From positions 1 through 64,000 of the forward strand of contig NZ_JAMOIM010000001.1 in NCBI RefSeq assembly GCF_026130545.1: a DNA stretch of 64,000 nucleotides, given 5' to 3'. Made by a program: the position numbers and the translations under genes. Numbering within the stretch: the first letter of the stretch is position 1; the number at the start of each line of letters is the position of its first letter. Positions 1 to 64,000 of this stretch are shown here, one piece after another. The DNA comes from Lichenifustis flavocetrariae (GTDB lineage Bacteria; Pseudomonadota; Alphaproteobacteria; Rhizobiales; Beijerinckiaceae). The notes under the pieces are model-generated. The model saw only the letters and a program-made list of their open reading frames with translations, searched no databases and was not told the origin of the DNA.

Positions 1-1
1 C

Positions 2-472
2 GCCGACCTGCTGTTCGAGCAGGAGGTGGTTGCGGTCGGCAGCCCGGCGCTCCTGGGCGACCGGGCCGGTGCATTGTTCCCCGAGGAGATCGGCCGGTTC
101 ACGCTGCTGAACGACGCCCACGACCTCTGGCCCGAGTTCATCGAGCGCGCCCTGGATATGACGACGCCTCCGCCCACGAAGCAGGTCAGCTTCAATCAGA
201 CCTCGCTGGCGATCGACACGGCAGCCGCCGGCCAGGGCTTGGCGGTGGCAAGCCGCTTCCTGGTGGAGGAGGATCTCAGGTCGAGGCGGCTGGTCCAAGC
301 CTTCGCCGCCACCATGCGCGGCGGACTCGCTTCCTACGTGATCACCCTCCGCAAGCCGCGCCAGCCGAAGGCGACTGAGAACGTACGACTTTGGCTGCTC
401 GGCCAAAGAGTTCCAGGAGCGCTGTCCGACAAGGGATGTTCTGCGGATCGAGGAGGTTTTTCGCCGCCGTGA
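2..472 (+). CDS. LysR-family transcriptional regulator, C-terminal part (5' end outside window)
   Basis: Only the last 156 or so residues are present; the frame is open to the left edge, so the helix-turn-helix half lies outside. The visible part matches the second half of a LysR effector-binding domain of the GcvA/AmpR kind: the stretch AAAGQGLAVASRFLVEEDL followed by a closing strand and helix (SYVITLRKPRQPKATENVRLWL) is the usual end of these proteins. The last 20 residues are low-complexity and may be read-through past an eroded stop. The target genes cannot be inferred. Seen: family-typical C-terminus. Inferred: DNA-binding regulator. Confidence 0.8.
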   Translation, partial: ADLLFEQEVVAVGSPALLGDRAGALFPEEIGRFTLLNDAHDLWPEFIERALDMTTPPPTKQVSFNQTSLAIDTAAAGQGLAVASRFLVEEDLRSRRLVQAFAATMRGGLASYVITLRKPRQPKATENVRLWLLGQRVPGALSDKGCSADRGGFSPP

Positions 473-593
473 TCGAGATGGCATCGGATCCCGCTTGCTT
501 CAACGATGTTGAGCTGCGAGCTTTCTGTAACAGGACGTCAGGAAATTCCGTTGGCGTGGCGAGGATGGACAGCCCCCGGAAAAAGCAAACCTG

Positions 594-905
594 TCAACCC
601 GGGGAGCCCGCCATGGTCGGCCAGACTTCGATCGTCGGCGGCTCGCTCAGCAGTGTGGCCAGGAGATCAAGGTCACCGGTCGATTTCCGCCAATCGAAAT
701 AGGCGCCGACATCTTCCTTCGAATCGAAGACGTCGATGAAAAGGACCCGGGTCGGGTGCTCGGCATGCCGAACCGCGCGAGCGGACTTGACCCCTTTGAA
801 GGCACGGGTTTGCTTCTGAAGTTCCGGCAGCATGACTTCGCAGAACCGATCCGCTTCATCGGGCTTCAGCGTCAGTGAGACGGTGACGGTGACGTCGTTG
901 TCCAT
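594..905 (-). CDS. Antibiotic biosynthesis monooxygenase (ABM/YgiN-like) domain protein
   Basis: A 103-residue protein with the single ferredoxin-like ABM fold: beta strand (VTVTVSLTLKPDEADRFCEV), helix (MLPELQKQTRAFKGVKSARA), strand (TRVLFIDVFDSKEDVGAYFDW). Members are small cofactor-free dimeric oxygenases or quinol monooxygenases such as YgiN, but many have no known substrate. A GTG lies 9 bases further up; the ATG at 905 was preferred because it is the first ATG and gives family length. The gene is divergent from the TetR regulator at 1057, so it is the likeliest target of that regulator. Family assignment is good, reaction unknown. Confidence 0.75.
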   Translation of the reverse strand: MDNDVTVTVSLTLKPDEADRFCEVMLPELQKQTRAFKGVKSARAVRHAEHPTRVLFIDVFDSKEDVGAYFDWRKSTGDLDLLATLLSEPPTIEVWPTMAGSPG

Positions 906-1013
906 CGTGATCACTCGCTGTTGTCGGACCAGCTTTGGGCTTGGGGCGGATTGAGGGGGAAGAAGCGATCGTCGGCATGGTGGAGCGTCGCTCGCTTCCG
1001 ATGGACGCTATTC

Positions 1014-1027
1014 ATAGAGTGTTCTAT
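1014..1027. promoter_or_regulatory. Candidate TetR operator, 5-4-5 inverted repeat
   Basis: ATAGAGTGTTCTAT is an inverted repeat with arms ATAGA and TCTAT around four bases. It lies between the divergent ABM gene and the TetR gene, 29 bases before the TetR start codon, where an autoregulatory operator is expected. The arms are short, so chance occurrence is possible. Confidence 0.4.
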
Positions 1028-1056
1028 CATTAGGTCAAGGCAGGAGGGATGGATCG

Positions 1057-1674
1057 ATGAAGGTGAGCAAGGCGAAGGCTGCCGAGAACCGCGCTTCGCT
1101 GGTCTACGCCGCTGCCAAAGTGCTCAAGGAGAAAGGCTTCGAGGGAGCCGGCGTCGTCGAGATCAGCGCTCGGGCCGGGCTCACCCAGGGTGCCTTCTAC
1201 GGGCAGTTCGCCACGAAGGCCGTCCTTGCGGCCGAGGCCTGTCGTCAGGATCTCGCGATCGGCGTCGCGGATTGGATGGACCAGCGGGGGCGCGGGGACC
1301 ACGACGCCCTGGCCTATGTCAAGCATTACCTACGTCGTGGGCACGTCGAGGACCTCGCAGGCGGCTGTCCAATGGCGACCTACGCCGGGGAGATCGTGCG
1401 TCAGGAACCGGCCATCGCGGCGGCCTTCGCGGACGGCGCGTCCGCCATGGTCGAGCTGATGGAGGAGGCGCTTGGCAAGGCGATGCCATCGGGTGCGGCC
1501 CGCAGCCGGGCGCTCTTTCTCATCGCCGCCCTCGCCGGTACCGTCGCGATGACCCGTGCTTTGGGTCGAACGGATTCAAAGCTCGCGGAAGAGATGCTCG
1601 AAGCGGGCCTCCTTGAAGCCCAGAGACTTAGTAGCGGGCTTCATCAGGCGGAAGAACAACCCATGCCGGGCTGA
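1057..1674 (+). CDS. TetR/AcrR-family transcriptional regulator
   Basis: A 205-residue protein, normal length for TetR. The N-terminal helix-turn-helix spans about residues 31-52 (VVEISARAGLTQGAFYGQF), with the usual G-x-FYxxF recognition segment. The C-terminal part (GGCPMATYAGEIVRQEPAIAAAF) resembles the ligand domain of the group that senses small organic or electrophilic compounds. An AGGAGG ribosome site precedes the ATG. It is divergent from the ABM gene with a palindrome between them, so it probably represses that gene and itself. The ligand is unknown. Confidence 0.9.
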   Translation: MKVSKAKAAENRASLVYAAAKVLKEKGFEGAGVVEISARAGLTQGAFYGQFATKAVLAAEACRQDLAIGVADWMDQRGRGDHDALAYVKHYLRRGHVEDLAGGCPMATYAGEIVRQEPAIAAAFADGASAMVELMEEALGKAMPSGAARSRALFLIAALAGTVAMTRALGRTDSKLAEEMLEAGLLEAQRLSSGLHQAEEQPMPG

Positions 1675-1738
1675 CATGGCTGGGCAGACCGTCCATGACC
1701 GTTCTTGCTCGAAGGACTGGACCTGATGCAACAACCGG

Positions 1739-2365
1739 TCAGGCGGCCGCCTTGCGCCAGCCGGCCGCCAGCGCACCGGCGCCGATCAGCAGCGTTCCCC
1801 CGGTCCGGTTGACGATGCGACGCACGCGAGCCTGACGGAGCTGGCTGCGGGCAGCGGAGGCGAGCATCGCGTAGGCCGCCGAGTTTATGATCGCCAGGGT
1901 CACGAACGTCGCCTCCAGGACGGCCACCTGCGTCAGGAACGGCGCCGATGCGGTGAGGAACTGGGGCACGAACGCGACGAAGAAAACGATGCCTTTCGGG
2001 TTGAGGGCCGTCACGGCGTACGCGTGGGCGAAGATGCGCCAAAGGCTGGCCGGGGCGGCCTCGGCGTTTGGTGTCTCGGCGACCGGCGCCCGCCACAGCT
2101 TGACGCCGAGGTAGATCAGGTAGGCACCGCCGATCCAGCGCAAGGCGGTGAAGATCGTGGCAGACGCGGCCAGCACGGCGCCCAGGCCCAGCATCGACGC
2201 CGTCATCGACGTGACGTCCCCCAAGGCCACGCCGGCGACGATGGCGGCGGCCGGGCGACGCCCGTGCCCGAGCGCGTATGAGATGACGAGCAGCACCGTT
2301 GGACCCGGGATCGCCAAGAGGACGATGGATGCGATGACGAAGGCGAACCAGTGATCGATGGGCAT
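1739..2365 (-). CDS. LysE/RhtB-family amino acid exporter
   Basis: A 208-residue inner-membrane protein with about six hydrophobic segments and the family signature AIPGPTVLLVISYALGHGRR near the N-terminus (about residues 18-37), then GGAYLIYLGVKLWR and ALNPKGIVFFVAFVPQF. LysE/RhtB proteins export amino acids such as lysine, homoserine or threonine by proton exchange; which one is not visible here. A strong AAGGAG ribosome site lies before the ATG. The gene stands alone; its 3' end faces the TetR gene. A second, unrelated LysE paralogue lies at 10812-11423. Confidence 0.88.
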   Translation of the reverse strand: MPIDHWFAFVIASIVLLAIPGPTVLLVISYALGHGRRPAAAIVAGVALGDVTSMTASMLGLGAVLAASATIFTALRWIGGAYLIYLGVKLWRAPVAETPNAEAAPASLWRIFAHAYAVTALNPKGIVFFVAFVPQFLTASAPFLTQVAVLEATFVTLAIINSAAYAMLASAARSQLRQARVRRIVNRTGGTLLIGAGALAAGWRKAAA

Positions 2366-2527
2366 GGGCTATCTCCTTAGAATCAGCCATCCACAACCTC
2401 GACCTCACCGCAAGCCTGTTTCGACGGGGGATGCGTGGTGGTTCCACCCTGGATCTGCCCCACTCGGTACCAAGCGGGTGGCGGCCGACGCCTTCAAGTC
2501 GATGGTACGTGACACGGCGATGAAGGG

Positions 2528-2840
2528 TCAGATCGCCAAGGCAGATCCCGTCGCGGCCCCCAAGATCACGACTAGCCAAGGCTGCACGCGCCAGAAGACG
2601 AGCAGGAGGAAGGCGACCAGGCCGATGGCGAGGTCCAACGTAGACGTGATCCCGCCTGTCCAAACTGGCGTGTAGAGCGCCGCCAGCAGCAAGCCTACAA
2701 CAGCGGCGTTGCCCCCCGCAGCGCGGATTGAACGTCCTCCCGTCCGCGCAGCGTGTCCCGGAAGGGCAGCACGCCAATGAGCAGCAGGAACGATGGCAGG
2801 TCGATGGCGACAAGGTACGTCAGCCTGCCAAGCCACCCGT
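2528..2840 (-). pseudogene. chrA: Chromate transporter ChrA, C-terminal remnant (frameshifted)
   Basis: Two reading frames together give the end of a CHR-family chromate efflux protein: first LVAIDLPSFLLLIGVLPFRD and then, in another frame, NAAVVGLLLAALYTPVWTGG followed by FLLLVFWRVQPWLVVILGA. The frame changes around 2713-2716 at a run of six Gs (CTGCGGGGGGCAACG on the minus strand), which looks like one missing G. Only about 100 of the usual 400 residues remain and there is no start. The remnant is joined upstream to an EamA fragment. It cannot make a working chromate pump. A homopolymer sequencing error could explain the frameshift but not the missing N-terminal three quarters. Confidence 0.75.
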
Positions 2841-2877
2841 TGGGCGGTCGATCCAGGGCGTAAGGCGTAGGACCTGT

Positions 2878-3181
2878 TGAGGAGGAGCGATCCGGACGCG
2901 GCCGAGGTCCGCGCGAGACCCAGCATGAGCAGCAGCGGCCCGGCGACGCCACCGGCGAGGACGACGGCCGCAAGCCACGGGGGTAGTCCCCCCCTGCGGA
3001 GCGGCGCCTCCTTGGCGGGCAATCCGATCGCCGCGCGGCCGAAATGGACAATGGCCAAGCCCAGGCCAGCGCCCAGGTACATCAGGCCCGCCAAGAGTTG
3101 CGTGTCGACTGTCCCGAGCAGGACCTTGGCGAAGGGCGCGGAAGCGCCGAAGAGGACGGCCGACGCCAGGGCCAGTGACAC
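2878..3181 (-). pseudogene. EamA/DMT-superfamily transporter, N-terminal remnant
   Basis: The first 102 residues match the beginning of a drug/metabolite transporter: LALASAVLFGASAPFAKVLL, then LAGLMYLGAGLGLAIVH, then AAVVLAGGVAGPLLLMLGLARTSAASGSLLLN, i.e. three to four membrane segments of the first EamA repeat. Where the protein should continue (LEGLATMAIAW-type segment) the frame instead runs into ChrA sequence. The start appears to be GTG at 3181. The product would lack two thirds of the transporter and is very probably inactive. Confidence 0.7.
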
Positions 3182-3225
3182 GCCAGGCCAGAGTTGGGAT
3201 GGTTAACGACGTCTGGACATGGCTA

Positions 3226-4140
3226 TCAGGCTACCACGATCCCGTGGTGCTTTGCCTTGCTCTCCGGCTCCACGTGGATCGTCGTGGCGGCGCCCTCGAC
3301 GGCTTCCTTCAGGGCGGCCTCGATCCGATCGCAGATCGCGTGCGACTCCCCCACCGTCATCGAGGCCGGCACCACCAGGTGAAAGTCGATGAACGTGACC
3401 TTCCCGGCGTGACGGGTCCGCAGGGCATGGGCCTCGATGGCGTCGCCACCGCTGGCCGATATGATCTCCCGGATGCGGGCCAGCTCATCGGGTGGCGCCG
3501 CCTCGTCCAACAATCCGCTGGTGCTCTCCTTGATCACGCCCCAGCCGCTCCACAGGACGTGCAGGGCGACCAGCGCGGCGATCGCGCTGTCGAGCTGCAC
3601 GATGCCGGTGAACACGACAAGCACGACGCCGACCAGCACGCCGATCGACGTGATCACGTCGGCGAGCAGGTGCTTTCCGTCCGCGACGAGCGACGCCGAA
3701 CGATGGAGTCTTCCTTGCCGGATCAGCACGGCGCTCCAGCCGACGTTGAAGACCGTGGCCACCGTGCTGATCGCGAGGCCCGTCCAGGCCGCCTCGATGG
3801 GCTTCGGCGACAGGAAGCCGAGGTAGGCTTCGTGCAGGATCGCGAGCGCCGCCCCGACGATCATGATGCCGACCACCACCGCCGACAGGTACTCGGCCTT
3901 GTTGTGGCCGTAGGGGTGCTCGGCGTCCGGGGGACGGGCCGCGACCCGTATGGCCACGATCACCGCGACCGCGGTCGCCACGTTGATGATGCTTTCGAGC
4001 GCGTCAGAATAGAGAGCCACGCTTCCCGTGATCAGGTAGGCGGCGTACTTGATCGCAAGCACGGCGAAGCTGATGGCAAAGCTTCCCAGCGCGATTTTCA
4101 GGGCCCGATCGATCACGGCTTTCACCTTGGCGGGAGACAT
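3226..4140 (-). CDS. Cation diffusion facilitator (CDF) family transporter
   Basis: A 304-residue metal/proton antiporter that exports divalent cations such as zinc, iron, manganese or cobalt. Membrane site motifs are visible: YSDALESIINV (D46, E49, N53) and DGKHLLADVITS (H157, D161), with the loop motif HPYGHNKAEYLSA (75-87) between. The first motif has Glu and Asn where FieF-type proteins have His/Asp and Asp, as in a recognised subgroup, so metal choice cannot be read off. The C-terminal 90 residues form the cytosolic metal-binding domain (VTFIDFHLVVPASMTVGESH). The ATG at 4140 gives family length; the longer upstream frame is arginine-rich and not conserved. Confidence 0.92.
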   Translation of the reverse strand: MSPAKVKAVIDRALKIALGSFAISFAVLAIKYAAYLITGSVALYSDALESIINVATAVAVIVAIRVAARPPDAEHPYGHNKAEYLSAVVVGIMIVGAALAILHEAYLGFLSPKPIEAAWTGLAISTVATVFNVGWSAVLIRQGRLHRSASLVADGKHLLADVITSIGVLVGVVLVVFTGIVQLDSAIAALVALHVLWSGWGVIKESTSGLLDEAAPPDELARIREIISASGGDAIEAHALRTRHAGKVTFIDFHLVVPASMTVGESHAICDRIEAALKEAVEGAATTIHVEPESKAKHHGIVVA

Positions 4141-4190
4141 ATGATTCGAGGCCAACAACCGAGGCCTGCGATTGCCTGATGAAGGAGAAC

Positions 4191-4499
4191 TTATGCGGCC
4201 CGGTCGCGGAGGTAACCACGCGCGACGTCGATGGCCGGTCCACATTCGGGAGAGACGACCAGCAGGAGGCGCTCGGGCGACGACCTTCCGAGCCAGATAT
4301 CGACGGCGGTCGACACGACCCACATAGGGTCATCGCCGACCTTCCTGGCCAACGACGGGACGGCCAATGAGGCGCAGGTCTTGACCTGGGCGACGATGGC
4401 ATACGGCGCTTGCGCCTTCGACACTGCGGCGCTCAGTTGCGCGTGAAAGGGCCCCAAAATCAGGGCATGGATGAGATAAGCGACGACGGTGCTGAGCAT
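4191..4499 (-). CDS. Hypothetical protein, about 102 residues
   Basis: I do not recognise this protein. Codon third positions are strongly GC-biased and the 3' part (VVSTAVDIWLGRSSPERLLL, then ECGPAIDVARGYLRDRAA) looks like real coding sequence. The start at ATG 4499 opens with a hydrophobic segment (STVVAYLIHALILGPFHAQL) that could be a membrane helix or signal-like sequence. It lies directly upstream of the CDF transporter on the same strand, 50 bases away, so co-transcription is possible. No function is proposed. Confidence 0.5.
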   Translation of the reverse strand: MLSTVVAYLIHALILGPFHAQLSAAVSKAQAPYAIVAQVKTCASLAVPSLARKVGDDPMWVVSTAVDIWLGRSSPERLLLVVSPECGPAIDVARGYLRDRAA

Positions 4500-4734
4500 C
4501 GAACGATCCGGGCGGCTTGCGGTGCGATGAGATCCGACATCGCACGAACAGCCGACGTTGGTCGCACCAGAGGGGCCCGGATCAGGGTCGGCACGACCGT
4601 TAGTCTTGGACTTAGCCGGGGTCAATGCCAACGAGCTGACGTCGCAAGACTGCCAAGCTCACCGGCGGACGGCAAGCATCATCGGTAGCCCAAGCAAAGC
4701 GAACACTTCGTCAGCCGACTTGTTCGGACGACGC

Positions 4735-5340
4735 TCACATCGGAGGAACGAGCCCGTCCTTTCCGACCGTGACGCGTTCCGCCGTGAGCGTCCCGTCGTC
4801 ACCTTTCCGGGCCTGGAGCTGCACGTGCGCTCCGGGGACCAGCATGGCCTTGTCGCCGGGGGCGAACATCACGACAGGGGCGTCCGGCGGCACGACGATG
4901 CTCTTCTCGCCGCCCTTGTAGGTGACCGTCAGCGTGTTGCCGGCGGTCGACCTGACCTCCTGACCGACCGTTCCGTTGGTCATGGTGCTCTTGGGTCCGA
5001 GGTCGAACTCCCGGTGACCCTCGCCGGCGCCGCGCATGCTCTCGGGGAAGATGTGGACCTCCTTGGCCACCAGCGACCCGTCCGGCTGCGTCGTGGCCGC
5101 CGTGCCGATGAAGCTGCCGGCCGTGATGTCGGACAGCTTGGCCGGCACCAGGGCGATCACGGTGCCCTTGGGCGACAGGGCGATCGCCTCTTCCACACCG
5201 CCGCCATTCGGCGTGACGTGAAGCGTGTTGCCGTCGAGGCTCACGACCGTGCCACGAATGCGGGTCGTCGATTGCGCGAGGGCGATGGTCGTGCTCATGG
5301 AGAGAATGGCCGCGAGCGTCAGCGTCATGTTCCTGATCAT
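4735..5340 (-). CDS. Secreted DUF5666-like protein (two OB-like repeats)
   Basis: A 201-residue exported protein. ATG at 5340 opens a clear signal peptide (MIRNMTLTLAAILSMSTTIALAQ). The mature part contains two similar beta-rich units, each starting with a G-x-V-x-x-x-x-G-N-x-L-x-V pattern: IRGTVVSLDGNTLHVTPNGG and VRSTAGNTLTVTYKGGEKS, each ending in a segment about valine-rich limits and AKEVHIF or TAERVTVG. This repeat style is that of DUF5666-type periplasmic proteins, whose role is unknown. The longer upstream frame is non-conserved. Stands alone. Confidence 0.75.
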   Translation of the reverse strand: MIRNMTLTLAAILSMSTTIALAQSTTRIRGTVVSLDGNTLHVTPNGGGVEEAIALSPKGTVIALVPAKLSDITAGSFIGTAATTQPDGSLVAKEVHIFPESMRGAGEGHREFDLGPKSTMTNGTVGQEVRSTAGNTLTVTYKGGEKSIVVPPDAPVVMFAPGDKAMLVPGAHVQLQARKGDDGTLTAERVTVGKDGLVPPM

Positions 5341-5678
5341 GGTGTCCTCGATCGTGATTGGAGCGTCGGTCGCCGTCGCGGCGGCTGTTCGGGATCCTGC
5401 CGTCAGCCGGGCCTTTTGATTGCCTAGTCGATCGCCATTACGCCGAACCTGCTCGCGACCAATCCGGCGCGCGCGAAGTGCATCCGCGTCGCCTCTTCCT
5501 ATGAGCATGAAACCGTGACCGGAACGGGACCAACAATCAACCGTCATGCCACACCGCCGCTCGACGTCGCGGGCGCCACCTTGGGTACCTGTTTCCCTTG
5601 CAGCCCGAAGCTCATGATCTCCCCCCGAGCGCTAGGTTCTAGAGGAGGGGCACTTTTATTTGAACTTCGAATTTCTTG
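5341..5678. other. Non-coding gap
   Basis: This 338-base stretch lies between the 5' end of the DUF5666-like gene and the 3' end of the glycosylase gene. It must hold the promoter of the former. Overlapping frames here have no recognisable product. No strong hairpin was seen. Confidence 0.5.
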
Positions 5679-6353
5679 TCAGCCGACGCTCATTGCGAGT
5701 GTTCGGCTCATCGATGTGAGATCGAGACCGGATTGTTCGGACCAAAGGTTGAGAGCCGCCTGTATTTTCGCGAAGTCGCCCTTTCCGCTTGGGCTCTTGC
5801 TGACCACCTGCTCGCGAATGAGGGCTTTGACGACATCCGGCATTAGGATGAAGGCTGGCTTGCCGATCGCCCGCAGAAAATGCATGCCCGACTCTCCGCC
5901 GAGCCGGGTCCCGTTCTTGTTGAGAAAATCGAGGAGGCCGACGTAGTCATCATCGGGCCATTCCGCGAAGAACCGAGCGGCGCAGCCGTGCTTCTCGGCC
6001 AGCTCCATCACGAAGCGCCCGTTTTCCCGCACCGATTGGATCTTGGCCCCGTTCCTGACGATATCCTTGCACCTGAGCAGTTCGTCGAAGCGCTCCTCAG
6101 TCATCCATGCACAGCGGGCGGGATCGAAGCGCTCGAACGCGGACTCGAAAGCCTCCCACTTCGCGTCGATGACTTTCGAGGAAAAGCCAGCGCAAAACAC
6201 ACGCCGCGTCATGGCCGCGAGTACGCGATCGTCCGTGATGGTACCGATGTCATGCGGCCCCAAAGGCCGCGTTTCAGCGAGCAGTTGCTTGAACGCGTCT
6301 GGCCCCCCGTGGCGTTGGACAGCCAGTTCGATGATCTCGTCGAAGCGCCGCAC
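5679..6353 (-). CDS. tag: DNA-3-methyladenine glycosylase I family protein
   Basis: A 224-residue protein of the Tag family, which removes 3-methyladenine from alkylated DNA as the first step of base excision repair. Typical blocks are visible: MTRRVFCAGFSSKVIDAKWE (about 48-67), KDIVRNGAKIQSVRENGRF, then FFAEWPDDDYVGLLDFLNKNG and HFLRAIGKPAFILMPDVVKALI. It belongs to the longer alphaproteobacterial branch rather than the short E. coli type, so activity is by family only. The start is GTG at 6353 with no clear ribosome site; it fits the family N-terminus (RRFDEIIELAVQRHGG). It abuts an SDR remnant just upstream. Confidence 0.85.
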   Translation of the reverse strand: MRRFDEIIELAVQRHGGPDAFKQLLAETRPLGPHDIGTITDDRVLAAMTRRVFCAGFSSKVIDAKWEAFESAFERFDPARCAWMTEERFDELLRCKDIVRNGAKIQSVRENGRFVMELAEKHGCAARFFAEWPDDDYVGLLDFLNKNGTRLGGESGMHFLRAIGKPAFILMPDVVKALIREQVVSKSPSGKGDFAKIQAALNLWSEQSGLDLTSMSRTLAMSVG

Positions 6354-6356
6354 GGG

Positions 6357-6500
6357 CTAGACTGCGGTCAGGCCGCCATCGACCGGAAGGTCGATACCGC
6401 CGACGAAGCTGCTTAGGTCCGAGGCGAGGAATAACGCTGCGGAAGCCCAGCCGGCCGCGACGGCACGTTGAAATTTTCCCCGCTCTGGGACCGAATGGTT
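6357..6500 (-). pseudogene. SDR oxidoreductase, C-terminal remnant
   Basis: The last 31 or so residues of this frame (WASAALFLASDLSSFVGGIDLPVDGG) are the classic closing segment of a short-chain dehydrogenase, where the chain folds back over the cofactor site. No Rossmann motif, catalytic Tyr-Lys or start is present upstream, where the frame overlaps the tail of the intact SDR at 6571. It is either a leftover of a tandem SDR duplication or of a deleted neighbour. The left boundary of homology is approximate. Confidence 0.6.
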
Positions 6501-6570
6501 CGCCGCGTGTGCCATCAGAGGCTCCTCGAAGGTGGTGGCGAGGTTGGCCCATGCCGCCGACGTGTCGATT

Positions 6571-7317
6571 TCAGAGCTGCGACCAACCCCCATCGACCGG
6601 CAGTTCGGCGCCGGTCGTAAAGGTCGCCTCGAACGCGAGGAAGAGGACGGCTTTGGCGATTTCTTTCGACGTCCCGAAGCGCTTCATGGGAATAATGCCG
6701 ACCGTGTGCGCCTTGACCTGTGTACGCATCTCTTCCGTAGGGAACACCTTGTCGAGGATGCCCGTGTCGATAGGGCCGGGCGACACCGCGTTTACACGGA
6801 TCTCCTGGGGAAGCAGCTCGGCGGCGAGCACCCGGGCGAATGACCGCAGCGCAGCCTTGGCGGCGCCGTATGTGGCTTGGCCCGGTAGTCCCTTGACGTT
6901 GGCGACAGAGGTCGTGAGGACGACGGAGCCGCCCCGATTGATCATCGGTGCGAGCTTCTGGACCGCGAAAAAGGGGCCCTTGGCGTTGAGGTTGAACATC
7001 TCGTCGTAGACGGCTTCGGTCACGCTCCCGAGAGGCGTTGGAATGCTGAACCCGGCGTTGACAAAAAGCAGGTCGACGGTGTCGAATTCGGTCTTCACCC
7101 GAGCGGCGACGGCGTCGATGTCGGTCAACGACCGTGCGTCGCTCGAAACCACGAGGGCGCTCGTCCCAAGCTCTTGCTTCGCAGAATCCAGACCGGCCTG
7201 TGAGCGACCCGTCACCAGAACGCGAGCGCCCTCGTCGATCAGCATCTTTGCCGTCGAGAGACCCATGCCGCTGGTGCCGCCGAGGATCACCACCTGTTTA
7301 TCTTGGTACCGTGCCAT
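6571..7317 (-). CDS. SDR-family oxidoreductase
   Basis: A 248-residue classical short-chain dehydrogenase. Seen: cofactor loop GGTSGMG (13-19), structural NAG (87-89), catalytic Ser137, Tyr150 and Lys154 (YGAAK), and closing segment FTTGAELPVDGGWSQL. TGR at 36-38 after the second strand suggests NADP(H). Substrate unknown. GAGGAG lies ahead of the ATG. The upstream gap is AT-rich, unlike the surroundings, and a second SDR on the same strand follows 185 bases upstream, with a TetR gene divergent from that one; the two SDRs may share a regulator. Confidence 0.9.
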   Translation of the reverse strand: MARYQDKQVVILGGTSGMGLSTAKMLIDEGARVLVTGRSQAGLDSAKQELGTSALVVSSDARSLTDIDAVAARVKTEFDTVDLLFVNAGFSIPTPLGSVTEAVYDEMFNLNAKGPFFAVQKLAPMINRGGSVVLTTSVANVKGLPGQATYGAAKAALRSFARVLAAELLPQEIRVNAVSPGPIDTGILDKVFPTEEMRTQVKAHTVGIIPMKRFGTSKEIAKAVLFLAFEATFTTGAELPVDGGWSQL

Positions 7318-7405
7318 GCGTAGTCTCCTCGCGGCGCCATTGGCGCCTACTTGTTTTTTGACTATTTAGTATGATAATTCTGCCTAGTCGCTGTGGTCAA
7401 GTTAA

Positions 7406-7427
7406 TTTTAGACTGTTTGTCCCTAAA
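7406..7427. promoter_or_regulatory. Imperfect inverted repeat in AT-rich promoter region
   Basis: TTTTAGAC and GTCCCTAAA face each other around TGTTT in the otherwise AT-rich gap upstream of the SDR at 6571. It could be a regulator site for the nearby TetR protein at 8594. The arms carry mismatches, so support is weak. Confidence 0.25.
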
Positions 7428-7502
7428 TAAAGTGCGTCCCATCCGTCAACACGTAGCTTCGCAATCACCTGCTGGACGCGGGTCGCCGTGACCTGCGCTC
7501 CT

Positions 7503-8477
7503 TCAGGACACCGCGCTTAAAGATGCCGGGCGAGACAGGTCGACGCCGGAGACCTTGACGATGGCCTGCCACGCGGCTTCCTGGCTGGCGCGATCGTGGA
7601 GGTGTGGCTGGCGCTGCACCTCGATTGGGCCTGAGAACTTCCCTTCGGCCGAGGCGAAGAATAGCCCTGAGACGTCGGTTCCGAACTCCGACGCCTGGAT
7701 GTAGCGACGGGCTGCGGTCTCCGGCGTCTGATTCATGCCGGGAATGAGGTTCACGATTGGGATAAACAGATACTTCAACACCGGGCTAGCGCTCCGCACC
7801 ACCTTGGTGGCGGTCGCCCCACCGGGCGAGACAGCGTACACGGCCATGCCGGAGGGCAGCCGGCGCGCCATTGCCGCGGCCCACCAAGCGATGATGAGCT
7901 TCGCGTCGGCATACGCGTTGTTGGGCACATATTTCACGTTTGGCCCGCTGCGGATCAGCGCTTCAACAGCGGCGGCTCGGTTGCCTTGGTGGTATTTGGC
8001 CGCGAATTCCGGCAGGTCGGTGAGTTTGAAAAAGGGTACGCCACCTCGGGCAGGTTCCGCACCGGCGATAACGATCCGCGCGTTGCGACTCAGCAGGTTG
8101 GCATTGAGCAATCCAACAGTCAGTTGATGATGGCCAATGAGCGGGGCCTGAGAAGATTCGACGCTGGCCGCAGTGAGCACGCGCTGCTTAAAGGGAACCA
8201 ACCCTGCATTGAGGAGCAGGAAATCGACCTGCCGACCTCGCTTGACCAGCGCGGTGAGGGCGGACTGAACGCTGGACGGTGTGTCCAGCTCCAGCTCCAG
8301 CGGCGTGAAGACCTGTCTTTTGGTCTCGTCCGCGAGCTGGGCGGCCGTTTCCTGGACCCGGGCCAGGCTGCGCCCCGTTACTATGACCTCCTGGCACCCC
8401 CCGGCGGCCAGCAACAGGGCAGCCGCATACCCGAGCCCGGACGTAGCGCCGGTGACGAGAGTGATTGAATGTCTCAT
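7503..8477 (-). CDS. SDR-family (retinol-dehydrogenase-like) protein
   Basis: A 324-residue extended SDR. Seen: TGATSGLG (9-16), TGR (34-36), LNAG (89-92) and YADAK (189-193) with the catalytic Tyr and Lys. The strand that normally ends in the catalytic serine reads IVIAGAEPARGG, with Ala at 140 where a Ser is usual, so activity may be altered. ATG at 8477 follows an AAGGA site; the upstream extension is non-conserved. It is divergent from the TetR gene at 8594 with an AT-rich gap between, a standard regulator-target layout. Confidence 0.8.
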   Translation of the reverse strand: MRHSITLVTGATSGLGYAAALLLAAGGCQEVIVTGRSLARVQETAAQLADETKRQVFTPLELELDTPSSVQSALTALVKRGRQVDFLLLNAGLVPFKQRVLTAASVESSQAPLIGHHQLTVGLLNANLLSRNARIVIAGAEPARGGVPFFKLTDLPEFAAKYHQGNRAAAVEALIRSGPNVKYVPNNAYADAKLIIAWWAAAMARRLPSGMAVYAVSPGGATATKVVRSASPVLKYLFIPIVNLIPGMNQTPETAARRYIQASEFGTDVSGLFFASAEGKFSGPIEVQRQPHLHDRASQEAAWQAIVKVSGVDLSRPASLSAVS

Positions 8478-8593
8478 GGTTGGTTCCTTGATGAAGGAAA
8501 GTCGGGTCGTGACGCCAGGAGCCAACTTGCTAATTCTGGACTAATTTAATATATATAGACGTAGATTGGCGCGGTCAATGGTTTTTGGACTCG

Positions 8594-9226
8594 ATGGTAA
8601 TAAATCCAAGTAGGCCGCGAGGGCGCCCGCGAAACTTCGACGAGAGCGAAGCGCTGAAAAAAGCGACGCAGGTCTTCTGGTCGAAAAGCTACGACGGTGT
8701 AGCGATCGATGATCTCGTCGCAGGCATGGGTGTGGGACGGCAAAGCCTGTATTCCGTCTTCGGGGACAAGCGGACGATATTCTTGCGTGTCCTTCGGGCG
8801 TACGCGGAGCGGAAGGGTGCCGGCGCCGCGAAGGCGCTCTTCTCGCCGCCGGCTGTTCGCGACTCGCTCGCCGGCTTCCTGAGGCACGCCGTGGAAGCTG
8901 CGACCGAGGAAGGGTCCGTCCCAGGATGTCTAATGGTGTGCGTCGCACCCCTCGTGGACGACCCTGAGGTCAGGCAGTTCCTGAAGGATGCCGCAGCTGG
9001 CGGTTTGGCGCTCGTGGAACGCCGTTTCTACGACGGGATCAGCGCGGGAGAAATCCCGTCTGACTTTCCTGTCACCACGCGCGCGCGCCAGGTCATCGAC
9101 CTTGCTCGCGGTCTGACGATGCACGCGCAGTTGGGCGCGCCACGCAAGGCGCTCCTGAAAGACGCCGAAGAAGCGGCCGAATTGGTGCTCCTGCCGCGGC
9201 GTGGAAATGCTCCGACAGAAGGTTGA
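8594..9226 (+). CDS. TetR/AcrR-family transcriptional regulator
   Basis: A 210-residue regulator. It starts with the arginine-rich arm RPRGRPRNFDE common in this group, then the helix-turn-helix (VAIDDLVAGMGVGRQSLYSVF, about residues 38-58). The C-terminal domain has VPGCLMVCVAPLVDDPEVRQFL, a block seen in TetR proteins that sense quinones or electrophiles. The ATG at 8594 was preferred to the TTG at 8585; neither has a strong ribosome site. The gene is divergent from the SDR at 8477; the AT-rich 8478-8593 gap likely holds both promoters and the operator. Confidence 0.9.
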   Translation: MVINPSRPRGRPRNFDESEALKKATQVFWSKSYDGVAIDDLVAGMGVGRQSLYSVFGDKRTIFLRVLRAYAERKGAGAAKALFSPPAVRDSLAGFLRHAVEAATEEGSVPGCLMVCVAPLVDDPEVRQFLKDAAAGGLALVERRFYDGISAGEIPSDFPVTTRARQVIDLARGLTMHAQLGAPRKALLKDAEEAAELVLLPRRGNAPTEG

Positions 9227-9311
9227 TGCTGGATGGCGTGAAGGTCGGAGCGAGCAACTTCTGCTGACGCCGCCACTCTGTCCGCTCGGAGCCGCAAAGC
9301 GCGATGAACGG

Positions 9312-9335
9312 ACGTCCATATTAGCTTATGGACGT
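9312..9335. repeat. Perfect 9-bp inverted repeat with 6-base loop
   Basis: ACGTCCATA and TATGGACGT are exact inverted copies around TTAGCT, 85 bases past the TetR stop. It could end the TetR transcript, but there is no T-tract, so a protein-binding site is equally possible. Confidence 0.5.
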
Positions 9336-9740
9336 GAGAATAAGGCGGATGGGACGCGCCTAGTTCGAGTTTGATGATGAGATCGCGCGCCCGACCTGAA
9401 CCGGCACATGGTTTGGACGATTGCCTATGCTCACTGGTACAGCACCCGCGAAGCGGGTGAGAATGACGGGACGGCGACAGGCTGATTCGTGCGCACGGCA
9501 GAGGAGCGGGAATGGCGAAGGCGAGGCAATGGCTGAGTCGGCCGCGAACTGCAAGAGCAGGACCGTTCAGGTCACGCTGAAAGCGAGTCTGCTGGGTGGA
9601 ATCGATACCTATGTCGCATCAATCGCACGCGACTCTATCCGGAGGGAATCCGCGCCATCCTGCCGGATTGTCTGATCGGTCACGGGTTCATTCGGCGAGA
9701 GCTGGAAGCGCGCGAAATGAGCAATTGATGAGCGGCCGCG
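9336..9740. other. Gap without a supported gene
   Basis: Several short frames cross this stretch but none has a recognisable product or ribosome site. One frame ending at about 9727 reads RLYPEGIRAILPDCLIGHGF, which looks partly protein-like and may be the tail of a lost gene. No terminator or repeat beyond the palindrome at 9312 was seen. Confidence 0.4.
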
Positions 9741-10040
9741 TCAATCGACCTGCCTTCCCTTGTATGTCTTGAATGACGTGAGAACCTTTTCGGCGAGGCC
9801 GTCTTCGGCCTTGACGGATACCTTTATGCGGCCGTCGAGGGCCGGCCTGCTTTCCGTGTGCACCTTGTCGCCGCCGTTCTCGACGTCGCTTCCAGCGACC
9901 CGAGTTCCTGCGCTGTTCTCCGACGACGCTGCAACGACAATGACCGCGTTCCGGTCGACGCCCTGCTCCTGAACGATGTGTTCGATGGCCATCTCGGCGT
10001 CACGGCGCGTCTCGAATTCGGCGGAAAGGCTGGGCGGCAT
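9741..10040 (-). CDS. Hypothetical small protein, 99 residues
   Basis: I do not recognise a named family. ATG at 10040 has a GGAG ribosome site six bases away. The sequence begins SLSAEFETRRDAEMAIEHIV, a strand-helix pattern with alternate charged residues, and ends RIKVSVKAEDGLAEKVLTSF, a matching strand-helix, giving a possible beta-alpha-beta (ferredoxin-like) layout around a polar, probably disordered middle (50-70). This is similar in plan to small general-stress proteins that sense or bind through such a fold, but that is only a resemblance. It lies near DUF736 on the same strand. Confidence 0.6.
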   Translation of the reverse strand: MPPSLSAEFETRRDAEMAIEHIVQEQGVDRNAVIVVAASSENSAGTRVAGSDVENGGDKVHTESRPALDGRIKVSVKAEDGLAEKVLTSFKTYKGRQVD

Positions 10041-10211
10041 GATCGGCTCCGTTTCGCTTGGGTGGTCCAGATATGAAACTCCTCCTCGGACCCTAAGGTC
10101 CCGCGGCGAGGCGTCGCCGCGTCCTGGACGTCCGTTGGTGAGGGCACCCGGTCCAGGACCAGGCACCCCTTGCCGGTCAATCGCGATCGCGGTGCTTACC
10201 CCGTGAGCAGA

Positions 10212-10496
10212 TCAGTTCGTGAACCTGGCCGCTTCGGAGGCCAAGAGCGAAGCATAGACGGGGGCCATCAGACTTGGGTCGTCCAGCTTGAGGGACAGGT
10301 AGGCTTTGCCGTCGCGTGACCGCTTGGACCACGCCGCGCCGATCTCGATGCGGCCGGCATAGACCCTGTGGCTCGGACCGCCTTCAGTCGGCTGCCTGAC
10401 GGGCACGATGCGGAGGTCGTTTGCCCGTATGGTCAGCGATGCGATGGCGCCCCGGTACTTGTTGTCCTTGGCCGTGAAGCTTCCTATGACGCTCAT
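10212..10496 (-). CDS. DUF736 family protein
   Basis: A 94-residue protein with all the DUF736 landmarks: start MSVIGSFTAKDNKYRGAIAS, middle HRVYAGRIEIGAAWSKRSRDG, and end YLSLKLDDPSLMAPVYASLL. Function is unknown. The family is found almost only in alphaproteobacteria, often on plasmids and integrative conjugative elements beside replication or conjugation genes. Here no conjugation gene is nearby, so the gene may be a leftover of a transferred segment. A GGAG site precedes the ATG. Confidence 0.92.
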   Translation of the reverse strand: MSVIGSFTAKDNKYRGAIASLTIRANDLRIVPVRQPTEGGPSHRVYAGRIEIGAAWSKRSRDGKAYLSLKLDDPSLMAPVYASLLASEAARFTN

Positions 10497-10811
10497 GGTG
10501 ATCTCCGGTTTCCGCTCGGGCTCGCGTTCGTCGCGGCCTCTATGGCGATCCAGGTGCCGAAGGCGATCGACGCCGCATCCTTCAGAACCACAGCGCCAGC
10601 GGAGGACGGTGCCCGGCCGGGCTTCTTGCCTCGCGAGGAATGTGGCCCCGCCGAAGGGGAAGAAGGCCGGCCAAAGTCGTCGCGGCAGTCGATCGAGGCG
10701 CAGCCGATCTCCGGTCAGGTCAGCCAGTCAGAGAGGCCACGCAAGACGCCGTGCAGCGCGGAAAACGGGGAAAACCTCGTGACGAGCGAAAGCCCGCACA
10801 GGGGGCCAAGG
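10497..10811. other. Gap without a supported gene
   Basis: The 315 bases upstream of the DUF736 gene and downstream of the LysE gene contain several arginine-rich frames on the plus strand, which is what random GC-rich sequence gives. No RNA gene or hairpin was recognised. Confidence 0.4.
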
Positions 10812-11423
10812 TTAACGATTCAGGAGCAGCTTGCCGCCCATGCCGATGAGGAGAGCGCCCATCGTGGCCTCCACACCGACCTTCGCCTTCGCGAACACGC
10901 GGCGGGCCGAGCCGTGCGAGAATAGAAGCGCCAGCGCACCATACCATGCCGCCGAAACCAGGACTGCTATAAGGGCCACGGCCATGTAGAACAACGACGA
11001 CGCCCCGACCGGTACCATCACCGTGAGGATGCTCCCGTAGAACGCAAACGACTTGGGGTTGGTCATGCTGACCACGTAGGCCTTGACTACGGCGCTGCGC
11101 ACGCCGACCTGTTGGCCGGCCGGCGGCAATGGTTTGCGGGCGCCGACGAGCATCTTAACGCCGATCCAGATCAGATAGGCGGCACCGACCGCCTTGACGG
11201 CGACGTAGACCCACGGTGCCTGGGCGAGCAGGATCCCCAGCCCGGCTACCGCCAGGACGACCCAGGTGAAGGTCGCGGCGGCGAGCCCCGTGGCGGTCAA
11301 CAAGGCCGCGCGGCGTGACACGCCCATCGCCGTGGACGTGACCAGGGCGAAGTTCGGTCCCGGGCTGATCACGCTCAGGAACAGCACGCCGGTGATGGTG
11401 AGGAGTTGAGGCCAATCGTGCAT
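10812..11423 (-). CDS. LysE/RhtB-family amino acid exporter
   Basis: A 203-residue, six-helix inner-membrane exporter. The signature SVISPGPNFALVTSTAMGVSR lies at about residues 17-37, followed by AVGAAYLIWIGVKML and VSMTNPKSFAFYGSIL. Closest in style to the RhtB/threonine-homoserine group, but the cargo cannot be told. The ATG at 11423 was chosen over a GTG five codons up because the N-terminus then has normal length. It differs clearly from the LysE at 1739, so this is not a recent duplication. Confidence 0.88.
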   Translation of the reverse strand: MHDWPQLLTITGVLFLSVISPGPNFALVTSTAMGVSRRAALLTATGLAAATFTWVVLAVAGLGILLAQAPWVYVAVKAVGAAYLIWIGVKMLVGARKPLPPAGQQVGVRSAVVKAYVVSMTNPKSFAFYGSILTVMVPVGASSLFYMAVALIAVLVSAAWYGALALLFSHGSARRVFAKAKVGVEATMGALLIGMGGKLLLNR

Positions 11424-11461
11424 GCAGTACCGTAGCACGCGCCGCTCGTCCGGTCTCGCCT

Positions 11462-11968
11462 TCAGGAGAAAAGCAATTCCGGCAGTTTGGATAGGTCGTT
11501 CAGGACGCCATGAGGCGGCCAGTCGGGATTTGGTGCCTCGCCGGCCCGGTCGATCCAGACGGATCGGATGCCGAGTTCATGGCAGACCTTCAGGTCGGTG
11601 AACTGTCCCATTCCCACGTGGATGGTCTCGTCCTTGGTGACTCCCATTGCAGCCTGCGCGTGAACGAAGAGCCGGTGATCGGGCTTGTAGGCCTGCGCCT
11701 GCCGGGCGGTGATGACGAAGCCGATCGGGACGCCGATCCCCGCGACCGTGCCGGCGATGAGGTCGTCGTCGGTGTTGCTGATGATCGCGATACAGTAGCG
11801 GAACCTCAAGCCTTCCAGGGCAGCCGGCACCTCGGGATGCGGCTCGATCCTCCGGAGGATCGACAGCAGCGTCTCCCCGGCGTTTGGATCGGCCCCGCCG
11901 TATCCCAGATCGACGAGCGCCTGGTCCAGGCTCAATGTCAGGATGTCCTTGTAGCCGAGATACGGCGA
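11462..11968 (-). pseudogene. HAD-superfamily (haloacid-dehalogenase-like) hydrolase, N-terminally truncated
   Basis: About 168 residues match the C-terminal two thirds of a type II haloacid dehalogenase-like protein: IISNTDDDLIAGTVAGIG (motif II Ser/Thr), YKPDHRLFVHAQAAMGV (motif III Lys) and HVGMGQFTDLKVCHELGIRS (region of motif IV). The N-terminal motif with the nucleophile Asp (FDxxGTL) is absent; upstream the frame becomes unrelated sequence overlapping a WYL fragment. Without the nucleophile it cannot hydrolyse. The left-hand loss looks like the product of a deletion joining it to the WYL gene. Confidence 0.75.
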
Positions 11969-11988
11969 GCGCTGTTGTCGCGCCTGTC

Positions 11989-12309
11989 CTAGCGCTGCCG
12001 AGCCTGGAGTTGCGCCAGGTAACTCCGCAGGAGCCCGGCGCGGCGGGGCCTGAACCGCTCCCCGGCAAGCTGAGCCTTGGAAATCCTGTTCGCCTCGAAC
12101 ATGCGGAACGCCTCCCGCAGACGGCACCAGGCGAGGACCATCAGGTTGCGGTCGAGATAGGTGATGGCGAGGGGTAGGATCGTGCGCTCGGTGCTTGCCC
12201 CGGCCTTGTCCACGTAGCCGATGGCGACCGCCTCCTCGCGCCAGCATCCCTGCCTGATCGTGTCCACGTGGGGCGTCGAGGCATACCGTGCTGCGTCCCC
12301 TTTCGCCAA
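11989..12309 (-). pseudogene. WYL-domain (YafY-type) transcriptional regulator, C-terminal remnant
   Basis: About 106 residues match the end of a DeoR-like HTH/WYL regulator: REEAVAIGYVDKAGASTERT, then PLAITYLDRNLMVLAWCRLR and EAFRMFEANRISKAQLAGER. The N-terminal helix-turn-helix and about half of the protein are missing, and no ribosome site precedes the first ATG. WYL regulators normally bind DNA as dimers and sense nucleotides or single-stranded nucleic acid; this piece lacks the DNA-binding part. Confidence 0.7.
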
Positions 12310-12687
12310 CAGCCTGGGCGCCGCTCTACGGGATGGTTAGGGACCGCTTCGGCATCACCTGGATTCTAGCCGTCGACGGCGCACATGGTGCTCCAGCAGC
12401 CGATCATGACTGAAGACTCGGGACGCCCACTGAGAGGCGGCCGAAATTACGATGTCTTGAGTCCTACGGTTTCAGCAAAGTCGGCCAACAGCGAACACGC
12501 GAAGTGGGTTACGGGTATCGTTTCCTGTATGGCGCCGCACCACCCCAGCCCTGTCCGAAGTGGAACGTGTGCGGATCACGGCCAGGTTGATAAAGGCCCG
12601 GCGAGCTGTCGGCGTCGCCCGGGAGCCGCTCACATTTTCCGCTATGCAGGTCCGAACCAGCGTGTCCCGGGACCAACCGCACGCGCT
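12310..12687. other. Gap without a supported gene upstream of tRNA-Ser
   Basis: No recognisable coding sequence. Frames here are arginine-rich and low in conserved pattern. It must contain the tRNA promoter just before 12688. No copy of the tRNA 3' end, which would mark an integration site, was noticed by eye. Confidence 0.4.
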
Positions 12688-12777
12688 GGAAGGGTGGCCG
12701 AGTGTTTTAAGGCAGCGGTCTTGAAAACCGCCGTGGGTGCAAGCCCACCGTGGGTTCGAATCCCACCCCTTCCGCCA
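12688..12777 (+). tRNA. tRNA-Ser (anticodon TGA)
   Basis: A 90-base class II tRNA. Acceptor arms GGAAGGG (12688-12694) and CCCTTCC (12767-12773) pair fully, followed by discriminator G and an encoded CCA. The anticodon stem GCGGT/ACCGC closes loop CTTGAAA with TGA at 12722-12724, reading serine codon UCA. The long variable arm (GTGGGTGCAAGCCCAC) and T arm GTGGG-TTCGAAT-CCCAC are typical of tRNA-Ser. It sits amid damaged genes, which fits a role as an integration hot spot. Confidence 0.97.
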
Positions 12778-13010
12778 TAAGACTTCCCCCGTCGTCCACT
12801 TTTGCAGCTCCTTCCCTTTGAAAGCCCGTACTGGGCGACGCGCTTTCGGCCCAATCGTCCGTTGGTGCACAACGAAGGCGGCTTTGACGCGGGGTTAGTC
12901 TAGACCGGGGGGTATTGTATGGGGTTTCACGAGCGGCCGATCGAGGTCGGTGACCATACGTGAGCGCACTCGCCGCCGATCACCGGACGCCATGCAGGGT
13001 AGTATTTAGA

Positions 13011-13508
13011 TCAGTTTCCAACTTCATTCGACAATCGAACCACGATTTTACCGAATGGCCCACGCTCAAGGTGATCGAACGCCGCATGTGCGTCTTTAAA
13101 GGCATAAACTTTATCGACCACCGGCTTGATTCTATACTCGTCGATGGCGCGGTTCATGTTCTCGAACGCCCGTCTATGTCCGACCGAGATGCCCCGGATG
13201 ATTGCTCTTTTGAGCATTATGGGAACTGCCGGTAATATGATCTCCGGCTCTTTGAGGAAGCCAATCTGTGCGATGCGCCCAGCACTCGCCAGTGTGGCTG
13301 CCGATTGGCTGACATTGTCACCCCCAATGATCTCAAGCACATGATCGACACCGCGCCCCCCGGTCAGTTCCAATGCTGCAACGGACCAGTTGGGGTTCGC
13401 GCTCGTGTCGATCACGGCGGTTGCGCCGAGCGCCTTCGCGCGCTCAAGCTTTTCGGAGCTCCGCGAGGTGACGATCGTGTGGGCTCCGAAAGCCTGGGCG
13501 ATCTGCAG
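13011..13508 (-). pseudogene. Zinc-type alcohol dehydrogenase/quinone oxidoreductase, 5'-truncated
   Basis: About 165 residues match the second half of an MDR-superfamily NAD(P)-dependent alcohol dehydrogenase: LQIAQAFGAHTIVTSRSSEK, GGRGVDHVLEIIGG, SAGRIAQIGFLKE, and end AAFDHLERGPFGKIVVRLS. The N-terminal GroES-like half, with the zinc ligands and start codon, is missing. The homology stops exactly where the oppositely oriented LysR gene begins (13508/13509). Without its catalytic domain the product is inactive. Confidence 0.85.
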
Positions 13509-14345
13509 GGTGTGTCGAAATCAGCCGCCGGAAAGAGTGTCGCCCGCTTGGAAGAGCGCCTCGGCATCCGCCTGCTTGATCGAACGACACGCAGCCTCAA
13601 CCTGACGGCCGAGGGGCAAACCTACTACCAAAGCTGCCGCAAGGTCTTGGAGGAGCTGAATGCAGCAGAGACGCTACTCGCCGCGCGAAAGCGAGTGGCA
13701 TCGGGAACCTTGCGGATCAATCTGCCGATCTCATTCGGTCGATTGTGCGTCATGCCAGTGCTGGTAGAGGTCGCGAATAGAAACCTCAACCTCGATATGG
13801 AGGTCTCCTTCGCCGATCGTCAGGTCGATCTCGTCGAAGAAGGCATCGACCTTGTGGTGCGCCTGGGGGATCCTGGAGATCATGCGAGCCTGATCGGACG
13901 GCGCATCGCGACGCAGCGCTCAATCATCTGCGCCGCACCGGCCTATTTGAACAAAAAGGGGCGTCCAGCCTCCGTTGAAGAACTCGGCAATCACGACTGC
14001 CTCGCCTTCGCCAAGGACGGTCGTCCGCTTCCATGGGTGATTTTTGGCCCGCATGGACTGGTCAGGCCGTTCACAATGCAGCCGCGCCATACGATCAGTC
14101 ATGGCGAGGCTCTGCGAGATGCGACCGTAAGCGGACTGGGTCTGGCCTATCTCTCGACCTGGCTTGCGGCGGACGACATCCGCAGCGGGCGGCTTGAAGT
14201 GGTGCCGATTGCCACCCCTGCGGAAGATGTCCCCATTACCGCACTTTGGCCGCGCTCGCGTGACTTGGCTCCCAAGGTGCGAGTCGTCGTAGACGCGCTC
14301 GTTGAGGCCTTCGGCGTTGGTCTGCGGCTGCAGGAAGGCGTGTGA
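13509..14345 (+). pseudogene. LysR-family regulator, 5'-truncated
   Basis: From GVSKSAAGKSVARLEERLG onwards this is a complete LysR protein: the recognition helix and wing, linker RKVLEELNAAETLLAARKRV, and a full effector domain ending at 14345. The first 25 or so residues, with helices one and two of the helix-turn-helix and the start codon, are missing; upstream the frame is antisense to the alcohol dehydrogenase. The original pair was almost certainly a regulator divergent from its target, and a deletion removed the shared promoter and both 5' ends. A start inside the antisense frame cannot restore the DNA-binding fold. Confidence 0.8.
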
Positions 14346-14366
14346 CCTGCTGTCGTGCGTCTCGTG

Positions 14367-14702
14367 TCAGCGCTGTTTCGCCTTCGCCAGATAGGCGCCG
14401 ATGATTGCCGGGATCAGGCCCGGGAAACGGGTTTCGACCTCGGCGCAACGGGATGTGTTGAGCATTTCGACGCCCTGCCGCTCGCTGCGGATCAGGCCGG
14501 CCTCGCGCAGGGCCTTGAAGTGCTGCGAGAGGGTCGATTTTGGGACGGTCTTCTCGCTGACGGTCGTGAAAGCCGCGCAGCGTTGCGAGTAGGCCGAGCC
14601 CGCAATGCCGACGAAAATCGCGACGCGCGTCTCGTCCGAGAGCGCGTGAAGGATGCCGGTCAACGTGATGTCGTCAAGGGCGGGATGAGCGAGAGGCCGC
14701 AT
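14367..14702 (-). CDS. ArsR-family winged-helix transcriptional regulator
   Basis: An approximately 111-residue ArsR/SmtB-fold regulator. Winged helix: ITLTGILHALSDETRVAIFV, then the recognition helix region KSTLSQHFKALREAGLIRSE and wing RQGVEMLN. No CxC metal site is visible, so it is unlikely to be a metal sensor. ATG at 14702 follows a GTG one codon up. It is divergent from the SDR at 14815, and the gap has a 7-bp palindrome over the SDR promoter, so it probably represses that gene. Cys residues at 43, 78 and others could allow redox sensing, but this is a guess. Confidence 0.88.
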   Translation of the reverse strand: MRPLAHPALDDITLTGILHALSDETRVAIFVGIAGSAYSQRCAAFTTVSEKTVPKSTLSQHFKALREAGLIRSERQGVEMLNTSRCAEVETRFPGLIPAIIGAYLAKAKQR

Positions 14703-14721
14703 CACCGCATCCTACGACTAC

Positions 14722-14749
14722 TTGACAGTCAGTTCAATAGTTCTAGAGT
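14722..14749 (+). promoter_or_regulatory. Candidate promoter of the SDR gene at 14815
   Basis: TTGACA (14722-14727) is a perfect -35 box; TAGAGT (14744-14749) is a fair -10 box after 16 bases. Transcription would start about 60 bases before the SDR start codon. The ArsR palindrome overlaps the -10 region. Confidence 0.45.
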
Positions 14750-14759
14750 TCCGAACTAT
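14737..14759. promoter_or_regulatory. Candidate ArsR operator, 7-9-7 inverted repeat
   Basis: ATAGTTC (14737-14743) and GAACTAT (14753-14759) are exact inverted copies around nine bases. The site lies between the divergent ArsR and SDR genes and covers the -10 region of the SDR promoter, so binding would block transcription. Confidence 0.55.
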
Positions 14760-14814
14760 CAAACAAGCCGTATCCATCGAGTTTAGGATGGGTGGCATCC
14801 ATCGGAGACTTTCC

Positions 14815-15561
14815 ATGAGCAAGCTTCAAGGCAAGGTGGCGATCGTCACGGGCGCGTCCAAGGGGATCGGCGCCGCCATCGCCAAAGCGCTCGCCGCCGA
14901 AGGGGCGGCGGTCGCGGTCAACTACGCGTCGAGCAAGGCCGGCGCCGACAAAGTCGTGGCCGCGATCATCGAGGCGGGCGGGAAAGCGGTCGCGGTCGGT
15001 GGCGATGTTTCCAAGCCGACCGAGGCGAAGAATATCGTCGACGCCGCCGTCGCGGCCTTTGGCCGGCTGGACATCCTGGTGAACAATTCGGGCGTCTACG
15101 CTTTCTCGCCGATCGAAGCGATCTCGGAGGAGCAGTTCCATGCGATGTTCAACGTGAACGTGCTCGGGATGCTGCTCGTCACCCAGGCGGCCGTCGCTCA
15201 TCTTGGGGAAGGCGGCGCCATCATCAATATCGGTTCGGGCGTCACAAGCCTGACGCCGCCGATGTCGGCGATCTACACGGGAACCAAGGGCGCGGTCGAC
15301 GCGATCACAGGCGTGCTGTCGCGCGAACTCGGAGCCCGCAAGATCCGCGTCAACTCGATCAATCCGGGCATTGTCGAAACCGAGGGAACGCACAGCGCCG
15401 GCTTTGCAGGCTCCGATTTCGAGAAAGCCCTCGTGGAGCAGACACCGCTTGGCCGCCCCGGCCAGCCGCTCGACATCGCCAAAGTGGCCGTCTTCCTGGC
15501 CTCCGACGATTCCGGCTGGGTGACCGGGGAAAAGATCATCGTGGGCGGCGGCTTGCGTTAA
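14815..15561 (+). CDS. SDR-family oxidoreductase (3-oxoacyl-ACP-reductase-like)
   Basis: A 248-residue classical SDR. Seen: TGASKGIG (12-19), NNSG (90-93, Ser in place of the usual Ala), Ser141, Tyr154 and Lys158, and the closing SGWVTGEKIIVGGGLR. The family includes glucose and 3-oxoacyl reductases; genes of this exact style regulated by ArsR are common but have no fixed substrate. ATG at 14815 was chosen over an upstream in-frame start because it gives family length. A strong hairpin terminator follows. Confidence 0.92.
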   Translation: MSKLQGKVAIVTGASKGIGAAIAKALAAEGAAVAVNYASSKAGADKVVAAIIEAGGKAVAVGGDVSKPTEAKNIVDAAVAAFGRLDILVNNSGVYAFSPIEAISEEQFHAMFNVNVLGMLLVTQAAVAHLGEGGAIINIGSGVTSLTPPMSAIYTGTKGAVDAITGVLSRELGARKIRVNSINPGIVETEGTHSAGFAGSDFEKALVEQTPLGRPGQPLDIAKVAVFLASDDSGWVTGEKIIVGGGLR

Positions 15562-15590
15562 GCGGTCGACACCAAAATCACTGATCAGGC

Positions 15591-15617
15591 ACAAGCCGGC
15601 GGCGCGCGCCGGCTTGT
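15591..15617 (+). terminator. Hairpin terminator after the SDR gene
   Basis: ACAAGCCGGC and GCCGGCTTGT pair perfectly over ten bases with a seven-base loop, 30 bases past the stop. Only a weak T-rich tail (CTCATT) follows. Confidence 0.7.
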
Positions 15618-15996
15618 CTCATTAAGGGTTGGCTGAGCGCGAGTTCGTGAAGCCGAAGAGGGCGTGGAGATCAGGGAGGCCTGGATCTTCCTGAGCCGCT
15701 CTGAGTACCTTTCGGGCGCAGAAAGTGCCCGTCATTTGTGGTCGACATTCCGGGTCCGCCGGTCCTCCGACACCAAAACCTCGCACATCGCCGTGAACCG
15801 ACCCTCGCCCGCGCGGCCCCGATCAGGCTGCGGCCGATTTCGCACAACGAGACTTCTGCCCGACGAACACGTTCGGGATCGAGGCAGCGACGCGACTGAT
15901 CAAGTCCCAGGCGAGCACCCAGCACGTGACGCACATCGTCGGGCGGTTTGACAGAGGCGGCCAATAGCGGCCGGTCGGAGGAGGCGAGGAGTTGTA
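15618..15996. other. Gap without a supported gene
   Basis: Between the SDR terminator and the 19-bp operator site no gene is recognised. A minus-strand frame (15671-15964) contains SLCEIGRSLIGAARARVGS but nothing assignable. The right end leads into the promoter region of the sulfur module. Confidence 0.35.
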
Positions 15997-16015
15997 ATCT
16001 ACAAAATCAGTAGAC
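15997..16015 (+). promoter_or_regulatory. 19-bp palindromic operator-like site, copy A
   Basis: ATCTACAAAATCAGTAGAC has exact arms TCTAC and GTAGA around seven bases. It lies 108 bases before the first SfnB-like gene. Two close relatives stand before the FMN monooxygenase at 20219 and, inverted, before the serine acetyltransferase at 28843. The recurrence in one locus suggests one regulator. Confidence 0.6.
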
Positions 16016-16123
16016 TGTCCAGGTTTCTTTCGCTATGCATGCTGCGTCGTTCGCACGGTCGCAGGTCCAAGCCGCAGGCGAGGGCGTGGCCCCCAGTGTT
16101 CCCGCACACGCAAGAGATCCCGC

Positions 16124-17341
16124 ATGAGTCTGATCGAGAATCCCTTCTTCGAGCGGCATCCCAACGCGCACCGGATCACTTCGGATGCCGAAGCGATTGA
16201 AATCGCGGGCGAACTCGCGGTCGATTTCGCCCGCCAGGCTAATGAGCGCGACCGTGATCGACGCTTGCCGGTCGTCGAACTCGACCGCTTTTCGGGTTCC
16301 GGCCTCTGGGGGATCACGGTGCCGAAGGCCTACGGTGGGGCTGGTGTCAGCTTCGCCACGCTCGCGAAGGTCATCGCCCTGGTGTCAGCCGCCGATCCCT
16401 CGATCGGTCAAATCCCGCAGAACCATCTGGCGGCGCTCGACGCGATCCGGGTGACGGCAAGCGAGGAGCAGAAACGTCTCTGGTTCGGCCGCGTGCTGCA
16501 GGGGTACCGGCTCGGCAATGCGTTTTCCGAGGCCAAAAGCAAGCATGTCGGAGCTTTCGAGACGACGGTGCGTCGCGACGGCGACGCGTTTGTGGTCAAT
16601 GGCGAGAAGTTTTATGCGACGGGCGCGCTCTTCGCGCACTTCATTCATATCGGCGCCGTCGACGAAGAGGGCCGCGTGCATCTTGCCATCGCGGATCGGG
16701 ATGCGCCCGGTATCACGATCAGCGACACATGGTCGGGCTTCGGGCAGCGCACGACGGCCAGCGGCAACGTCAAGATCGACCACGTGCGCGTCGGGCCCGA
16801 GGCCCTGATCCCCGCTTTCAAGGGCGGCGAGGCGCCGTCCTCGAACGGCAGCGTGTCGCAGATCATCCAGGCCGCGGTCGATCTTGGCATCGCGCAGGGA
16901 GCGATCGACGAGACCATCCGGTTCGTGCGGACCCAGTCGCGTCCCTGGATCGACAGCGGCCAGGATCACGCCCACGAGGATGTCTTCACGATTCACCAGA
17001 TCGGCGACCTCGAAGTGAAGCTGCATGCGGCCGAGGCGCTGCTCGAAATCGCCGGTCGCGCGATCGACGGCATCCTGGACCGGCCCTCTGAGGCAGCGGT
17101 GGCCGAAACCACGGTGGCGGTCGCCGAAGCCAAAGTCTTGACCACCGAAATCGCCATCCTGGCCACCAACAAGCTGCACGAACTCGCCGGCACACGCTCG
17201 GTTCTGGCGAGCCACAATCTCGACCGGCACTGGCGTAACGCCCGGACGCACACGCTGCACGATCCCGTGCGCTGGAAGTATTTTCATGTCGGGAACCACG
17301 CGCTCAACGGCATTGCGCCGCCACGCCACGCCTGGAGCTGA
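16124..17341 (+). CDS. SfnB-family (acyl-CoA dehydrogenase fold) flavin-dependent oxidoreductase, copy 1
   Basis: A 405-residue protein of the acyl-CoA dehydrogenase fold, SfnB branch, related to the DszC sulfide monooxygenase. Landmarks: GLWGITVPKAYGGAGVSFAT (N-terminal helical domain), DPSIGQIPQNHLAALDAI, the middle beta domain with NGEKFYATGALFAHFIHIGA and SGFGQRTTASGNVKIDHVRV, and the C-terminal helical bundle ending LDRHWRNARTHTLHDPVRWK. The catalytic Glu of true acyl-CoA dehydrogenases is not evident, as expected for monooxygenase members that use reduced flavin and oxygen. First gene of the sulfur module, preceded by operator copy A. Substrate unknown. Confidence 0.88.
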   Translation: MSLIENPFFERHPNAHRITSDAEAIEIAGELAVDFARQANERDRDRRLPVVELDRFSGSGLWGITVPKAYGGAGVSFATLAKVIALVSAADPSIGQIPQNHLAALDAIRVTASEEQKRLWFGRVLQGYRLGNAFSEAKSKHVGAFETTVRRDGDAFVVNGEKFYATGALFAHFIHIGAVDEEGRVHLAIADRDAPGITISDTWSGFGQRTTASGNVKIDHVRVGPEALIPAFKGGEAPSSNGSVSQIIQAAVDLGIAQGAIDETIRFVRTQSRPWIDSGQDHAHEDVFTIHQIGDLEVKLHAAEALLEIAGRAIDGILDRPSEAAVAETTVAVAEAKVLTTEIAILATNKLHELAGTRSVLASHNLDRHWRNARTHTLHDPVRWKYFHVGNHALNGIAPPRHAWS

Positions 17342-17427
17342 TGGCTCCCCGTCCTCCTCTGAGGCGCCCGATAGTCCCGTCCTGACGGCCGCTCACCGGC
17401 ATCGAACAGATCTTGGAAGACCGCACC

Positions 17428-18678
17428 ATGCCCTCCGCCCTCGCTCATCGCATCGAATCTGACGACCCCGGCTTCTCGGCGCCGCCAATCCGCAGCCGGC
17501 CTGTCCGCCGCATCCGCGACGACGCCGAGGCTCTCGCCGTGGCACGCGATGTCGCCGCCGATCTGGCCAGGGAGGCGGCGCGCCGCGACCGTGAGCGGAT
17601 TCTGCCCTACGATGAGCTTGAGCGGGTGTCCGATGCCGGTCTTCTCGCCATCACGGTGCCGAAGATCTACGGGGGCGCCGGCGTCAAGGCCGGCACCGTG
17701 GCGCGCGTGATCGCGCTTCTCGCGGGCGCCGACGGCTCGATCGGTCAAATCCCGCAGAATCACTTCTTCATGCTCGAAGCGCTGCGCCTGCAGGGCACCG
17801 AAGCGCAGAAACGGTTCTTCTACGATCGCGTCCTGGCAGGCGAACGCATCTTCAATGCCTTGTCGGAGCGCGGAACCAAGACCGCCCAGGACCACAACAC
17901 CCGGCTGACTCGAACCAGTGACGGCTTTCGGCTGAATGGCACGAAATTCTATTCGACCGGCGTGCTGTTCGCGCATTGGATCGCGGTCGTGGCCAACAAT
18001 GACGAGGGCATAAGCACTCTCGCCTTCGTGCCGCGCGAAACGGCCGGGATCACCGTGGTCGACGATTGGACCGGATTCGGTCAGAGGACGACGGGATCGG
18101 GCACCACGCATCTCGCCGACGTGCCCGTCCATCCTTTCTCGGTCATTCCCTTCAAGGCTCTCTTCGAGGTTCCGACATCGATGGGGCCTTTCGCCCAGAT
18201 CATGCACGCGGCCATCGAGCAAGGCATCGCGGAAGCTGCGCTCGCACAGGCGATCCACTTCGTGCGCCACCACACGCGCCCCTGGAAGGATAGCGGCCTC
18301 GATCGCGCAGCCGACGACCCTTACGTCGTCTCGGCGATCGGCGAGATGAAGATCCGCACCGAGGCCTCCGGCGCCCTTCTCAACCGCGCCGGCCTTTCAG
18401 TCGACACGGCCACGGACGAGCCGACGGCCGACACCGTGGCGGCGGCCTCGATCGCCGTCGCCGAGGCGAAGGTGGCCTCGACCGAAACGGCGCTGTTCGT
18501 CGCCTCGAAGCTGATCGAGCTCGCGGGATCGAGCGCCACCCTGCAGGAACACGGCCTCGACCGTTTCTGGCGCAATGCCCGTACCCATACGGTGCACGAC
18601 CCGATCCGCTGGAAATATCGGTTCATCGGCGACTATTGGCTGAACGGCATCAACCCGCCCCGTCACGGCGCGATCTGA
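17428..18678 (+). CDS. SfnB-family flavin-dependent oxidoreductase, copy 2
   Basis: A 416-residue paralogue of the preceding gene, 86 bases downstream, with the same blocks: GLLAITVPKIYGGAGVKAGT, DGSIGQIPQNHFFMLEALRL, NGTKFYSTGVLFAHWIAVVA, TGFGQRTTGSGTTHLADVPV and LDRFWRNARTHTVHDPIRWK. The two are clearly related but well diverged, so each may take a different step or substrate. ATG at 17428 has a GGAAGA ribosome site; a TTG five codons upstream is less likely. It reads on into the FMN monooxygenase gene 11 bases later. Confidence 0.88.
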   Translation: MPSALAHRIESDDPGFSAPPIRSRPVRRIRDDAEALAVARDVAADLAREAARRDRERILPYDELERVSDAGLLAITVPKIYGGAGVKAGTVARVIALLAGADGSIGQIPQNHFFMLEALRLQGTEAQKRFFYDRVLAGERIFNALSERGTKTAQDHNTRLTRTSDGFRLNGTKFYSTGVLFAHWIAVVANNDEGISTLAFVPRETAGITVVDDWTGFGQRTTGSGTTHLADVPVHPFSVIPFKALFEVPTSMGPFAQIMHAAIEQGIAEAALAQAIHFVRHHTRPWKDSGLDRAADDPYVVSAIGEMKIRTEASGALLNRAGLSVDTATDEPTADTVAAASIAVAEAKVASTETALFVASKLIELAGSSATLQEHGLDRFWRNARTHTVHDPIRWKYRFIGDYWLNGINPPRHGAI

Positions 18679-18689
18679 CGGAGAGGGTC

Positions 18690-20057
18690 TTGGCCAAGCA
18701 GATCCGCCTCAACGCCTTCGACATGAACTGCGTGGTCCATCAATCACCGGGACTCTGGCGCCACCCACGCGACCGCTCCCGGGACTACAAGAGCCTGAGG
18801 CCCTGGATCGAACTGGCTCAGACGCTCGAGCGCGGCCTGTTCGACGGGCTCTTTCTCGCCGACGTGCTCGGGGTCTACGACGTCTTCGGGGACACGGCCG
18901 ATGCTGCGCTGATCCATGCGACCCAGGTGCCGGTCAACGACCCGCTGCTTCTGGTGCCCGCGATGGCGGCCGCGACCGAGAATCTCGGCTTCGGAGTCAC
19001 GGTCACGCTCTCCTACGAGCCCCCATTTCCCTTCGCCCGGCGCATGTCGACGCTCGACCATCTGACGGATGGCCGCATCGGCTGGAACATCGTCACTGGC
19101 TATCTGAACAGCGCCGCCAAAGGCTTGGGCGAAACAGGCCAGCGCGGCCATGACGACCGTTACGCGGTCGCCGAAGACTACATGCAGGTCGTCTACAAGC
19201 TCTGGGAAGGGTCTTGGGAGAACGATGCGGTGCGGGCCGACCCGGCGAGTGGGGTCTTCACCGATCCGACGCGAGTGCACCGCATCCGCCACGACGGACC
19301 CCATTACAAGCTCGACGCCATCCATTTGTGTGAGCCGTCGCCGCAACGCACGCCCGTCCTCTACCAGGCCGGGACCTCGCCGGCCGGGCGGGGTTTTGCG
19401 GGCCGCCACGCCGAATGCGTGTTCATGTCAGGGCCCTCAAAGCAGGTGGTGGCACCGCGTGTCGCGGCGATCCGCAAGGCCGCCGTCGAGGCCGGCCGCG
19501 CGGCCTCCGATATCCTCGTCTTCACGCTCATGACCGTCATTGTCGCGGAGACTGATGAGGCAGCCGAGGCGCTTATGGCCGACTACTGCCGCTACGCCGA
19601 TCCTGTCGGAGCCCTGACGCTGATGTCGGGCTGGACCGGGGTCGATTTTTCCAGGCTCGATCCCGACCAGGTCGTCGAGCATGTCGACAACGAGGCGGGT
19701 CGCTCCGCCCTCGAAAACATCACTCGCGCCGATCCGAACCGGCGTTGGACGGTACGCGAGGTCGCCGAACATGTCTGTATCGGCGGCATCGGCCCGCTCA
19801 TCGTCGGCTCTCCGCGGACCGTGGCGGACGCGCTCGAAGCCTGGATCGACGACACCGATGTCGACGGCTTCAACCTTGCCTTCGCGGTCCGGCCCGAAAC
19901 TTTTGAGGCCGTCGTCGACCTGCTCGTGCCCGAACTGCAGAAGCGGGGACGCTATAAGCAGGCTTACGCGCCAGGCCCGTTGCGCGAAAAGCTGTTCGGT
20001 CGCCCGCGCCTTGCCGAGACCCACCCGGCCCGGGAAGTCGCTCGCTTCCGCGCGTGA
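18690..20057 (+). CDS. NtaA/SnaA/DszA-family FMN-dependent monooxygenase, copy 1
   Basis: A 455-residue bacterial-luciferase-like monooxygenase. These enzymes use FMNH2 from a separate reductase to cleave C-S or C-N bonds (DszA on sulfones, NtaA on nitrilotriacetate, YtnJ/YxeK on S-substituted cysteines). Landmarks: NAFDMNCVVHQSPGLWRHP, FDGLFLADVLGVYDV, PFARRMSTLDHLTDGRIGWN and VTGYLNSAAKGLG, then DRYAVAEDYMQVVYKLWEGS. The start is TTG at 18690 with GGAG just ahead; it directly precedes the conserved KQIRLNAFDMN. No flavin reductase lies in the window. Confidence 0.9.
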   Translation: MAKQIRLNAFDMNCVVHQSPGLWRHPRDRSRDYKSLRPWIELAQTLERGLFDGLFLADVLGVYDVFGDTADAALIHATQVPVNDPLLLVPAMAAATENLGFGVTVTLSYEPPFPFARRMSTLDHLTDGRIGWNIVTGYLNSAAKGLGETGQRGHDDRYAVAEDYMQVVYKLWEGSWENDAVRADPASGVFTDPTRVHRIRHDGPHYKLDAIHLCEPSPQRTPVLYQAGTSPAGRGFAGRHAECVFMSGPSKQVVAPRVAAIRKAAVEAGRAASDILVFTLMTVIVAETDEAAEALMADYCRYADPVGALTLMSGWTGVDFSRLDPDQVVEHVDNEAGRSALENITRADPNRRWTVREVAEHVCIGGIGPLIVGSPRTVADALEAWIDDTDVDGFNLAFAVRPETFEAVVDLLVPELQKRGRYKQAYAPGPLREKLFGRPRLAETHPAREVARFRA

Positions 20058-20106
20058 CACACCTGCGGGGACAGAGGCGAAGGTCGGCAAGGGACGACGC
20101 GAATTA

Positions 20107-20125
20107 ATCTATAATTTTTGTAGAC
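20107..20125 (+). promoter_or_regulatory. 19-bp palindromic operator-like site, copy B
   Basis: ATCTATAATTTTTGTAGAC lies in the 160-base gap before the second FMN monooxygenase, so a second promoter probably starts here. It matches copy A at both arms and matches the reverse complement of copy C at 17 of 19 positions. Confidence 0.6.
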
Positions 20126-20218
20126 AAATATCGCAGCATCGGGTTTGCTGCATGTGCTCAGTCGCCGCCGTGGCCACCCTGTTGTGCCGGGCGCATGAAA
20201 ACAATTTCGGAGTCGGGA

Positions 20219-21616
20219 ATGACGCGGCAGATGCGCTTCAATGCGTTCGACATGAACTGCGTGGGCCACCAGTCTCCTGGTCTCTGGGCTCACCCGCGCG
20301 ACAAATCCTGGCAGTATAAGGACCTCGAATACTGGACGGGCCTGGCTCAGACGCTCGAACGGGGCGTCTTCGACGGCATCTTTATTGCCGACGTCCTGGG
20401 TGTCTACGACGTCTACAAGGGAAGTGCCTATCACGCGATCCAACAGGGCGCGCAGATCCCGGTCAACGATCCTCTGCAGCTCGTCCCGGCCATGGCGGTG
20501 GTGACGAAGCATCTCGGCTTCGGCATCACGGCTTCGATCTCCTTCGAGCACCCCTATCCGTTCGCCCGGCGCATGTCGACGATCGACCATCTGACCAAGG
20601 GCCGGGTCGGCTGGAATATCGTGACGTCCTATCTCGACAGCGGCGCCCGCAACCTCGGCCAGTCCACGCAGGTCGCCCATAACGACCGCTACGATGTCGC
20701 CGACGAATATGTCGAGGTGCTCTACAAGCTCTGGGAGGGCAGCTGGGAAGAGGGGGCGGTGGTGCGCGACCGCGAGGCCCGCATCTTCGCCCATCCCGAG
20801 AAGGTGCATCAGATCGGCCACAAGGGTCGCTTCTTCGACGTGCCCGGCTACCACCTGTCGGAGCCGTCGCCGCAACGCAGCGTCGTCATCTACCAGGCGG
20901 GCGCTTCGAGCCGCGGCAAGGCCTTCGCGGCCGAACACGCGGAATGCGTCTTCGTGGCGGCGCCGAGCAAGACCATCCTGAAGGCCTATGTGGCCGACAT
21001 TCGCCGGCGCGCGGCGGCGGCCGGGCGGGACCCTCGAAAACTCTTCGTCTACACGCTGCTGACCGTCATCGTCGACGAGACCGACGCCAAGGCGCAGGCC
21101 AAGTTCGAGGACTACCAAAGCTATGTGAACTATGATGGCTCACTCGTCTTCATGTCGGGCTGGACCGGCATCGACTTCGGCCAATATGCGCCAACCGACC
21201 TCGTCCGGAAGGTCGAAACGAACGCCATCATCTCGGCCGTCGAGGCCCTGTCGGAAGGCGATCCGGACAAGAAGTGGACCGTCGAGGAACTCGCGAAGTT
21301 CGGCGGCATCGGCGGCATGGGCCCGGTCGTGGTGGGATCCGCCGCGACCGTGGCCGACGTCCTGCAGGACTGGGTCGCCGAGACCGATGTCGACGGTTTC
21401 AACCTCGCCTATGCGGTGACCCCTGAGACCTTCGAGGATGTCGTCCAGCACCTCGTACCCGAGTTGCAGAAACGCGGCGCCTATCCGCGCGCCTATGTGC
21501 CGGGCACCTTGCGCGAGAAGCTGTTCGGCGACGGCCCCTATCTGCCTGCAACACATCCAGCGGCCCGTTACCGCGATCTCGGGCGGCAGCACCGCACCGC
21601 CGAGGCCGCGGAATGA
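20219..21616 (+). CDS. NtaA/SnaA/DszA-family FMN-dependent monooxygenase, copy 2
   Basis: A 465-residue paralogue of the enzyme at 18690: NAFDMNCVGHQSPGLWAHP, FDGIFIADVLGVYDVYKGS, PFARRMSTIDHLTKGRVGWN, VTSYLDSGARNLGQ and YDVADEYVEVLYKLWEGSWE. Two ATGs are possible, 20195 and 20219; the second has GGAG about eight bases ahead and sits nearer the conserved N-terminus. Operator copy B lies about 95 bases upstream. The stop overlaps the start of the ABC ATPase gene (ATGA), so the enzyme and the importer are made together, which ties its substrate to the imported compound. Confidence 0.9.
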   Translation: MTRQMRFNAFDMNCVGHQSPGLWAHPRDKSWQYKDLEYWTGLAQTLERGVFDGIFIADVLGVYDVYKGSAYHAIQQGAQIPVNDPLQLVPAMAVVTKHLGFGITASISFEHPYPFARRMSTIDHLTKGRVGWNIVTSYLDSGARNLGQSTQVAHNDRYDVADEYVEVLYKLWEGSWEEGAVVRDREARIFAHPEKVHQIGHKGRFFDVPGYHLSEPSPQRSVVIYQAGASSRGKAFAAEHAECVFVAAPSKTILKAYVADIRRRAAAAGRDPRKLFVYTLLTVIVDETDAKAQAKFEDYQSYVNYDGSLVFMSGWTGIDFGQYAPTDLVRKVETNAIISAVEALSEGDPDKKWTVEELAKFGGIGGMGPVVVGSAATVADVLQDWVAETDVDGFNLAYAVTPETFEDVVQHLVPELQKRGAYPRAYVPGTLREKLFGDGPYLPATHPAARYRDLGRQHRTAEAAE

Positions 21617-22383
21617 GTGCGCCCATTCTCGACGTGCAGCAGGTGTCGCTCTCGTTTCGCGGCATCAAGGCGCTCACCGATCTCAGCTTCGCGGTCGAAA
21701 AGGGCGAGATCTGCGCCCTCATCGGACCGAACGGTGCGGGCAAGAGCTCGCTCCTCAACATCGTCAATGGCGTCTACCGGGCGAGTTCAGGGCGCATCAT
21801 TTTTGATGGCGCGCCCTTTGATCGGCCGACCCCCATGGCGGCCGCGCAGCGGGGCATCGGCCGCACCTTCCAGAACAATGCCCTGTTCCACCGCATGAGC
21901 GTACTCGACAACGTGTTGACGGGCCTGACGCGCCTCGGGCGCTGCAACCTGCTGGAGATCGCCTTCCGGGTCGGCCGGCACCCCGCCGAGCGCCGCGCCT
22001 TTCGTCAGCGCGCCGATGAGATCATCGGATTTCTCGAAATCGGCGCCTACCGCGACACGGTGGTGGGTGGCTTGCCCTACGGCCTGCAGAAACGGGTCGA
22101 GATGGCGCGGGCTCTCGTGGCGTCCCCAACGTTGCTGCTGCTCGACGAGCCGATTGCGGGAATGAACGCCGAAGAGAAGACGGAGCTCAGCCGGCTGATC
22201 GCGGAGGTCAATCGCGTCTTCGGCACCACAATCGTGCTGATCGAGCACGACATCGGCGTGGTGATGGGCCTCTCGCATCACGTCGTCGTGCTCGACTACG
22301 GCCGCAAGGTCGGCGACGGCACGCCCGCTGAAGTCCGGCGCAATCCGGAGGTCATCGCGGCCTATCTCGGCACCAGGCACTGA
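21613..22383 (+). CDS. ABC transporter ATP-binding protein, LivG type
   Basis: A 256-residue ATPase of the branched-chain amino acid (HAAT) importer class. Walker A GPNGAGKS (38-45), Q-loop TFQN, signature region LPYGLQKRVEMARAL (154-168, PYGLQ instead of SYGEQ), Walker B LLLLDEP (174-180) and switch His212. The C-terminal DYGRKVGDGTPAEVRRNPEVIAAYLG is the LivG hallmark. The start overlaps the monooxygenase stop by four bases. It energises the two permeases that follow, together with the LivF-type ATPase at 25811. Confidence 0.93.
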   Translation: MSAPILDVQQVSLSFRGIKALTDLSFAVEKGEICALIGPNGAGKSSLLNIVNGVYRASSGRIIFDGAPFDRPTPMAAAQRGIGRTFQNNALFHRMSVLDNVLTGLTRLGRCNLLEIAFRVGRHPAERRAFRQRADEIIGFLEIGAYRDTVVGGLPYGLQKRVEMARALVASPTLLLLDEPIAGMNAEEKTELSRLIAEVNRVFGTTIVLIEHDIGVVMGLSHHVVVLDYGRKVGDGTPAEVRRNPEVIAAYLGTRH

Positions 22384-22393
22384 GGGCGGCGCG

Positions 22394-23272
22394 ATGTTCT
22401 TTCTCAACGTCCTGACCTCCGGCCTACTGTCCGGGCTCATGTACGCCCTGGTCGCGATCGGTTTTGTGCTGATTTACAAGGCCTCGGGCGTGTTTAATTT
22501 CGCGCAAGGCTCGATGGTGCTGTTCGCGGCCCTGACTTTCGTGGTGCTGAACGAGCATGGCCTGCCCTTCTGGGCCGCATTTCCGATCACCGTCTTGGTC
22601 ATGATCGTCGGCGCGGTGCTGATTGAACGGCTCGTGCTTCGGCCGCTGGTGAACCGCAGCCCCAACACGCTGTTCATGGCGACTCTCGGCCTGAGCTTCG
22701 TCATCGAGGGCCTGGCCCAGGCCCTGTTCGGCTCCGACGTCCACCAGCTCGACCTCGGCATCGACGACATGCCGCTCGATCTCTGGGGGCTGCAGATCAG
22801 CACCTTCGACATCTTCGCCTCCGCGGTCGCGGTCGTCCTCGTCGCGGTGCTGGCCGTCCTGTTCAGCAAGACCCGGATGGGCATTTCGTTGCGCGCCGTG
22901 GCGGACGATACGCTTGCGGCGCAGTCGATCGGCATCCGTCTGCCGCGCATCTGGCAGATCGTGTGGAGCGTGTCGGGCCTCGTGGCACTCGTGGCGGGGC
23001 TCCTTTGGGGGGCACGGCAGGGCGTGCAGTTCTCGCTGTCGCTCGTGGTACTGAAAGCCATGCCGGTGCTGATCATCGGCGGCTTCTCGTCGATCCCCGG
23101 CGCCATCGTGGGCGGCCTGTTGGTCGGAGCGACCGAGAACCTCGCCGACATCTACATCGGCCCTCTCGTCCAGGGCAGCGTGTCGACATGGTTCGCCTAC
23201 ATTCTGGCCGTGGCCTTCCTGCTCATCCGACCGTCCGGCCTGTTCGGCGAAACCACGATCGCAAGGGTCTGA
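22394..23272 (+). CDS. ABC transporter permease, LivH type
   Basis: A 292-residue inner-membrane permease with about eight hydrophobic helices. Landmarks: GLLSGLMYALVAIGFVLIYK, ASGVFNFAQGSMVLFAA (the conserved NFAQG), LRAVADDTLAAQSIGI (the coupling region that docks to the ATPase) and the C-terminal KAMPVLIIGGFSSIPGAIVG. It follows the ATPase gene by ten bases. It forms the membrane channel with the LivM-type permease at 23276. The cargo cannot be told from permease sequence. Confidence 0.93.
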   Translation: MFFLNVLTSGLLSGLMYALVAIGFVLIYKASGVFNFAQGSMVLFAALTFVVLNEHGLPFWAAFPITVLVMIVGAVLIERLVLRPLVNRSPNTLFMATLGLSFVIEGLAQALFGSDVHQLDLGIDDMPLDLWGLQISTFDIFASAVAVVLVAVLAVLFSKTRMGISLRAVADDTLAAQSIGIRLPRIWQIVWSVSGLVALVAGLLWGARQGVQFSLSLVVLKAMPVLIIGGFSSIPGAIVGGLLVGATENLADIYIGPLVQGSVSTWFAYILAVAFLLIRPSGLFGETTIARV

Positions 23273-23275
23273 GCC

Positions 23276-24328
23276 ATGACGGCCATCATCTCCCAGGCCC
23301 CCGCCGATCGCCCCGTGCTAACGCCTCGCACCGTCCTGCTGGCCCTCGGTCTCGTCATCCTCGCGGTCGTGCCAGTGATCGGCAGCGACTATTGGCTGAA
23401 TTCGCTGATCGTCCCCACCCTGGTGATGGGCCTCGCGGGCGTCGGATTGAATCTTCTGACTGGCTATGCGGGCCTCGTGTCGCTCGGCTCGGCGGCCTTC
23501 ATGTCGATCGGGGCCTTCTCGACCTACAACCTGATCCTACGGGTTCCGGCCCTGCCGCTTCCCGTCGCCCTCATCGTGGCCGGCCTCATCGCAGCCTCGG
23601 CGGGTGTGCTGTTCGGGCTGCCCAGCCTCCGCATCAAGGGTTTCTATCTCAGCGCCTCGACGCTTGGCGCGCAGTTCTTCTTCGAATGGCTGTTCACCAA
23701 TTTCCATTGGTTCTCCAACGACAGCATGTCGCTGACGATCTCGGCGCCGCGCCTCGCGATCTTCGGGCACGACCTGAACTCGCCGGTGGGCCGCTACAGC
23801 CTCGTCGTCGTGACAACCCTGCTCCTGCTCTGGCTCGCCCACAATCTCATCGACAGCCGGATCGGCCGAGACTGGATGGCGATCCGCGACATGGATACGG
23901 CCGCGGCCGTCGCCGGCATTCCGGTCGGGCGCCGAAAGCTCCTGGCCTATGGCGTCAGCTCGTTTTTCTGCGGCATCGCCGGGGCGCTCTGGGCCTTCTG
24001 CTACCTCGGTACGGCCGACGCCCATGCCTTCGACCTCGACAAGTCGTTCCAGGTCCTCTTCATCGTGATCATCGGCGGATCCGCCAGCATCCTGGGCAAT
24101 TTCCTCGGTGCCGCTTTCATCGTGCTGACCCCGATCGCGCTCGACATCCTCGTGCAGGCGCTTGGCCTCGACGGCATCGTCGACCATGGCACGGTCAGCA
24201 ACATGCTCCGCATCGTCTTCGGAGCCATCATCATCCTGCTCCTGATCAAGGAGCCGGACGGATTGGCGAGCCTGATCGGCAGGCTCGCCCGGCGGCTCTC
24301 CGCCCGACCTTCCAGAGGAACGCCATGA
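23276..24328 (+). CDS. ABC transporter permease, LivM type
   Basis: A 350-residue partner permease. Landmarks: AGVGLNLLTGYAGLVSLGSA, AAFMSIGAFSTYNL, RDWMAIRDMDTAAAVAGIPV (ATPase docking helix) and FHxx-like FQVLFIVIIGGSASILGNFL. Usual LivM length. Three bases separate it from the LivH-type gene. Its TGA overlaps a seven-codon frame (ATG at 24325) with its own AGAGGA site, and a 134-base gap with a small hairpin (CGCGT-CACG-ACGCG, 24405-24418) precedes the binding-protein gene, a place where transcript levels are often adjusted. Confidence 0.93.
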   Translation: MTAIISQAPADRPVLTPRTVLLALGLVILAVVPVIGSDYWLNSLIVPTLVMGLAGVGLNLLTGYAGLVSLGSAAFMSIGAFSTYNLILRVPALPLPVALIVAGLIAASAGVLFGLPSLRIKGFYLSASTLGAQFFFEWLFTNFHWFSNDSMSLTISAPRLAIFGHDLNSPVGRYSLVVVTTLLLLWLAHNLIDSRIGRDWMAIRDMDTAAAVAGIPVGRRKLLAYGVSSFFCGIAGALWAFCYLGTADAHAFDLDKSFQVLFIVIIGGSASILGNFLGAAFIVLTPIALDILVQALGLDGIVDHGTVSNMLRIVFGAIIILLLIKEPDGLASLIGRLARRLSARPSRGTP

Positions 24329-24462
24329 CCCGCCCCATTTCGTGTTGACGCTTCTCTAGGCCCGACACCCACCTCGTTTCCTCTTTTTCGGCAAGGCAGC
24401 GGCCCGCGTCACGACGCGTGGGATCGGCACCGGCTTGCCTACTCTCAAGGACGATTCACACC

Positions 24463-25800
24463 ATGACACTGCACAAGACTCTCGCGCTCTTCGGCGCGCT
24501 CCTGCTCGGCTCGACGAGCCTCTCGGCCGCGGCGCACGCCGCCGACCATGACGGCCAACAGCTCTACCCGCTTCTGTCCTACCGCACCGGCCCCTACGCG
24601 CCTTCCGGCATCCCGCAATGGGCCGGCATCCGGGACTACCTGACCTATGTCAACGACGTTCAGGGCGGCGTCGATGGGGTCAAGGTCTTCGTCCAGGAAT
24701 GCGAGACCGCCTATACGGTGGAACGCGCCTTCGAGTGCTACGAGCGCTACAAGAACGGCTATGACGGCGCGCCCGTCGCGATCCTGATGGGGACGTCCAG
24801 CGGCTTCGATGCCGCGGCCTCCGAGAAGGTGCGGGCCGACAAGATTCCGCTCGTCACCAATGCGGGCGGCCGTGAGGACGCGGTCGACGGCAGCGTCTTC
24901 CCCTACCAGTTCCCGTTGCTGTTCGATTACTGGACCGAAGCGTCGATCGTGGTCGACTATGTGGCCAAGCAGGTCGGCGGCTATGACAAGCTGAAAGGCT
25001 TGAAGATCGCAACCCTCTACCACGATTCCGGCTACGGCCGCGACACGATCGAGCCGCTCGCGACGCTGTCCAAGAAATACGGCTTCGAGGACATCGAGAT
25101 CCCGGTGCCGCACCCTGGCGAGCAGCAGCAGGCCCAGTGGCAGCAGATCAAGCAGCAGGCCGCCGACTGGGTGTTCTTCCGCGCCTGGGGCGTGATGGCG
25201 CCCGTCGGCATCAAGACGGCGGCGCGCGTCGGTTTCCCGGCCGACCACATCATCGGTGACATCTGGACCGGGTCGGAGGAGGACGTTCGCCCGGCAGGCA
25301 CGGCCGCCAAGGGCTACCTCGCGGTTTCCGTCTTCCCCTCAGGCACTGACTTCAAGGTCAGCCAGACGCTGAAGAAAGATGTTATCGACGCCGGCAAAGG
25401 TGATCTCAAGGATCAATCGAAGTTCGGGTCCGTCTATTACAATGCTGGGCTCGTGACCGCGATCATCTATATCGAGGCGCTGCGCACAGGACACAAGCAG
25501 TTCGGCGACCGGCCCCTGACGGCCGCCGAAGGCCAGTGGGCGCTGGAACATCTCGACATCACGCCGCAGCGGATCGAGGAGCTTGGCGCGACTGGCTTGC
25601 TCAGCCCTCTCAAGGTGACAGCGAGCGACCATGAGGGCAGCCCCGCCGCCAAGATCGTGCAATGGGACGGCAAGGAGTGGCACGCCAAGACCGACTGGTT
25701 GAACGGCGATCGGGCCCTGTTCCATGACGCGATCTTCGCCAAGGCCGCCGCCTACGCCAAGGAGAAGAGCCTCCCGGCCCGTGAAGCCGCGACCAACTGA
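24463..25800 (+). CDS. ABC transporter substrate-binding protein (HAAT/LivK-like)
   Basis: A 445-residue periplasmic binding protein. ATG 24463 opens a signal peptide (MTLHKTLALFGALLLGSTSL, cut after AHA at about 26). The mature part has the Peripla_BP_6 plan: GIRDYLTYVNDVQGGVDGVK, then KIATLYHDSGYGRDTIEPLA and AARVGFPADHIIGDIW. At 420 mature residues it is longer than LivK (about 345). Relatives of this length are found with oxidative catabolic genes. The ligand is unknown; from the neighbours I infer an organosulfur compound. Confidence 0.88.
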   Translation: MTLHKTLALFGALLLGSTSLSAAAHAADHDGQQLYPLLSYRTGPYAPSGIPQWAGIRDYLTYVNDVQGGVDGVKVFVQECETAYTVERAFECYERYKNGYDGAPVAILMGTSSGFDAAASEKVRADKIPLVTNAGGREDAVDGSVFPYQFPLLFDYWTEASIVVDYVAKQVGGYDKLKGLKIATLYHDSGYGRDTIEPLATLSKKYGFEDIEIPVPHPGEQQQAQWQQIKQQAADWVFFRAWGVMAPVGIKTAARVGFPADHIIGDIWTGSEEDVRPAGTAAKGYLAVSVFPSGTDFKVSQTLKKDVIDAGKGDLKDQSKFGSVYYNAGLVTAIIYIEALRTGHKQFGDRPLTAAEGQWALEHLDITPQRIEELGATGLLSPLKVTASDHEGSPAAKIVQWDGKEWHAKTDWLNGDRALFHDAIFAKAAAYAKEKSLPAREAATN

Positions 25801-25810
25801 GGACAAGCTC

Positions 25811-26605
25811 ATGGGCGACCCCGCGCGGACCTTGCTCGCCAGCGAGCAGACATTGCTTCATGTCGATGGCGTCGAGGCGATCTATGGCGACGCCATCCTG
25901 GCTCTGCGCGGGGTGTCGTTCGGTGTTCCGAAGGGAGCGATCGTGGCTCTTCTCGGCGCCAATGGTGCCGGCAAGAGCACGACGCTGAAGGCCGTGTCCA
26001 ACCTGCTCGGCGCCTCGCGGGGCCGTATCAGCAAGGGCACGATCACCTGGCGCGGCGAGGTGACGGGGCGGCTCAGCCCGGCCGACCTCGTCCGCAAAGG
26101 GATCGTGCAGGTGCTGGAGGGGCGCCATTGCTTCCCTCAGCTTACTGTCGAGGAGAACCTGCTGTCGGGCGGGTTCGCCAGACGTCCCGGCCGGCGCGAG
26201 CTGCGGGACGATCTCGATCGCATCTATGCCCTTTTCCCGCGGCTGAAACTCCGGCGACGGGGAAAGGCCGGCCTGCTGTCGGGCGGCGAACAGCAGATGG
26301 TCGCCATCGGCCGCGCTCTGATGAGCCGGCCGACCCTGATGCTGCTCGACGAGCCCTCGATGGGTCTCGCACCGATGATCGTCGAGGAGATCTTCGAGAT
26401 CATCCGTCGCCTCAATGCGGATGACGGCGTGACCTTCCTGCTCGCCGAGCAGAACGCTCATCTGGTTCTCCGCTACGCCCACCATGGCGTCGTGCTGGAG
26501 AACGGACGAGTCGCGGCCTCGGCGCCTGCCGCCGACCTCCTGGCGCGCGACGATGTCATCGACTTCTACCTTGGCGGCAGCGCCTCGTCTCCCGCTTCCA
26601 ACTGA
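25811..26605 (+). CDS. ABC transporter ATP-binding protein, LivF type
   Basis: A 264-residue ATPase. Walker A GANGAGKS (49-56), signature LSGGEQQ (156-162), Walker B LMLLDEPS (176-183), and the LivF-typical SMGLAPMIVEEIFEIIRRLN. Second ATPase of the importer, completing the standard five-gene HAAT set. It starts ten bases after the binding-protein stop. It has a perfect signature motif, unlike the LivG-type partner. Confidence 0.93.
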   Translation: MGDPARTLLASEQTLLHVDGVEAIYGDAILALRGVSFGVPKGAIVALLGANGAGKSTTLKAVSNLLGASRGRISKGTITWRGEVTGRLSPADLVRKGIVQVLEGRHCFPQLTVEENLLSGGFARRPGRRELRDDLDRIYALFPRLKLRRRGKAGLLSGGEQQMVAIGRALMSRPTLMLLDEPSMGLAPMIVEEIFEIIRRLNADDGVTFLLAEQNAHLVLRYAHHGVVLENGRVAASAPAADLLARDDVIDFYLGGSASSPASN

Positions 26606-26630
26606 ACGACCCCGTGAGAATCGGACTGCT

Positions 26631-27848
26631 ATGACCCACATCGACCTGGCCTGGGGCGCCGGCCCCTCGGCGCGTTACGACGCCATCGCGGCGCGTTTTC
26701 GTCCTCTGTTCCACGCGTTTCGGGAGGGTGCAGCCAAGCGCGACCGCGACCGCCTGCTGCCGTTTAAGGAATTCGCGCAACTGAAGCAGGCCGGATTTGG
26801 GGCCCTGCGGGTTCCGGTGGAGTATGGCGGCACCGGGGCCTCGCTGCCGGAACTTTTCGCGCTGCTGATCGAATTGTCGGAAGCGGAATCGAACCTCACC
26901 CAGTCCTTTCGCGCTCACTTCGGCTTCACGGAAGACGTGCTGCATTCGACCGATCCTGCCCGACGCGAGCGATGGCTGGGCCGCATCGGGCGAGACGACG
27001 TCTTCGGAGGCGCCTGGAGCGAAGTGGGCGACGCCAAGCTCGCGGCCTTTTCCACCCGGGTGAGCGGCAGCGGCAACGACCTCTGGCTCGACGGCACGAA
27101 ATATTACACGACCGGCTCGCTTTTCGCGGATTGGATCGATGTCGGCGCGACCGACGCGGCGGATGAAGGCATCGGCGTGGTGGTGTCGCAGCAGGCGCCC
27201 GGCGTGCAGATCCTCGACGACTGGGACGGCATCGGCCAGACTTTGACGGCGAGCGGCACCGCGGTCTTCACGCATGTTCCTGTCGAGGCCGCCGACATTA
27301 CGAAGGCCGACACGCGCTTCGGCTATGCCCCCGCCTTCTTCCAGCTGGTACAACTCGCGACCATCGCGGGTATCGGGCGGGCTCTGGCCACGGATCTTGC
27401 CCAGGCCGTGGCAAAGCGCTCTCGCACCTACACGCATGCGGCAGCGGCGCGATCGAGCGAGGATCCGCAGGTGCTGCAGGTCGTGGGCCGCGTTCGCGGC
27501 GCCGCCTATGCGGCTGGCGCGATCGTGCTTAAGGTGGCCGAGGCGGTGCAGCGGGCAGCCGATACGCCGGGCGACCTGGACGCCTTCACGGCAGCCTTGA
27601 ATCTCGCGGAGCTCGAAAGCGCCCAGGCTCAAAGCGTCGTCATCGACCTCGTCCTCCAGGCCGCCACGACCGCCTTCGACGCGCTGGGTGCCTCCGCGGT
27701 GAAGCGAGACGCGGGTTTGGATCGGCACTGGCGCAATGCCCGCACGCTCGCCTCCCACAATCCGCGCATCTACAAGGACCGGATTGTGGGCGACTACGCG
27801 GTCAACGGCACGCCGCCGCCGCCGCAATGGCGCGTTGGCCGAAACTGA
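26631..27848 (+). CDS. Acyl-CoA-dehydrogenase-fold oxidoreductase, DszC/SfnB-related
   Basis: A 405-residue relative of the two SfnB-like proteins, but in a different branch. Landmarks: FGALRVPVEYGGTGASLPEL, FRAHFGFTEDVLHS, DGTKYYTTGSLFADWIDVGA, DDWDGIGQTLTASGTAVFTH and LDRHWRNARTLASHNPRIYK, the last shared by flavin-dependent monooxygenases. I infer FMNH2-dependent oxygenation of a sulfur- or carbon-centred substrate; no binding data can be read here. ATG at 26631 lies 25 bases past the LivF-type stop. Last gene of the plus-strand module, followed by a hairpin that separates it from the converging cysE. Confidence 0.85.
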   Translation: MTHIDLAWGAGPSARYDAIAARFRPLFHAFREGAAKRDRDRLLPFKEFAQLKQAGFGALRVPVEYGGTGASLPELFALLIELSEAESNLTQSFRAHFGFTEDVLHSTDPARRERWLGRIGRDDVFGGAWSEVGDAKLAAFSTRVSGSGNDLWLDGTKYYTTGSLFADWIDVGATDAADEGIGVVVSQQAPGVQILDDWDGIGQTLTASGTAVFTHVPVEAADITKADTRFGYAPAFFQLVQLATIAGIGRALATDLAQAVAKRSRTYTHAAAARSSEDPQVLQVVGRVRGAAYAAGAIVLKVAEAVQRAADTPGDLDAFTAALNLAELESAQAQSVVIDLVLQAATTAFDALGASAVKRDAGLDRHWRNARTLASHNPRIYKDRIVGDYAVNGTPPPPQWRVGRN

Positions 27849-27859
27849 GACTTCGCTGG

Positions 27860-27876
27860 CGCCCCAACATGGGGCG
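27860..27876. terminator. Bidirectional hairpin between convergent genes
   Basis: CGCCCC and GGGGCG pair around AACAT in the 29-base gap between the module end and the cysE stop. Position fits a shared terminator; T-tracts are poor on both sides. Confidence 0.5.
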
Positions 27877-27877
27877 T

Positions 27878-28843
27878 CTAGCGATGTTCGTTGCGCATGC
27901 GCGCCTGCACCACGCGGCTGCCGGGCGGCACAGCTTCTGTCAGCCAGACGTTGCCGCCGATCACAGAGCCTTTGCCGACGACAATCCGGCCCAGGATCGT
28001 CGCCCCGGCGTAGATCACGACGTCGTCCTCGATGATGGGATGCCGGTCATGACCTTTAAGCAGGCGCCCCTCTCCGTCGGTCTGGAAGCTCTTGGCCCCC
28101 AATGTCACGCCCTGATACAGCCGGACACGGTCGCCGATCACGGTCGTCTCGCCGATGACGACACCGGTGCCATGATCGATGAAGAAGCCGCTCCCGATCG
28201 TGGCGCCGGGATGGATGTCGATCGCGGTTTTCGAATGCGCGATCTGCGACATCACCCGCGCCAACAACTTTGCGCCGAGGAGATACAAGGCGCGCGCCAG
28301 CCGGTAGTGGAGGACCGCGATCATGCCGGGATAACTGAGCAGGATTTCCGAGTAACCCGTTGCCGCGGGATCGCCGTCGTAGGCTGCCACGACGTCGCCG
28401 ACTACGTCACCTCGGATCTCCGCCAATCGCGCCGCGAAACCTCGGACGATTGAGGCAGCCTTGAGCTGAGCCTCACCTGGCCCAAGGTGTTCTTGGTCCG
28501 GCGTGCTCAAAAGCGCGCTAAGGACTTGTTCGTGCAGAAGGATCAGAGCCTCTCTCAGCGTGATTTCGACGAAGGCCTCGACCGCATCCTGGTTCAAATC
28601 GGCCTGTCCATAATGCGTTGGAAACAAAACGGCGGACAGTTTGTCGAGCACGATCGTGACCGCTTGGGGTGAGGGCACCCGCCGCATCTGACCCTTGTGA
28701 CGAATATTATGTGTCACGTCTCGCGAGGTGCGGAGGCTGACCAGCACGTCGTCCATGCTGTCGTTCCGAGGTGTGGTGTCGCTTCCGGATCGTGGCGAGC
28801 GGAAGGGCATGACGGTGTGTGCGCCAGACATCGGGGCATCCAT
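27878..28843 (-). CDS. cysE: Serine O-acetyltransferase (EpsC/SrpH type)
   Basis: Transfers acetyl from acetyl-CoA to L-serine, giving O-acetylserine, the carbon skeleton for cysteine. The C-terminal third is a left-handed hexapeptide helix: IDIHPGATIGSGFFIDHGTG (208-227, with the catalytic Asp/His pairs) and VVIGETTVIGDRVRLYQGVT. The N-terminal helical SATase domain (about 60-170) is also present. At 321 residues it resembles the long EpsC/SrpH forms. The exact start is unsure: ATGs exist at 28843, 28831 and 28756; operator copy C lies only 11 bases before the first, which argues for a later one. Its placement suggests that released sulfur is fed to cysteine. Confidence 0.88.
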   Translation of the reverse strand: MDAPMSGAHTVMPFRSPRSGSDTTPRNDSMDDVLVSLRTSRDVTHNIRHKGQMRRVPSPQAVTIVLDKLSAVLFPTHYGQADLNQDAVEAFVEITLREALILLHEQVLSALLSTPDQEHLGPGEAQLKAASIVRGFAARLAEIRGDVVGDVVAAYDGDPAATGYSEILLSYPGMIAVLHYRLARALYLLGAKLLARVMSQIAHSKTAIDIHPGATIGSGFFIDHGTGVVIGETTVIGDRVRLYQGVTLGAKSFQTDGEGRLLKGHDRHPIIEDDVVIYAGATILGRIVVGKGSVIGGNVWLTEAVPPGSRVVQARMRNEHR

Positions 28844-28853
28844 ACCTGGTTAT

Positions 28854-28872
28854 GTCGACAAAAATTATAGAC
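28854..28872 (-). promoter_or_regulatory. 19-bp palindromic operator-like site, copy C
   Basis: Read on the minus strand, GTCTATAATTTTTGTCGAC matches copy B (20107) at 17 of 19 positions. It lies directly upstream of cysE and in the cysE direction. Confidence 0.6.
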
Positions 28873-29777
28873 TAACTGCGTCAAGACCGCCATGGTTAAT
28901 TGCGGAGCGGATCTGAACTGCGACAATCTCGAAAATGGCCGCCATGAACGCGCCCCCGTCATAGCCGCCAAAAACTCCGGCCTGCGCCGCACATTGCTTC
29001 GTGGTGTTGCGCCGATCGATTGATCGTCGGGAAGGCACGCGCAGTCGCCGGCACACTGACGCCGAAAGGCGAGGTTAAGTCAGGTCGAGCTTTAGGAGTT
29101 GTCCGCCTGAAACGAAATCTCGCTTGAACCAAAGCCCACGATCAACTTCGGCTTCGTGTCCGCATCGGCGCCTTTGGGGCGTCGGACTGAAATGGAACGT
29201 TCCGAGCCGAAATAATATTTTAAAATCGCGATAGGCGACAGGATTGTGAAGCTGACAGGCGAAGACTAAAAATTAAGCCAAATCTTTGAAAATTGATCCT
29301 GTATGAGTAAATGTTTATATTCTTCCAGTAACGTTTTAAGAGAATTGCCGTGATCGACGAATTAGGGCCGATTTCTTATTTGAGATTTCAATTTGGCAAA
29401 CATCTTCTACAAATATGTATCGCGGTCTTACCTGAGGGTGAGTTTCGCAGAGGACTTGCTGGGTTAGTCGATTTTCTAATCATAAATCTGAGTACCAATG
29501 GGAGGCGGTCGGGTGGTTGTCGAGTGATATTCTAATGGCATGATGCTTGAGCTCGATCCGCACCCCAAAGTGCCTCGGAAAAATACAATCCCATTTGAGC
29601 ATCACGTGTGTTTCCTCTCACAACTATAGGCTGTGAGTTTTCAAGCAATGCTGATGAAGCGGGGCCTGGGTTCTCGGACCGGCGTGATGATCGTGCTGTG
29701 GCAGACCTCCGTAACCCTGGCGCGGATCTAATTCATTTAAATGATCGGGCACCACAAGGCGAAGAGAAGTCGCAGAA
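28873..29777. other. Lower-GC gap with no supported gene
   Basis: More than 900 bases without a convincing frame. From about 29200 the sequence is clearly richer in A and T than the rest of the window. A 61-residue frame at 29350-29535 (LRFQFGKHLLQICIAVLPEG) has no recognisable family and unusual codons for this genome. It looks like decayed foreign DNA. Confidence 0.5.
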
Positions 29778-30740
29778 CTAAGGCGTGTTCTCCACCGCGA
29801 GCAGGTTCAGATAATCAAACCCGTCGCCGGGAAACATGAATGGTTTGCTCTCGTTTGGCGACCACATGCCGATGATCGGAAGGATCCCTCCATTCCTCAG
29901 TCCTCCGCCCGGAGGTGTCCGGCCGACGACATTGTAGAAGGAGTTTTCCAACGCCGTATGTGTCCAGCCAATGACCGCATCGCGGTTCAGCCCCCTGATG
30001 TTTCCAGCGAAAAGGTGGGGATGTAGACTTGTTTCGCTCCACTGCATTGCAAATGCAGTTGTATCATTGCCGCTCGGGTCGGCATTGAGAGAGCAGTCAC
30101 TGCGATTATAGATCCTACGTGGTTGCCCAAGCCTACCGATTTCTGACACGAGATGGTCTTGGGTCGAGTCTCTGATTTGAGCGGTCGGAAAGAAGCCGGA
30201 GAAAAACGTGACTTTCGGGGCCACCGTATGCTTGGAGTTCAGGCAGGTGTGCAAGGCTTTCAGGCCCTTGCCAGACCCGAGATTGCACCCGCGAATTTCA
30301 AGATGATCGATCCGACTTCTTTGGATGTCCTGGACAATCGCAATGAGTTTATCCAACACTGCGGGCTTGGAAAAAACCGGCCGGTTTTTCTCGTCGGTCG
30401 TGTCCTCCAGAAGCGAATCTCTCGCCGCGCTCTCGCCGCTCGCCGCTTGGCCGAGTAGATCAAGCAGATCGGAGTCGGCCGCGGCGTTGGTTCCCGGAAC
30501 GATCGGATAGGGCAACTGGTCGGGAGCGCCGTGAGTGCCGATCAAAAACGAAGATCGACCATTGCGCAGTTGATCGCGGATCTGCGTGAAAAGCGCTTCC
30601 ACGCTTCCATAAGCGAATGCAATGACATCCCTGGGCTGGATCTCGATATGCCCACTCCATGTCTCATCGCAGGAAAAAACCCTATAGTATTGGATCATAT
30701 TGTTGAAATGGCTATCAATCAATGCAACAAGATTTGGCAT
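29778..30740 (-). CDS. Orphan protein with DUF4347/caspase-like His-Gly and Cys motifs
   Basis: A 320-residue cytosolic-looking protein with no signal peptide. Two blocks stand out: FLIGTHGAPDQLPYPI with His70-Gly71, and IDHLEIRGCNLGSGKGLKAL with Cys152. Their order, the preceding hydrophobic strands and the GCN-x-GxGxG form recall DUF4347 and clan CD cysteine peptidases, where such His and Cys form the dyad. The rest, including NIRGLNRDAVIGWTHTALEN, is unknown to me. Base composition is lower in GC than neighbours, and it stands alone in a poorly coding stretch, suggesting recent transfer. The function is not established; protease or toxin-like roles are speculation. Confidence 0.6.
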   Translation of the reverse strand: MPNLVALIDSHFNNMIQYYRVFSCDETWSGHIEIQPRDVIAFAYGSVEALFTQIRDQLRNGRSSFLIGTHGAPDQLPYPIVPGTNAAADSDLLDLLGQAASGESAARDSLLEDTTDEKNRPVFSKPAVLDKLIAIVQDIQRSRIDHLEIRGCNLGSGKGLKALHTCLNSKHTVAPKVTFFSGFFPTAQIRDSTQDHLVSEIGRLGQPRRIYNRSDCSLNADPSGNDTTAFAMQWSETSLHPHLFAGNIRGLNRDAVIGWTHTALENSFYNVVGRTPPGGGLRNGGILPIIGMWSPNESKPFMFPGDGFDYLNLLAVENTP

Positions 30741-31177
30741 CTTATCGGCCCCGTATTCATGTTTGAAAAATGTACATCAATAAAACAGTCAATTCGGTTT
30801 TGGAGTCTAAGCCGGCGACCACATTAATTGCAATAATGACGCCGCGCTCTTCATGAAAGCGCCACTGCGCTTGTGCCCTCACTGCAGCGCGGCTCGCGGA
30901 AGGCTAGCCGCAAACTGTGCGAAAACCAAGTTCACCGCATCTGCTTCATACAACGCAAAAGCAACGCGTCTTCGGCGAGATATGACGTGTTGGTCCTCAG
31001 GCACGTCCACGTCGATGAGCACACATGCCCCGGAAATGAAGCAGATCGTGGGATGCATTATTCAAATCGATCCTCCGCGCCGCAAGGGATGTGTCTTCGA
31101 CCAGAAGATTTCTTAGGTTTCTGGCAGGGCTTAAGCACTGTCAGACGGCGTTCCAGTGCCGGGCCCCGAGGGGAATC
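30741..31177. other. Gap without a supported gene
   Basis: The left part is AT-rich and should hold the promoter of the orphan gene at 30740. The frames that cross the remainder have no recognisable product. Confidence 0.4.
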
Positions 31178-31894
31178 TCAGCTCCTGGCCTGTCGATCGG
31201 ATTTCGAAGCCTCATAGCGGGCCTTCGTTTCGGCATTCATCGGGTAGAGCCCTGGAAGCGGGACCCCTTTTTCAATCTCGGCGGCAATCCAGGCCTCTAT
31301 GCGTTCCTGTTCGGGCGCCTCGGTCAGCACAAGATCGAGGGAGGCTGCCGGGATCAGCACCGCGCCATCGTCGTCGGCGAGGATGATGTCGTCCGGAAAT
31401 ACCGCCACCCCGCCGCAGGCGACGGGCTCCTGCCAGCCCACGAAAGTCAGGCCGGCCACAGAGGGTGGGGCGGCTGTGCCCCGGCACCAGACCGGGAGGC
31501 CCGTGGCCAGTACCCCGGCGACATCGCGCACGACCCCATCGCTGACCAGCGCCGCAACCCCGCGTTTCATCATGCGGGCGCATAAAATGTCGCCGAAGAT
31601 GCCGGCGTCCGTCACACCCATTGCGTCGACCACAGCGATCACGCCGTTAGGCATGGCTTCGATGGCGGCGCGCGTGGAGATCGGCGACGCCCAACTGGCT
31701 GGTGTCGCAAGGTCTTCGCGCGCCGGCACGAAACGGAGCGTGAAGGCGCGACCGGCCACGCGTGGCTGACCGGCCCGCAAGGGCATTGCGCCGCGCAGCC
31801 AGACGTTCCGCAGGCCTTTTTTCAGAAGAACCGTCGTGACGGTCGCGGTGGACACACTTTTCAGGATGTCGATTGCTGTCGTTTCGAGCGCCAT
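31178..31894 (-). CDS. RraA-like/HMG-aldolase-family protein
   Basis: A 238-residue protein of the RraA-like fold. Key blocks: NGVIAVVDAMGVTDAGIFGD (83-102), CARMMKRGVAALVSDGVVRD with the D-G-x-x-R-D motif (119-124) that binds metal and pyruvate-like substrates in 4-hydroxy-4-methyl-2-oxoglutarate aldolases, and VFPDDIILADDDGAVLIPAA. Proteins longer than RraA (160 residues) with this motif are usually aldolases or decarboxylases of oxo acids rather than RNase E inhibitors. ATG at 31894 was preferred. No catabolic operon surrounds it, so the substrate is open. Confidence 0.85.
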   Translation of the reverse strand: MALETTAIDILKSVSTATVTTVLLKKGLRNVWLRGAMPLRAGQPRVAGRAFTLRFVPAREDLATPASWASPISTRAAIEAMPNGVIAVVDAMGVTDAGIFGDILCARMMKRGVAALVSDGVVRDVAGVLATGLPVWCRGTAAPPSVAGLTFVGWQEPVACGGVAVFPDDIILADDDGAVLIPAASLDLVLTEAPEQERIEAWIAAEIEKGVPLPGLYPMNAETKARYEASKSDRQARS

Positions 31895-32075
31895 GGCGTG
31901 TCCCGCTTGTCCGATCGTGTCAGGCGATCGCACCCGCATCTGCAGACGGGCCGATCTCGGATCGAGTTTCGTCCGGATGGGACGCCATGGCGATCAACTT
32001 TTGAGAAACCCGGCTCGTTTCCGCAATCGTCCGCATGTGGCGAGGTTTGCCTGGCGGGACGCATTCCGGCGCTCC

Positions 32076-32195
32076 TCACGTGTCGAGGCCCATTCGCCTG
32101 CGTTGCCGGGCATGGAGATGGCGTCGCCGGGAGATGATCTCTCGCGTCACATAGCCGCCGAGAAACCCGAGGATCAATCCGAGTCCGAACTCCAC
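32076..32195 (-). CDS. Possible 39-residue membrane protein
   Basis: A GTG at 32195 with AAGG six bases ahead opens a short frame: EFGLGLILGFLGGYVTREII, then a basic tail SRRRHLHARQRRRMGLD. One hydrophobic helix followed by positive charges fits a small inner-membrane protein with its C-terminus inside. I do not recognise it. It lies in the 500-base gap between the RraA-like gene and the efflux operon. It could be chance, but codon choice and ribosome site are good. Confidence 0.4.
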   Translation of the reverse strand: MEFGLGLILGFLGGYVTREIISRRRHLHARQRRRMGLDT

Positions 32196-32416
32196 ACTGC
32201 ACCTTGTGGTTGTTGATCGGCACCTGTTAGCATGCGGCGCGGGTCTCGTCATCCGTCGGCGCGTAGCTGTGTTGGGCCTGGTCCGGACGGTCGTGTCAGG
32301 GATCGTTGCGGGGAGCAGAAGTTGCTTCAACTCGGTTTGATGGATAACGTTGAGATCATGTCGCCCGGAGCCTGACGCCATGTCGCTAGGCCGGGGTCTG
32401 CTTGAGGCCGGATCTC

Positions 32417-33574
32417 GTGAAGCGCGCCTTTGCTTTCTTTTTTGTTTTCGCGCTGCTGGCGGGCCTTATCGGCGGCGTTTCATGGTTTCAATTCGTCTTC
32501 AAGCCGCAGATGATCAAGGGCTTCATCGCCAAGATGGCGCCGCCGCCCCAGGCTGTGTCTGTGGTTGAGGCGAAGACCGAGACTTGGGTCCCGCAATTGC
32601 CGGCGATCGGGACGTTCAAACCCTACAAGGGCATTGATGTCGCGCCGCAGGTCGGGGGGATCGTCACGACGCTGAACTTCGACTCGGGGCAGGAGGTGGC
32701 GCAGGGCGCGGTGCTTCTGACGATCGACGATTCGACCGAACAGGCCGATCTGAAATCCGGGCTCGCCACCATGAAGAACGCCGACCTGGCGCTGAGGCGA
32801 CAGCAACAGCTCATCAGCGGCGGCAATACGAGCCGGGCGACGGTCGATCAGGCGCAGGCCACCCGCGACACGGCCGCCGCGAGCGTCGAGCGCTCCAAAG
32901 CCATCATTGCGCAGAAAACGCTGCAGGCACCGTTTCCCGGGCGCCTCGGCATCCGCAAGGTCGACATCGGGCAATATGTGTCGCCGGGCCTCGCGCTCGT
33001 GACCCTGACGCAGCTCGACCCGATCTATGTCGACTTTCCGCTGCCGGAACAGTCACTGGGTGCCATCCAAACCGGCCAGGCGGTCGAAATCCGGGTCGAC
33101 GGACAGGACACGCTGTTCAAAGGCAAGGTCGCATCGGTCGATGCACGTGTCAGTCAAGACACGCGAAGCGTGCTGGTGCGTGCCGAAGTCGAAAATGGCA
33201 AGAAGACGCTGCTGCCCGGCATGTTCGCCAATGTCGCGGTTTTGTCGGGCGCGCCGATCGAGACCGTGACGGTGCCGAAGACGGCCGTGAGCTACTCGCT
33301 TTATGGCGACAGCGCCTTTGTGGTCGTGCCCGCGCCGCCGAAGGCCGAGGCCGGTGCCGCGCAAGCCGCAGAGGCAGGCCAGCCGGACCTGATCGTCGAG
33401 CGCAGATTCCTTCGCACCGGTCAGACGCGGGGCGACCGCATCGCGGTCCTCGATGGGATCAAGGCCGGCGAACGCGTGGTCAGCGAAGGCCAGATCAAGC
33501 TGCAGCCCAATGCCCATGTGGTGATCGACGACAGGGGCGGGTTGCAGTCGCGCGACCCGCTGCCGAAGCAATAG
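32417..33574 (+). CDS. RND efflux pump periplasmic adaptor (MFP) subunit
   Basis: A 385-residue membrane-fusion protein that joins the inner-membrane pump to an outer-membrane channel. N-terminal anchor AFAFFFVFALLAGLIGGVSW; lipoyl halves around VGGIVTTLNFDSGQEVAQGA and LQAPFPGRLGIRKVDIGQYV; helical hairpin between; beta-barrel DPIYVDFPLPEQSLGAIQTG; membrane-proximal end LDGIKAGERVVSEGQIKLQP. GTG at 32417 with GAGG ahead was preferred to TTG at 32402. The pump gene follows by one base. No outer-membrane channel is encoded nearby. Confidence 0.9.
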   Translation: MKRAFAFFFVFALLAGLIGGVSWFQFVFKPQMIKGFIAKMAPPPQAVSVVEAKTETWVPQLPAIGTFKPYKGIDVAPQVGGIVTTLNFDSGQEVAQGAVLLTIDDSTEQADLKSGLATMKNADLALRRQQQLISGGNTSRATVDQAQATRDTAAASVERSKAIIAQKTLQAPFPGRLGIRKVDIGQYVSPGLALVTLTQLDPIYVDFPLPEQSLGAIQTGQAVEIRVDGQDTLFKGKVASVDARVSQDTRSVLVRAEVENGKKTLLPGMFANVAVLSGAPIETVTVPKTAVSYSLYGDSAFVVVPAPPKAEAGAAQAAEAGQPDLIVERRFLRTGQTRGDRIAVLDGIKAGERVVSEGQIKLQPNAHVVIDDRGGLQSRDPLPKQ

Positions 33575-33575
33575 C

Positions 33576-36500
33576 ATGGCCTTTACCGACCTCTTCATTC
33601 GCCGGCCGGTTCTCGCGAGCGTCGTCAGCCTCCTGATCTTCCTGATCGGGCTGCAGGCCTTCACGAAGCTCGCGATCCGACAATATCCGGAGTTGTCGTC
33701 CACCACGATCACGATCACGACGACCTATCCGGGTGCCAATGCGGATCTGATCAAGGGGTTCATCACCACGCCGATCGAACAGGCGGTGGCCAGCACGGAA
33801 GGCATCGACACGCTCGTCTCGTCGTCGCAGCAGAATGCCTCGACGGTGACGCTCAACCTGCGCCTCAACGCCAACCCGGACCGGGCCGTCGCCGACGTCC
33901 TGTCGAAGGTCAACCAGGTTCGGGGGGTGCTGCCACGCGAGGCCAACGACCCGACCGTCGTCAAGCAGACCGGCCAGGGCTTCGCGCTCATGTACCTGTC
34001 GTTCAACTCCGGGGTGCTGACGGGGCCGCAGATCACCGATTATCTCACCCGCGTCGTCCAGCCCAAACTGCAGACGATCGACGGCGTCGCCAACGCCCAG
34101 ATCCTCGGAGGCCAGACCTTCGCGATGCGGATCTGGCTTGATCCGAACCGCATGGCGGCCCGTGGCATCACCCCGACGGACATCCGCACGGCGCTCACCA
34201 ACAACAACTTCATCTCCGCGGCCGGCCAGATCAAGGGCGACTATACGCAGACCAGCATCAACGCCGAAACCTCGCTCGACAGCGCCAAGGCCTTCGCGCA
34301 ACTCGTGATCGCCGCGCATGGCGACGCGCTGGTGCGCCTCGGCGACGTGTCGAACATCGAACTCGGACCCGAGTCGGTCGATTCCTCTTCGGTGTTCGAC
34401 GGGCTGAAAGCGGTGTTCATCGGCATCTACGCGACGCCGAGCGCCAATCCGTTGACCGTCATTCAGAACGTCAACAGGGCCTTTCCGGATCTGAAAGCGC
34501 AACTCCCGCCCGGCCTCAATTCGGCGATCGCCTACGACTCGACGAAGTTCATCAGCGCGTCGATCGACGAGGTGGCCAAGACCCTGGCCGAGGCCGCCGT
34601 GATCGTCGTGGTGGTGATCTTCCTGTTCCTCGGCAATCTGCGTTCGACCCTCATCCCCATCGTGACCATCCCGCTGTCGCTCGTCGGCGTGATGATCATG
34701 CTGCTGGCGCTCGGCTATTCGATCAACCTCCTGACCCTGCTGGCCTTCGTGCTGGCGATCGGCCTCGTGGTCGACGACGCGATCGTGGTGGTGGAGAATA
34801 TCTATCGCCACATCGAGGAAGGGCTGACGCCGTTCGACGCCGCGCTGAAGGGCGCGCGTGAAATTGCCGGACCCGTCGTCTCGATGACGGTCACACTCGC
34901 GGCCGTCTACGCCCCCATCGGCTTCGTGTCGGGCCTTACGGGTGCGCTCTTCCGCGAATTCGCCTTCACGCTCGCCGGCTCGGTCGTCGTGTCGGGCATC
35001 GTGGCGCTCACGCTTTCGCCCATGATGTGCTCGCGCCTTCTGACGGCGCAGCAAGGGCAGGGCCGCTTCGTCCGCTTTCTCGACCGGATGTTCGACGGGC
35101 TGCGCCGGCGCTACGAGCGGCGCCTCCACAAGACCCTCAATTTCCGCGCCATGACGGTCATGGTCCTGCTCGGCACCGTGGTTCTGACCGGGCTCTTCTA
35201 TATGACGACGCCGCGTGAACTGGCGCCCGACGAAGATCAGGGCGCGTTGTTCGCGCTCGTGAAAACGCCGCAATACGCCAACCTGGACTACCTCGAGAAA
35301 TCGACCGACCAGCTCTACAAGATCTTCGGATCGATCGGCGAGAAGGACCACGTCTTCGCGATCAATGGGTCGGGCGGCGTGAATGCGGGTTTCGCCGGCC
35401 TGATCTTCAAGCCCTGGAACGAGCGGACCCGCAACCAGAAGGACATTCTGGCCGAATTGTCTCCCAAGCTCGCGACATTGCCGGGCGCGAAGGTCATCGC
35501 CTTCTCGCCGCCGCCCTTGCCGGGCTCGACCGGCGGCCCGCCGCTGCAATTCGTGATCCGCACCACAGGCGATTACAAGCAACTGGCCGATATCGTCGCG
35601 CAGATCCAGGTGGAAGCCCAGAAGAGCGGCCTTTTCATCTTCACCGACACTGATCTCAAATTCGACACGCCACAGATCGAGTTCAAGGTCGATGCCGCGA
35701 AGGCCAACCGGCTCGGCATCAACATGCAGGATGTGGGCTCGTCGCTCGCGACTCTGCTCGGTGGCAATTACGTGAACCGCTTCAACCTGTTCGGCCGTTC
35801 CTACGAGGTCATCCCCCAGGTGCCGCGCGAGTTTCGCAACACGCCCGACTGGCTATTGCGCTATCAGGTGCGCTCGTCCGCGGGCGATCTCGTGCCCCTG
35901 TCGATCATTGCCCGAACCTCACAATCCGTACAGCCGAATGCGCTCAACAATTTCCAGCAATTGAGTTCGGCGACGCTCTCCGGCGTGCCCTTTCCGGGCC
36001 ACACGCTGGGCGAAGGACTCGATTTCCTGAAGGCGCGCGCGGCCGAGATCTTCCCGGCCGGCTACACCTATGATTTTCAAGGCGACAGCCGGCAATACGA
36101 ACAGGAAGGGTCGGCGCTCGTCGTGACGTTCGTGTTTGCCTTGATCGTCATCTTCCTGGTGCTGGCCGCGCAATTCGAGAGCTTCCGCGACCCCTTCGTG
36201 ATCCTGATCGCGCTGCCGACCTCGATGTTCGGCGCGCTGTTGCCGCTCAACATCGGCGGGGTGGTGGGGGCGACCTCGATCAACATCTACACCCAGATCG
36301 GTCTCGTGACGCTGATCGGGCTCATCTCGAAGCACGGCATCCTGATGGTGGAATTCGCCAACCGGATGCAGGAAGAAGGCATGTCCCGCCGTGCTGCCAT
36401 CGAGCACGCAGCCGGCGTTCGCCTTCGGCCGATCCTGATGACCACCGCCGCGATGGTCGTGTCGATGGTCCCGCTCATCATCGCATCCGGCGCGGGGGCG

Positions 36501-36680
36501 AAGAGCCGCTTCTCCATCGGCATCGTCATCGCCTCCGGCATGCTGATCGGGACGCTCTTCACGCTCTTCGTGACGCCGGCCGTCTACACGCTGATCGCCC
36601 GTGAGCACAAAAGGCTGCCGGCTCGCGACAGTGAGGAGCGGGTCGCGCTCGACGGCCGTGTTCAGCACGCGGCGGAATGA
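33576..36680 (+). CDS. RND multidrug efflux permease (HAE1 family, AcrB/MexF-like)
   Basis: A 1034-residue inner-membrane proton-driven pump, full family length. N-terminus FIRRPVLASVVSLLIFLIGL; TM4 GLVVDDAIVVVENIYRHIEE with the proton-relay pair Asp400-Asp401; large periplasmic loops; C-terminal TM10-12 region GLVTLIGLISKHGILMVEFA with the conserved Lys. Substrates cannot be read from sequence; MexF-type pumps expel drugs and solvents. Forms an operon with the adaptor. A hairpin lies just past its stop. Confidence 0.95.
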   Translation: MAFTDLFIRRPVLASVVSLLIFLIGLQAFTKLAIRQYPELSSTTITITTTYPGANADLIKGFITTPIEQAVASTEGIDTLVSSSQQNASTVTLNLRLNANPDRAVADVLSKVNQVRGVLPREANDPTVVKQTGQGFALMYLSFNSGVLTGPQITDYLTRVVQPKLQTIDGVANAQILGGQTFAMRIWLDPNRMAARGITPTDIRTALTNNNFISAAGQIKGDYTQTSINAETSLDSAKAFAQLVIAAHGDALVRLGDVSNIELGPESVDSSSVFDGLKAVFIGIYATPSANPLTVIQNVNRAFPDLKAQLPPGLNSAIAYDSTKFISASIDEVAKTLAEAAVIVVVVIFLFLGNLRSTLIPIVTIPLSLVGVMIMLLALGYSINLLTLLAFVLAIGLVVDDAIVVVENIYRHIEEGLTPFDAALKGAREIAGPVVSMTVTLAAVYAPIGFVSGLTGALFREFAFTLAGSVVVSGIVALTLSPMMCSRLLTAQQGQGRFVRFLDRMFDGLRRRYERRLHKTLNFRAMTVMVLLGTVVLTGLFYMTTPRELAPDEDQGALFALVKTPQYANLDYLEKSTDQLYKIFGSIGEKDHVFAINGSGGVNAGFAGLIFKPWNERTRNQKDILAELSPKLATLPGAKVIAFSPPPLPGSTGGPPLQFVIRTTGDYKQLADIVAQIQVEAQKSGLFIFTDTDLKFDTPQIEFKVDAAKANRLGINMQDVGSSLATLLGGNYVNRFNLFGRSYEVIPQVPREFRNTPDWLLRYQVRSSAGDLVPLSIIARTSQSVQPNALNNFQQLSSATLSGVPFPGHTLGEGLDFLKARAAEIFPAGYTYDFQGDSRQYEQEGSALVVTFVFALIVIFLVLAAQFESFRDPFVILIALPTSMFGALLPLNIGGVVGATSINIYTQIGLVTLIGLISKHGILMVEFANRMQEEGMSRRAAIEHAAGVRLRPILMTTAAMVVSMVPLIIASGAGAKSRFSIGIVIASGMLIGTLFTLFVTPAVYTLIAREHKRLPARDSEERVALDGRVQHAAE

Positions 36681-36701
36681 CGAGGACCTATTGCCGTCTC
36701 T

Positions 36702-36730
36702 TTCATGCCGGGCCTGCGCCTCGGCATGAA
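36702..36730. terminator. Hairpin between convergent RND and GST genes
   Basis: TTCATGCCG and CGGCATGAA pair perfectly over nine bases with an eleven-base loop, in the 76-base gap. On the minus strand AGAGA follows, on the plus strand no T-tract. Confidence 0.6.
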
Positions 36731-36756
36731 GTCGGGTCACGACAATCGAGCTTCGA

Positions 36757-37362
36757 TCAGGCCTGCTTGAACCGCGTTGCCTCATAGGCCGGCACAGCGG
36801 CCGAAAAGCCGTCGAGCCACGTGACAAGAGCTGGATAAGCAGCCCGCCACGCACCCTCGAACCGCAGGTCGAGATAACCCAGCGCGCAGGCGAGGGCGAC
36901 GTGACCTACGTCGACAGGACCGGACGGTGGGGATGTTTCAAGAGCCGCGAGCCCCCGCGTGATCTTGGCGCCGTGGTGTTCGGTCCAGCGGGCCTCGCGC
37001 CGGTCTTCTGCCCGCCAACGTGTTTCGTAGACCTGCAGCAGGGCCGCATCCATGAGGCCGTCGGCGAGGGCCTGCATGGTCAGGGCCTTGAACCGCAAAA
37101 CCGGATCGACCGGGATGATCCGGCCGCCTCCGGCCAGATGATCGAGATATTCGACGATGACGCGGCTGTCGTAGAGAGCGGTGCCGTCATCGAGAATCAG
37201 GGTCGGGATCTTGCCGAGTGGGTTTTCTCGGCGCAGCGAGTCCTCCGGGCTTGTGGTGTCCGCGTCGACCGTTTGGAAGGCTTTCGTCAAACCGAGCAGC
37301 GACGCGACGATCTTGACCTTGCGTCCGAACGGCGAGGCGGGTGCCGAGCGTAATATCATCAT
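36757..37362 (-). CDS. Glutathione S-transferase family protein
   Basis: A 201-residue GST. N-terminal thioredoxin-like domain: LRSAPASPFGRKVKIVASLL (Ser near residue 6-10 as likely glutathione activator), NPLGKIPTLILDDGTALYDS with the cis-Pro and the Glu/Asp-Ser glutathione site. C-terminal helical domain: DVGHVALACALGYLDLRFEG. Related to the YibF/GstB-like bacterial group, which has broad conjugation or dehalogenation activity. Stands alone, convergent with the RND operon. Confidence 0.9.
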   Translation of the reverse strand: MMILRSAPASPFGRKVKIVASLLGLTKAFQTVDADTTSPEDSLRRENPLGKIPTLILDDGTALYDSRVIVEYLDHLAGGGRIIPVDPVLRFKALTMQALADGLMDAALLQVYETRWRAEDRREARWTEHHGAKITRGLAALETSPPSGPVDVGHVALACALGYLDLRFEGAWRAAYPALVTWLDGFSAAVPAYEATRFKQA

Positions 37363-37429
37363 GGGTACCGTCCGCGTTGATGGATGCCGGCTTCTGGCAT
37401 GCGTCTCGCCAAAGCGCTACCGGTAGACA

Positions 37430-38296
37430 TCAAAAGCGGGTGAGTTGGCCGGCCTCTGTGCGTATCGCGCCGTTGAAGGGTGGCAATGCCGCGTCGTCGA
37501 AGATGCCGCAGATAAACGGGAGCAGGAGGGCCGCTTCCTCGGCCAGCAGGTAGGGCGGATTGACCACGAACAAGCCGCAGCCCCGCAAAGCGGGGGCGCC
37601 GGCGGCCGCATCGCGCAGGATTTCGATCGTGCAATGTCGGGCCAAGCCCAGGGTGGCCATCTGAGCCTGGAAGGCCGCGACCTGCGCGGCCTCCTTGATC
37701 GGATACCAGATCGCATAGGTTCCGGTGGCCCATTTCCGTGTCGCCGAGGCCAGGGACATGGCCAAGGTGTCGAACTCGTCGCGTTCCTCGAAAGGCGGAT
37801 CCATGAGCACGAGCCCTCGCCGCTCAGGGGGTGGCACGCTGGCCTTGAGGGTCGCATAGCCGTCCGATGCCAGAACCTTGACGCGTTTGTCCCGGCCCAT
37901 GACGGATTTCAACGCGATGGCGTCTTCCGGATGGCGTTCGCAGAGGAGCAGACGGTCACCGGGCCGCAGGAGGTGTTGTGCAATGCCAGGGGAGCCGGGA
38001 TAGAACAGCGGCCTCCCGTCCGTCGTGCGGGCCCCCACAGCGGCGAGGTAAGGATCGAGCAGGGCAGCCACAGCCGGCGTGGCCTTTGTGGCATCGAGCC
38101 GGCCGATGCCGGTGCGCCATTCCCCGGTTTTCGCGGCTTCTGTTCCGGCGAGGTCGTAGAAGCCGATGCCGGCATGCGTGTCGATGAAGCGGAGCGGCGC
38201 GGGCTTCCGGATCAGATAGACGAGGATCCGGGACAAGAGCAGGTGCTTGAAGACATCGGCGAAATTGCCGGCATGAAAAGCATGTCGATAATTCAT
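37430..38296 (-). CDS. rlmJ: 23S rRNA (adenine(2030)-N6)-methyltransferase RlmJ
   Basis: A 288-residue SAM-dependent methyltransferase that modifies A2030 of 23S rRNA. The hallmark N-terminus MNYRHAFHAGNFADVFKHLL is present, with His6 and following residues of the binding site, then RFIDTHAGIGFYDL (SAM loop, 37-50) and the catalytic LMDPPFEERDEF (DPPF at 166-169). Close to E. coli RlmJ in length. ATG at 38296; the upstream frame overlaps the RNase T2 gene and is not conserved. It lies seven bases past the RNase T2 stop on the same strand. Confidence 0.95.
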   Translation of the reverse strand: MNYRHAFHAGNFADVFKHLLLSRILVYLIRKPAPLRFIDTHAGIGFYDLAGTEAAKTGEWRTGIGRLDATKATPAVAALLDPYLAAVGARTTDGRPLFYPGSPGIAQHLLRPGDRLLLCERHPEDAIALKSVMGRDKRVKVLASDGYATLKASVPPPERRGLVLMDPPFEERDEFDTLAMSLASATRKWATGTYAIWYPIKEAAQVAAFQAQMATLGLARHCTIEILRDAAAGAPALRGCGLFVVNPPYLLAEEAALLLPFICGIFDDAALPPFNGAIRTEAGQLTRF

Positions 38297-38303
38297 GACG
38301 GCG

Positions 38304-39110
38304 TCAGTGGCCGGCCGGCACCGTGACGGGACGCCGGCAGGAGGCACGCGCGACCTCGGGGCAGGGCACGAAGCTGCGGAGATCCTTGCTGAAGCAGATC
38401 CGCACCTCTTCGAGCGCGTTGCCGCGGCACGTGACCGCCATCGTGTCGGTTCGCAGGCGCGGATTGGCGGTGACGAAGCTGCGGGCGATGTCGAGTGGAG
38501 CCCAGGTCTGGTCGGCATCGGGCGCGGTCAGTTCGGGTGGGATCACGATGGCCTGCCGGGCGCGGCGGACATCGGCGAAATAATCGGTTGGGCTCTTGCC
38601 CGAGCAGGTGCCGTGCTGGCGCCACTCGTGGCGCGCCAACCCTTCGTCCGGATAGACGCCCTTTGCCGAATCAAGGGCGAGGCGCGAGGGGAAGCGGGCG
38701 CCGCTGTTGCAGGCCTGCGGATAGCCATGCTGGTTCTGCGGCCACAGGCCATGGACCACGAATCCGGGATTAGCGCCTGCCGCGCATTGGTCGGGCGACT
38801 TCGCGGCGCCGCCAGAAGCGCAGAAGCCCGGCGACCACGAGAGGGCCAGGACATAGAAATCGAAGGATCCCGGCGCCACCGAGGTGGACCGTCCGGCGGA
38901 CTGCTCTGCGTCCGGGCTCTGGGTCGGCGTGGTGGGTGTCGGCGTGTTAGGTTTCAGCCCAAGACATTTATCGAGAACGCAAGGTGGGTCGGCGCGCTGC
39001 CCGCCAAGCCCTCCGGGCAGGATCTGAGCCTCGCCGGGGAGCCCTGAGAAAGAGCCAGCCGCGACGGCTAACAGCAGCGAGAGGAGCCGGCGCCTCAAAA
39101 GGCGTATCAG
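38304..39110 (-). CDS. Secreted ribonuclease T2 family protein
   Basis: An endoribonuclease acting outside the cytoplasm through a 2',3'-cyclic phosphate intermediate. Both active-site blocks are present: CAS1 PGFVVHGLWPQNQHG and CAS2 GLARHEWRQHGTCSG, with the two catalytic His and the Glu. Paired cysteines (CASGG, QCAAG, CNSG, GTC) suggest disulfides. Signal peptide LIRLLRRRLLSLLLAVAAGS. The start is odd: CTG at 39110 has AAGGAAG seven bases ahead and overlaps the previous stop (CTGA), while TTG at 39098 and GTG at 39170 have poor sites. CTG is my choice but not certain. Confidence 0.88.
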   Translation of the reverse strand: MIRLLRRRLLSLLLAVAAGSFSGLPGEAQILPGGLGGQRADPPCVLDKCLGLKPNTPTPTTPTQSPDAEQSAGRSTSVAPGSFDFYVLALSWSPGFCASGGAAKSPDQCAAGANPGFVVHGLWPQNQHGYPQACNSGARFPSRLALDSAKGVYPDEGLARHEWRQHGTCSGKSPTDYFADVRRARQAIVIPPELTAPDADQTWAPLDIARSFVTANPRLRTDTMAVTCRGNALEEVRICFSKDLRSFVPCPEVARASCRRPVTVPAGH

Positions 39111-39550
39111 GGTCGAGCTTCCTTGCAGGCCGGTGCAAAGGCGTAATCGCGATCCAAACCGGCTATGCACCAGGTGACGCCGTCACCGAAGCCGCTAAAC
39201 CCCAGCGCTTCGCCGATCGAATAGGACACCTCGTGGGTCGAGTGATCATTCAGCAAGGCGCGGGCCACGCAGAACGTCCGAGGAATGTGGTCTAGTCCCC
39301 AGGGACGGACCCCGATGGCCTTGACCCGGTCATAGGTCACGATCGTCAGATCCGAACTCCAGTATTCGCTTTCCTTCTGGGCGAACCGGTCGCTGATGGT
39401 TGACAGGACATCCGGGTCATCGCAGGGCGGCAGTTCCCCCGAATAGGAGAAGTAGCGCTTTTCGGCCGGTACGACGACGCGCGCGAAGGCGCTTCCCGTG
39501 AAGCTCGTCACGACAGCCGCTACAACCAGTGCGTTCAGAACGCGTTTCAT
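39107..39550 (-). CDS. Conserved secreted protein of unknown function (Rhizobiales type)
   Basis: A 147-residue exported protein. Signal peptide MKRVLNALVVAAVVTSFTGS with cut after AFA. Mature blocks CDDPDVLSTISDRFAQKESE, YDRVKAIGVRPWGLDHIPRT and the closing GVTWCIAGLDRDYAFAPACK, with four cysteines likely in disulfides. I know this pattern from hypothetical proteins across Rhizobiales; no function is known. It overlaps the RNase T2 start by four bases, so the two are translated together. Confidence 0.75.
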   Translation of the reverse strand: MKRVLNALVVAAVVTSFTGSAFARVVVPAEKRYFSYSGELPPCDDPDVLSTISDRFAQKESEYWSSDLTIVTYDRVKAIGVRPWGLDHIPRTFCVARALLNDHSTHEVSYSIGEALGFSGFGDGVTWCIAGLDRDYAFAPACKEARP

Positions 39551-39751
39551 CGATCGACCTTCGAACAAATCACAAACCACGATGCGCCGACCTCGGAACG
39601 AGGGTCAAGGGAACCATGGTCGATTGCGACACCGCAGGGTCCAGCAACGTGCAAGTGTGACCGGAGCGACACGAACCTTGGGGCTGGCAACGAACAAAGC
39701 AGGCAAGATGCGCGTTATTCCAGGGGCGAAAAGTATCCCGAGGGGATTTTT

Positions 39752-39997
39752 ATGAAACGGATGATATTAGCCGCGGCGATCGCGGCTTCCTTGATGAGCG
39801 CCACGGGTGCCGAGGCGGCGGGCTGTCTCAAAGGCGCGGCCGTGGGCGGCGTAGCCGGTCATTTTGCCGGCCATCATGCCGTGCTCGGGGCGCTGGCAGG
39901 ATGTGCGATCGGCCATCACCGCGCCTCCGTACAGCGTCGGCAGCAGCGGGAACAGCAAGCGCAACCCGGTCCCGACGATTCGCAAACCAAAATGTAG
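39752..39997 (+). CDS. Small secreted glycine-zipper-like protein
   Basis: An 81-residue protein with a signal peptide (MKRMILAAAIAASLMSATGA, cut after AEA). The mature part AGCLKGAAVGGVAGHFAGHH followed by AVLGALAGCAIGHHRAS has Gly and Ala every few residues and two cysteines, a glycine-zipper layout that packs in membranes or oligomers; the tail is polar. GAGGGG precedes the ATG. Function unknown. Confidence 0.7.
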   Translation: MKRMILAAAIAASLMSATGAEAAGCLKGAAVGGVAGHFAGHHAVLGALAGCAIGHHRASVQRRQQREQQAQPGPDDSQTKM

Positions 39998-40026
39998 AGT
40001 TGCTCTGTTCAGGAGAGACCTTGCGG

Positions 40027-40059
40027 GTTCACTGAAAGCGTTCTCCGCTTTTAGTGAAC
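40027..40059. terminator. Strong 14-bp hairpin between convergent genes
   Basis: GTTCACTGAAAGCG and CGCTTTTAGTGAAC pair over 14 bases with one G-T wobble, loop TTCTC. It overlaps the stop codon of the permease gene at 40051 and can serve both directions. Confidence 0.7.
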
Positions 40060-40866
40060 GCCACGGACGAGGCCGCCGATGAAGAAGCGGTTGAGAGCGA
40101 CAACCATCAGCACGATCGGGATCAGGGCGACATGCGCGAGGGCGCCGAGCGTGCCCCAACTGATGTCATAGGTGCCGTAAGCCGTCACGAGAGCGACCGC
40201 CAGCGGCTTGCTGTCAAGCCGGGTCAGGAAACTAGCGTAGAGGAAGTCGTTCCAGGAAAACAGGATCGAAAAGAGCGCGCCTGCCACGAGCCCGGAGCGC
40301 ACGCAGGGCAGATCGACCCGCCAGAAGGCACCCCAGAGCGTGCAGCCATCCGTCAGCGCCGCCTCGTTCAGTTCCGGCGGGAGGGCCCGGACGTAGGAAA
40401 ACATCATCCAGGTCACGAAGGCACAGTTCAGCACGGTGTCGATCAGGATGACGGCCGCCGTGGTGCCGAGCAGCCCGACATCTCGCATCAGCAGGTAGAA
40501 GGGCAGCAGCGTCGCGACCGCGGGAACGGTGCGGATGCCGAGAAACAGATAGGCGATCGCCAGCGCCCATCGCGATCGTGAGCGCGCCAGGGCATAGCCG
40601 CAAGGCGCACCGATGAGGAGCGAAAGCAGCGCCGAGCCGATGCTGATTGTCAGGCTCGAGCGGACCAGCGAGGGCAGATCGTAAAGCGTGCCGATCTTGC
40701 GGAAATTGTCGAGGGTGGGGACGAACAGGAACGTCGGCGGCGAAGTGAACATAGCGGCCGCAGGCTTGTAGGCGGTGGCGATCAGCCAGGCGACCGGGAG
40801 GAGAAACAGCGTCACGATTGTGGCGAGCATCATGCGCTCGCAGAGAAGCCGACGATTTGGGCTCAT
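40051..40866 (-). CDS. ABC transporter permease, MalG/UgpE type
   Basis: A 271-residue inner-membrane permease of the carbohydrate CUT1 class. About six helices; first segment MLATIVTLFLLPVAWLIATA. The EAA loop reads PPELNEAALTDGCTLWGAFW, where the ATPase docks. It follows the MalF-type permease by four bases and closes the importer operon. Cargo is unknown; the divergent amine-degrading genes suggest a nitrogen-containing compound rather than a sugar. Confidence 0.93.
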   Translation of the reverse strand: MSPNRRLLCERMMLATIVTLFLLPVAWLIATAYKPAAAMFTSPPTFLFVPTLDNFRKIGTLYDLPSLVRSSLTISIGSALLSLLIGAPCGYALARSRSRWALAIAYLFLGIRTVPAVATLLPFYLLMRDVGLLGTTAAVILIDTVLNCAFVTWMMFSYVRALPPELNEAALTDGCTLWGAFWRVDLPCVRSGLVAGALFSILFSWNDFLYASFLTRLDSKPLAVALVTAYGTYDISWGTLGALAHVALIPIVLMVVALNRFFIGGLVRGVH

Positions 40867-40870
40867 CGGG

Positions 40871-41791
40871 TCAACGGCCGTTGGCCAGGCGATCGGCGCG
40901 GCGGATCAACAGCACGAACAGGCTGGCGATCAACGCAAGACAGAGGATCATGGTGTTGCCGATCGCCGAGGCCGCGCCGATGTCGAAGAATTGCAGGCCG
41001 CGCTTCACCGCGAGCATCATCAGCGTGTCGGTCGCGCCCGCCGGGCCTCCGCCGGTCGTCACATAGATGGAATCGAACACCCGGAACGCATCCATGGTCC
41101 GCAGCACGAGCGCCAGGAAAATGGCAGGGAGCAACAGCGGCAGGATCACCATCCAGAACCGCTGCAGCAGGGTCGAGCCGTCGGCCGTCGCAGCTTCGAG
41201 CACATCGACCGGCAAGGCCTTCAACCCCGCCAGCAGGATCAGCGCCATCAAGGGCGTCCATTCCCATATATCGATGAGGACCAGGGTCGCGAGGCTCGTG
41301 TGTGTCGCGCCGAGCAGCCCGCGCGGATCGCTCCAGCCCCAATGGGCGAGCCAATAGCCGATCATGCCAAAATCGGGCTCCAGCAACCCCTTGAAGATGA
41401 GCCCCACAGCGATCGGCGTCACGGTGACGGGAACGAGCAGCAGGGCGAGGCAGATCTGGTTGAAGCGGCTGTCGCGCCATAGAAGCAGTGCAAGACCGAG
41501 ACCGGTTGCGAATTCAAGCGCTACGGCGGCCCCCGAGAACACGATCGTGTTCAGTAGAGCGTTGCGGAAGCTCGCATCGGCAAACAGCGCGGCATAATTG
41601 CCGAGTCCCACGAAGTGCCGACGGGCCGGATGGATCAGGCTGTAGTCGAACAGGCTGTACCAGACCCCTTGCGCGACGGGGCCCACCCCGATCGCGAGAA
41701 CGTAGACGAGCGCAGGCGCGCCGAGCGTCAGAAGGAAGAGTTTGCGGCGCGTCTCGAACGGCAGGCGACTCGCCAGCCGCAGGGTGCTCAA
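40871..41791 (-). CDS. ABC transporter permease, MalF/UgpA type
   Basis: A 306-residue partner permease. First helix LFLLTLGAPALVYVLAIGVG; EAA loop LPVDVLEAATADGSTLLQRF; end STAIGNTMILCLALIASLFV-type helices. The start is TTG at 41791, overlapping the binding-protein stop (TTGA), so translation is coupled. The operon has no ATPase gene, so a subunit encoded elsewhere must power it. Confidence 0.92.
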   Translation of the reverse strand: MSTLRLASRLPFETRRKLFLLTLGAPALVYVLAIGVGPVAQGVWYSLFDYSLIHPARRHFVGLGNYAALFADASFRNALLNTIVFSGAAVALEFATGLGLALLLWRDSRFNQICLALLLVPVTVTPIAVGLIFKGLLEPDFGMIGYWLAHWGWSDPRGLLGATHTSLATLVLIDIWEWTPLMALILLAGLKALPVDVLEAATADGSTLLQRFWMVILPLLLPAIFLALVLRTMDAFRVFDSIYVTTGGGPAGATDTLMMLAVKRGLQFFDIGAASAIGNTMILCLALIASLFVLLIRRADRLANGR

Positions 41792-43065
41792 AACAGTTTC
41801 TCGGCCTTGGCCTGAACCTCGTCGAGTGCGGCCTTCGGATCGGCACTGCCGACCAGTACGGCATTCACGGCCGTGCCGAGCAGGTCCTGGATCTCAGGAT
41901 ATTGCGGGATGCGCGGCCGGTAGTCGCCGTTGCCATTCTCGAAAGTGGTCGCGATCACGGGCAGGAATGGGAATTTCGCCAGAAGATCCTTGTCGGTCAT
42001 CTCGCTGCGCCGCAGGAAACTGCCGGCGCCTTCTAGGTTGAACTGTTTGTGGATCTCTGGGCTCGTCAGCCATTTGATGAAGGCCCAGGCGGCTTCCTGT
42101 TTCTTCGGGTCGCTGTCGGCATTGATGGCCATGCCCCAACCGCCGACGCCATAGCGGGGCGGCAGGCCTTTGGCCGAGGGCGCGGCTTCGATGGCGACGG
42201 TGTCGACCACTTTGGATTGCTTCGGGTCATAATAACCGGGCGCACCGACCGACCAGGTTTCCATCGTGGCAACGGTACCGTTGCGGAAACTCTGCTCGCG
42301 ACCGTCCCAGTCATAATCCGCCGCGCCGGGGGGCGCGGCCTTGGCGAAGAGCTCCTTGTAGACGTTCAGGCTCTCGACATTGGCGGCGGAGTTGATGACG
42401 GGCTTGCCGGCCGCATCGACGATCGAGCCCCCCATCTGCGAATTATATTGCATCCAGTCCTGCGCGCCGGCCGGGCCGGTCTTGCCGTTGGCCACGAACC
42501 CGAACGTGTGCTTGGCCGGATCGGTCAGCTTCACGGCATCCGTCACAAGCTCTTCCATGGTCTTCGGCGGCGTGAGACTTGCCGCGGCGTAGAGGTCCTT
42601 GCGATAGGCTAGCACATTGGCATAGCCCGCGAACGGGAAGGCCATCTGCTTGCCCGCAAACCCGCCAAGCGACTGCATCAGCACCGGATAGATGTCGCCG
42701 GTGTCGATCTCGGCGGCGTCGCGCTTGATCCAGTTGGTCAGGTCGACCGTATAGCCGTTCTCCGCGAAGGCACCCGACCACACGATATCCATCGTCACGA
42801 GGTCGTAGCCCTTGGTGTGCCCGACGAAATCGGCCGTGGTCTTGGTCAGCAGCGTGCCGTAATCCATGATGTCGACCTTGACGATCGCACCCGTGGCGGC
42901 TTCGAACTGCGGCGCGAGTTTCGCCAGCACGGGCGCGAACTGATCGTTCTGCGACGCCAGCGCCAGGGTGATGCCCGCATAGGGCTTGGCCTGGGCGAAA
43001 ACCCCGGACGGAACGAGCAGCGCCGTGAGAGCGAGAAGGCCGACGGCAGGCTTCCGTTTCGTCAT
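41788..43065 (-). CDS. ABC transporter substrate-binding protein (CUT1-like)
   Basis: A 425-residue periplasmic binding protein. Signal peptide MTKRKPAVGLLALTALLVPS, cut after VFA at about 24. Mature blocks: ITLALASQNDQFAPVLAKLA, IVKVDIMDYGTLLTKTTADF, YDLVTMDIVWSGAFAENGYT and YGVGGWGMAINADSDPKKQE, the standard SBP_bac_1 plan. ATG at 43065; the upstream extension is not conserved. First gene of the minus-strand importer operon and divergent from the oxidase trio across a 128-base gap. Confidence 0.9.
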   Translation of the reverse strand: MTKRKPAVGLLALTALLVPSGVFAQAKPYAGITLALASQNDQFAPVLAKLAPQFEAATGAIVKVDIMDYGTLLTKTTADFVGHTKGYDLVTMDIVWSGAFAENGYTVDLTNWIKRDAAEIDTGDIYPVLMQSLGGFAGKQMAFPFAGYANVLAYRKDLYAAASLTPPKTMEELVTDAVKLTDPAKHTFGFVANGKTGPAGAQDWMQYNSQMGGSIVDAAGKPVINSAANVESLNVYKELFAKAAPPGAADYDWDGREQSFRNGTVATMETWSVGAPGYYDPKQSKVVDTVAIEAAPSAKGLPPRYGVGGWGMAINADSDPKKQEAAWAFIKWLTSPEIHKQFNLEGAGSFLRRSEMTDKDLLAKFPFLPVIATTFENGNGDYRPRIPQYPEIQDLLGTAVNAVLVGSADPKAALDEVQAKAEKLF

Positions 43066-43193
43066 TGAACACGCTCGTGGGTCTGGAGATGCAATGCAGC
43101 ATAACGCAGGCATCGGCCGCGGCAAGGCCTTGCTCTGATCGCCGAACTGGGCAGTATTGACCGCACCATCGCCTTTCGCCTCGGAGACACATC

Positions 43194-44240
43194 ATGGTCG
43201 CGACCCCGCTTGCCGGGCACGATGCCCACGGAGGCGAAGGTCTTGAAGCTCTCCTGGCCGAGGCCCGGCGCGACAGCGTCGAATTTCCCGTGGCGCTCGC
43301 CAACCACGGGCCGATGGCCCTGACCGTCCTGCATCGTCTCGGCGCCTCGGATGCGCGGCTGCAAGGCTATTTCGCGGATTACCGCCGCGCGAATGGCCTG
43401 ATCCCGCCGCCGCCGCCGGCGGCGCCGGTCGAGCGAGCGACTTGGGCCGACCACTTGGGCGACCGCAGCCGTGAAGCCGATTATCGGGCCTTCTTCACCC
43501 GCGAGGTCACGACCCTCGGCATCCGCGATGCGGTCGGCCGTTATCTTCCGGCGCTTGCGCCCGGCGTCGCGGGAAGCGCTCTGCATCCGCTGATGCGCCT
43601 CGCCTATGGCGTCTCCCGCAACGATCCGAGCGAGGTCGGAACGGCGCTTGGCTATTGGGCGGCCTGTTTCCTGCCCCTTCCGGTCGCCACCGGCGCCTCG
43701 CCCGAGACGGACGATCCTGACGAAGTCTTGGCGCGGGTCGCCGCGATACCGGGCCTGCGGAAGCTGCCGGTTTTCGACCACCTCTGGTATGGCATCCGGG
43801 CCGCCGCGGCCGAGCCGGACTTCGCGCCCGCCGTGGATTGGCTTCGCATCGGCCCCGGCACGCTCGCGCGGGTGGCCGCAACCTCGCTCGCCCTGTTTGC
43901 CGGGACGATGGATTTCGCGGCGCTGCATGCCCTCACCGGAACCCATTGGGTCAGGATGGTCGCGACCGTCTGCCCCGATCCGCTGCTCCTGCGTCACTTT
44001 TGGCAGACCGTCGCGGCCCTGGTCCCGGCCATCGGCTTTCCCCAATTGCCGGACAGCGGCACGCTCGACGCATGGCGCAACCTGCCGTGTCCCGACTGGA
44101 ATGTGATCACGGAGAAGGCGGTCACATCAGCCGACGAGCATGACATCAGCCTCGTCTATTCCGCCTCCGAGGAGCAGCGGGTCTATGGCGATCGGCTCTA
44201 TCAGGTGGTCGCGGCCCGGCGCATGGGGTTGATCGCGTGA
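43194..44240 (+). CDS. Questin-oxidase-like (DUF4243) protein
   Basis: A 348-residue protein of the questin oxidase family, named after a fungal Baeyer-Villiger-type enzyme that opens a quinone ring. Landmarks: FPVALANHGPMALTVLHRLG, ADHLGDRSREADYRAFFTRE, SALHPLMRLAYGVSRNDPSE and HWVRMVATVCPDPLLLRHFW, with several conserved His. Bacterial members have no proven reaction. It leads a coupled trio: its TGA overlaps the GTG of the amidohydrolase. Confidence 0.85.
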   Translation: MVATPLAGHDAHGGEGLEALLAEARRDSVEFPVALANHGPMALTVLHRLGASDARLQGYFADYRRANGLIPPPPPAAPVERATWADHLGDRSREADYRAFFTREVTTLGIRDAVGRYLPALAPGVAGSALHPLMRLAYGVSRNDPSEVGTALGYWAACFLPLPVATGASPETDDPDEVLARVAAIPGLRKLPVFDHLWYGIRAAAAEPDFAPAVDWLRIGPGTLARVAATSLALFAGTMDFAALHALTGTHWVRMVATVCPDPLLLRHFWQTVAALVPAIGFPQLPDSGTLDAWRNLPCPDWNVITEKAVTSADEHDISLVYSASEEQRVYGDRLYQVVAARRMGLIA

Positions 44241-45496
44241 CGGATCTCGCGACGACGACGCTCTGGCTCTCGGACGCGCGGCTGCCCGACGGCCGTTCTG
44301 TCGACGTCGCGATCGCCCACGAGCGTATCCTGGCGCTTCTGCCGCACGGGGAGGCCCCGCGCTCGGCTGATGTCGCGGCACTCGATTGCCGCGGCGGCCT
44401 TCTGGCCCCGTCCTTCGTGGAAGGTCACATTCATCTCGACAAGACGTTGCTCGGCCTGCCGCTCATCCCGCATCGGCCGGGTGCCACCGTGGCCGAGCGG
44501 ATCAGGAACGAGAAGGACCTGCGCGCGACCCTCAGCCTGTCGATCGAAGAACGGGGTGGCCGCCTTGTGGAGCAGGTGGTCAGTTTCGGCACCGGCGCGT
44601 TGCGCACCCATGTCGACATCGACACGGAGACCAACCTCTCGGGGCTCGAAGCGGTGCTCCGGTTGAAGGCCGCCTGTAGCGATCTGGTGGATATGCAGAT
44701 CGTCGCCTTTCCGCAAAGCGGAATCCTGCGCGACCCCGGCACGGCAGACCTGCTGGCCGCCGCTCTCGATTCGGGCGCGGATCTTGTCGGCGGCCTCGAC
44801 CCGGCCGGGATCGACAATGACGTCGAGGGCCATTTGGACGCGGTCTTCGCTCTGGCGCAGCGCAAAGGCCGGGGCGTCGACATCCACCTGCACGATCCCG
44901 GACCTCTCGGCGCCTATGAGCTGCGGGCCGTCGCGGCCCGGACCTTGGCGGCGGGGCTGCAGGGTCGAGTCGCCGTCAGCCACGCCTATGCGCTCGGGGC
45001 GATTGACGACGCGGACTTCGATCGCACCGCCGAGGCGCTCGCGCGCGCCGGTGTCGCCATCATGACCAACGCGCCCGGTGTCGGGCCCATGCCACCCGTG
45101 CTCCGGCTGGCGGCGGCAGGCGTCACGGTCTTCGCCGGCTCCGACAATATTCGGGACGCCTGGTGGCCGTACGGCGACGGCGACATGCTCGATCGGGCCA
45201 ATGTGATCGGCTATCGGCAGGGGTTCTATACAAATCCCGATCTCGCCCATGCTTTCGCGATGGTGACCGAGGTCCCGGCACGGGTGCTGGGCCGCGAGGC
45301 TTATGGCATTTCGGAGGGCCAGGCGGCCGATCTCGTTCTGATTCCCTCCAGCTCTGTACCTGAGGCGGTGCTCGACCGGCCACGTCGGCGCACGGTCATC
45401 AAGCGTGGTCGCATCGTGGTGCGCGACGGCGAGCTTCTCGCGCGCACCGACGAACCCGTCCGATCCTCGATCCATCCATCAACGAGAGCGTCATGA
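44237..45496 (+). CDS. Amidohydrolase-family protein (cytosine-deaminase-like)
   Basis: A 419-residue metal-dependent hydrolase of the amidohydrolase superfamily. Metal ligands visible: VEGHIHLDKT (His64, His66), IHLHD (His217, with His219 near), SHAY (His249) and AGSDNIRD (Asp303), the pattern of cytosine deaminase CodA and related deaminases of N-heterocycles. Start is GTG at 44237 overlapping the upstream stop; its own stop overlaps the amine oxidase ATG. Likely substrate is a cyclic amide or amidine that the neighbouring enzymes process, but this is inferred. Confidence 0.88.
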   Translation: MTDLATTTLWLSDARLPDGRSVDVAIAHERILALLPHGEAPRSADVAALDCRGGLLAPSFVEGHIHLDKTLLGLPLIPHRPGATVAERIRNEKDLRATLSLSIEERGGRLVEQVVSFGTGALRTHVDIDTETNLSGLEAVLRLKAACSDLVDMQIVAFPQSGILRDPGTADLLAAALDSGADLVGGLDPAGIDNDVEGHLDAVFALAQRKGRGVDIHLHDPGPLGAYELRAVAARTLAAGLQGRVAVSHAYALGAIDDADFDRTAEALARAGVAIMTNAPGVGPMPPVLRLAAAGVTVFAGSDNIRDAWWPYGDGDMLDRANVIGYRQGFYTNPDLAHAFAMVTEVPARVLGREAYGISEGQAADLVLIPSSSVPEAVLDRPRRRTVIKRGRIVVRDGELLARTDEPVRSSIHPSTRAS

Positions 45497-47469
45497 ACCT
45501 GCATGTGACCGACGGCCGTTCCTCGCCCCAGCAGGAGGCGACCCACCCGCTCGACCCTTTGAGCGCGGCCGAGATCAACCGGGTGGCCGCCATCCTGCAC
45601 GGTCACTACGGCTGGGGCGACGAGATGCGCGTCGAGACCGTCGACGTGACCGAACCCGACAAGGCCCGGGTGCGTGCCCACACTCCCGGTGCGGCTTTTG
45701 ACCGGATCGCCCGCTACAACGTGTTCCGGCGCGGCGTGCTGGGCGTCTGGCAGGGCCGCGTCGACCTTACTGCAGGGAAAGTCATCGACGACCGGTTCGA
45801 CGCCAATGCCCGTGCCATGGTGGCCGTGGAGGAGGTGTTCGAGATCGAAGCCGCCGTAAAGGCGGACCCGCGCTTTCGCGAAGCGCTGCGTCGCCGTGGA
45901 CTGCTCGACGAGGTCGAGTCCATGTGCATCGATCCCTGGACGGTGGGTGATTTCGGCCACGAGATCGAGATGGGCCGCCGCGTCCTGATCTGTTTCGTTT
46001 GGATGCGGACCTTTCCGCTGGACAATTACTACGCGCACCCGGTCGAGGGCCTGCACGCGCTCATCGACTTGGCCAATCTCAAAATCCTTGAGGTCGAGGA
46101 TCATTTCGAGGCGAGTGGTGAATATATCCCGGTGCCGCGAACGCCCCTGAACTACGATTCGGCGATCCTCAAGGATTTCCGCGAGTCGTCGTCGGCGCTC
46201 GATGTGGTCCAGCCGAATGGCGCGGGGTTCCGGGTCGACGGGCGCAAGGTCACGTGGGAGAATTGGGATTTTCGCGTTGGCTTCAACGGCCGCGAAGGTC
46301 TGGTGCTGTACGAGATCGGCTACACGGTCGCGGGGCGCCGCCGGCCGATCGTCTATCGGGCTTCGATCGCCGAAATGGTGGTGCCCTATGGCACACCGGA
46401 GCGCAGCCACTATCGCAAGAACGTCTTCGACAGCGGCGAACTCGGCTTCGGCCGCATGGCGAATGCGCTGACGCTCGGCTGCGATTGCCTCGGCGTGATC
46501 CACTATTTCGATGCCGTGGTGCCAGACGTCTTCGGCCAGCCGCGCACCATCGACAACTGCATCTGCCTGCACGAAGAGGATGCCGGCCTGTCGTGGAAGC
46601 ACTTCGACGTTCGCTCGAAGCGCACGGAGGTGCGGCGTGCCCGCAAGCTCGTCGTGTCGTCGATCTCCACGATCGGAAATTACGAATATGCCTCCTACTG
46701 GTACCTGCACCAGGACGGCCGCATCGAATATGAGATGAAGGCGACTGGCATCATCAACACGGCTGCCTGCCATCCGGGCCAGCCGGGACGCTACGGTACG
46801 GAGGTCGCTCCGGGTGTCGTCGGGCACATCCACCAGCACATCTTCAGCGCGCGGCTCGACATGGAGGTGGACGGACCGAACAATTCGGTCGTCGAATGCG
46901 ATACGATCTCGCCGCCGCCCGGCCCCGAGAACCCTTACGGAAATGCGTTCTACGTCGAGGAGACGGTCCTGCGCTCGGAGCTTATGGCGCGGCGCAATAC
47001 AGATTATGAGCGGATGCGCTACTGGAAGATCGTCAATCCGAGCGCCAAGAACTGGCTCGGCCAGCCGACCGCCTACAAGCTTGAAGCCACGTCGCCGGTC
47101 AGGCCCTTCACGCATCCGGAGAGCCCGTCGGGCCGTCGCTCGCGCTTTATCCAGCACCAGCTCTGGGTCACTCCGTTCAGTGCCGAGGAGCGCTATCCGG
47201 CCGGCGAATTCGTCAACCAATCAACAGGCGACGATGGCCTGCCAGTCTGGACCGCCAAGGACCGGCCGGTCGAAAACACCGACATCGTCCTCTGGCACAG
47301 TTTCGGGCTGCATCATGTACCCCGGCCGGAAGACCATCCGGTTCAGCCGTGCGTGGTCTGCGGCTTCACCCTCGCACCGACCGGCTTCTTCGACCAGAAT
47401 CCGGTGATCGACCTGCCACCGCAGACCAACAAGGCGAGTTGCTGCGCCCACACGGCAGCGCCTCGGTGA
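45493..47469 (+). CDS. Copper-containing primary-amine oxidase
   Basis: A 658-residue quinoprotein that oxidises primary amines to aldehydes with release of ammonia and hydrogen peroxide. The TPQ cofactor tyrosine is Tyr397 in STIGNYEYASYW; copper ligands are His447 and His449 (GHIHQHIF) and His608 (HHVPRPEDHPV); the catalytic Asp lies in IHYFDAVVPD. No signal peptide, so it acts in the cytoplasm. Length is standard. It closes the coupled trio (ATGA overlap). Confidence 0.95.
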   Translation: MNLHVTDGRSSPQQEATHPLDPLSAAEINRVAAILHGHYGWGDEMRVETVDVTEPDKARVRAHTPGAAFDRIARYNVFRRGVLGVWQGRVDLTAGKVIDDRFDANARAMVAVEEVFEIEAAVKADPRFREALRRRGLLDEVESMCIDPWTVGDFGHEIEMGRRVLICFVWMRTFPLDNYYAHPVEGLHALIDLANLKILEVEDHFEASGEYIPVPRTPLNYDSAILKDFRESSSALDVVQPNGAGFRVDGRKVTWENWDFRVGFNGREGLVLYEIGYTVAGRRRPIVYRASIAEMVVPYGTPERSHYRKNVFDSGELGFGRMANALTLGCDCLGVIHYFDAVVPDVFGQPRTIDNCICLHEEDAGLSWKHFDVRSKRTEVRRARKLVVSSISTIGNYEYASYWYLHQDGRIEYEMKATGIINTAACHPGQPGRYGTEVAPGVVGHIHQHIFSARLDMEVDGPNNSVVECDTISPPPGPENPYGNAFYVEETVLRSELMARRNTDYERMRYWKIVNPSAKNWLGQPTAYKLEATSPVRPFTHPESPSGRRSRFIQHQLWVTPFSAEERYPAGEFVNQSTGDDGLPVWTAKDRPVENTDIVLWHSFGLHHVPRPEDHPVQPCVVCGFTLAPTGFFDQNPVIDLPPQTNKASCCAHTAAPR

Positions 47470-47546
47470 GGTGCCGCCGACCCTATAAGACGCTCCGTCG
47501 CCGGCTTGCCGTCAGAAGCCGCACCTCAATGAGCGTCGGTTCGAAA

Positions 47547-48776
47547 TCAAACGAACAAGGTTGTGTTCGCGGCGATCCCCTCTGAGCCGGGGAAGACCTG
47601 CGTGGCCAGGACGGTGTCGCTCAGGCCCCACTGAACGCCGAGGGCCCCTTTCATGATGGAACGCAGATCGATCGTCGGCTTGAGGTCGCGGCCCTCAAAG
47701 AGGTTCTGAGGTTTCAAGCCCGGCCAATCCGCCAGGACCCGCCCCCCCTTGACGGCTCCACCGGCCAGAAACGCGACCGTTCCGGTGCCGTGGTCCGTGC
47801 CAGTGGTCCCGTTGATACGCGCGGTACGGCCGAACTCGGTCACGGCCAGGATGGTCGTGTCGGCCCAGGCGGCGCCCAGGCCGTCCTTGAAGGCCCGAAT
47901 GGCGCCGTCGAGGCCGCCGAGAAGCACCGCGAGGCGGCCCGTCGCGCCGCCCTCGTTGACATGCGTGTCCCACCCATCGAAGGCGAGCGCCGCGATGCGC
48001 GGCCCATCGTCGGCTGCCAGAAGGCGTGCGGCGCCTTGAGCTGCCTGCCGCATGCCCTCCGGCATGTCCATCCGGCCTTTCGCGGCCGCCATGGCGTCGT
48101 TGCCGGCCAACCGACTGCTGGCCAGGCCCGCCCCAAGCGCCGCGTGTAATCCCGGATCGCGCTGATCGTAGAGAGCCAGGACCCGCCGGGCGAGGTCCTC
48201 GCTGGCGGTTGGCAGGTTCTGAGGTGCCCAGCCCAGGACCGGTGCCTCACCCCGCATCACCAGCGGACTGACGGCCCCGACCGCAAGGCCCCGAGGCGCC
48301 ACGGCTTCACCCGCCGGCAGGGCCGCAAGGGCACGGTTGAGCCAGCCCGAACCGGTGATCCCCGGTGCCGGCTGGCCGCTTTCGAGCACGTCCTGTCCGT
48401 CGAAATGCGACCGATCCCGGTAGCCCGTCGCCGTGGCATGCACGATGGCGGCCTGCTTGGCCGCAAAAAGCTCGGCGAAGGCCGGCATGGCCGGATTGAG
48501 GGCAAAAAAGCCGTCGAGCGGCAGCGCGGCATGATCACCCGTCATGCCGAGCGCGATCGCGCCGTGCAGCCCCGCATAATCGGGATCGCCGATAGGGGCA
48601 ACGGCCGAGAGGCCATCGAGGGCACCGCGCAGGATGATGGTGATGAATCGCGTGTCGCGCGCTCCGGCCGCATGCGCCCAGCGGGGCATGAAAGCCCATG
48701 AGAAACAGGCAGCGCCCGTGCCGAGCAGGGCACGGCGCGTCGGCGACGGGGTTTCGCACAGAGGGGCCACGGTCAA
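47547..48776 (-). CDS. DUF1501 family protein with Tat-type signal
   Basis: A 409-residue exported protein of the alkaline-phosphatase-like DUF1501 family. N-terminal twin-arginine signal TRRALLGTGAACFSWAFMPR, cut after AHA. Blocks FITIILRGALDGLSAVAPIG, ALAFDGWDTHVNEGGATGRL and TTILAVTEFGRTARINGTTG with the closing TDHGTGTVAFLAGG are family hallmarks; the Asp and His residues could bind metal. The start is TTG overlapping the stop of the DUF1800 gene (TTGA). These two families nearly always occur as a pair; role unknown. Confidence 0.92.
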   Translation of the reverse strand: MTVAPLCETPSPTRRALLGTGAACFSWAFMPRWAHAAGARDTRFITIILRGALDGLSAVAPIGDPDYAGLHGAIALGMTGDHAALPLDGFFALNPAMPAFAELFAAKQAAIVHATATGYRDRSHFDGQDVLESGQPAPGITGSGWLNRALAALPAGEAVAPRGLAVGAVSPLVMRGEAPVLGWAPQNLPTASEDLARRVLALYDQRDPGLHAALGAGLASSRLAGNDAMAAAKGRMDMPEGMRQAAQGAARLLAADDGPRIAALAFDGWDTHVNEGGATGRLAVLLGGLDGAIRAFKDGLGAAWADTTILAVTEFGRTARINGTTGTDHGTGTVAFLAGGAVKGGRVLADWPGLKPQNLFEGRDLKPTIDLRSIMKGALGVQWGLSDTVLATQVFPGSEGIAANTTLFV

Positions 48777-50221
48777 CTCCGCTGGAATTCGGGGGACATG
48801 AGGATCAGCGCGATCGCCTGCTGCCGCGATTCCGCCCGTGTCACGGTCAGTCGCGTCTCATCCGAGACGGCGTCCCCGAAGGCGGCTGCCAGTATGGCGG
48901 CCGGGTCGTCGAGCCCGCCGACGCGCTGCGCGAGTTGCGCGCTCGTGTCGAGCCTCAGTTTCATTCCTTCGGCCGACGCCCAGGCTGCCACCGTGTCCGG
49001 GAAGCCGTTCGGTCCGGCCGGCTCCCAGAGCGGCATGCCGAGCGTCCGCAGCGCCCCGATGAGCGGACCCGGATCGGTCACGGGAAGCGAAAAAAGCCGG
49101 TAGGAGGCCATCAGGAATTGATAGGGGTCGCGGAAGCTCGTCAGCGCCGGCGCCCAGGCCTGCGGAAGATCGATCAGGGCGAGGCTGACAGCCTTAAGAT
49201 CGCCGTCCTTCGCGGTGAACGCGGCCGCGATCTTATCGACCGCAGCGGGTGGCGCCGGATCGGCAATGAAGTGCCGCACGAGTTTGGTCGCAAGATGCCG
49301 TGCGGTGGCCGGGTGCCGTGCGAGGTCGGCGAGCACCGCCTCGCCTTGGCCGAAGCCCGCAGCGGGATAGCTCCGGCCGAGCAGCGTCGCGTCCCCCGGC
49401 TGATGCAGATTGGCGTTGAACGCGAAGGTCCCGGGTTCGCCAAGGCGTCCATCGTGACCCGCGATGGTCCAGCCCGTCAGCACCCTGGCGAAACTTGTGA
49501 CATCGCCCTGCGAATAGCCGCTTCCGACGCCCAGCGTGTGCAATTCGAGGATTTCGCGGGCAAGATTCTCGTTCAGGCCGCGCTTGTGGTTGCCATTGGC
49601 GCGGGCATCGGGACCGACCGATTGGGTATTATCCAGAAAGAACAGCATGGCGGGATGCCGTTCGACCGCCGTCAGCATGTCGGCGAAGCGGCCGAGCACG
49701 AAAGGCCGGATCGCCTCACGTTCGAACGAGCCTGCCGTTCCCCGCGCCACCTCGCCCTTGGCGATCGACACGCAGAAATGATTCGACCAGAAAGCGACGA
49801 GCCGCTCGACGAAGCCGATCGGGGCGTCGGCGGCTTTCCTGAAGCGTGCCAGCGCCTCCGCCCGATAGATCCGCTCGGCAGTCCCGCCGATGTCGCGGAG
49901 GGCCGCGATACGGGCCTGGGCTGCGTCGGCGGCGACCTCGCTCCGGCCGCCTGCGGCGGCTTGTGCCTCCGCGCTCGACATCACCGCGGCCTGCATCGTC
50001 TTGCGGGCTTCCGCGGCCTGAAAAACACGCTGCGTGTTCTCGGCCGTGCCTTGCAGACCCAGGGTGGCCGCCATATCGGCGCTGATCAGTGCGGCATCGC
50101 TCGGTGCCAGCTCGGCATGCAGGGCGGCACGCGCATCGGGCACTTGAGCCCAGCCACCGGGTCGAGCACCGTAGCCGAACCGCTGGAAGGCGATCAGAGT
50201 TTGCTGAGCGGCCGATACCAT
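48773..50221 (-). CDS. DUF1800 family protein
   Basis: A 482-residue mostly helical protein. Landmarks: LIAFQRFGYGARPGGWAQVP, FVERLVAFWSNHFCVSIAKG, FLDNTQSVGPDARANGNHKR and NENLAREILELHTLGVGSGY with YSQGDVTSFARVLTGWTI. It is translationally coupled to the DUF1501 gene. No clear signal peptide is seen here. Partner of the DUF1501 protein; proposed roles in the literature are indirect. Confidence 0.92.
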   Translation of the reverse strand: MVSAAQQTLIAFQRFGYGARPGGWAQVPDARAALHAELAPSDAALISADMAATLGLQGTAENTQRVFQAAEARKTMQAAVMSSAEAQAAAGGRSEVAADAAQARIAALRDIGGTAERIYRAEALARFRKAADAPIGFVERLVAFWSNHFCVSIAKGEVARGTAGSFEREAIRPFVLGRFADMLTAVERHPAMLFFLDNTQSVGPDARANGNHKRGLNENLAREILELHTLGVGSGYSQGDVTSFARVLTGWTIAGHDGRLGEPGTFAFNANLHQPGDATLLGRSYPAAGFGQGEAVLADLARHPATARHLATKLVRHFIADPAPPAAVDKIAAAFTAKDGDLKAVSLALIDLPQAWAPALTSFRDPYQFLMASYRLFSLPVTDPGPLIGALRTLGMPLWEPAGPNGFPDTVAAWASAEGMKLRLDTSAQLAQRVGGLDDPAAILAAAFGDAVSDETRLTVTRAESRQQAIALILMSPEFQRS

Positions 50222-50333
50222 CGGGATATTCCTCCCTTCTCAGGGCATGACGGTGAGAGACTAGATCTCAGACCAGATGTCTGGCCCATGAACGACCCTG
50301 CGGCAGGCGACATCGACAAGCAAAAGGACAGCC

Positions 50334-51635
50334 ATGACGGAAATGAGGCCCGGTGCCGCAAACGGCCCCGCCGCATCGGCCAGTGTGCCCCAGGCCGCGC
50401 AGGCGGCCCTTGACGATCTCGAGCGTTTCATCGAGCGGGGGACACGCGAGTTCACCCGCACCAATGTCGCGCTGTTCGCCGCAGGATTCACGACCTTCGC
50501 GCTCATCTATTGCGTGCAGCCGATCATGCCCGTCTTTTCGCAGGAGTTCGGGGTCAGCGCCGCCGAGGCGAGCCTGTCGCTCTCCTTGACGACGCAAAGC
50601 CTCGCCTTCTGCATGCTGATCGCGAGTTCGCTGTCCGAGACATGGGGGCGCAAGCCCGTGATGGTGGCGTCCCTCTTCGCATCCTCGGTGTTGATGATCG
50701 CGTCGAGCTTCGCGCCCTCATGGGAGAGCTTTCTCGTTCTTCGCGCGCTCGCGGGGGTGGCGTTCAGCGGGTTGCCCGCAACCGCCATGGCCTATGTGGG
50801 CGAGGAAATGCATATCAGGTCGATCGGCCTCGCTATGGGGCTCTATATCGGCGGCACGGGCCTCGGCGCGCTCGGAGGACGGTTCATCGTCGGCTTCATG
50901 ACCGACTTTCTGAGCTGGCGCGTCGGTCTCTGCACGGTCGGAATCCTGGCGCTCGCGTCGAGCGTCGTCTTTGTCCTGTATCTGCCGCCGTCACGCCATT
51001 TTCGAAGGCGTGCGCTGAGTCCCACTGTGCTGCTCGGTGGGTTCGCGGCGCATCTGCGCGACCCCATTCAGCTGATCCTTTTCGCCGAAGGCTTCCTGCT
51101 GCTCGGCGTCTTCGTTTCCACCTATAATTACATCGGTTACCGGTTGCTGGCACCGCCCTACGGCTTCAGCCAGACCGTCGTGGCCCTCATCTTCGGCATT
51201 TCGCTCGTGGGCATCGTCAGTGCGGCCTGGATCGGCGATTTCGCGGCGCGGCTCGGGCGGCACCGGGTCTTCTGGGCTTTGGTGACGATGATTTTCGCCG
51301 GCATCCTGGCGACCTTGGCCGAGACGCTGTGGCTCGTCCTTGCCGGCGTTACGCTGCTGACCTTCGCGTTCTATGGCGCGCATTCGGTCGCGTCGAGCTG
51401 GGTCGGCGTGCAGGCCCGGCACGCCAAGGCGCAAGCCTCCTCGCTCTATCTTTTCAGCTATTACACGGGCTCAAGCCTTCTCGGCTCGCTGGGGGGCGTG
51501 GCGTGGGAGCACGGGCGATGGCCGGGCGTCGTGGCGCAATCGAGCGTGATCCTCGTGATCGCGCTCGGACTTGCGATCCTGCTCGCGCTTCGGCCTCCCG
51601 TCAGGCCCGCGCCAGTGTCCGAAGGGCTTTCGTGA
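50334..51635 (+). CDS. MFS transporter (YnfM/drug-export-like)
   Basis: A 433-residue protein with twelve expected helices after a 40-residue polar N-terminal extension. Motif A-like segment SSLSETWGRKPVMVASLFAS between helices 2 and 3 and the antiporter motif region GLYIGGTGLGALGGRFIVGF in helix 5 mark a drug/proton antiporter-type MFS. Cargo unknown. Divergent from the DUF1800 gene. Its last 35 bases overlap the end of the convergent TPR gene on the other strand. Confidence 0.92.
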   Translation: MTEMRPGAANGPAASASVPQAAQAALDDLERFIERGTREFTRTNVALFAAGFTTFALIYCVQPIMPVFSQEFGVSAAEASLSLSLTTQSLAFCMLIASSLSETWGRKPVMVASLFASSVLMIASSFAPSWESFLVLRALAGVAFSGLPATAMAYVGEEMHIRSIGLAMGLYIGGTGLGALGGRFIVGFMTDFLSWRVGLCTVGILALASSVVFVLYLPPSRHFRRRALSPTVLLGGFAAHLRDPIQLILFAEGFLLLGVFVSTYNYIGYRLLAPPYGFSQTVVALIFGISLVGIVSAAWIGDFAARLGRHRVFWALVTMIFAGILATLAETLWLVLAGVTLLTFAFYGAHSVASSWVGVQARHAKAQASSLYLFSYYTGSSLLGSLGGVAWEHGRWPGVVAQSSVILVIALGLAILLALRPPVRPAPVSEGLS

Positions 51636-53511
51636 CCTCGCCGATCGGCCCAGTCCAGTCGCCCGCCTGGGTTTGCCGGAAGAGCAGCATGGTCGGGTAC
51701 CAGGGCGAGGTGTCGCGGCCGAGCAGCCACCGCCATTCGGGGACGGCTTGAAGCAGCACCCAGACAGGGCGTCCCAGGGCACCGGCGAGATGGGCGATCG
51801 ACGTGTCGCAGGAGATCACGAGATCGAGGTGGGCAATGACGGCCGCCGTGTCGATGAAGGCGTCGGCCCCTGTGTCGAGCTCCCCACTCAGGTCCTCGAC
51901 CGCGAGGCTGCGCGCCTCGCCCAACCGCTCCGCATTGTCTGGCATCTGCAGCGAGAAGAGCCGCAAGCCGGGGACATCGGCCAATGGCGCAAGGGCGCCG
52001 AACGGGACCGAGCGGTTGGGGTCGCACTGCCAGTTCTGGCTGCCGCGCCAGCACAGCCCCACCTTCAGGCCTTCGCCGGCGATGCGGGGTGCCCAACGCT
52101 GCACGAGCGCGGGTTCGGGCCTGAGATAGGGACGGGACGACGCGAGCGTGTCGAGGTTGGTCTTGAACACGGTCGGCAGGCTGGAAAGGGTGATTTGCGC
52201 GTCGAAAACTGCGTCGTCCGCCACTGAGCCGCAGACGTGCAGGCCGCCCGTGACATCGCTGAGGATGCGCTGCAGGCGGGGCAGACAGATCAGCGTCACC
52301 TCGGCCGCATGAGCCGCCACCTCGGGCAGAAAGCGTGAGAACTGCAGGCTGTCGCCACTGCCCTGGTCGGCGAAGACGGCGAGCCGGGCAACCCGGTCTC
52401 CGGGACCACGCCATTCCGGCACCGGCGTCTTGAGAGCCGGCTTCTGCTGGCGTTCGGTGAAGAAGCGATATTCATATTCCGGCCAGCCCGGTCCGAAATG
52501 ACCGAGCAGCAGGTTCAGCTCACCGCGATTGGCGATCGCATAGATGAAATTCGGATCCTGCCGCAACGCCGCGTCGAAATCGGCGCGGGCCGCCTCGAAG
52601 CGGCCAAGCATCTTCAATGCGAGACCACGGCTCGACAGCGCCTCAGGGTAGACGGGCCGGAGGTTCAAGGCCTCGGCGAAGGCCGCGAGCGAGTCCTCCT
52701 GCCGGTTCAGGCGGATCAGCACGTTGCCGCGATTCATGTGGGCTTGCGCCATCGCGGGGTCGAGCGACAGCGCCTGCTCCAGGCTTTCGATCGCTTCGTC
52801 CATCCGCCCGAGATCGTGCAGGACCATGCCGTGGTTGTTCCACAGGAGGGCATGTTCGGGGCTGTGCGTGAGGGCCGTGTCGTAGACCGCGAGCGCCTCG
52901 ACGAGCCGTTCGCCACGGCGCAGGAGATTGGCGAGGTCCAGCACGGCGTCGATATCACGCGGCGCGTGCCGGGTGGCCTCGGCGAAAAGATGGAGGGCGG
53001 CAGCGGTTTGGCCCTTCGTATCGAGCAGGCGTCCCGCTGCCCGCAGGGCCGCCGGAAAGGCAGGTCGCAGCGTGACGGCAAGATCGAAGGCCGCCAAAGC
53101 TTCGGCATCCCGCTTCAGGCGAACCAGAACGGTGCCGAAATTATACAGGGCGCCGGGATCGCGGACGCCGGCCGCGAGGGCAGCCTCGAAAGCCGCGGCG
53201 GCCTCTTCGAGCCGCTCCAGCACCAGGAGCGTGGTGGCGCGCCCGGTCAGCGCCTCGGCGAAGGCGGGGTCGGCCGAAAGGGCGCCTTCGAACCAGCGGA
53301 CGGCTGGCAGATGTGCGCCGGCCCCGACCAACACGCGGGCAATCAGGCTCTGGTGGGCGGCATTCAAGTCTTGCGAGGGCGTGAAGCGCGCCAATGTGGC
53401 GACCGCCTTGTCGCGGCGGCCTGCCGAAAGATCTGCTATCGCTGTGGAAATCGCCTGCTCGACACGCCGGGCGAGGTCTTGCGGATCGCGGGAGGAGATA
53501 ACAGCAGACAT
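51601..53511 (-). CDS. TPR-repeat protein with OGT/glycosyltransferase-41-like C-terminal domain
   Basis: A 636-residue protein. Residues about 30-330 are tandem 34-residue TPR helices, for example PEHALLWNNHGMVLHDLGRM and DEAIESLEQALSLDPAMAQA. The C-terminal half (about 370-636) resembles the bacterial TPR-associated glycosyltransferase-like domain: ADQGSGDSLQFSRFLPEVAA, VGLCWRGSQNWQCDPNRSVP and IAHLDLVISCDTSIAHLAGA. Such proteins are often near surface polysaccharide or flagellar genes; none is here. The 3' end overlaps the MFS gene. Confidence 0.88.
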   Translation of the reverse strand: MSAVISSRDPQDLARRVEQAISTAIADLSAGRRDKAVATLARFTPSQDLNAAHQSLIARVLVGAGAHLPAVRWFEGALSADPAFAEALTGRATTLLVLERLEEAAAAFEAALAAGVRDPGALYNFGTVLVRLKRDAEALAAFDLAVTLRPAFPAALRAAGRLLDTKGQTAAALHLFAEATRHAPRDIDAVLDLANLLRRGERLVEALAVYDTALTHSPEHALLWNNHGMVLHDLGRMDEAIESLEQALSLDPAMAQAHMNRGNVLIRLNRQEDSLAAFAEALNLRPVYPEALSSRGLALKMLGRFEAARADFDAALRQDPNFIYAIANRGELNLLLGHFGPGWPEYEYRFFTERQQKPALKTPVPEWRGPGDRVARLAVFADQGSGDSLQFSRFLPEVAAHAAEVTLICLPRLQRILSDVTGGLHVCGSVADDAVFDAQITLSSLPTVFKTNLDTLASSRPYLRPEPALVQRWAPRIAGEGLKVGLCWRGSQNWQCDPNRSVPFGALAPLADVPGLRLFSLQMPDNAERLGEARSLAVEDLSGELDTGADAFIDTAAVIAHLDLVISCDTSIAHLAGALGRPVWVLLQAVPEWRWLLGRDTSPWYPTMLLFRQTQAGDWTGPIGEVTKALRTLARA

Positions 53512-53600
53512 TCGGCCTCGGGGGACGCAGCGAGCGGCCCGAAAGGCCGGCCCGGCATGACACCGCGTCGGCCTTGCCCGAAGCTGGTCCCTCGAGTGAC

Positions 53601-54635
53601 CTAGTTCTTCAGCTCGGCTGATTGCTTCCAGATATTGATGCCGCCATCCACCGCGAAAGTGTCGATGGCCTTCAATTCACTGTCCGAAAACGTGAGGTTC
53701 TTCACGGCGCCGACGCAATCGAGGATCTGCTCGGGCCGGCTCGCGCCGATCAAGGCGGACGTGACGCGCCCGTCGCGCAACACCCAGGCGATGGCCATCT
53801 GGGCCAGCGTCTGGCCACGCTCGCGCGCGATGGCGTCAAGGCCCTGCACGCGGCGGAGATTGTCCTCGGTCAGCATGGATTGCTTGAGGAACCGGCCTTC
53901 GGCGGCACGGCTGTCTTTCGGCACGCCATTCAGGTAGCGGTCGGTTAGCAGACCCTGCGCCAGCGGCGAGAAGACGATCGATCCGATGCCCTCCTGCTCC
54001 AGCGTGTCGAGCAGGCCGTCCTTCTCGACCCAACGGTTCAGCATCGAATAGCTCGGCTGATGGATGAGGCAGGGGGTGCCGAGCCGCTTCAGGATGGCGG
54101 CCGCCTCGCGGGTGCGCTGGGCATTGTAGGACGAAATGCCGACATACAGCGCCTTACCCTGGCGAACGGCGGAATCGAGCGCCCCCATGGTTTCTTCGAG
54201 CGGTGTCTCGGGATCGAAACGGTGGGAGTAGAAGATGTCGACATAGTCGAGATCCATGCGCTGCAGACTCTGGTCGAGGCTCGACAGCAGGTATTTGCGG
54301 CTTCCCCATTCGCCGTAGGGGCCGGGCCACATGTCGTAGCCGGCCTTGCTGGAAATGATGAGTTCGTCCCGGTGGCTCTTGAAATCCTTGCGGAGGATCT
54401 CGCCGAAATGGATTTCGGCCGAGCCGGGCGGCGGCCCGTAATTGTTGGCGAGATCGAAATGCGTGATGCCGGCGTCGAAAGCCGTGCGGCACATCTTCTT
54501 CATGTTGCCGGGCGCGGCATCCTCGCCGAAATTGTGCCACAGCCCGAATGATACAGCCGGGAGCTTGAGGCCGCTCTTGCCGCAGCGCCGATAGGGCATC
54601 GCGTCGTAGCGGTCGCTGGCGGGTTCATAGCTCAT
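53601..54635 (-). CDS. Aldo/keto reductase (L-glyceraldehyde 3-phosphate reductase type)
   Basis: A 344-residue AKR14-type enzyme that reduces short aldehydes with NADPH. Catalytic tetrad: Asp61 (FDLANNYG), Tyr66, Lys97 (ISSKAGYDMWPGPYG) and His138 (FYSHRFDP). The ISSKAGYDMWPGPYGEWGSR block and AEIHFGEILR are hallmarks of the YghZ/GPR group, which detoxifies methylglyoxal. The gene lies 58 bases downstream of argG on the same strand. Confidence 0.93.
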   Translation of the reverse strand: MSYEPASDRYDAMPYRRCGKSGLKLPAVSFGLWHNFGEDAAPGNMKKMCRTAFDAGITHFDLANNYGPPPGSAEIHFGEILRKDFKSHRDELIISSKAGYDMWPGPYGEWGSRKYLLSSLDQSLQRMDLDYVDIFYSHRFDPETPLEETMGALDSAVRQGKALYVGISSYNAQRTREAAAILKRLGTPCLIHQPSYSMLNRWVEKDGLLDTLEQEGIGSIVFSPLAQGLLTDRYLNGVPKDSRAAEGRFLKQSMLTEDNLRRVQGLDAIARERGQTLAQMAIAWVLRDGRVTSALIGASRPEQILDCVGAVKNLTFSDSELKAIDTFAVDGGINIWKQSAELKN

Positions 54636-54693
54636 GCAGGTGTCCTTTTGGGGCCGGCCCGACGCTGTCAGATCTCGGCATTCGATCCTGGGT

Positions 54694-55944
54694 TCAGGTC
54701 TGGGTTCGACCCTTGGCGCGCCGGTCGCGTTTGGCGAGCGTGCGCAGCCGCAGCGCGTTCAGCTTGATGAAGCCGGCCGCGTCGCGATGATCATACGCCA
54801 CGGCCCCCTCTTCGAATGTGACGAGATCCTGGTCATAAAGTGAATTAGGGCTCTCGCGGCCGATCACCCAGGCCGACCCCTTGTAGAGCTTCAGCCGCAC
54901 GGTCCCGGTGACGTGCTCCTGGCTCTTGTCGATCAGCACCTGCAGCATCTCGCGCTCGGGCGAGAACCAGAAGCCGTTGTAGATGAGCTCCGCGTATTTC
55001 GGCATGAGCTCGTCCTTGAGGTGCGCCGCGCCACGGTCGAGCGTGATCGATTCGATACCGCGATGAGCGAAATACAGGATCGTGCCGCCGGGCGTCTCGT
55101 ACATGCCGCGCGACTTCATCCCGACGAAGCGGTTCTCGACGAGGTCGAGCCGGCCGATGCCGTTGGCGCGACCGAGGTCGTTGAGCTTGGCCAGCAGGGT
55201 CGCGGGCGACATCGCCTGCCCATCGATCGACACCGCGTCGCCCTTCTCGAACCCGACCGTCACGATCGTCGGGATATCGGGCGCGTCCTCGGGGTCGATG
55301 GTGCGGGAATAGACATAGTCCGGCACCTCTACCGCCGGGTCTTCCAGCACCTTGCCTTCGGAGGAGGCGTGGAGGAGGTTGGCGTCGACCGAGAAGGGGG
55401 CGTCGCCGCGCTTGTCCTTGGCGATCGGGATCTGGTTCTTCTCGGCGAAGTCCAGCAGCGCCGTGCGGGAGGTCAGATCCCATTCGCGCCAGGGGGCGAT
55501 CACCTTGATGTCGGGTTCGAGCGCGTAATAGCTCAGCTCGTAGCGCACCTGGTCGTTGCCCTTGCCGGTGGAGCCGTGGCTGACGGCATCGGCACCGACC
55601 TTGCGGGCGATTTCGATCTGCTTCTTGGCGATCAGCGGGCGGGCGATGGAGGTGCCCAGTAGGTAGAGCCCTTCATATTGCGCATTGGCGCGGAACATGG
55701 GGAACACATAGTCCCGCACGAATTCCTCGCGCAGATCCTCGATATAGATGTTTTCGGGCTTGATGCCGAGCAACTCGGCTTTCTTGCGGGCGGGCTCCAG
55801 TTCCTCGCCCTGGCCGAGGTCGGCCGTGAAGGTCACCACCTCACAGCCATAGGTCGTCTGCAGCCACTTCAGGATGATCGATGTGTCGAGGCCGCCGGAA
55901 TAGGCCAGAACGACGCGTTTGATGGCTTTGTCGACTTGGGACAT
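54694..55944 (-). CDS. argG: Argininosuccinate synthase
   Basis: Joins citrulline and aspartate with ATP to argininosuccinate, the seventh step of arginine synthesis. A 416-residue protein with the ATP-binding AYSGGLDTS (14-22), the citrulline/aspartate region [32 protein letters not shown] and [12 protein letters not shown]-like end ([20 protein letters not shown]). ATG at 55944 was chosen; a longer upstream frame is non-conserved. Divergent from folD. Confidence 0.97.
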
Positions 55945-56181
55945 GGGGCAGGCTCGTGAAAAGGCCGCGGAAAGACTGCCCAACCGCTTACAAGAGCGAC
56001 GCCTCGGGGCGCAAGGGCCCGGTGGTACGATGGGCCATTGCGGCGGCTCGAAGAGGTGCCGCCGCCCAGAGACGCGGTTCCGCCGCCTGAAATTGAGGCT
56101 TGTGCGGTGCTGCGCGATGGCGTTCACCTGCGCGCATCAATCCCATGTCGAAGGCCCGAGCGCCTGCTTTCCGGAGGGCGG

Positions 56182-57072
56182 ATGACCGCAACACTCATCA
56201 ATGGCAAGACCAGCGCCGCAGCCCTGATCGAACGGATCGCGGCGGACACGGCATTGCTGCGGCAGAAGACCGGCGTGCAGCCCGGTCTGGCCGTTGTGAT
56301 CGTCGGCGACGATCCGGCCAGCCAGGTCTATGTGTCGAACAAGAGCCGAACCGCCGAGCGCTGCGGCTTTCACTCCGTCCAGCACACGCTGGCGGCCGAG
56401 ACCACAGAGGAACAGCTGCTCCTGCTCGTCGCCCAGCTCAATGCCGACCCGAAGGTTCATGGCATTCTGGTGCAACTGCCGTTGCCCACACAGATCGCGG
56501 CGGCGGCCGTGATCCGGGCGATCGATCCGGCCAAGGATGTCGACGGCTTTCATGACATCAACGCGGGCCGGATCGCATCGGGCGCCGCGCACGAAGCCTT
56601 CGTGCCCTGCACCCCGGCCGGGGCCATGATCCTGATCCGCGAAGTTTTGGGTGACGGGCTTGCGGGCAAACACGCGGTCGTGGTGGGGCGCTCCAACATC
56701 GTGGGCAAACCCATGGCGAGCCTTCTTCTCGCGGCCGACTGTACCGTGACGATCGCCCATTCGCGCACGGTCGACCTTCCGGCGGTCTGCCGCATGGCCG
56801 ATATCCTGGTTGCCGCAGTGGGGCGGCCGGAATTGATCCGCGGCGATTGGATCAAGCCGGGGGCCGTGGTCATCGATGTCGGCATCAATCGTGTGCCGGC
56901 GGGTCCAGGTGATCCCAAAACGCGGCTCGTTGGCGACGTCGCGACCGCGGAGGCCATGGAGCGGGCTGCGGCCATCACCCCCGTGCCCGGCGGTGTGGGC
57001 CCGATGACCATCGCGCTTCTGATGCTGAACACGCTGACCTCAGCGTGCCGGCATGCGGGCGTCAGCGTTTGA
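56182..57072 (+). CDS. folD: Bifunctional methylenetetrahydrofolate dehydrogenase/cyclohydrolase
   Basis: Interconverts 5,10-methylene-, methenyl- and 10-formyl-tetrahydrofolate in the cytoplasm. A 296-residue protein. Catalytic YVSNKSR (Tyr50, Lys54), [10 protein letters not shown], the NADP-binding [17 protein letters not shown] and closing [20 protein letters not shown] precedes ATG 56182. Divergent from argG with a 237-base gap for both promoters. Confidence 0.97.
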
Positions 57073-57125
57073 GGGCAGGGGCGGTTCGCCGCTGCAGGGT
57101 TCGCGGCCGGGATGCCGTGCCGGAG

Positions 57126-57566
57126 CTAGCGGGTTCCCGCCGTGGCGTCGAAGGCGATACGTGCACGGTTGATCTCGGCAAACCGGTTTTCAGCCCAATC
57201 GACAAGGCTCGACAATGGATCGAGCACCGAGATGCCCAGGGGCGAAAGACGGTACTCGACACTGGGGGGCTTGGTCGGGAAGACATGACGGGTCGCCATG
57301 CCGTCTCGCTCCAGGTGACGCAGCGTCTGGGTCAACATGCGTTTGGAAATATCCGGCACGGTGCGACGGATCTCGTTGAACCGAAGGGGCCGACCGGCGA
57401 GCGCGATCAGGACGAGCGTCGTCCAGCGATCGCCAAGACGATCAAGCACATTGCGGATCGGGCAGCGGGTCGCGTCGAAACCGGTTTCTTGCCAATCCGA
57501 GAAACGCGCCGTCAGTGTGGTCGCGGACGTGACCAGCGGTTCCTTCCGCGTAACCTGGACTGCCAC
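57126..57566 (-). CDS. HxlR-family transcriptional regulator
   Basis: A 146-residue winged-helix regulator. [20 protein letters not shown] is the family N-terminal block, with Cys35, the residue that senses thiol-reactive quinones or disulfide stress in QorR, YodB and HypR. Recognition region [20 protein letters not shown]; wing [21 protein letters not shown] at 57566 has GGAGG ahead. Divergent from an NmrA-type reductase with a strong palindrome between, exactly the QorR/QorB layout. Confidence 0.92.
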
Positions 57567-57588
57567 ACGTGCCTCCTTCCGGGATAAA

Positions 57589-57613
57589 GCCAGGTCTCAT
57601 AAATAGACCTGGC
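57589..57613. promoter_or_regulatory. HxlR operator, perfect 9-7-9 inverted repeat
   Basis: GCCAGGTCT (57589-57597) and AGACCTGGC (57605-57613) are exact inverted copies around CATAAAT. It lies between the divergent HxlR and NmrA-type genes, 23 bases from one start codon and 30 from the other, so it can control both. Confidence 0.8.
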
Positions 57614-57643
57614 CCCCATTTGAGGACAAGCGAGGATCACGCC

Positions 57644-58519
57644 ATGCCGGACCATCACCCTCTCATTCTCGTCACTGCGGCCAACGGCCAGCTCGGCCGT
57701 CTCGTGGTCGAAGCTCTGCTCGACAAACATCCTGCCGACCGCATCGCCGTCACGGTCCGCAGGAAGGATCTCGCGGAGGAATTCGCGACACGCGGCATCC
57801 GGGCCCACGTCGCCGACTACGCGCAGCCCGACACGCTCGACGCGGCCTTCGAGGGCGTCGACCGGCTCCTGTTGATTTCGTCGAGCGCGCTCGGCCAGCG
57901 TATCGAACAGCACCGCAACGCGATCGAGGCCGCCAAGCGGGCGCAGGTGAAGCTTCTCGCCTATACCAGCGTCTTGCATGCGGACGCGTCCACGCTCGGT
58001 CTCGCCGCCGAGCACCGGCAAACCGAAGCGGACCTCAACACCTCCGCCATCCCGTTCGCGCTGCTGCGTAACGGCTGGTACACGGAAAACTACACGGCCT
58101 CTATTCCGCCGGCCCTCGCGCACGGTGTCTTTCTGGGCAGCGCGGGACATGGCCGGATCGCTTCGGCCGCTCGGGCCGATTACGCGGCCGCGGCCGTCGC
58201 CGTGCTGACAGCATCCGACGATCAAGCGGGCGGCGTCTATGAACTCGCGGGCGATACCGGTTACACCCTGTCGCAATTTGCCGGTGAGGTCGCGCGGCTA
58301 TCGGGCAAGCCGGTCGTCTACAAGGATCTGCCGGCGGCGGACTATAAGGCCGTTCTGGTCGGTGCCGGCTTGCCCGAACCTATAGCGGCGCTCCTTGCCG
58401 ATTCCGATCTGCAAGCCTCCAAAGGCGCCCTCGACGACCGGTCGGGAACACTCGCCAAACTCATCGGGCGGCCGACCACGCCCATGGCGGAGACCATCTC
58501 GGCAGCCCTCAAGGGCTGA
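57644..58519 (+). CDS. NmrA/QorB-like NAD(P)-binding reductase
   Basis: A 291-residue atypical SDR. Cofactor loop LVTAANGQLGRLVVEALL (about 9-26). Blocks AYTSVLHADASTLGLAAEHR, LRNGWYTENYTASIPPALAH and ASKGALDDRSGTLAKLIGRP match QorB/YtfG-type NADPH:quinone reductases, which detoxify quinones. The HxlR operator just upstream suggests induction by quinones or electrophiles. ATG 57644 has GAGGA ahead. Confidence 0.9.
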   Translation: MPDHHPLILVTAANGQLGRLVVEALLDKHPADRIAVTVRRKDLAEEFATRGIRAHVADYAQPDTLDAAFEGVDRLLLISSSALGQRIEQHRNAIEAAKRAQVKLLAYTSVLHADASTLGLAAEHRQTEADLNTSAIPFALLRNGWYTENYTASIPPALAHGVFLGSAGHGRIASAARADYAAAAVAVLTASDDQAGGVYELAGDTGYTLSQFAGEVARLSGKPVVYKDLPAADYKAVLVGAGLPEPIAALLADSDLQASKGALDDRSGTLAKLIGRPTTPMAETISAALKG

Positions 58520-58613
58520 CACGCGCATCCGTCGCCCTGCTCAAACCATCCGGAGCGTGGCGACGTTCGACACGGCACCCGCCACCGGGTGCCGCTCAAA
58601 CCCAGGAGCACTT

Positions 58614-59228
58614 ATGACAACAGCCAACCATCGCACCTCGGATTATGCCGTCGACCCGCAGTTTCTCGAACGCTGGTCGCCACGCGCTTTCTCGAGTGAA
58701 ACCATGCCGGAGGCCGATCTTCTCGCCATGATCGATGCCGGGCACTGGGCAGCCTCATCCTACAATTCGCAGCCCTGGTCTTTCATCTATGCACTGCGGG
58801 ATACCGAAGCCTGGCCGAAACTGCTCGGCCTGCTCAACGAATTCAATCGCAGCTGGGCCCAGCGCGCGTCCGCTTTGGTCGTCGTCGTGTCGAACTCGCT
58901 GATGTTGCCGCCCGGCAAGGATAAGCCCGTGCCCTCGCACAGCCACTCCTTCGACACCGGCATGGCGGCGGCGCAATTCATTCTGCAAGGCATGAAGCTC
59001 GGCTATCATTCCCATGGGATGGTCGGCTTCGATCTCGATCGGGCCTTCACCGAGTTGAACGTTCCCGTCGGGCATCGGGTCGAGGCGGCTTTCGCGGTCG
59101 GCCGTATCGCCGACAAGTCGATCCTGCCCGAAGCCATCCAGGCGCGGGAGCAGCCGAGCGGCCGCAGATCCGTCAAGGAAGTGGCGATTTCCGGTGCCTT
59201 CCCGGCCACGGCGGCGCCGAAGGCCTGA
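58614..59228 (+). CDS. Nitroreductase family protein
   Basis: A 204-residue FMN-dependent reductase. FMN-binding start LERWSPRAFSSETMPEADLL (Arg-Ser-x-Arg type), WAASSYNSQPWSFIYALRDT, HSFDTGMAAAQFILQGMKLG, and VEAAFAVGRIADKSILPEAI. Reduces nitroaromatics, quinones or similar with NAD(P)H. AGGAG lies before ATG 58614. It follows the NmrA-type gene by 94 bases on the same strand and may belong to the same quinone-stress unit. Confidence 0.92.
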   Translation: MTTANHRTSDYAVDPQFLERWSPRAFSSETMPEADLLAMIDAGHWAASSYNSQPWSFIYALRDTEAWPKLLGLLNEFNRSWAQRASALVVVVSNSLMLPPGKDKPVPSHSHSFDTGMAAAQFILQGMKLGYHSHGMVGFDLDRAFTELNVPVGHRVEAAFAVGRIADKSILPEAIQAREQPSGRRSVKEVAISGAFPATAAPKA

Positions 59229-59295
59229 CGCCCACGCGTTAGGAACTTTACGACGCGCGGTCACGTTCGCTCGCATGATGATTTGGAGATCCAAC

Positions 59296-59604
59296 ATGCG
59301 AACTTTTCTCATTCCGCTCATCGGCGCCACCGCATTGGCGGGCTCAACCTTGTCCACCCTCGCGCAAAACTCGACCGCCGCCGGGGCCGCGGACGGCGCG
59401 GCCGCTGGGTCCGCAGCCGCCGGACCGATCGGCGGCCTCGTCGGAGGTGTGACCGGCGCGGCCGTTGGAACAGCCGCTGGGGTGACTGGTGCCGTGCTTG
59501 GCGCACCAGCGGCTGTCGCCCCGCCCACGACGGTTCGACGCTCCACATGTGTCACAGAGCCCGATGGATCGCAGCGATGCGACTCGGTCGAGACCACGAA
59601 TTAG
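59296..59604 (+). CDS. Small secreted glycine/alanine-rich protein
   Basis: A 102-residue exported protein. Signal peptide MRTFLIPLIGATALAGSTLS, cut after LAQ. The middle GGLVGGVTGAAVGTAAGVTG is a glycine-zipper type repeat, and the tail has two cysteines (STCVTEPDGSQRCDSVE). GGAG lies six bases before the ATG. Similar proteins are common in Rhizobiales envelopes and have no known role. A long hairpin terminator follows. Confidence 0.75.
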   Translation: MRTFLIPLIGATALAGSTLSTLAQNSTAAGAADGAAAGSAAAGPIGGLVGGVTGAAVGTAAGVTGAVLGAPAAVAPPTTVRRSTCVTEPDGSQRCDSVETTN

Positions 59605-59621
59605 GTGCTGGAACTCCATTA

Positions 59622-59662
59622 CTGAATCGAGGTCATGAGTTGATCTCATAGCCTCGGTTCAG
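59622..59662. terminator. Long hairpin between convergent genes
   Basis: CTGAATCGAGG and CCTCGGTTCAG pair over 11 bases with one wobble, and an inner ATGAG/CTCAT stem caps the loop. It stands in the 104-base gap between the small secreted protein and the SleB gene. Confidence 0.7.
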
Positions 59663-59708
59663 ATCGATTCCGGTCCTCTCGATGTGACCGACCTTCTGCA
59701 GCCAATTG

Positions 59709-60983
59709 TCAGGTTTGGCCTGGCTTCAACTTGTAGAAAATGTGCCGGCCGATCTTGTCCATCTTGACGAGCCGGCGTGCCCAGCCAGGCTGCACATAGT
59801 TCGCGTGGTAATGCGTGGCGACGCCGACGTCCGAGACATAGGTTGCCCCGTCGAGAACCTCGCGTGCAACACGGGCCGCTTGGGTCCACGCGTCCGATTC
59901 GTTGACGTGGAGCGCATGTCCCTCGCAGGCAAACGAAAACTGACACGCATTGCGGCGCTGCTGGTTCTGGAACACGACGCCACAGATCGTGGTTGGATAG
60001 AGACCGCTCATGACGCGGTTCAGGACGACCTGTGCGACGGCCGCCTGTCCTTCCTCAGGTTCGCTGCGCGCCTCGAAGTAGACGGCTTCGGCAAGGCATC
60101 TCAGTTCGCTCGCAGAATTTGCCTGATCGATCAGGCCCGCGAAAGCGGGCGCCTGGTCGACGATACCCATCACCATCGTGGTCCCGGTCGCGACCTCGCC
60201 GTTCGGACCGCGCGAGAACTTGGGCAACGGTGCGATCTGCACGGGCGTCGAGCCGGCTTCGACCGGCGTCGCCGAGGCAAGCGCGACGGCGCGAGCAACG
60301 ACCGGCGTGGCGCCGTCCTCATTCGGTGATGTGGTCGTACCGGCACCCGCGCCGGCCGGTGAGGCTGCGGCAAAGGACTGCCGGGTGGTGAGCGCCAAGC
60401 CGCCGGGTATCGGCTCGAAGCGCGAGACGCTATCGGGTCCAGGCACATCGGCCGTGGGAGGAAGAAGCTCGTTCGGAGGGGCGCCGAAATCGCTTTCACC
60501 GAAGGCGATCGTCGACTGCAGATACCCTGGCAGCGAGCCACGCCGGCGCAGTTTCACGTCGAAGGTCGGTCGGAGCCCGATGGCCGGATCGCCTTTCTTG
60601 CTGCGATCGACCGCGGGATACTCATGGCTCCCGGCTTTCACCACGGCCTTCGGGTCGAGTTCATCGGGGGCCGTCTCGATATCGGCTTGATCGCCGACGA
60701 TGAGCCTTGCCTCCTGCACCACGGCATCGCTGCGCGGCAACACGAGATCGCGCGGCACGGCGTCGCCCGCGAGAGATCCGGGCACCAGAACGGCCGGCAG
60801 GCCTGGAACGGCGCTGTTGAGGACCATCCGGGTGGCCCCGATGGTCGGATCCTGGCCGGCATCGGCCACAAATGACACGAGAAGGCCGGCGGCCAGGCAC
60901 CAGGGCGCCACGGTCCAACCAGCCCAGAACAGCTTGCTTCTCGAGCGCACCCGCAACCGGACAGCAACGCGCCTGCGGACCAT
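59709..60983 (-). CDS. SleB-type cell wall hydrolase with N-terminal anchor
   Basis: A 424-residue envelope protein that cuts peptidoglycan. A membrane helix lies at about 18-40 (LFWAGWTVAPWCLAAGLLVS) after a basic tail, then a long low-complexity region (about 45-270), then the Hydrolase_2 domain: LRCLAEAVYFEARSEPEEGQ with the catalytic Glu, AAVAQVVLNRVMSGLYPTTI and SFACEGHALHVNESDAWTQA. Spore cortex enzymes gave the family its name, but it is common in non-sporing Rhizobiales. Confidence 0.92.
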   Translation of the reverse strand: MVRRRVAVRLRVRSRSKLFWAGWTVAPWCLAAGLLVSFVADAGQDPTIGATRMVLNSAVPGLPAVLVPGSLAGDAVPRDLVLPRSDAVVQEARLIVGDQADIETAPDELDPKAVVKAGSHEYPAVDRSKKGDPAIGLRPTFDVKLRRRGSLPGYLQSTIAFGESDFGAPPNELLPPTADVPGPDSVSRFEPIPGGLALTTRQSFAAASPAGAGAGTTTSPNEDGATPVVARAVALASATPVEAGSTPVQIAPLPKFSRGPNGEVATGTTMVMGIVDQAPAFAGLIDQANSASELRCLAEAVYFEARSEPEEGQAAVAQVVLNRVMSGLYPTTICGVVFQNQQRRNACQFSFACEGHALHVNESDAWTQAARVAREVLDGATYVSDVGVATHYHANYVQPGWARRLVKMDKIGRHIFYKLKPGQT

Positions 60984-61078
60984 TCTGCCCCTCGACTTCG
61001 AGTCGCGATGTCACCGCCCGGGCGCACCGGCAGCGACAACACGCGCCACGTTTATCGAGCCGCAGCCTTGATGAAAGG

Positions 61079-62125
61079 TTAACGCGCGAAGGCTTGGGCG
61101 TTCCGACACGTCACGCCGTCGTGCCCGCTTCGGGCCGTGGTGACGTTGTCGAGGAACTGGCGTGCGCTTTCCCGCCATGTGAACCGCAACGCATGGGCGC
61201 GCGCACAAGCATTCGGGATTTTCAGGGCGGCATGACAGGCGGTGAACAGATCCGCGTCCAAAACACCCGCGCCGCTCGTCGCGATCACGTCTTTAGGCCC
61301 CGGTACCGGATAGGCGGCGACCGGCAGTCCACTCGCCAAAGCTTCGAGCAGGACGATACCGAACGTGTCCGTCCGGCTCGGAAAGACAAACACATCGGCG
61401 CTTGCATAGGTGCGCGCCAGCAGTTCGCCGGTGCGGTTTCCCAGGAAATGGGCTTTTGGATAGCGAGCCTGTAGGCCGGCGCGGGCCGGACCGTCACCGA
61501 CGATCACGGTGGAGCCCGGCAAGTCGAGTTCGAGCAGTGCCTCGACGTTCTTTTCCACAGCGACGCGGCCCACATAGAGGAAGATGGGACGCGGCAGGTC
61601 GAGAATGCTGGCGGCTCTCGGATGGAACAGCGTGGCGTCCACGCCGCGGGACCACCGCATCAAGCGCCGGAAACCACGTTTGCCGAGATCCTCGGTGAGG
61701 CTTTCGGTCGCCACCATCGTGCCGCAGCCCGCATTGTGGAACCAGCGCAGCGCCGCGTAGACGAGATCGCGCGGCACAGGCAACCGGGCCGCGAGATAAT
61801 CGGGAAATTGCGTGTGATAGCTCGTCGTGAACGGGCGCCCTTCTCGCAGGCAGGCGGCACGTGCCGCAAGCCCGATCGGACCCTCGGTGGCGATATGCAC
61901 GTGGTCGGGCCGCAGGGCCGCCAGACGGGCGGACAGCGCCCTTCGACCCGCCAAAGCAAGCCGTATCCCCGGGTAGGTCGGGAGCGCGACGGATCGAAAG
62001 CCCTGAGGCGTTATCATCTCCACCTCGACTCCGAGCGCACGGAGTTCGGCGATGGTGGCCTCCAGCGAGCGAACGACGCCGTTCACCTGCGGATGCCAAG
62101 CATCCGTCGCAACGAGAATGCGCAT
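61079..62125 (-). CDS. Glycosyltransferase family 4 (GDP-mannose/PIM-type)
   Basis: A 348-residue GT-B enzyme. N-terminus RILVATDAWHPQVNGVVRSL, linker PIFLYVGRVAVEKNVEALLE, donor site VIVGDGPARAGLQARYPKAH and the E-x7-E block SRTDTFGIVLLEALASGLPV. Closest in plan to alpha-mannosyltransferases of glycolipid synthesis. ATG 62125 overlaps by one base the stop of the LpxH-like gene (TGATG), so the two are coupled. A role in lipid or lipopolysaccharide glycosylation is inferred. Confidence 0.92.
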   Translation of the reverse strand: MRILVATDAWHPQVNGVVRSLEATIAELRALGVEVEMITPQGFRSVALPTYPGIRLALAGRRALSARLAALRPDHVHIATEGPIGLAARAACLREGRPFTTSYHTQFPDYLAARLPVPRDLVYAALRWFHNAGCGTMVATESLTEDLGKRGFRRLMRWSRGVDATLFHPRAASILDLPRPIFLYVGRVAVEKNVEALLELDLPGSTVIVGDGPARAGLQARYPKAHFLGNRTGELLARTYASADVFVFPSRTDTFGIVLLEALASGLPVAAYPVPGPKDVIATSGAGVLDADLFTACHAALKIPNACARAHALRFTWRESARQFLDNVTTARSGHDGVTCRNAQAFAR

Positions 62126-62985
62126 CAGGCGAACTCGGGCTCTGCCATCTCGGCAGCCTCGACAGCCGGTTCCAACTGCGGGCCGATCGCCATCCAGGTC
62201 AGGATTTCCAACTTGCCGTCGAAATGTTCGCCCACCGCGGTGCAGCTTTCGACGAAATCGCCGATATTGACGTAAGTAATGCCCTTGATGTCGCGAATCG
62301 TCGCATGGTGGATGTGACCGCAAATCACGCCGTCGAATTCATGCCGCGCGGCATTTTCCGCCAGCGCCTCTTCGAACGAGCCGATGAAGTTGACGGCATT
62401 CTTCACCTTGAGCTTGGCCCAGGCCGAAAAGGACCAGTAGGGAAGCCCGAGCTTGCGTCTCACACGGTTGAAATGGGTGTTGGTGAAGAGGGCGGTCTCG
62501 TAGGCCCAATCACCCAGGAACGCGAGCCACCGGGCGTGTCGGATGACGATGTCGTATTCATCCCCATGCGTCACGTGGAACCGTCGTCCGTCCGCGGTCA
62601 CATGCGTGGCGTTGCGCATCATTTCGACGCCGCCCATCGTCAGACCGACGTAGTCACGCGCGAATTCGTCGTGGTTGCCGGGAATGAAGATGATCCGCGT
62701 GCCTTTGCGGGTTTTCCGCAACAGCTTCTGCACGATTGTATTGTGGGTTTCGGGCCAGTACCAGCCAGACCGTAATCGCCAACCATCGACGATATCGCCG
62801 ACAAGATAAATCGTCTCGGCATCGTGGTGGCGAAGGAAGTCGAGGAATAGTTCGGCTTGGCAGCCTTTTGTGCCGAGATGCAGGTCAGAAATGAACAGCG
62901 TTCGGTATCGCGACTGAGGCTTCATGACGTTGTTTGGCCTGTCATCGATCGAGGTGAACTTATCATGATCAGCACCGCGTGGCAT
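62125..62985 (-). CDS. UDP-2,3-diacylglucosamine diphosphatase-like metallophosphatase
   Basis: A 286-residue calcineurin-like phosphoesterase. Metal ligands: Asp34-x-His36 (FISDLHLG), Asp64 (LVGDIVDGWR), Asn104-His105 (IPGNHDEF), His140 (HVTHGDEYD) and GHIHHATIRD near 221. The TNTHFNRVRRKLGLPYWSFS block marks the LpxH2-like branch, which may act in lipid A or related glycolipids. ATG 62985 or 62925; the latter is nearer the core fold. Forms a pair with the glycosyltransferase. Confidence 0.9.
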   Translation of the reverse strand: MPRGADHDKFTSIDDRPNNVMKPQSRYRTLFISDLHLGTKGCQAELFLDFLRHHDAETIYLVGDIVDGWRLRSGWYWPETHNTIVQKLLRKTRKGTRIIFIPGNHDEFARDYVGLTMGGVEMMRNATHVTADGRRFHVTHGDEYDIVIRHARWLAFLGDWAYETALFTNTHFNRVRRKLGLPYWSFSAWAKLKVKNAVNFIGSFEEALAENAARHEFDGVICGHIHHATIRDIKGITYVNIGDFVESCTAVGEHFDGKLEILTWMAIGPQLEPAVEAAEMAEPEFA

Positions 62986-63116
62986 GTGTGTGACAATTGT
63001 CTCTGTTTGAGGAAGTCAAGCCCTTACGTGCCTTGAATGTCACAGCTGCTAGGCTCGATCCTTAAAGGAGTCCAAAGCTGGAGAAGTTGCCTTCCGTCAC
63101 CGGCCAGGTAGGCAGA

Positions 63117-63138
63117 TTTGTTCGATATTCCAAACAAA
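63117..63138. promoter_or_regulatory. Inverted repeat upstream of the XRE-cupin gene
   Basis: TTTGTT and AACAAA face each other around ten bases, about 10 bases before the start codon at 63149. The place fits an autoregulatory site. Arms are short and A/T only. Confidence 0.35.
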
Positions 63139-63148
63139 ATCGTCTACT

Positions 63149-63805
63149 ATGCAGGAACAGCACGAGATCGCGCCGACGGGGTGGTTGATGGGAGTCGAAG
63201 GCAAGGACAAGGCGCGCGCGCTCGAAGCAGGCGCGATGGCCGTGTCGGGCCAACTGGGCAAAACCGTACAACGGCTGCGCAAGGCCTATAACCTCTCCCT
63301 GTCCGAACTCGCCGACCAGTCGGGCGTCGCAAAATCGATCATCAGCCAGATCGAGCGCAACGAGACCAATCCGACGCTCGCCACCATCTGGCGTTTGGCG
63401 CAGGCGCTCGACGTTTCCATCGACCGGGTGTTGCAGGGTACCGAGGACGATGCCTTCGTGGGCAAGAGCAGCAAGGCCGAGACGCCGATGCTGGTGTCCG
63501 ATGACGGGCGCTGCCGCCTTGGGATCATCGGTTGGATCAAGACCGTCGATTGGCTGCAATGGTATGACTTCTCGGCGGATCCGGGCGGCGTACTCGAATC
63601 GGAGGCGCATCAGCGGGGCTCGATCGAGTGCCTTTCCGTGCTCGAGGGTGAGCTGGAAGTCGAGGTTGCTGGAACGATCGATCGCGCCAAGGCAGGCGAA
63701 ACATTGCGCTACCGGTGCGACCGACCCCATGTGATCCGCAATCGGAGCGACGAGACCGCCCATGCCACAATGGTCTGCATTCTCAAGGCGGCCGTGATGG
63801 AGTGA
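63149..63805 (+). CDS. XRE-family regulator with C-terminal cupin sensor
   Basis: A 218-residue regulator. Helix-turn-helix at about 35-90 (LGKTVQRLRKAYNLSLSELA, DQSGVAKSIISQIERNETNP), then a beta-barrel cupin at about 130-215 (SEAHQRGSIECLSVLEGELE, YRCDRPHVIRNRSDETAHAT). Such proteins usually bind amino acid-like ligands in the cupin and control adjacent catabolic genes (PuuR-type). The nearest gene is a convergent dgcA-like epimerase gene, a likely target by function. No signal of a metal site beyond one His. Confidence 0.92.
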   Translation: MQEQHEIAPTGWLMGVEGKDKARALEAGAMAVSGQLGKTVQRLRKAYNLSLSELADQSGVAKSIISQIERNETNPTLATIWRLAQALDVSIDRVLQGTEDDAFVGKSSKAETPMLVSDDGRCRLGIIGWIKTVDWLQWYDFSADPGGVLESEAHQRGSIECLSVLEGELEVEVAGTIDRAKAGETLRYRCDRPHVIRNRSDETAHATMVCILKAAVME

Positions 63806-63830
63806 AGCTCGCGGCGCGGCCGGGTTGGCT

Positions 63831-64000
63831 CTATCCCCACAAGTCAGCGTCGGCCGGCCACACGGTCGATCCCTCGTAGCGCAGGCCGGGCTGCCGGTCC
63901 TGGGCCAGAAGCAGTGGTCCGTCGAGGTCGACGAAGCGGGCGCGCGGCGTGAGCAGCAGCGCCGGGGCCATCGCAAGTGAGGAACCGACCATACAGCCGA
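63831..64000 (-). CDS. dgcA: Dipeptide/N-acetyl-glutamate epimerase (DgcA-like), 3' end only
   Basis: The last 55 or so residues of an enolase-superfamily epimerase: GCMVGSSLAMAPALLL (the last barrel strand), ARFVDLDGPLLLAQDRQPGL and closing DADLWG. This end is the hallmark of L-Ala-D/L-Glu epimerases and of DgcA, which racemises N-acetyl-D-glutamate. The start and catalytic lysines lie right of the window. Converges on the XRE-cupin gene 25 bases away. Confidence 0.8.
   Translation of the reverse strand, partial: GCMVGSSLAMAPALLLTPRARFVDLDGPLLLAQDRQPGLRYEGSTVWPADADLWG

Follow-up and report, generated by a model that had tools for sequence, protein, structure and literature searches.

The dimethyl sulfide pathway of Acinetobacter baylyi ADP1 comprises Dms1-3, MsuD, MsuC, SsuD and MsuE: group D enzymes take the sulfide to the sulfone, a group C enzyme cuts the C-S bond and SsuD acts last, with one reductase shared by the route and strong induction on dimethyl sulfide as compared with sulfate (PMC13352529). 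In the passages of this 2026 paper on which we draw, SsuABC is the sole importer named for the route, and DmoA is described with a neighbouring reductase, DmoB (PMC13352529); "branched-chain" and "ABC transporter", as words, are absent from the paper's text. In Pseudomonas putida, according to the passage of a 2021 paper cited here, predicted ABC transporters lie between sfnA and sfnB of the sfn operon, and the transporters of dimethylsulfone were yet uncharacterised (PMC8234197).

The locus described here, judged from its sequence, probably serves the scavenging of organosulfur compounds under sulfate starvation, with two units, presumably co-regulated, that would combine Liv-type import with stepwise oxidation.

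Layout of the locus and its enzyme families

In the window, by which we mean the whole stretch of 64,000 nucleotides that was analysed, the genes from sfnB1 to sfnB3 form one run in the same direction (16124-27848). ORF and profile checks bore out the open reading frames and families that a first-pass annotation of this DNA had noted. The features are:

15998..16014, no strand assigned: operator-like palindrome TCTACAAAATCAGTAGA, upstream of sfnB1; exact TCTA-N9-TAGA
16124..17341, + strand: sfnB1, SfnB-family group D flavin monooxygenase (TIGR04022, 610.2 bits)
17413..18678, + strand: sfnB2, SfnB-family group D flavin monooxygenase (TIGR04022, 591.0 bits; 49% identity to sfnB1)
18690..20057, + strand: llm1, NtaA/DmoA-family FMNH2-dependent monooxygenase (TIGR03860, 533.3 bits; best PDB match 6ak1)
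20108..20124, no strand assigned: operator-like palindrome TCTATAATTTTTGTAGA, upstream of llm2; exact TCTA-N9-TAGA
20195..21616, + strand: llm2, NtaA/DmoA-family monooxygenase (TIGR03860, 553.4 bits; orthologue kept beside the importer)
21613..22383, + strand: livG-type ATPase (PF00005, PF12399)
22394..23272, + strand: livH-type permease (PF02653)
23276..24328, + strand: livM-type permease (PF02653)
24463..25800, + strand: periplasmic binding protein (PBP), Peripla_BP_6 (PF13458)
25811..26605, + strand: livF-type ATPase (PF00005; ORF 25724-26605)
26631..27848, + strand: sfnB3, divergent group D flavin monooxygenase (TIGR04022, 274.7 bits)
27878..28843, - strand: serine acetyltransferase-type gene, convergent neighbour (PF00132), judged to lie outside the system

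The internal starts of llm1, PBP, livF and sfnB3 were picked from ORF overlaps; that of llm1 is a TTG picked by eye, with GGAGAGG upstream, and that of livF was placed after the PBP stop, inside its ORF.

Taking TIGR04022 and its curated cut-off of 430.9 bits as the test of the SfnB family, sfnB1 and sfnB2 are both members, in agreement with the two SfnB-like proteins of the first-pass annotation. The third flavoenzyme that it listed, sfnB3, is indeed related to SfnB and falls under the cut-off; its relatives form one separate clade in the tree (40 rows, support 100). Loss of the DszC-type Asn was considered as a mark of this clade and rejected: the window sfnB3 has G at this position, and N is present in 26 of the 40 rows. 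The two NtaA-type FMN monooxygenases were likewise correctly placed, given that llm1 and llm2 both score above the 279.7-bit cut-off of TIGR03860, our test of the NtaA/DmoA family, and llm2 belongs to a clade of 43 rows (support 99). The closest solved structure for both in the PDB comparison is that of DmoA (6ak1), an enzyme that converts dimethyl sulfide to methanethiol and formaldehyde.

The importer and its neighbourhood in relatives

The importer is complete, as had been claimed, with five open frames (21613-26605) carrying the expected Pfam domains, and it is of Liv type (HAAT) in having two ATPases, two BPD_transp_2 permeases and a Peripla_BP_6 protein. Its components score under the NCBIfam equivalog cut-offs for LIV amino-acid transport (LivG 222.3<362, LivH 75.6<379, LivM 92.3<366, LivF 214.6<441). 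The best structure match of the PBP is 4ru0 (55% identity, TM-score 0.91/0.97), whose title names neither ligand nor function and on which the best 20 of 29 literature matches to its code hold nothing. Valine-bound 3lkb is the second-best fold match, aromatic-acid binders also fall within the fold family, and the fold matches do not single out a ligand for the PBP.

Relatives were collected with the binding protein, giving 34 named loci with flanks as fetched. An llm2 orthologue (at least 64% identity) accompanies the importer in 26 of the 34, an sfnB3 homologue is present in 24, each of them with llm2, and 29 have some LLM, SfnG or SfnB gene in the fetched flanks; we therefore conclude that the gene grouping is more than chance. 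Genes of these types occur in 0/40 of the control Liv operons (L102-L141). The association between importer and sulfur genes recurs in Alpha- and Betaproteobacteria, and in some relatives sulfur importers of the TauA, MetNIQ and SsuA families flank the cluster.

In the PBP tree, where a row was labelled if LLM, SfnG/MsuE or SfnB genes lie nearby, a clade of 85 rows (SH-aLRT 99) takes in every labelled row: 75/85 inside are labelled and 0/37 outside. The remaining ten rows (nine loci) had no LLM, SfnG or SfnB gene found in the fetched flanks; they are Acidisoma L028 and L037, Shinella L040, L077, L092, L095; and L036, L072, L073, the last three having a short contig or flank. Position 240 is Arg in 85/85 clade rows as against Trp in 49/49 outside, and the residues that mark the clade are Arg240 and Thr195 in the window PBP (Thr/Ser195 for the subfamily). 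In the nearest outgroup a full CoA ligase stands directly upstream of livG in 41/49 loci; clade loci have a monooxygenase in this slot, with a full ligase in none and ligase remnants in seven. In a sister subclade the same slot beside the importer is occupied by msuE and sfnG (dimethylsulfone monooxygenase), with scores of 608.3 bits for SfnG (cut-off 382.95), 238.9 for MsuE (212.5) and 604.3 for SfnB (430.9). The Liv-type importer is unusual, as first supposed, but it is not unique, belonging rather to a widespread subfamily. Among the open-licence PMC matches listed there is no paper testing this importer.

The proposed link of the system to the serine acetyltransferase did not withstand the same comparison. 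This gene has a Pfam match to the hexapeptide repeat only, its name being given by likeness, and a homologue lies near one of the 34 named loci (L048, 39%) and one of the 80 loci L062-L141 (L081, 53%), a set that takes in the control operons and two repeats. Adjacency is thus not conserved, and we reject the gene as a part of the system. Four of five same-genus genomes have it (E <= 1e-30), and the same five yield the binding protein in 0/5 at E <= 1e-60.

A palindrome common to the cluster and ssuD

The pattern TCTA-N9-TAGA has two exact sites in the window (shuffled mean 0.03), preceding sfnB1 and llm2 only. Upstream of llm2 orthologues, 13 of 40 unique regions have the motif, as against a shuffled mean of 0.09. 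A tighter pattern, drawn after viewing the two window sites and those of relatives but without use of the ssuD site, occurs at 4 places in the host genome, and the same palindrome is also found upstream of the host ssuD, encoded elsewhere.

As a general rule, a palindrome directly before ssuD was rejected: at other SsuD loci it is found in 0/29 within 400 bp and in 0/29 elsewhere in the ~4.2-kb loci. Because ssuD often closely follows another gene, the 8 kb upstream of ssuD were then inspected in 20 of the 29 loci. Orthologues of sfnB1-sfnB2 lie just upstream of ssuD in seven of these 20 relatives, with an LLM gene between in one, and the palindrome is found upstream in 4/7 of them versus 0/13 of the others; in the four operons it stands 0.7-0.8 kb before sfnB1, away from its start. 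A broad scan with a tighter form of the palindrome matched 3/297 genomes, this form being too strict to help. A sigma-54 promoter as in SfnR control was also sought and rejected (0/44 llm2, 0/16 SfnG, 0/14 MsuE and 0/43 control upstream regions).

Proposed function and comparison with known systems

Import and oxidation of an organosulfur compound as a putative route of sulfur assimilation, the core of the first-pass annotation, is supported because the neighbourhoods are conserved, the sister clade carries SfnG and MsuE and the operator-like site is common with ssuD; the serine acetyltransferase link is the part that falls away. Unit 1 would consist of sfnB1-sfnB2-llm1 and unit 2 of llm2-livGHM-PBP-livF-sfnB3. 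The substrate of the Liv-type importer would be a small organosulfur compound, and most likely one that is oxidised, for example a sulfone or sulfoxide, whose oxygens may be held by the fixed Arg240. The SfnB-type enzymes would add oxygen to the sulfur and the LLM enzymes would cut the C-S bond. If the dimethyl sulfide/dimethylsulfone route is a guide, the product would be a sulfinate or sulfonate; sulfite would then be released by SsuD, whose gene lies elsewhere in the genome with the same palindrome upstream. FMNH2 may be supplied by a reductase encoded elsewhere in the genome, which has 14 FMN_red family matches; one MsuE used as query gave no match there at E <= 1e-3.

Four other readings deserve to be weighed. 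The importer might carry a sulfur amino acid or a cysteine/methionine derivative, with enzymes acting as in YtnJ/CmoJ/YxeK salvage, given that Liv-type proteins often bind amino acids, that 3lkb is valine-bound and that some relatives have importers of MetNIQ type close by. We consider this unlikely: llm2 scores 553.4 bits to DmoA versus 218.3 to YtnJ, making the original YtnJ/YxeK analogy the weaker by sequence match, the LivG/H/M/F amino-acid cut-offs are missed, and the N-acetyltransferase/deacetylase pair of the salvage routes is absent among the ORFs scanned.

In a special case of our own explanation, the imported compound would be dimethylsulfone itself and the locus redundant with the SfnG version. 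That sister importers adjoin SfnG speaks for this, but we think it quite unlikely, since llm1 and llm2 reach 74.2 and 66.0 bits against the SfnG (TIGR04021) cut-off of 382.95, placing neither in that family, and the LLM and SfnG-type clusters occur together in 6/10 order-scan genomes with the LLM type and in G031, suggesting that the two have different substrates.

We are more sceptical still of an ordinary importer of the branched-chain or aromatic-acid kind whose place beside sulfur genes is incidental, which appears very unlikely in view of the recurrence across Alpha- and Betaproteobacteria, the lack of a full ligase in all clade loci and the fixed change to Arg240 from Trp, even though outside-clade relatives stand with CoA ligases (41/49 loci) and the PBP fold family includes aromatic-acid binders. 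Carbon or nitrogen catabolism, by LadA-like alkane oxidation (llm2 is 50% identical to LadA) or NtaA/EmoA-like C-N cleavage (both belong to the same family), is highly improbable given the SfnB partners, the SfnG/MsuE sister clade, the palindrome common with ssuD and the far weaker matches to NtaA and EmoA.

Returning to uptake of an oxidised organosulfur compound, the cluster is a candidate for a variant form of sfn/msu-type scavenging, as well as for a sulfone uptake route. With its SfnG-linked sister it makes up a defined family of importers in which one residue is a candidate determinant of specificity, and the palindrome, as a candidate operator, would tie the importer cluster to ssuD. 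The occupants of the ligase slot suggest that an importer may change its trade by swapping the adjoining enzyme. A bolder version, which could well be right but which we hold tentatively and would not yet back, is that the Liv-type subfamily with Arg240 and Thr/Ser195 exclusively serves oxidised organosulfur compounds of small size, arose by a swap of ligase for FMNH2 monooxygenase in a carboxylate importer, and is the missing sulfone uptake route of soil- and plant-associated bacteria.

The Pseudomonas sfn/msu systems (SfnG, MsuC, MsuD, MsuE/SfnF; sfnAB) resemble the locus in pairing group C with group D two-component flavin monooxygenases, whereas here the LLM enzymes are of NtaA/DmoA type rather than SfnG, the cluster has no MsuE, the upstream regions yielded no sigma-54-type promoter motif, and the importer is of a defined Liv-type clade, the cited passage on P. 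putida naming no type (PMC8234197). The A. baylyi ADP1 route has the same enzyme classes, assigned here by family only. DmoA, the closest solved relative of llm1 and llm2, is 52% identical to llm2, which also shares 50% with LadA; unlike DmoA, the cluster has no neighbouring DmoB-type reductase. The 55% identical 4ru0 is a putative branched-chain amino-acid binding protein from the Pseudomonas fluorescens group. Finally, HAAT importers with a CoA ligase have the same five components, but the present subfamily has a monooxygenase in the ligase slot, a ligase remnant or none, and Arg240 in place of Trp.

Layout and enzymes of the cluster

The gene positions given by the first-pass annotation were all confirmed.

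16124-17341, +, sfnB1
17413-18678, +, sfnB2
18690-20057, +, llm1, an FMNH2-dependent monooxygenase of the NtaA/DmoA family (LLM)
20195-21616, +, llm2, of the same family
21613-24328, +, livG, livH and livM
24463-25800, +, the importer's binding protein
25811-26605, +, livF
26631-27848, +, sfnB3, a third SfnB relative
27878-28843, −, serine acetyltransferase-type gene

The products of sfnB1 and sfnB2 share 49% identity and each scores above the SfnB cut-off (430.9 bits), below which SfnB3 falls at 274.7 bits. LLM1 and LLM2 (56% identical) both pass the NtaA/DmoA cut-off, and the closest solved structure for each is the dimethylsulfide monooxygenase DmoA (6ak1), to which LLM2 is 52% identical, with 50% identity to the alkane monooxygenase LadA. 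The importer is complete, with five of five Liv-type genes; curated branched-chain models exist for four of its subunits, all of which score below the respective cut-off. There is a 4-bp overlap between llm2 and livG, and the intergenic gaps are short, the largest (137 bp with the start codons chosen here) lying ahead of llm2. The convergent serine acetyltransferase gene is most likely a coincidental neighbour.

Elsewhere in the window, GC content dips to 0.553 and 0.581 (2-kb steps) across 28001-32000, against ∼0.64 around it; an ORF in this stretch (29778-30740, −) matched no Pfam family. A terC RNA motif lies at 4525-4588, − (Rfam RF03067, 50.2 bits).

Conservation and origin of the importer

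A single scan of named genomes with the window's binding protein gave 34 loci, of which 26 have an llm2 orthologue (at least 64% identity) and 24 a sfnB3 homologue. Within the flanks examined, 29 carry an LLM, SfnG or SfnB gene, in Rhizobium, Mesorhizobium, Shinella, Aureimonas, Paracoccus, Methylocapsa, Pararobbsia and other genera; those without include two Acidisoma, one Shinella and one on a truncated contig. Matches at E ≤ 1e-90 occur in 73/397 genomes of the order sample and 35/398 of the phylum sample, many being of a non-sulfur sister kind. Counting any LLM, SfnG, MsuE or SfnB gene within 8 kb of the binding protein and within the flanks examined, association is found for 23/26 binding proteins at least 60% identical to that of the window, 40/45 at 49-59%, 12/21 at 43-48% and 0/42 below 43%; none of these genes occurs in the 40 control Liv-type operons L102-L141. 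The locus looks accessory, given that none of five same-genus genomes has the binding protein at E ≤ 1e-60.

Our binding-protein tree holds 122 proteins, including 30 of the 42 most distant controls and leaving out duplicate contigs; it was built by a quick method, with SH-aLRT rather than bootstrap support, and several control branches are long. A branch with SH-aLRT support of 99 sets 85 proteins apart, 75 of which carry a sulfur-gene label, versus 0/37 outside. Two subclades divide this clade: in one (19 members) SfnG/MsuE predominates, in the other (66 members) a DmoA-like LLM. The SfnG version in Rhizobium bangladeshense passes the curated models for SfnG (608.3 bits, cut-off 382.95), MsuE (238.9, cut-off 212.5) and SfnB (604.3, cut-off 430.9), and Eleftheria terrae has an annotated sfnG at the equivalent position. 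Given that the SfnG type is also present in six of the ten order-scan genomes having the LLM type, and in genome G031, the two types probably serve different substrates. Among the enzymes, 43 llm2 orthologues group in one clade (support 99), 34 of them livG-adjacent under a strict rule; sfnB3 homologues form a single clade of 40 (support 100) whose long stem calls for a long-branch warning.

Of the 49 loci outside the clade, 41 have a full-length AMP-dependent ligase immediately upstream of livG; no locus inside the clade does, and there this slot usually holds a monooxygenase. At seven non-duplicate clade loci, that of the closely related Methylocapsa sp. S129 among them, livG is still accompanied by a short ligase-like ORF.

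L021:6068-7147 and L028:6143-7201, short ligase-like ORFs
L037, L072, L074, L075 and L077, loci with a similar ORF

Three of the four scanned pass the AMP-binding cut-off of 29.9 bits (46.2, 31.4 and 50.0) and the fourth is slightly under (25.0); a similar Eleftheria ORF reaches 25.2. The ORFs at the seven loci look like decaying CoA-ligase genes retained in place.

Two binding-protein residues (numbered from the ATG at 24463) separate the clade from the controls: position 240 is Arg in 85/85 members versus Trp in 49/49 controls, and position 195 is Thr/Ser in 85/85 versus Pro in 49/49. Nine unlabelled loci were placed in the clade by the tree, independently of these residues. In a structure model (pLDDT 92), residue 240 sits at a strand end directly ahead of a helix, the kind of place that lines the cleft in proteins of this fold; residue 240 may contact the ligand.

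A FAD-NAD(P)-binding protein recurs beside the sulfur loci (12 of 69 loci scanned), and a distant relative of it (31%) adjoins ssuD of this genome. On a Rhizobium jaguaris plasmid, genes flanking the operon may form a cluster for an azole peptide.

L142:6903-8411 and 12 related loci, e.g. L073:655-2082, FAD-NAD(P)-binding protein (PF13454)
L055:16872-24253, three YcaO-like, one SagB/ThcOx-family and one TOMM leader-binding gene

A shared palindrome

The operator-like palindrome TCTA-N9-TAGA, whose TA-N9-TA core is compatible with a LysR-type box, occurs exactly twice in the window, ahead of sfnB1 and ahead of llm2 (shuffled mean 0.03). A stricter version of the pattern has four occurrences across the 7.5-Mb genome: both window sites, a third 91 bp ahead of ssuD (TIGR03565, 615.8 bits, cut-off 518.2), and a fourth without clear target. 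Among relatives, the motif is found upstream of llm2 in 13 of 40 unique regions (shuffled mean 0.09), of MsuE in 3/14 and of SfnG in 1/19, in none upstream of livG (0/71 clade, 0/43 control), and in 0/29 other SsuD loci within the flanks examined.

For 20 of those 29 the upstream search was extended to 8 kb. Seven have orthologues of sfnB1 (74-78%) and sfnB2 (63-73%) just ahead of ssuD, with 38-202 bp between sfnB2 and ssuD in six. At locus L191 (G499:C3:268906-276906) the order is sfnB1-sfnB2-LLM then ssuD, the LLM gene ending 66 bp before ssuD; this resembles the route put forward below, gathered into a single operon. The motif is present in four of these seven loci, 0.7-0.8 kb before sfnB1, and in 0/13 of the remainder (shuffled mean 0.1 of 20), and so seems to track sfnB-type rather than Ssu-type operons.

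Proposed route and its precedent

The enzyme classes of the cluster are already known; the new element is the importer, which represents a Liv-type subfamily linked with sulfur scavenging. The idea of an importer has precedent, since the passages available from PMC8234197 mention that ABC transporters are predicted within the sfn operon of P. putida; they describe dimethylsulfone transporters as uncharacterised, and no test of the idea appeared among the papers seen.

Judging from family and position, SfnB1 and SfnB2 would be S-oxygenases, LLM1 and LLM2 would cleave C-S bonds, and SfnB3 would be a late S-oxygenase. The reductase may be one of 14 FMN_red matches elsewhere in the genome, or belong to another family; one MsuE query had no match in this genome at E ≤ 1e-3.

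According to PMC13352529, Acinetobacter baylyi converts dimethyl sulfide to dimethylsulfone by group D enzymes, a group C enzyme cleaves the sulfone, SsuD yields sulfite, and a single reductase supplies all steps. The same paper reports that none of the group C enzymes tested oxidised dimethyl sulfide itself, and that six tested genes rose 405- to 3835-fold on dimethyl sulfide relative to sulfate. On our proposed reading, the window follows a like logic, to which it would add an importer and another substrate.
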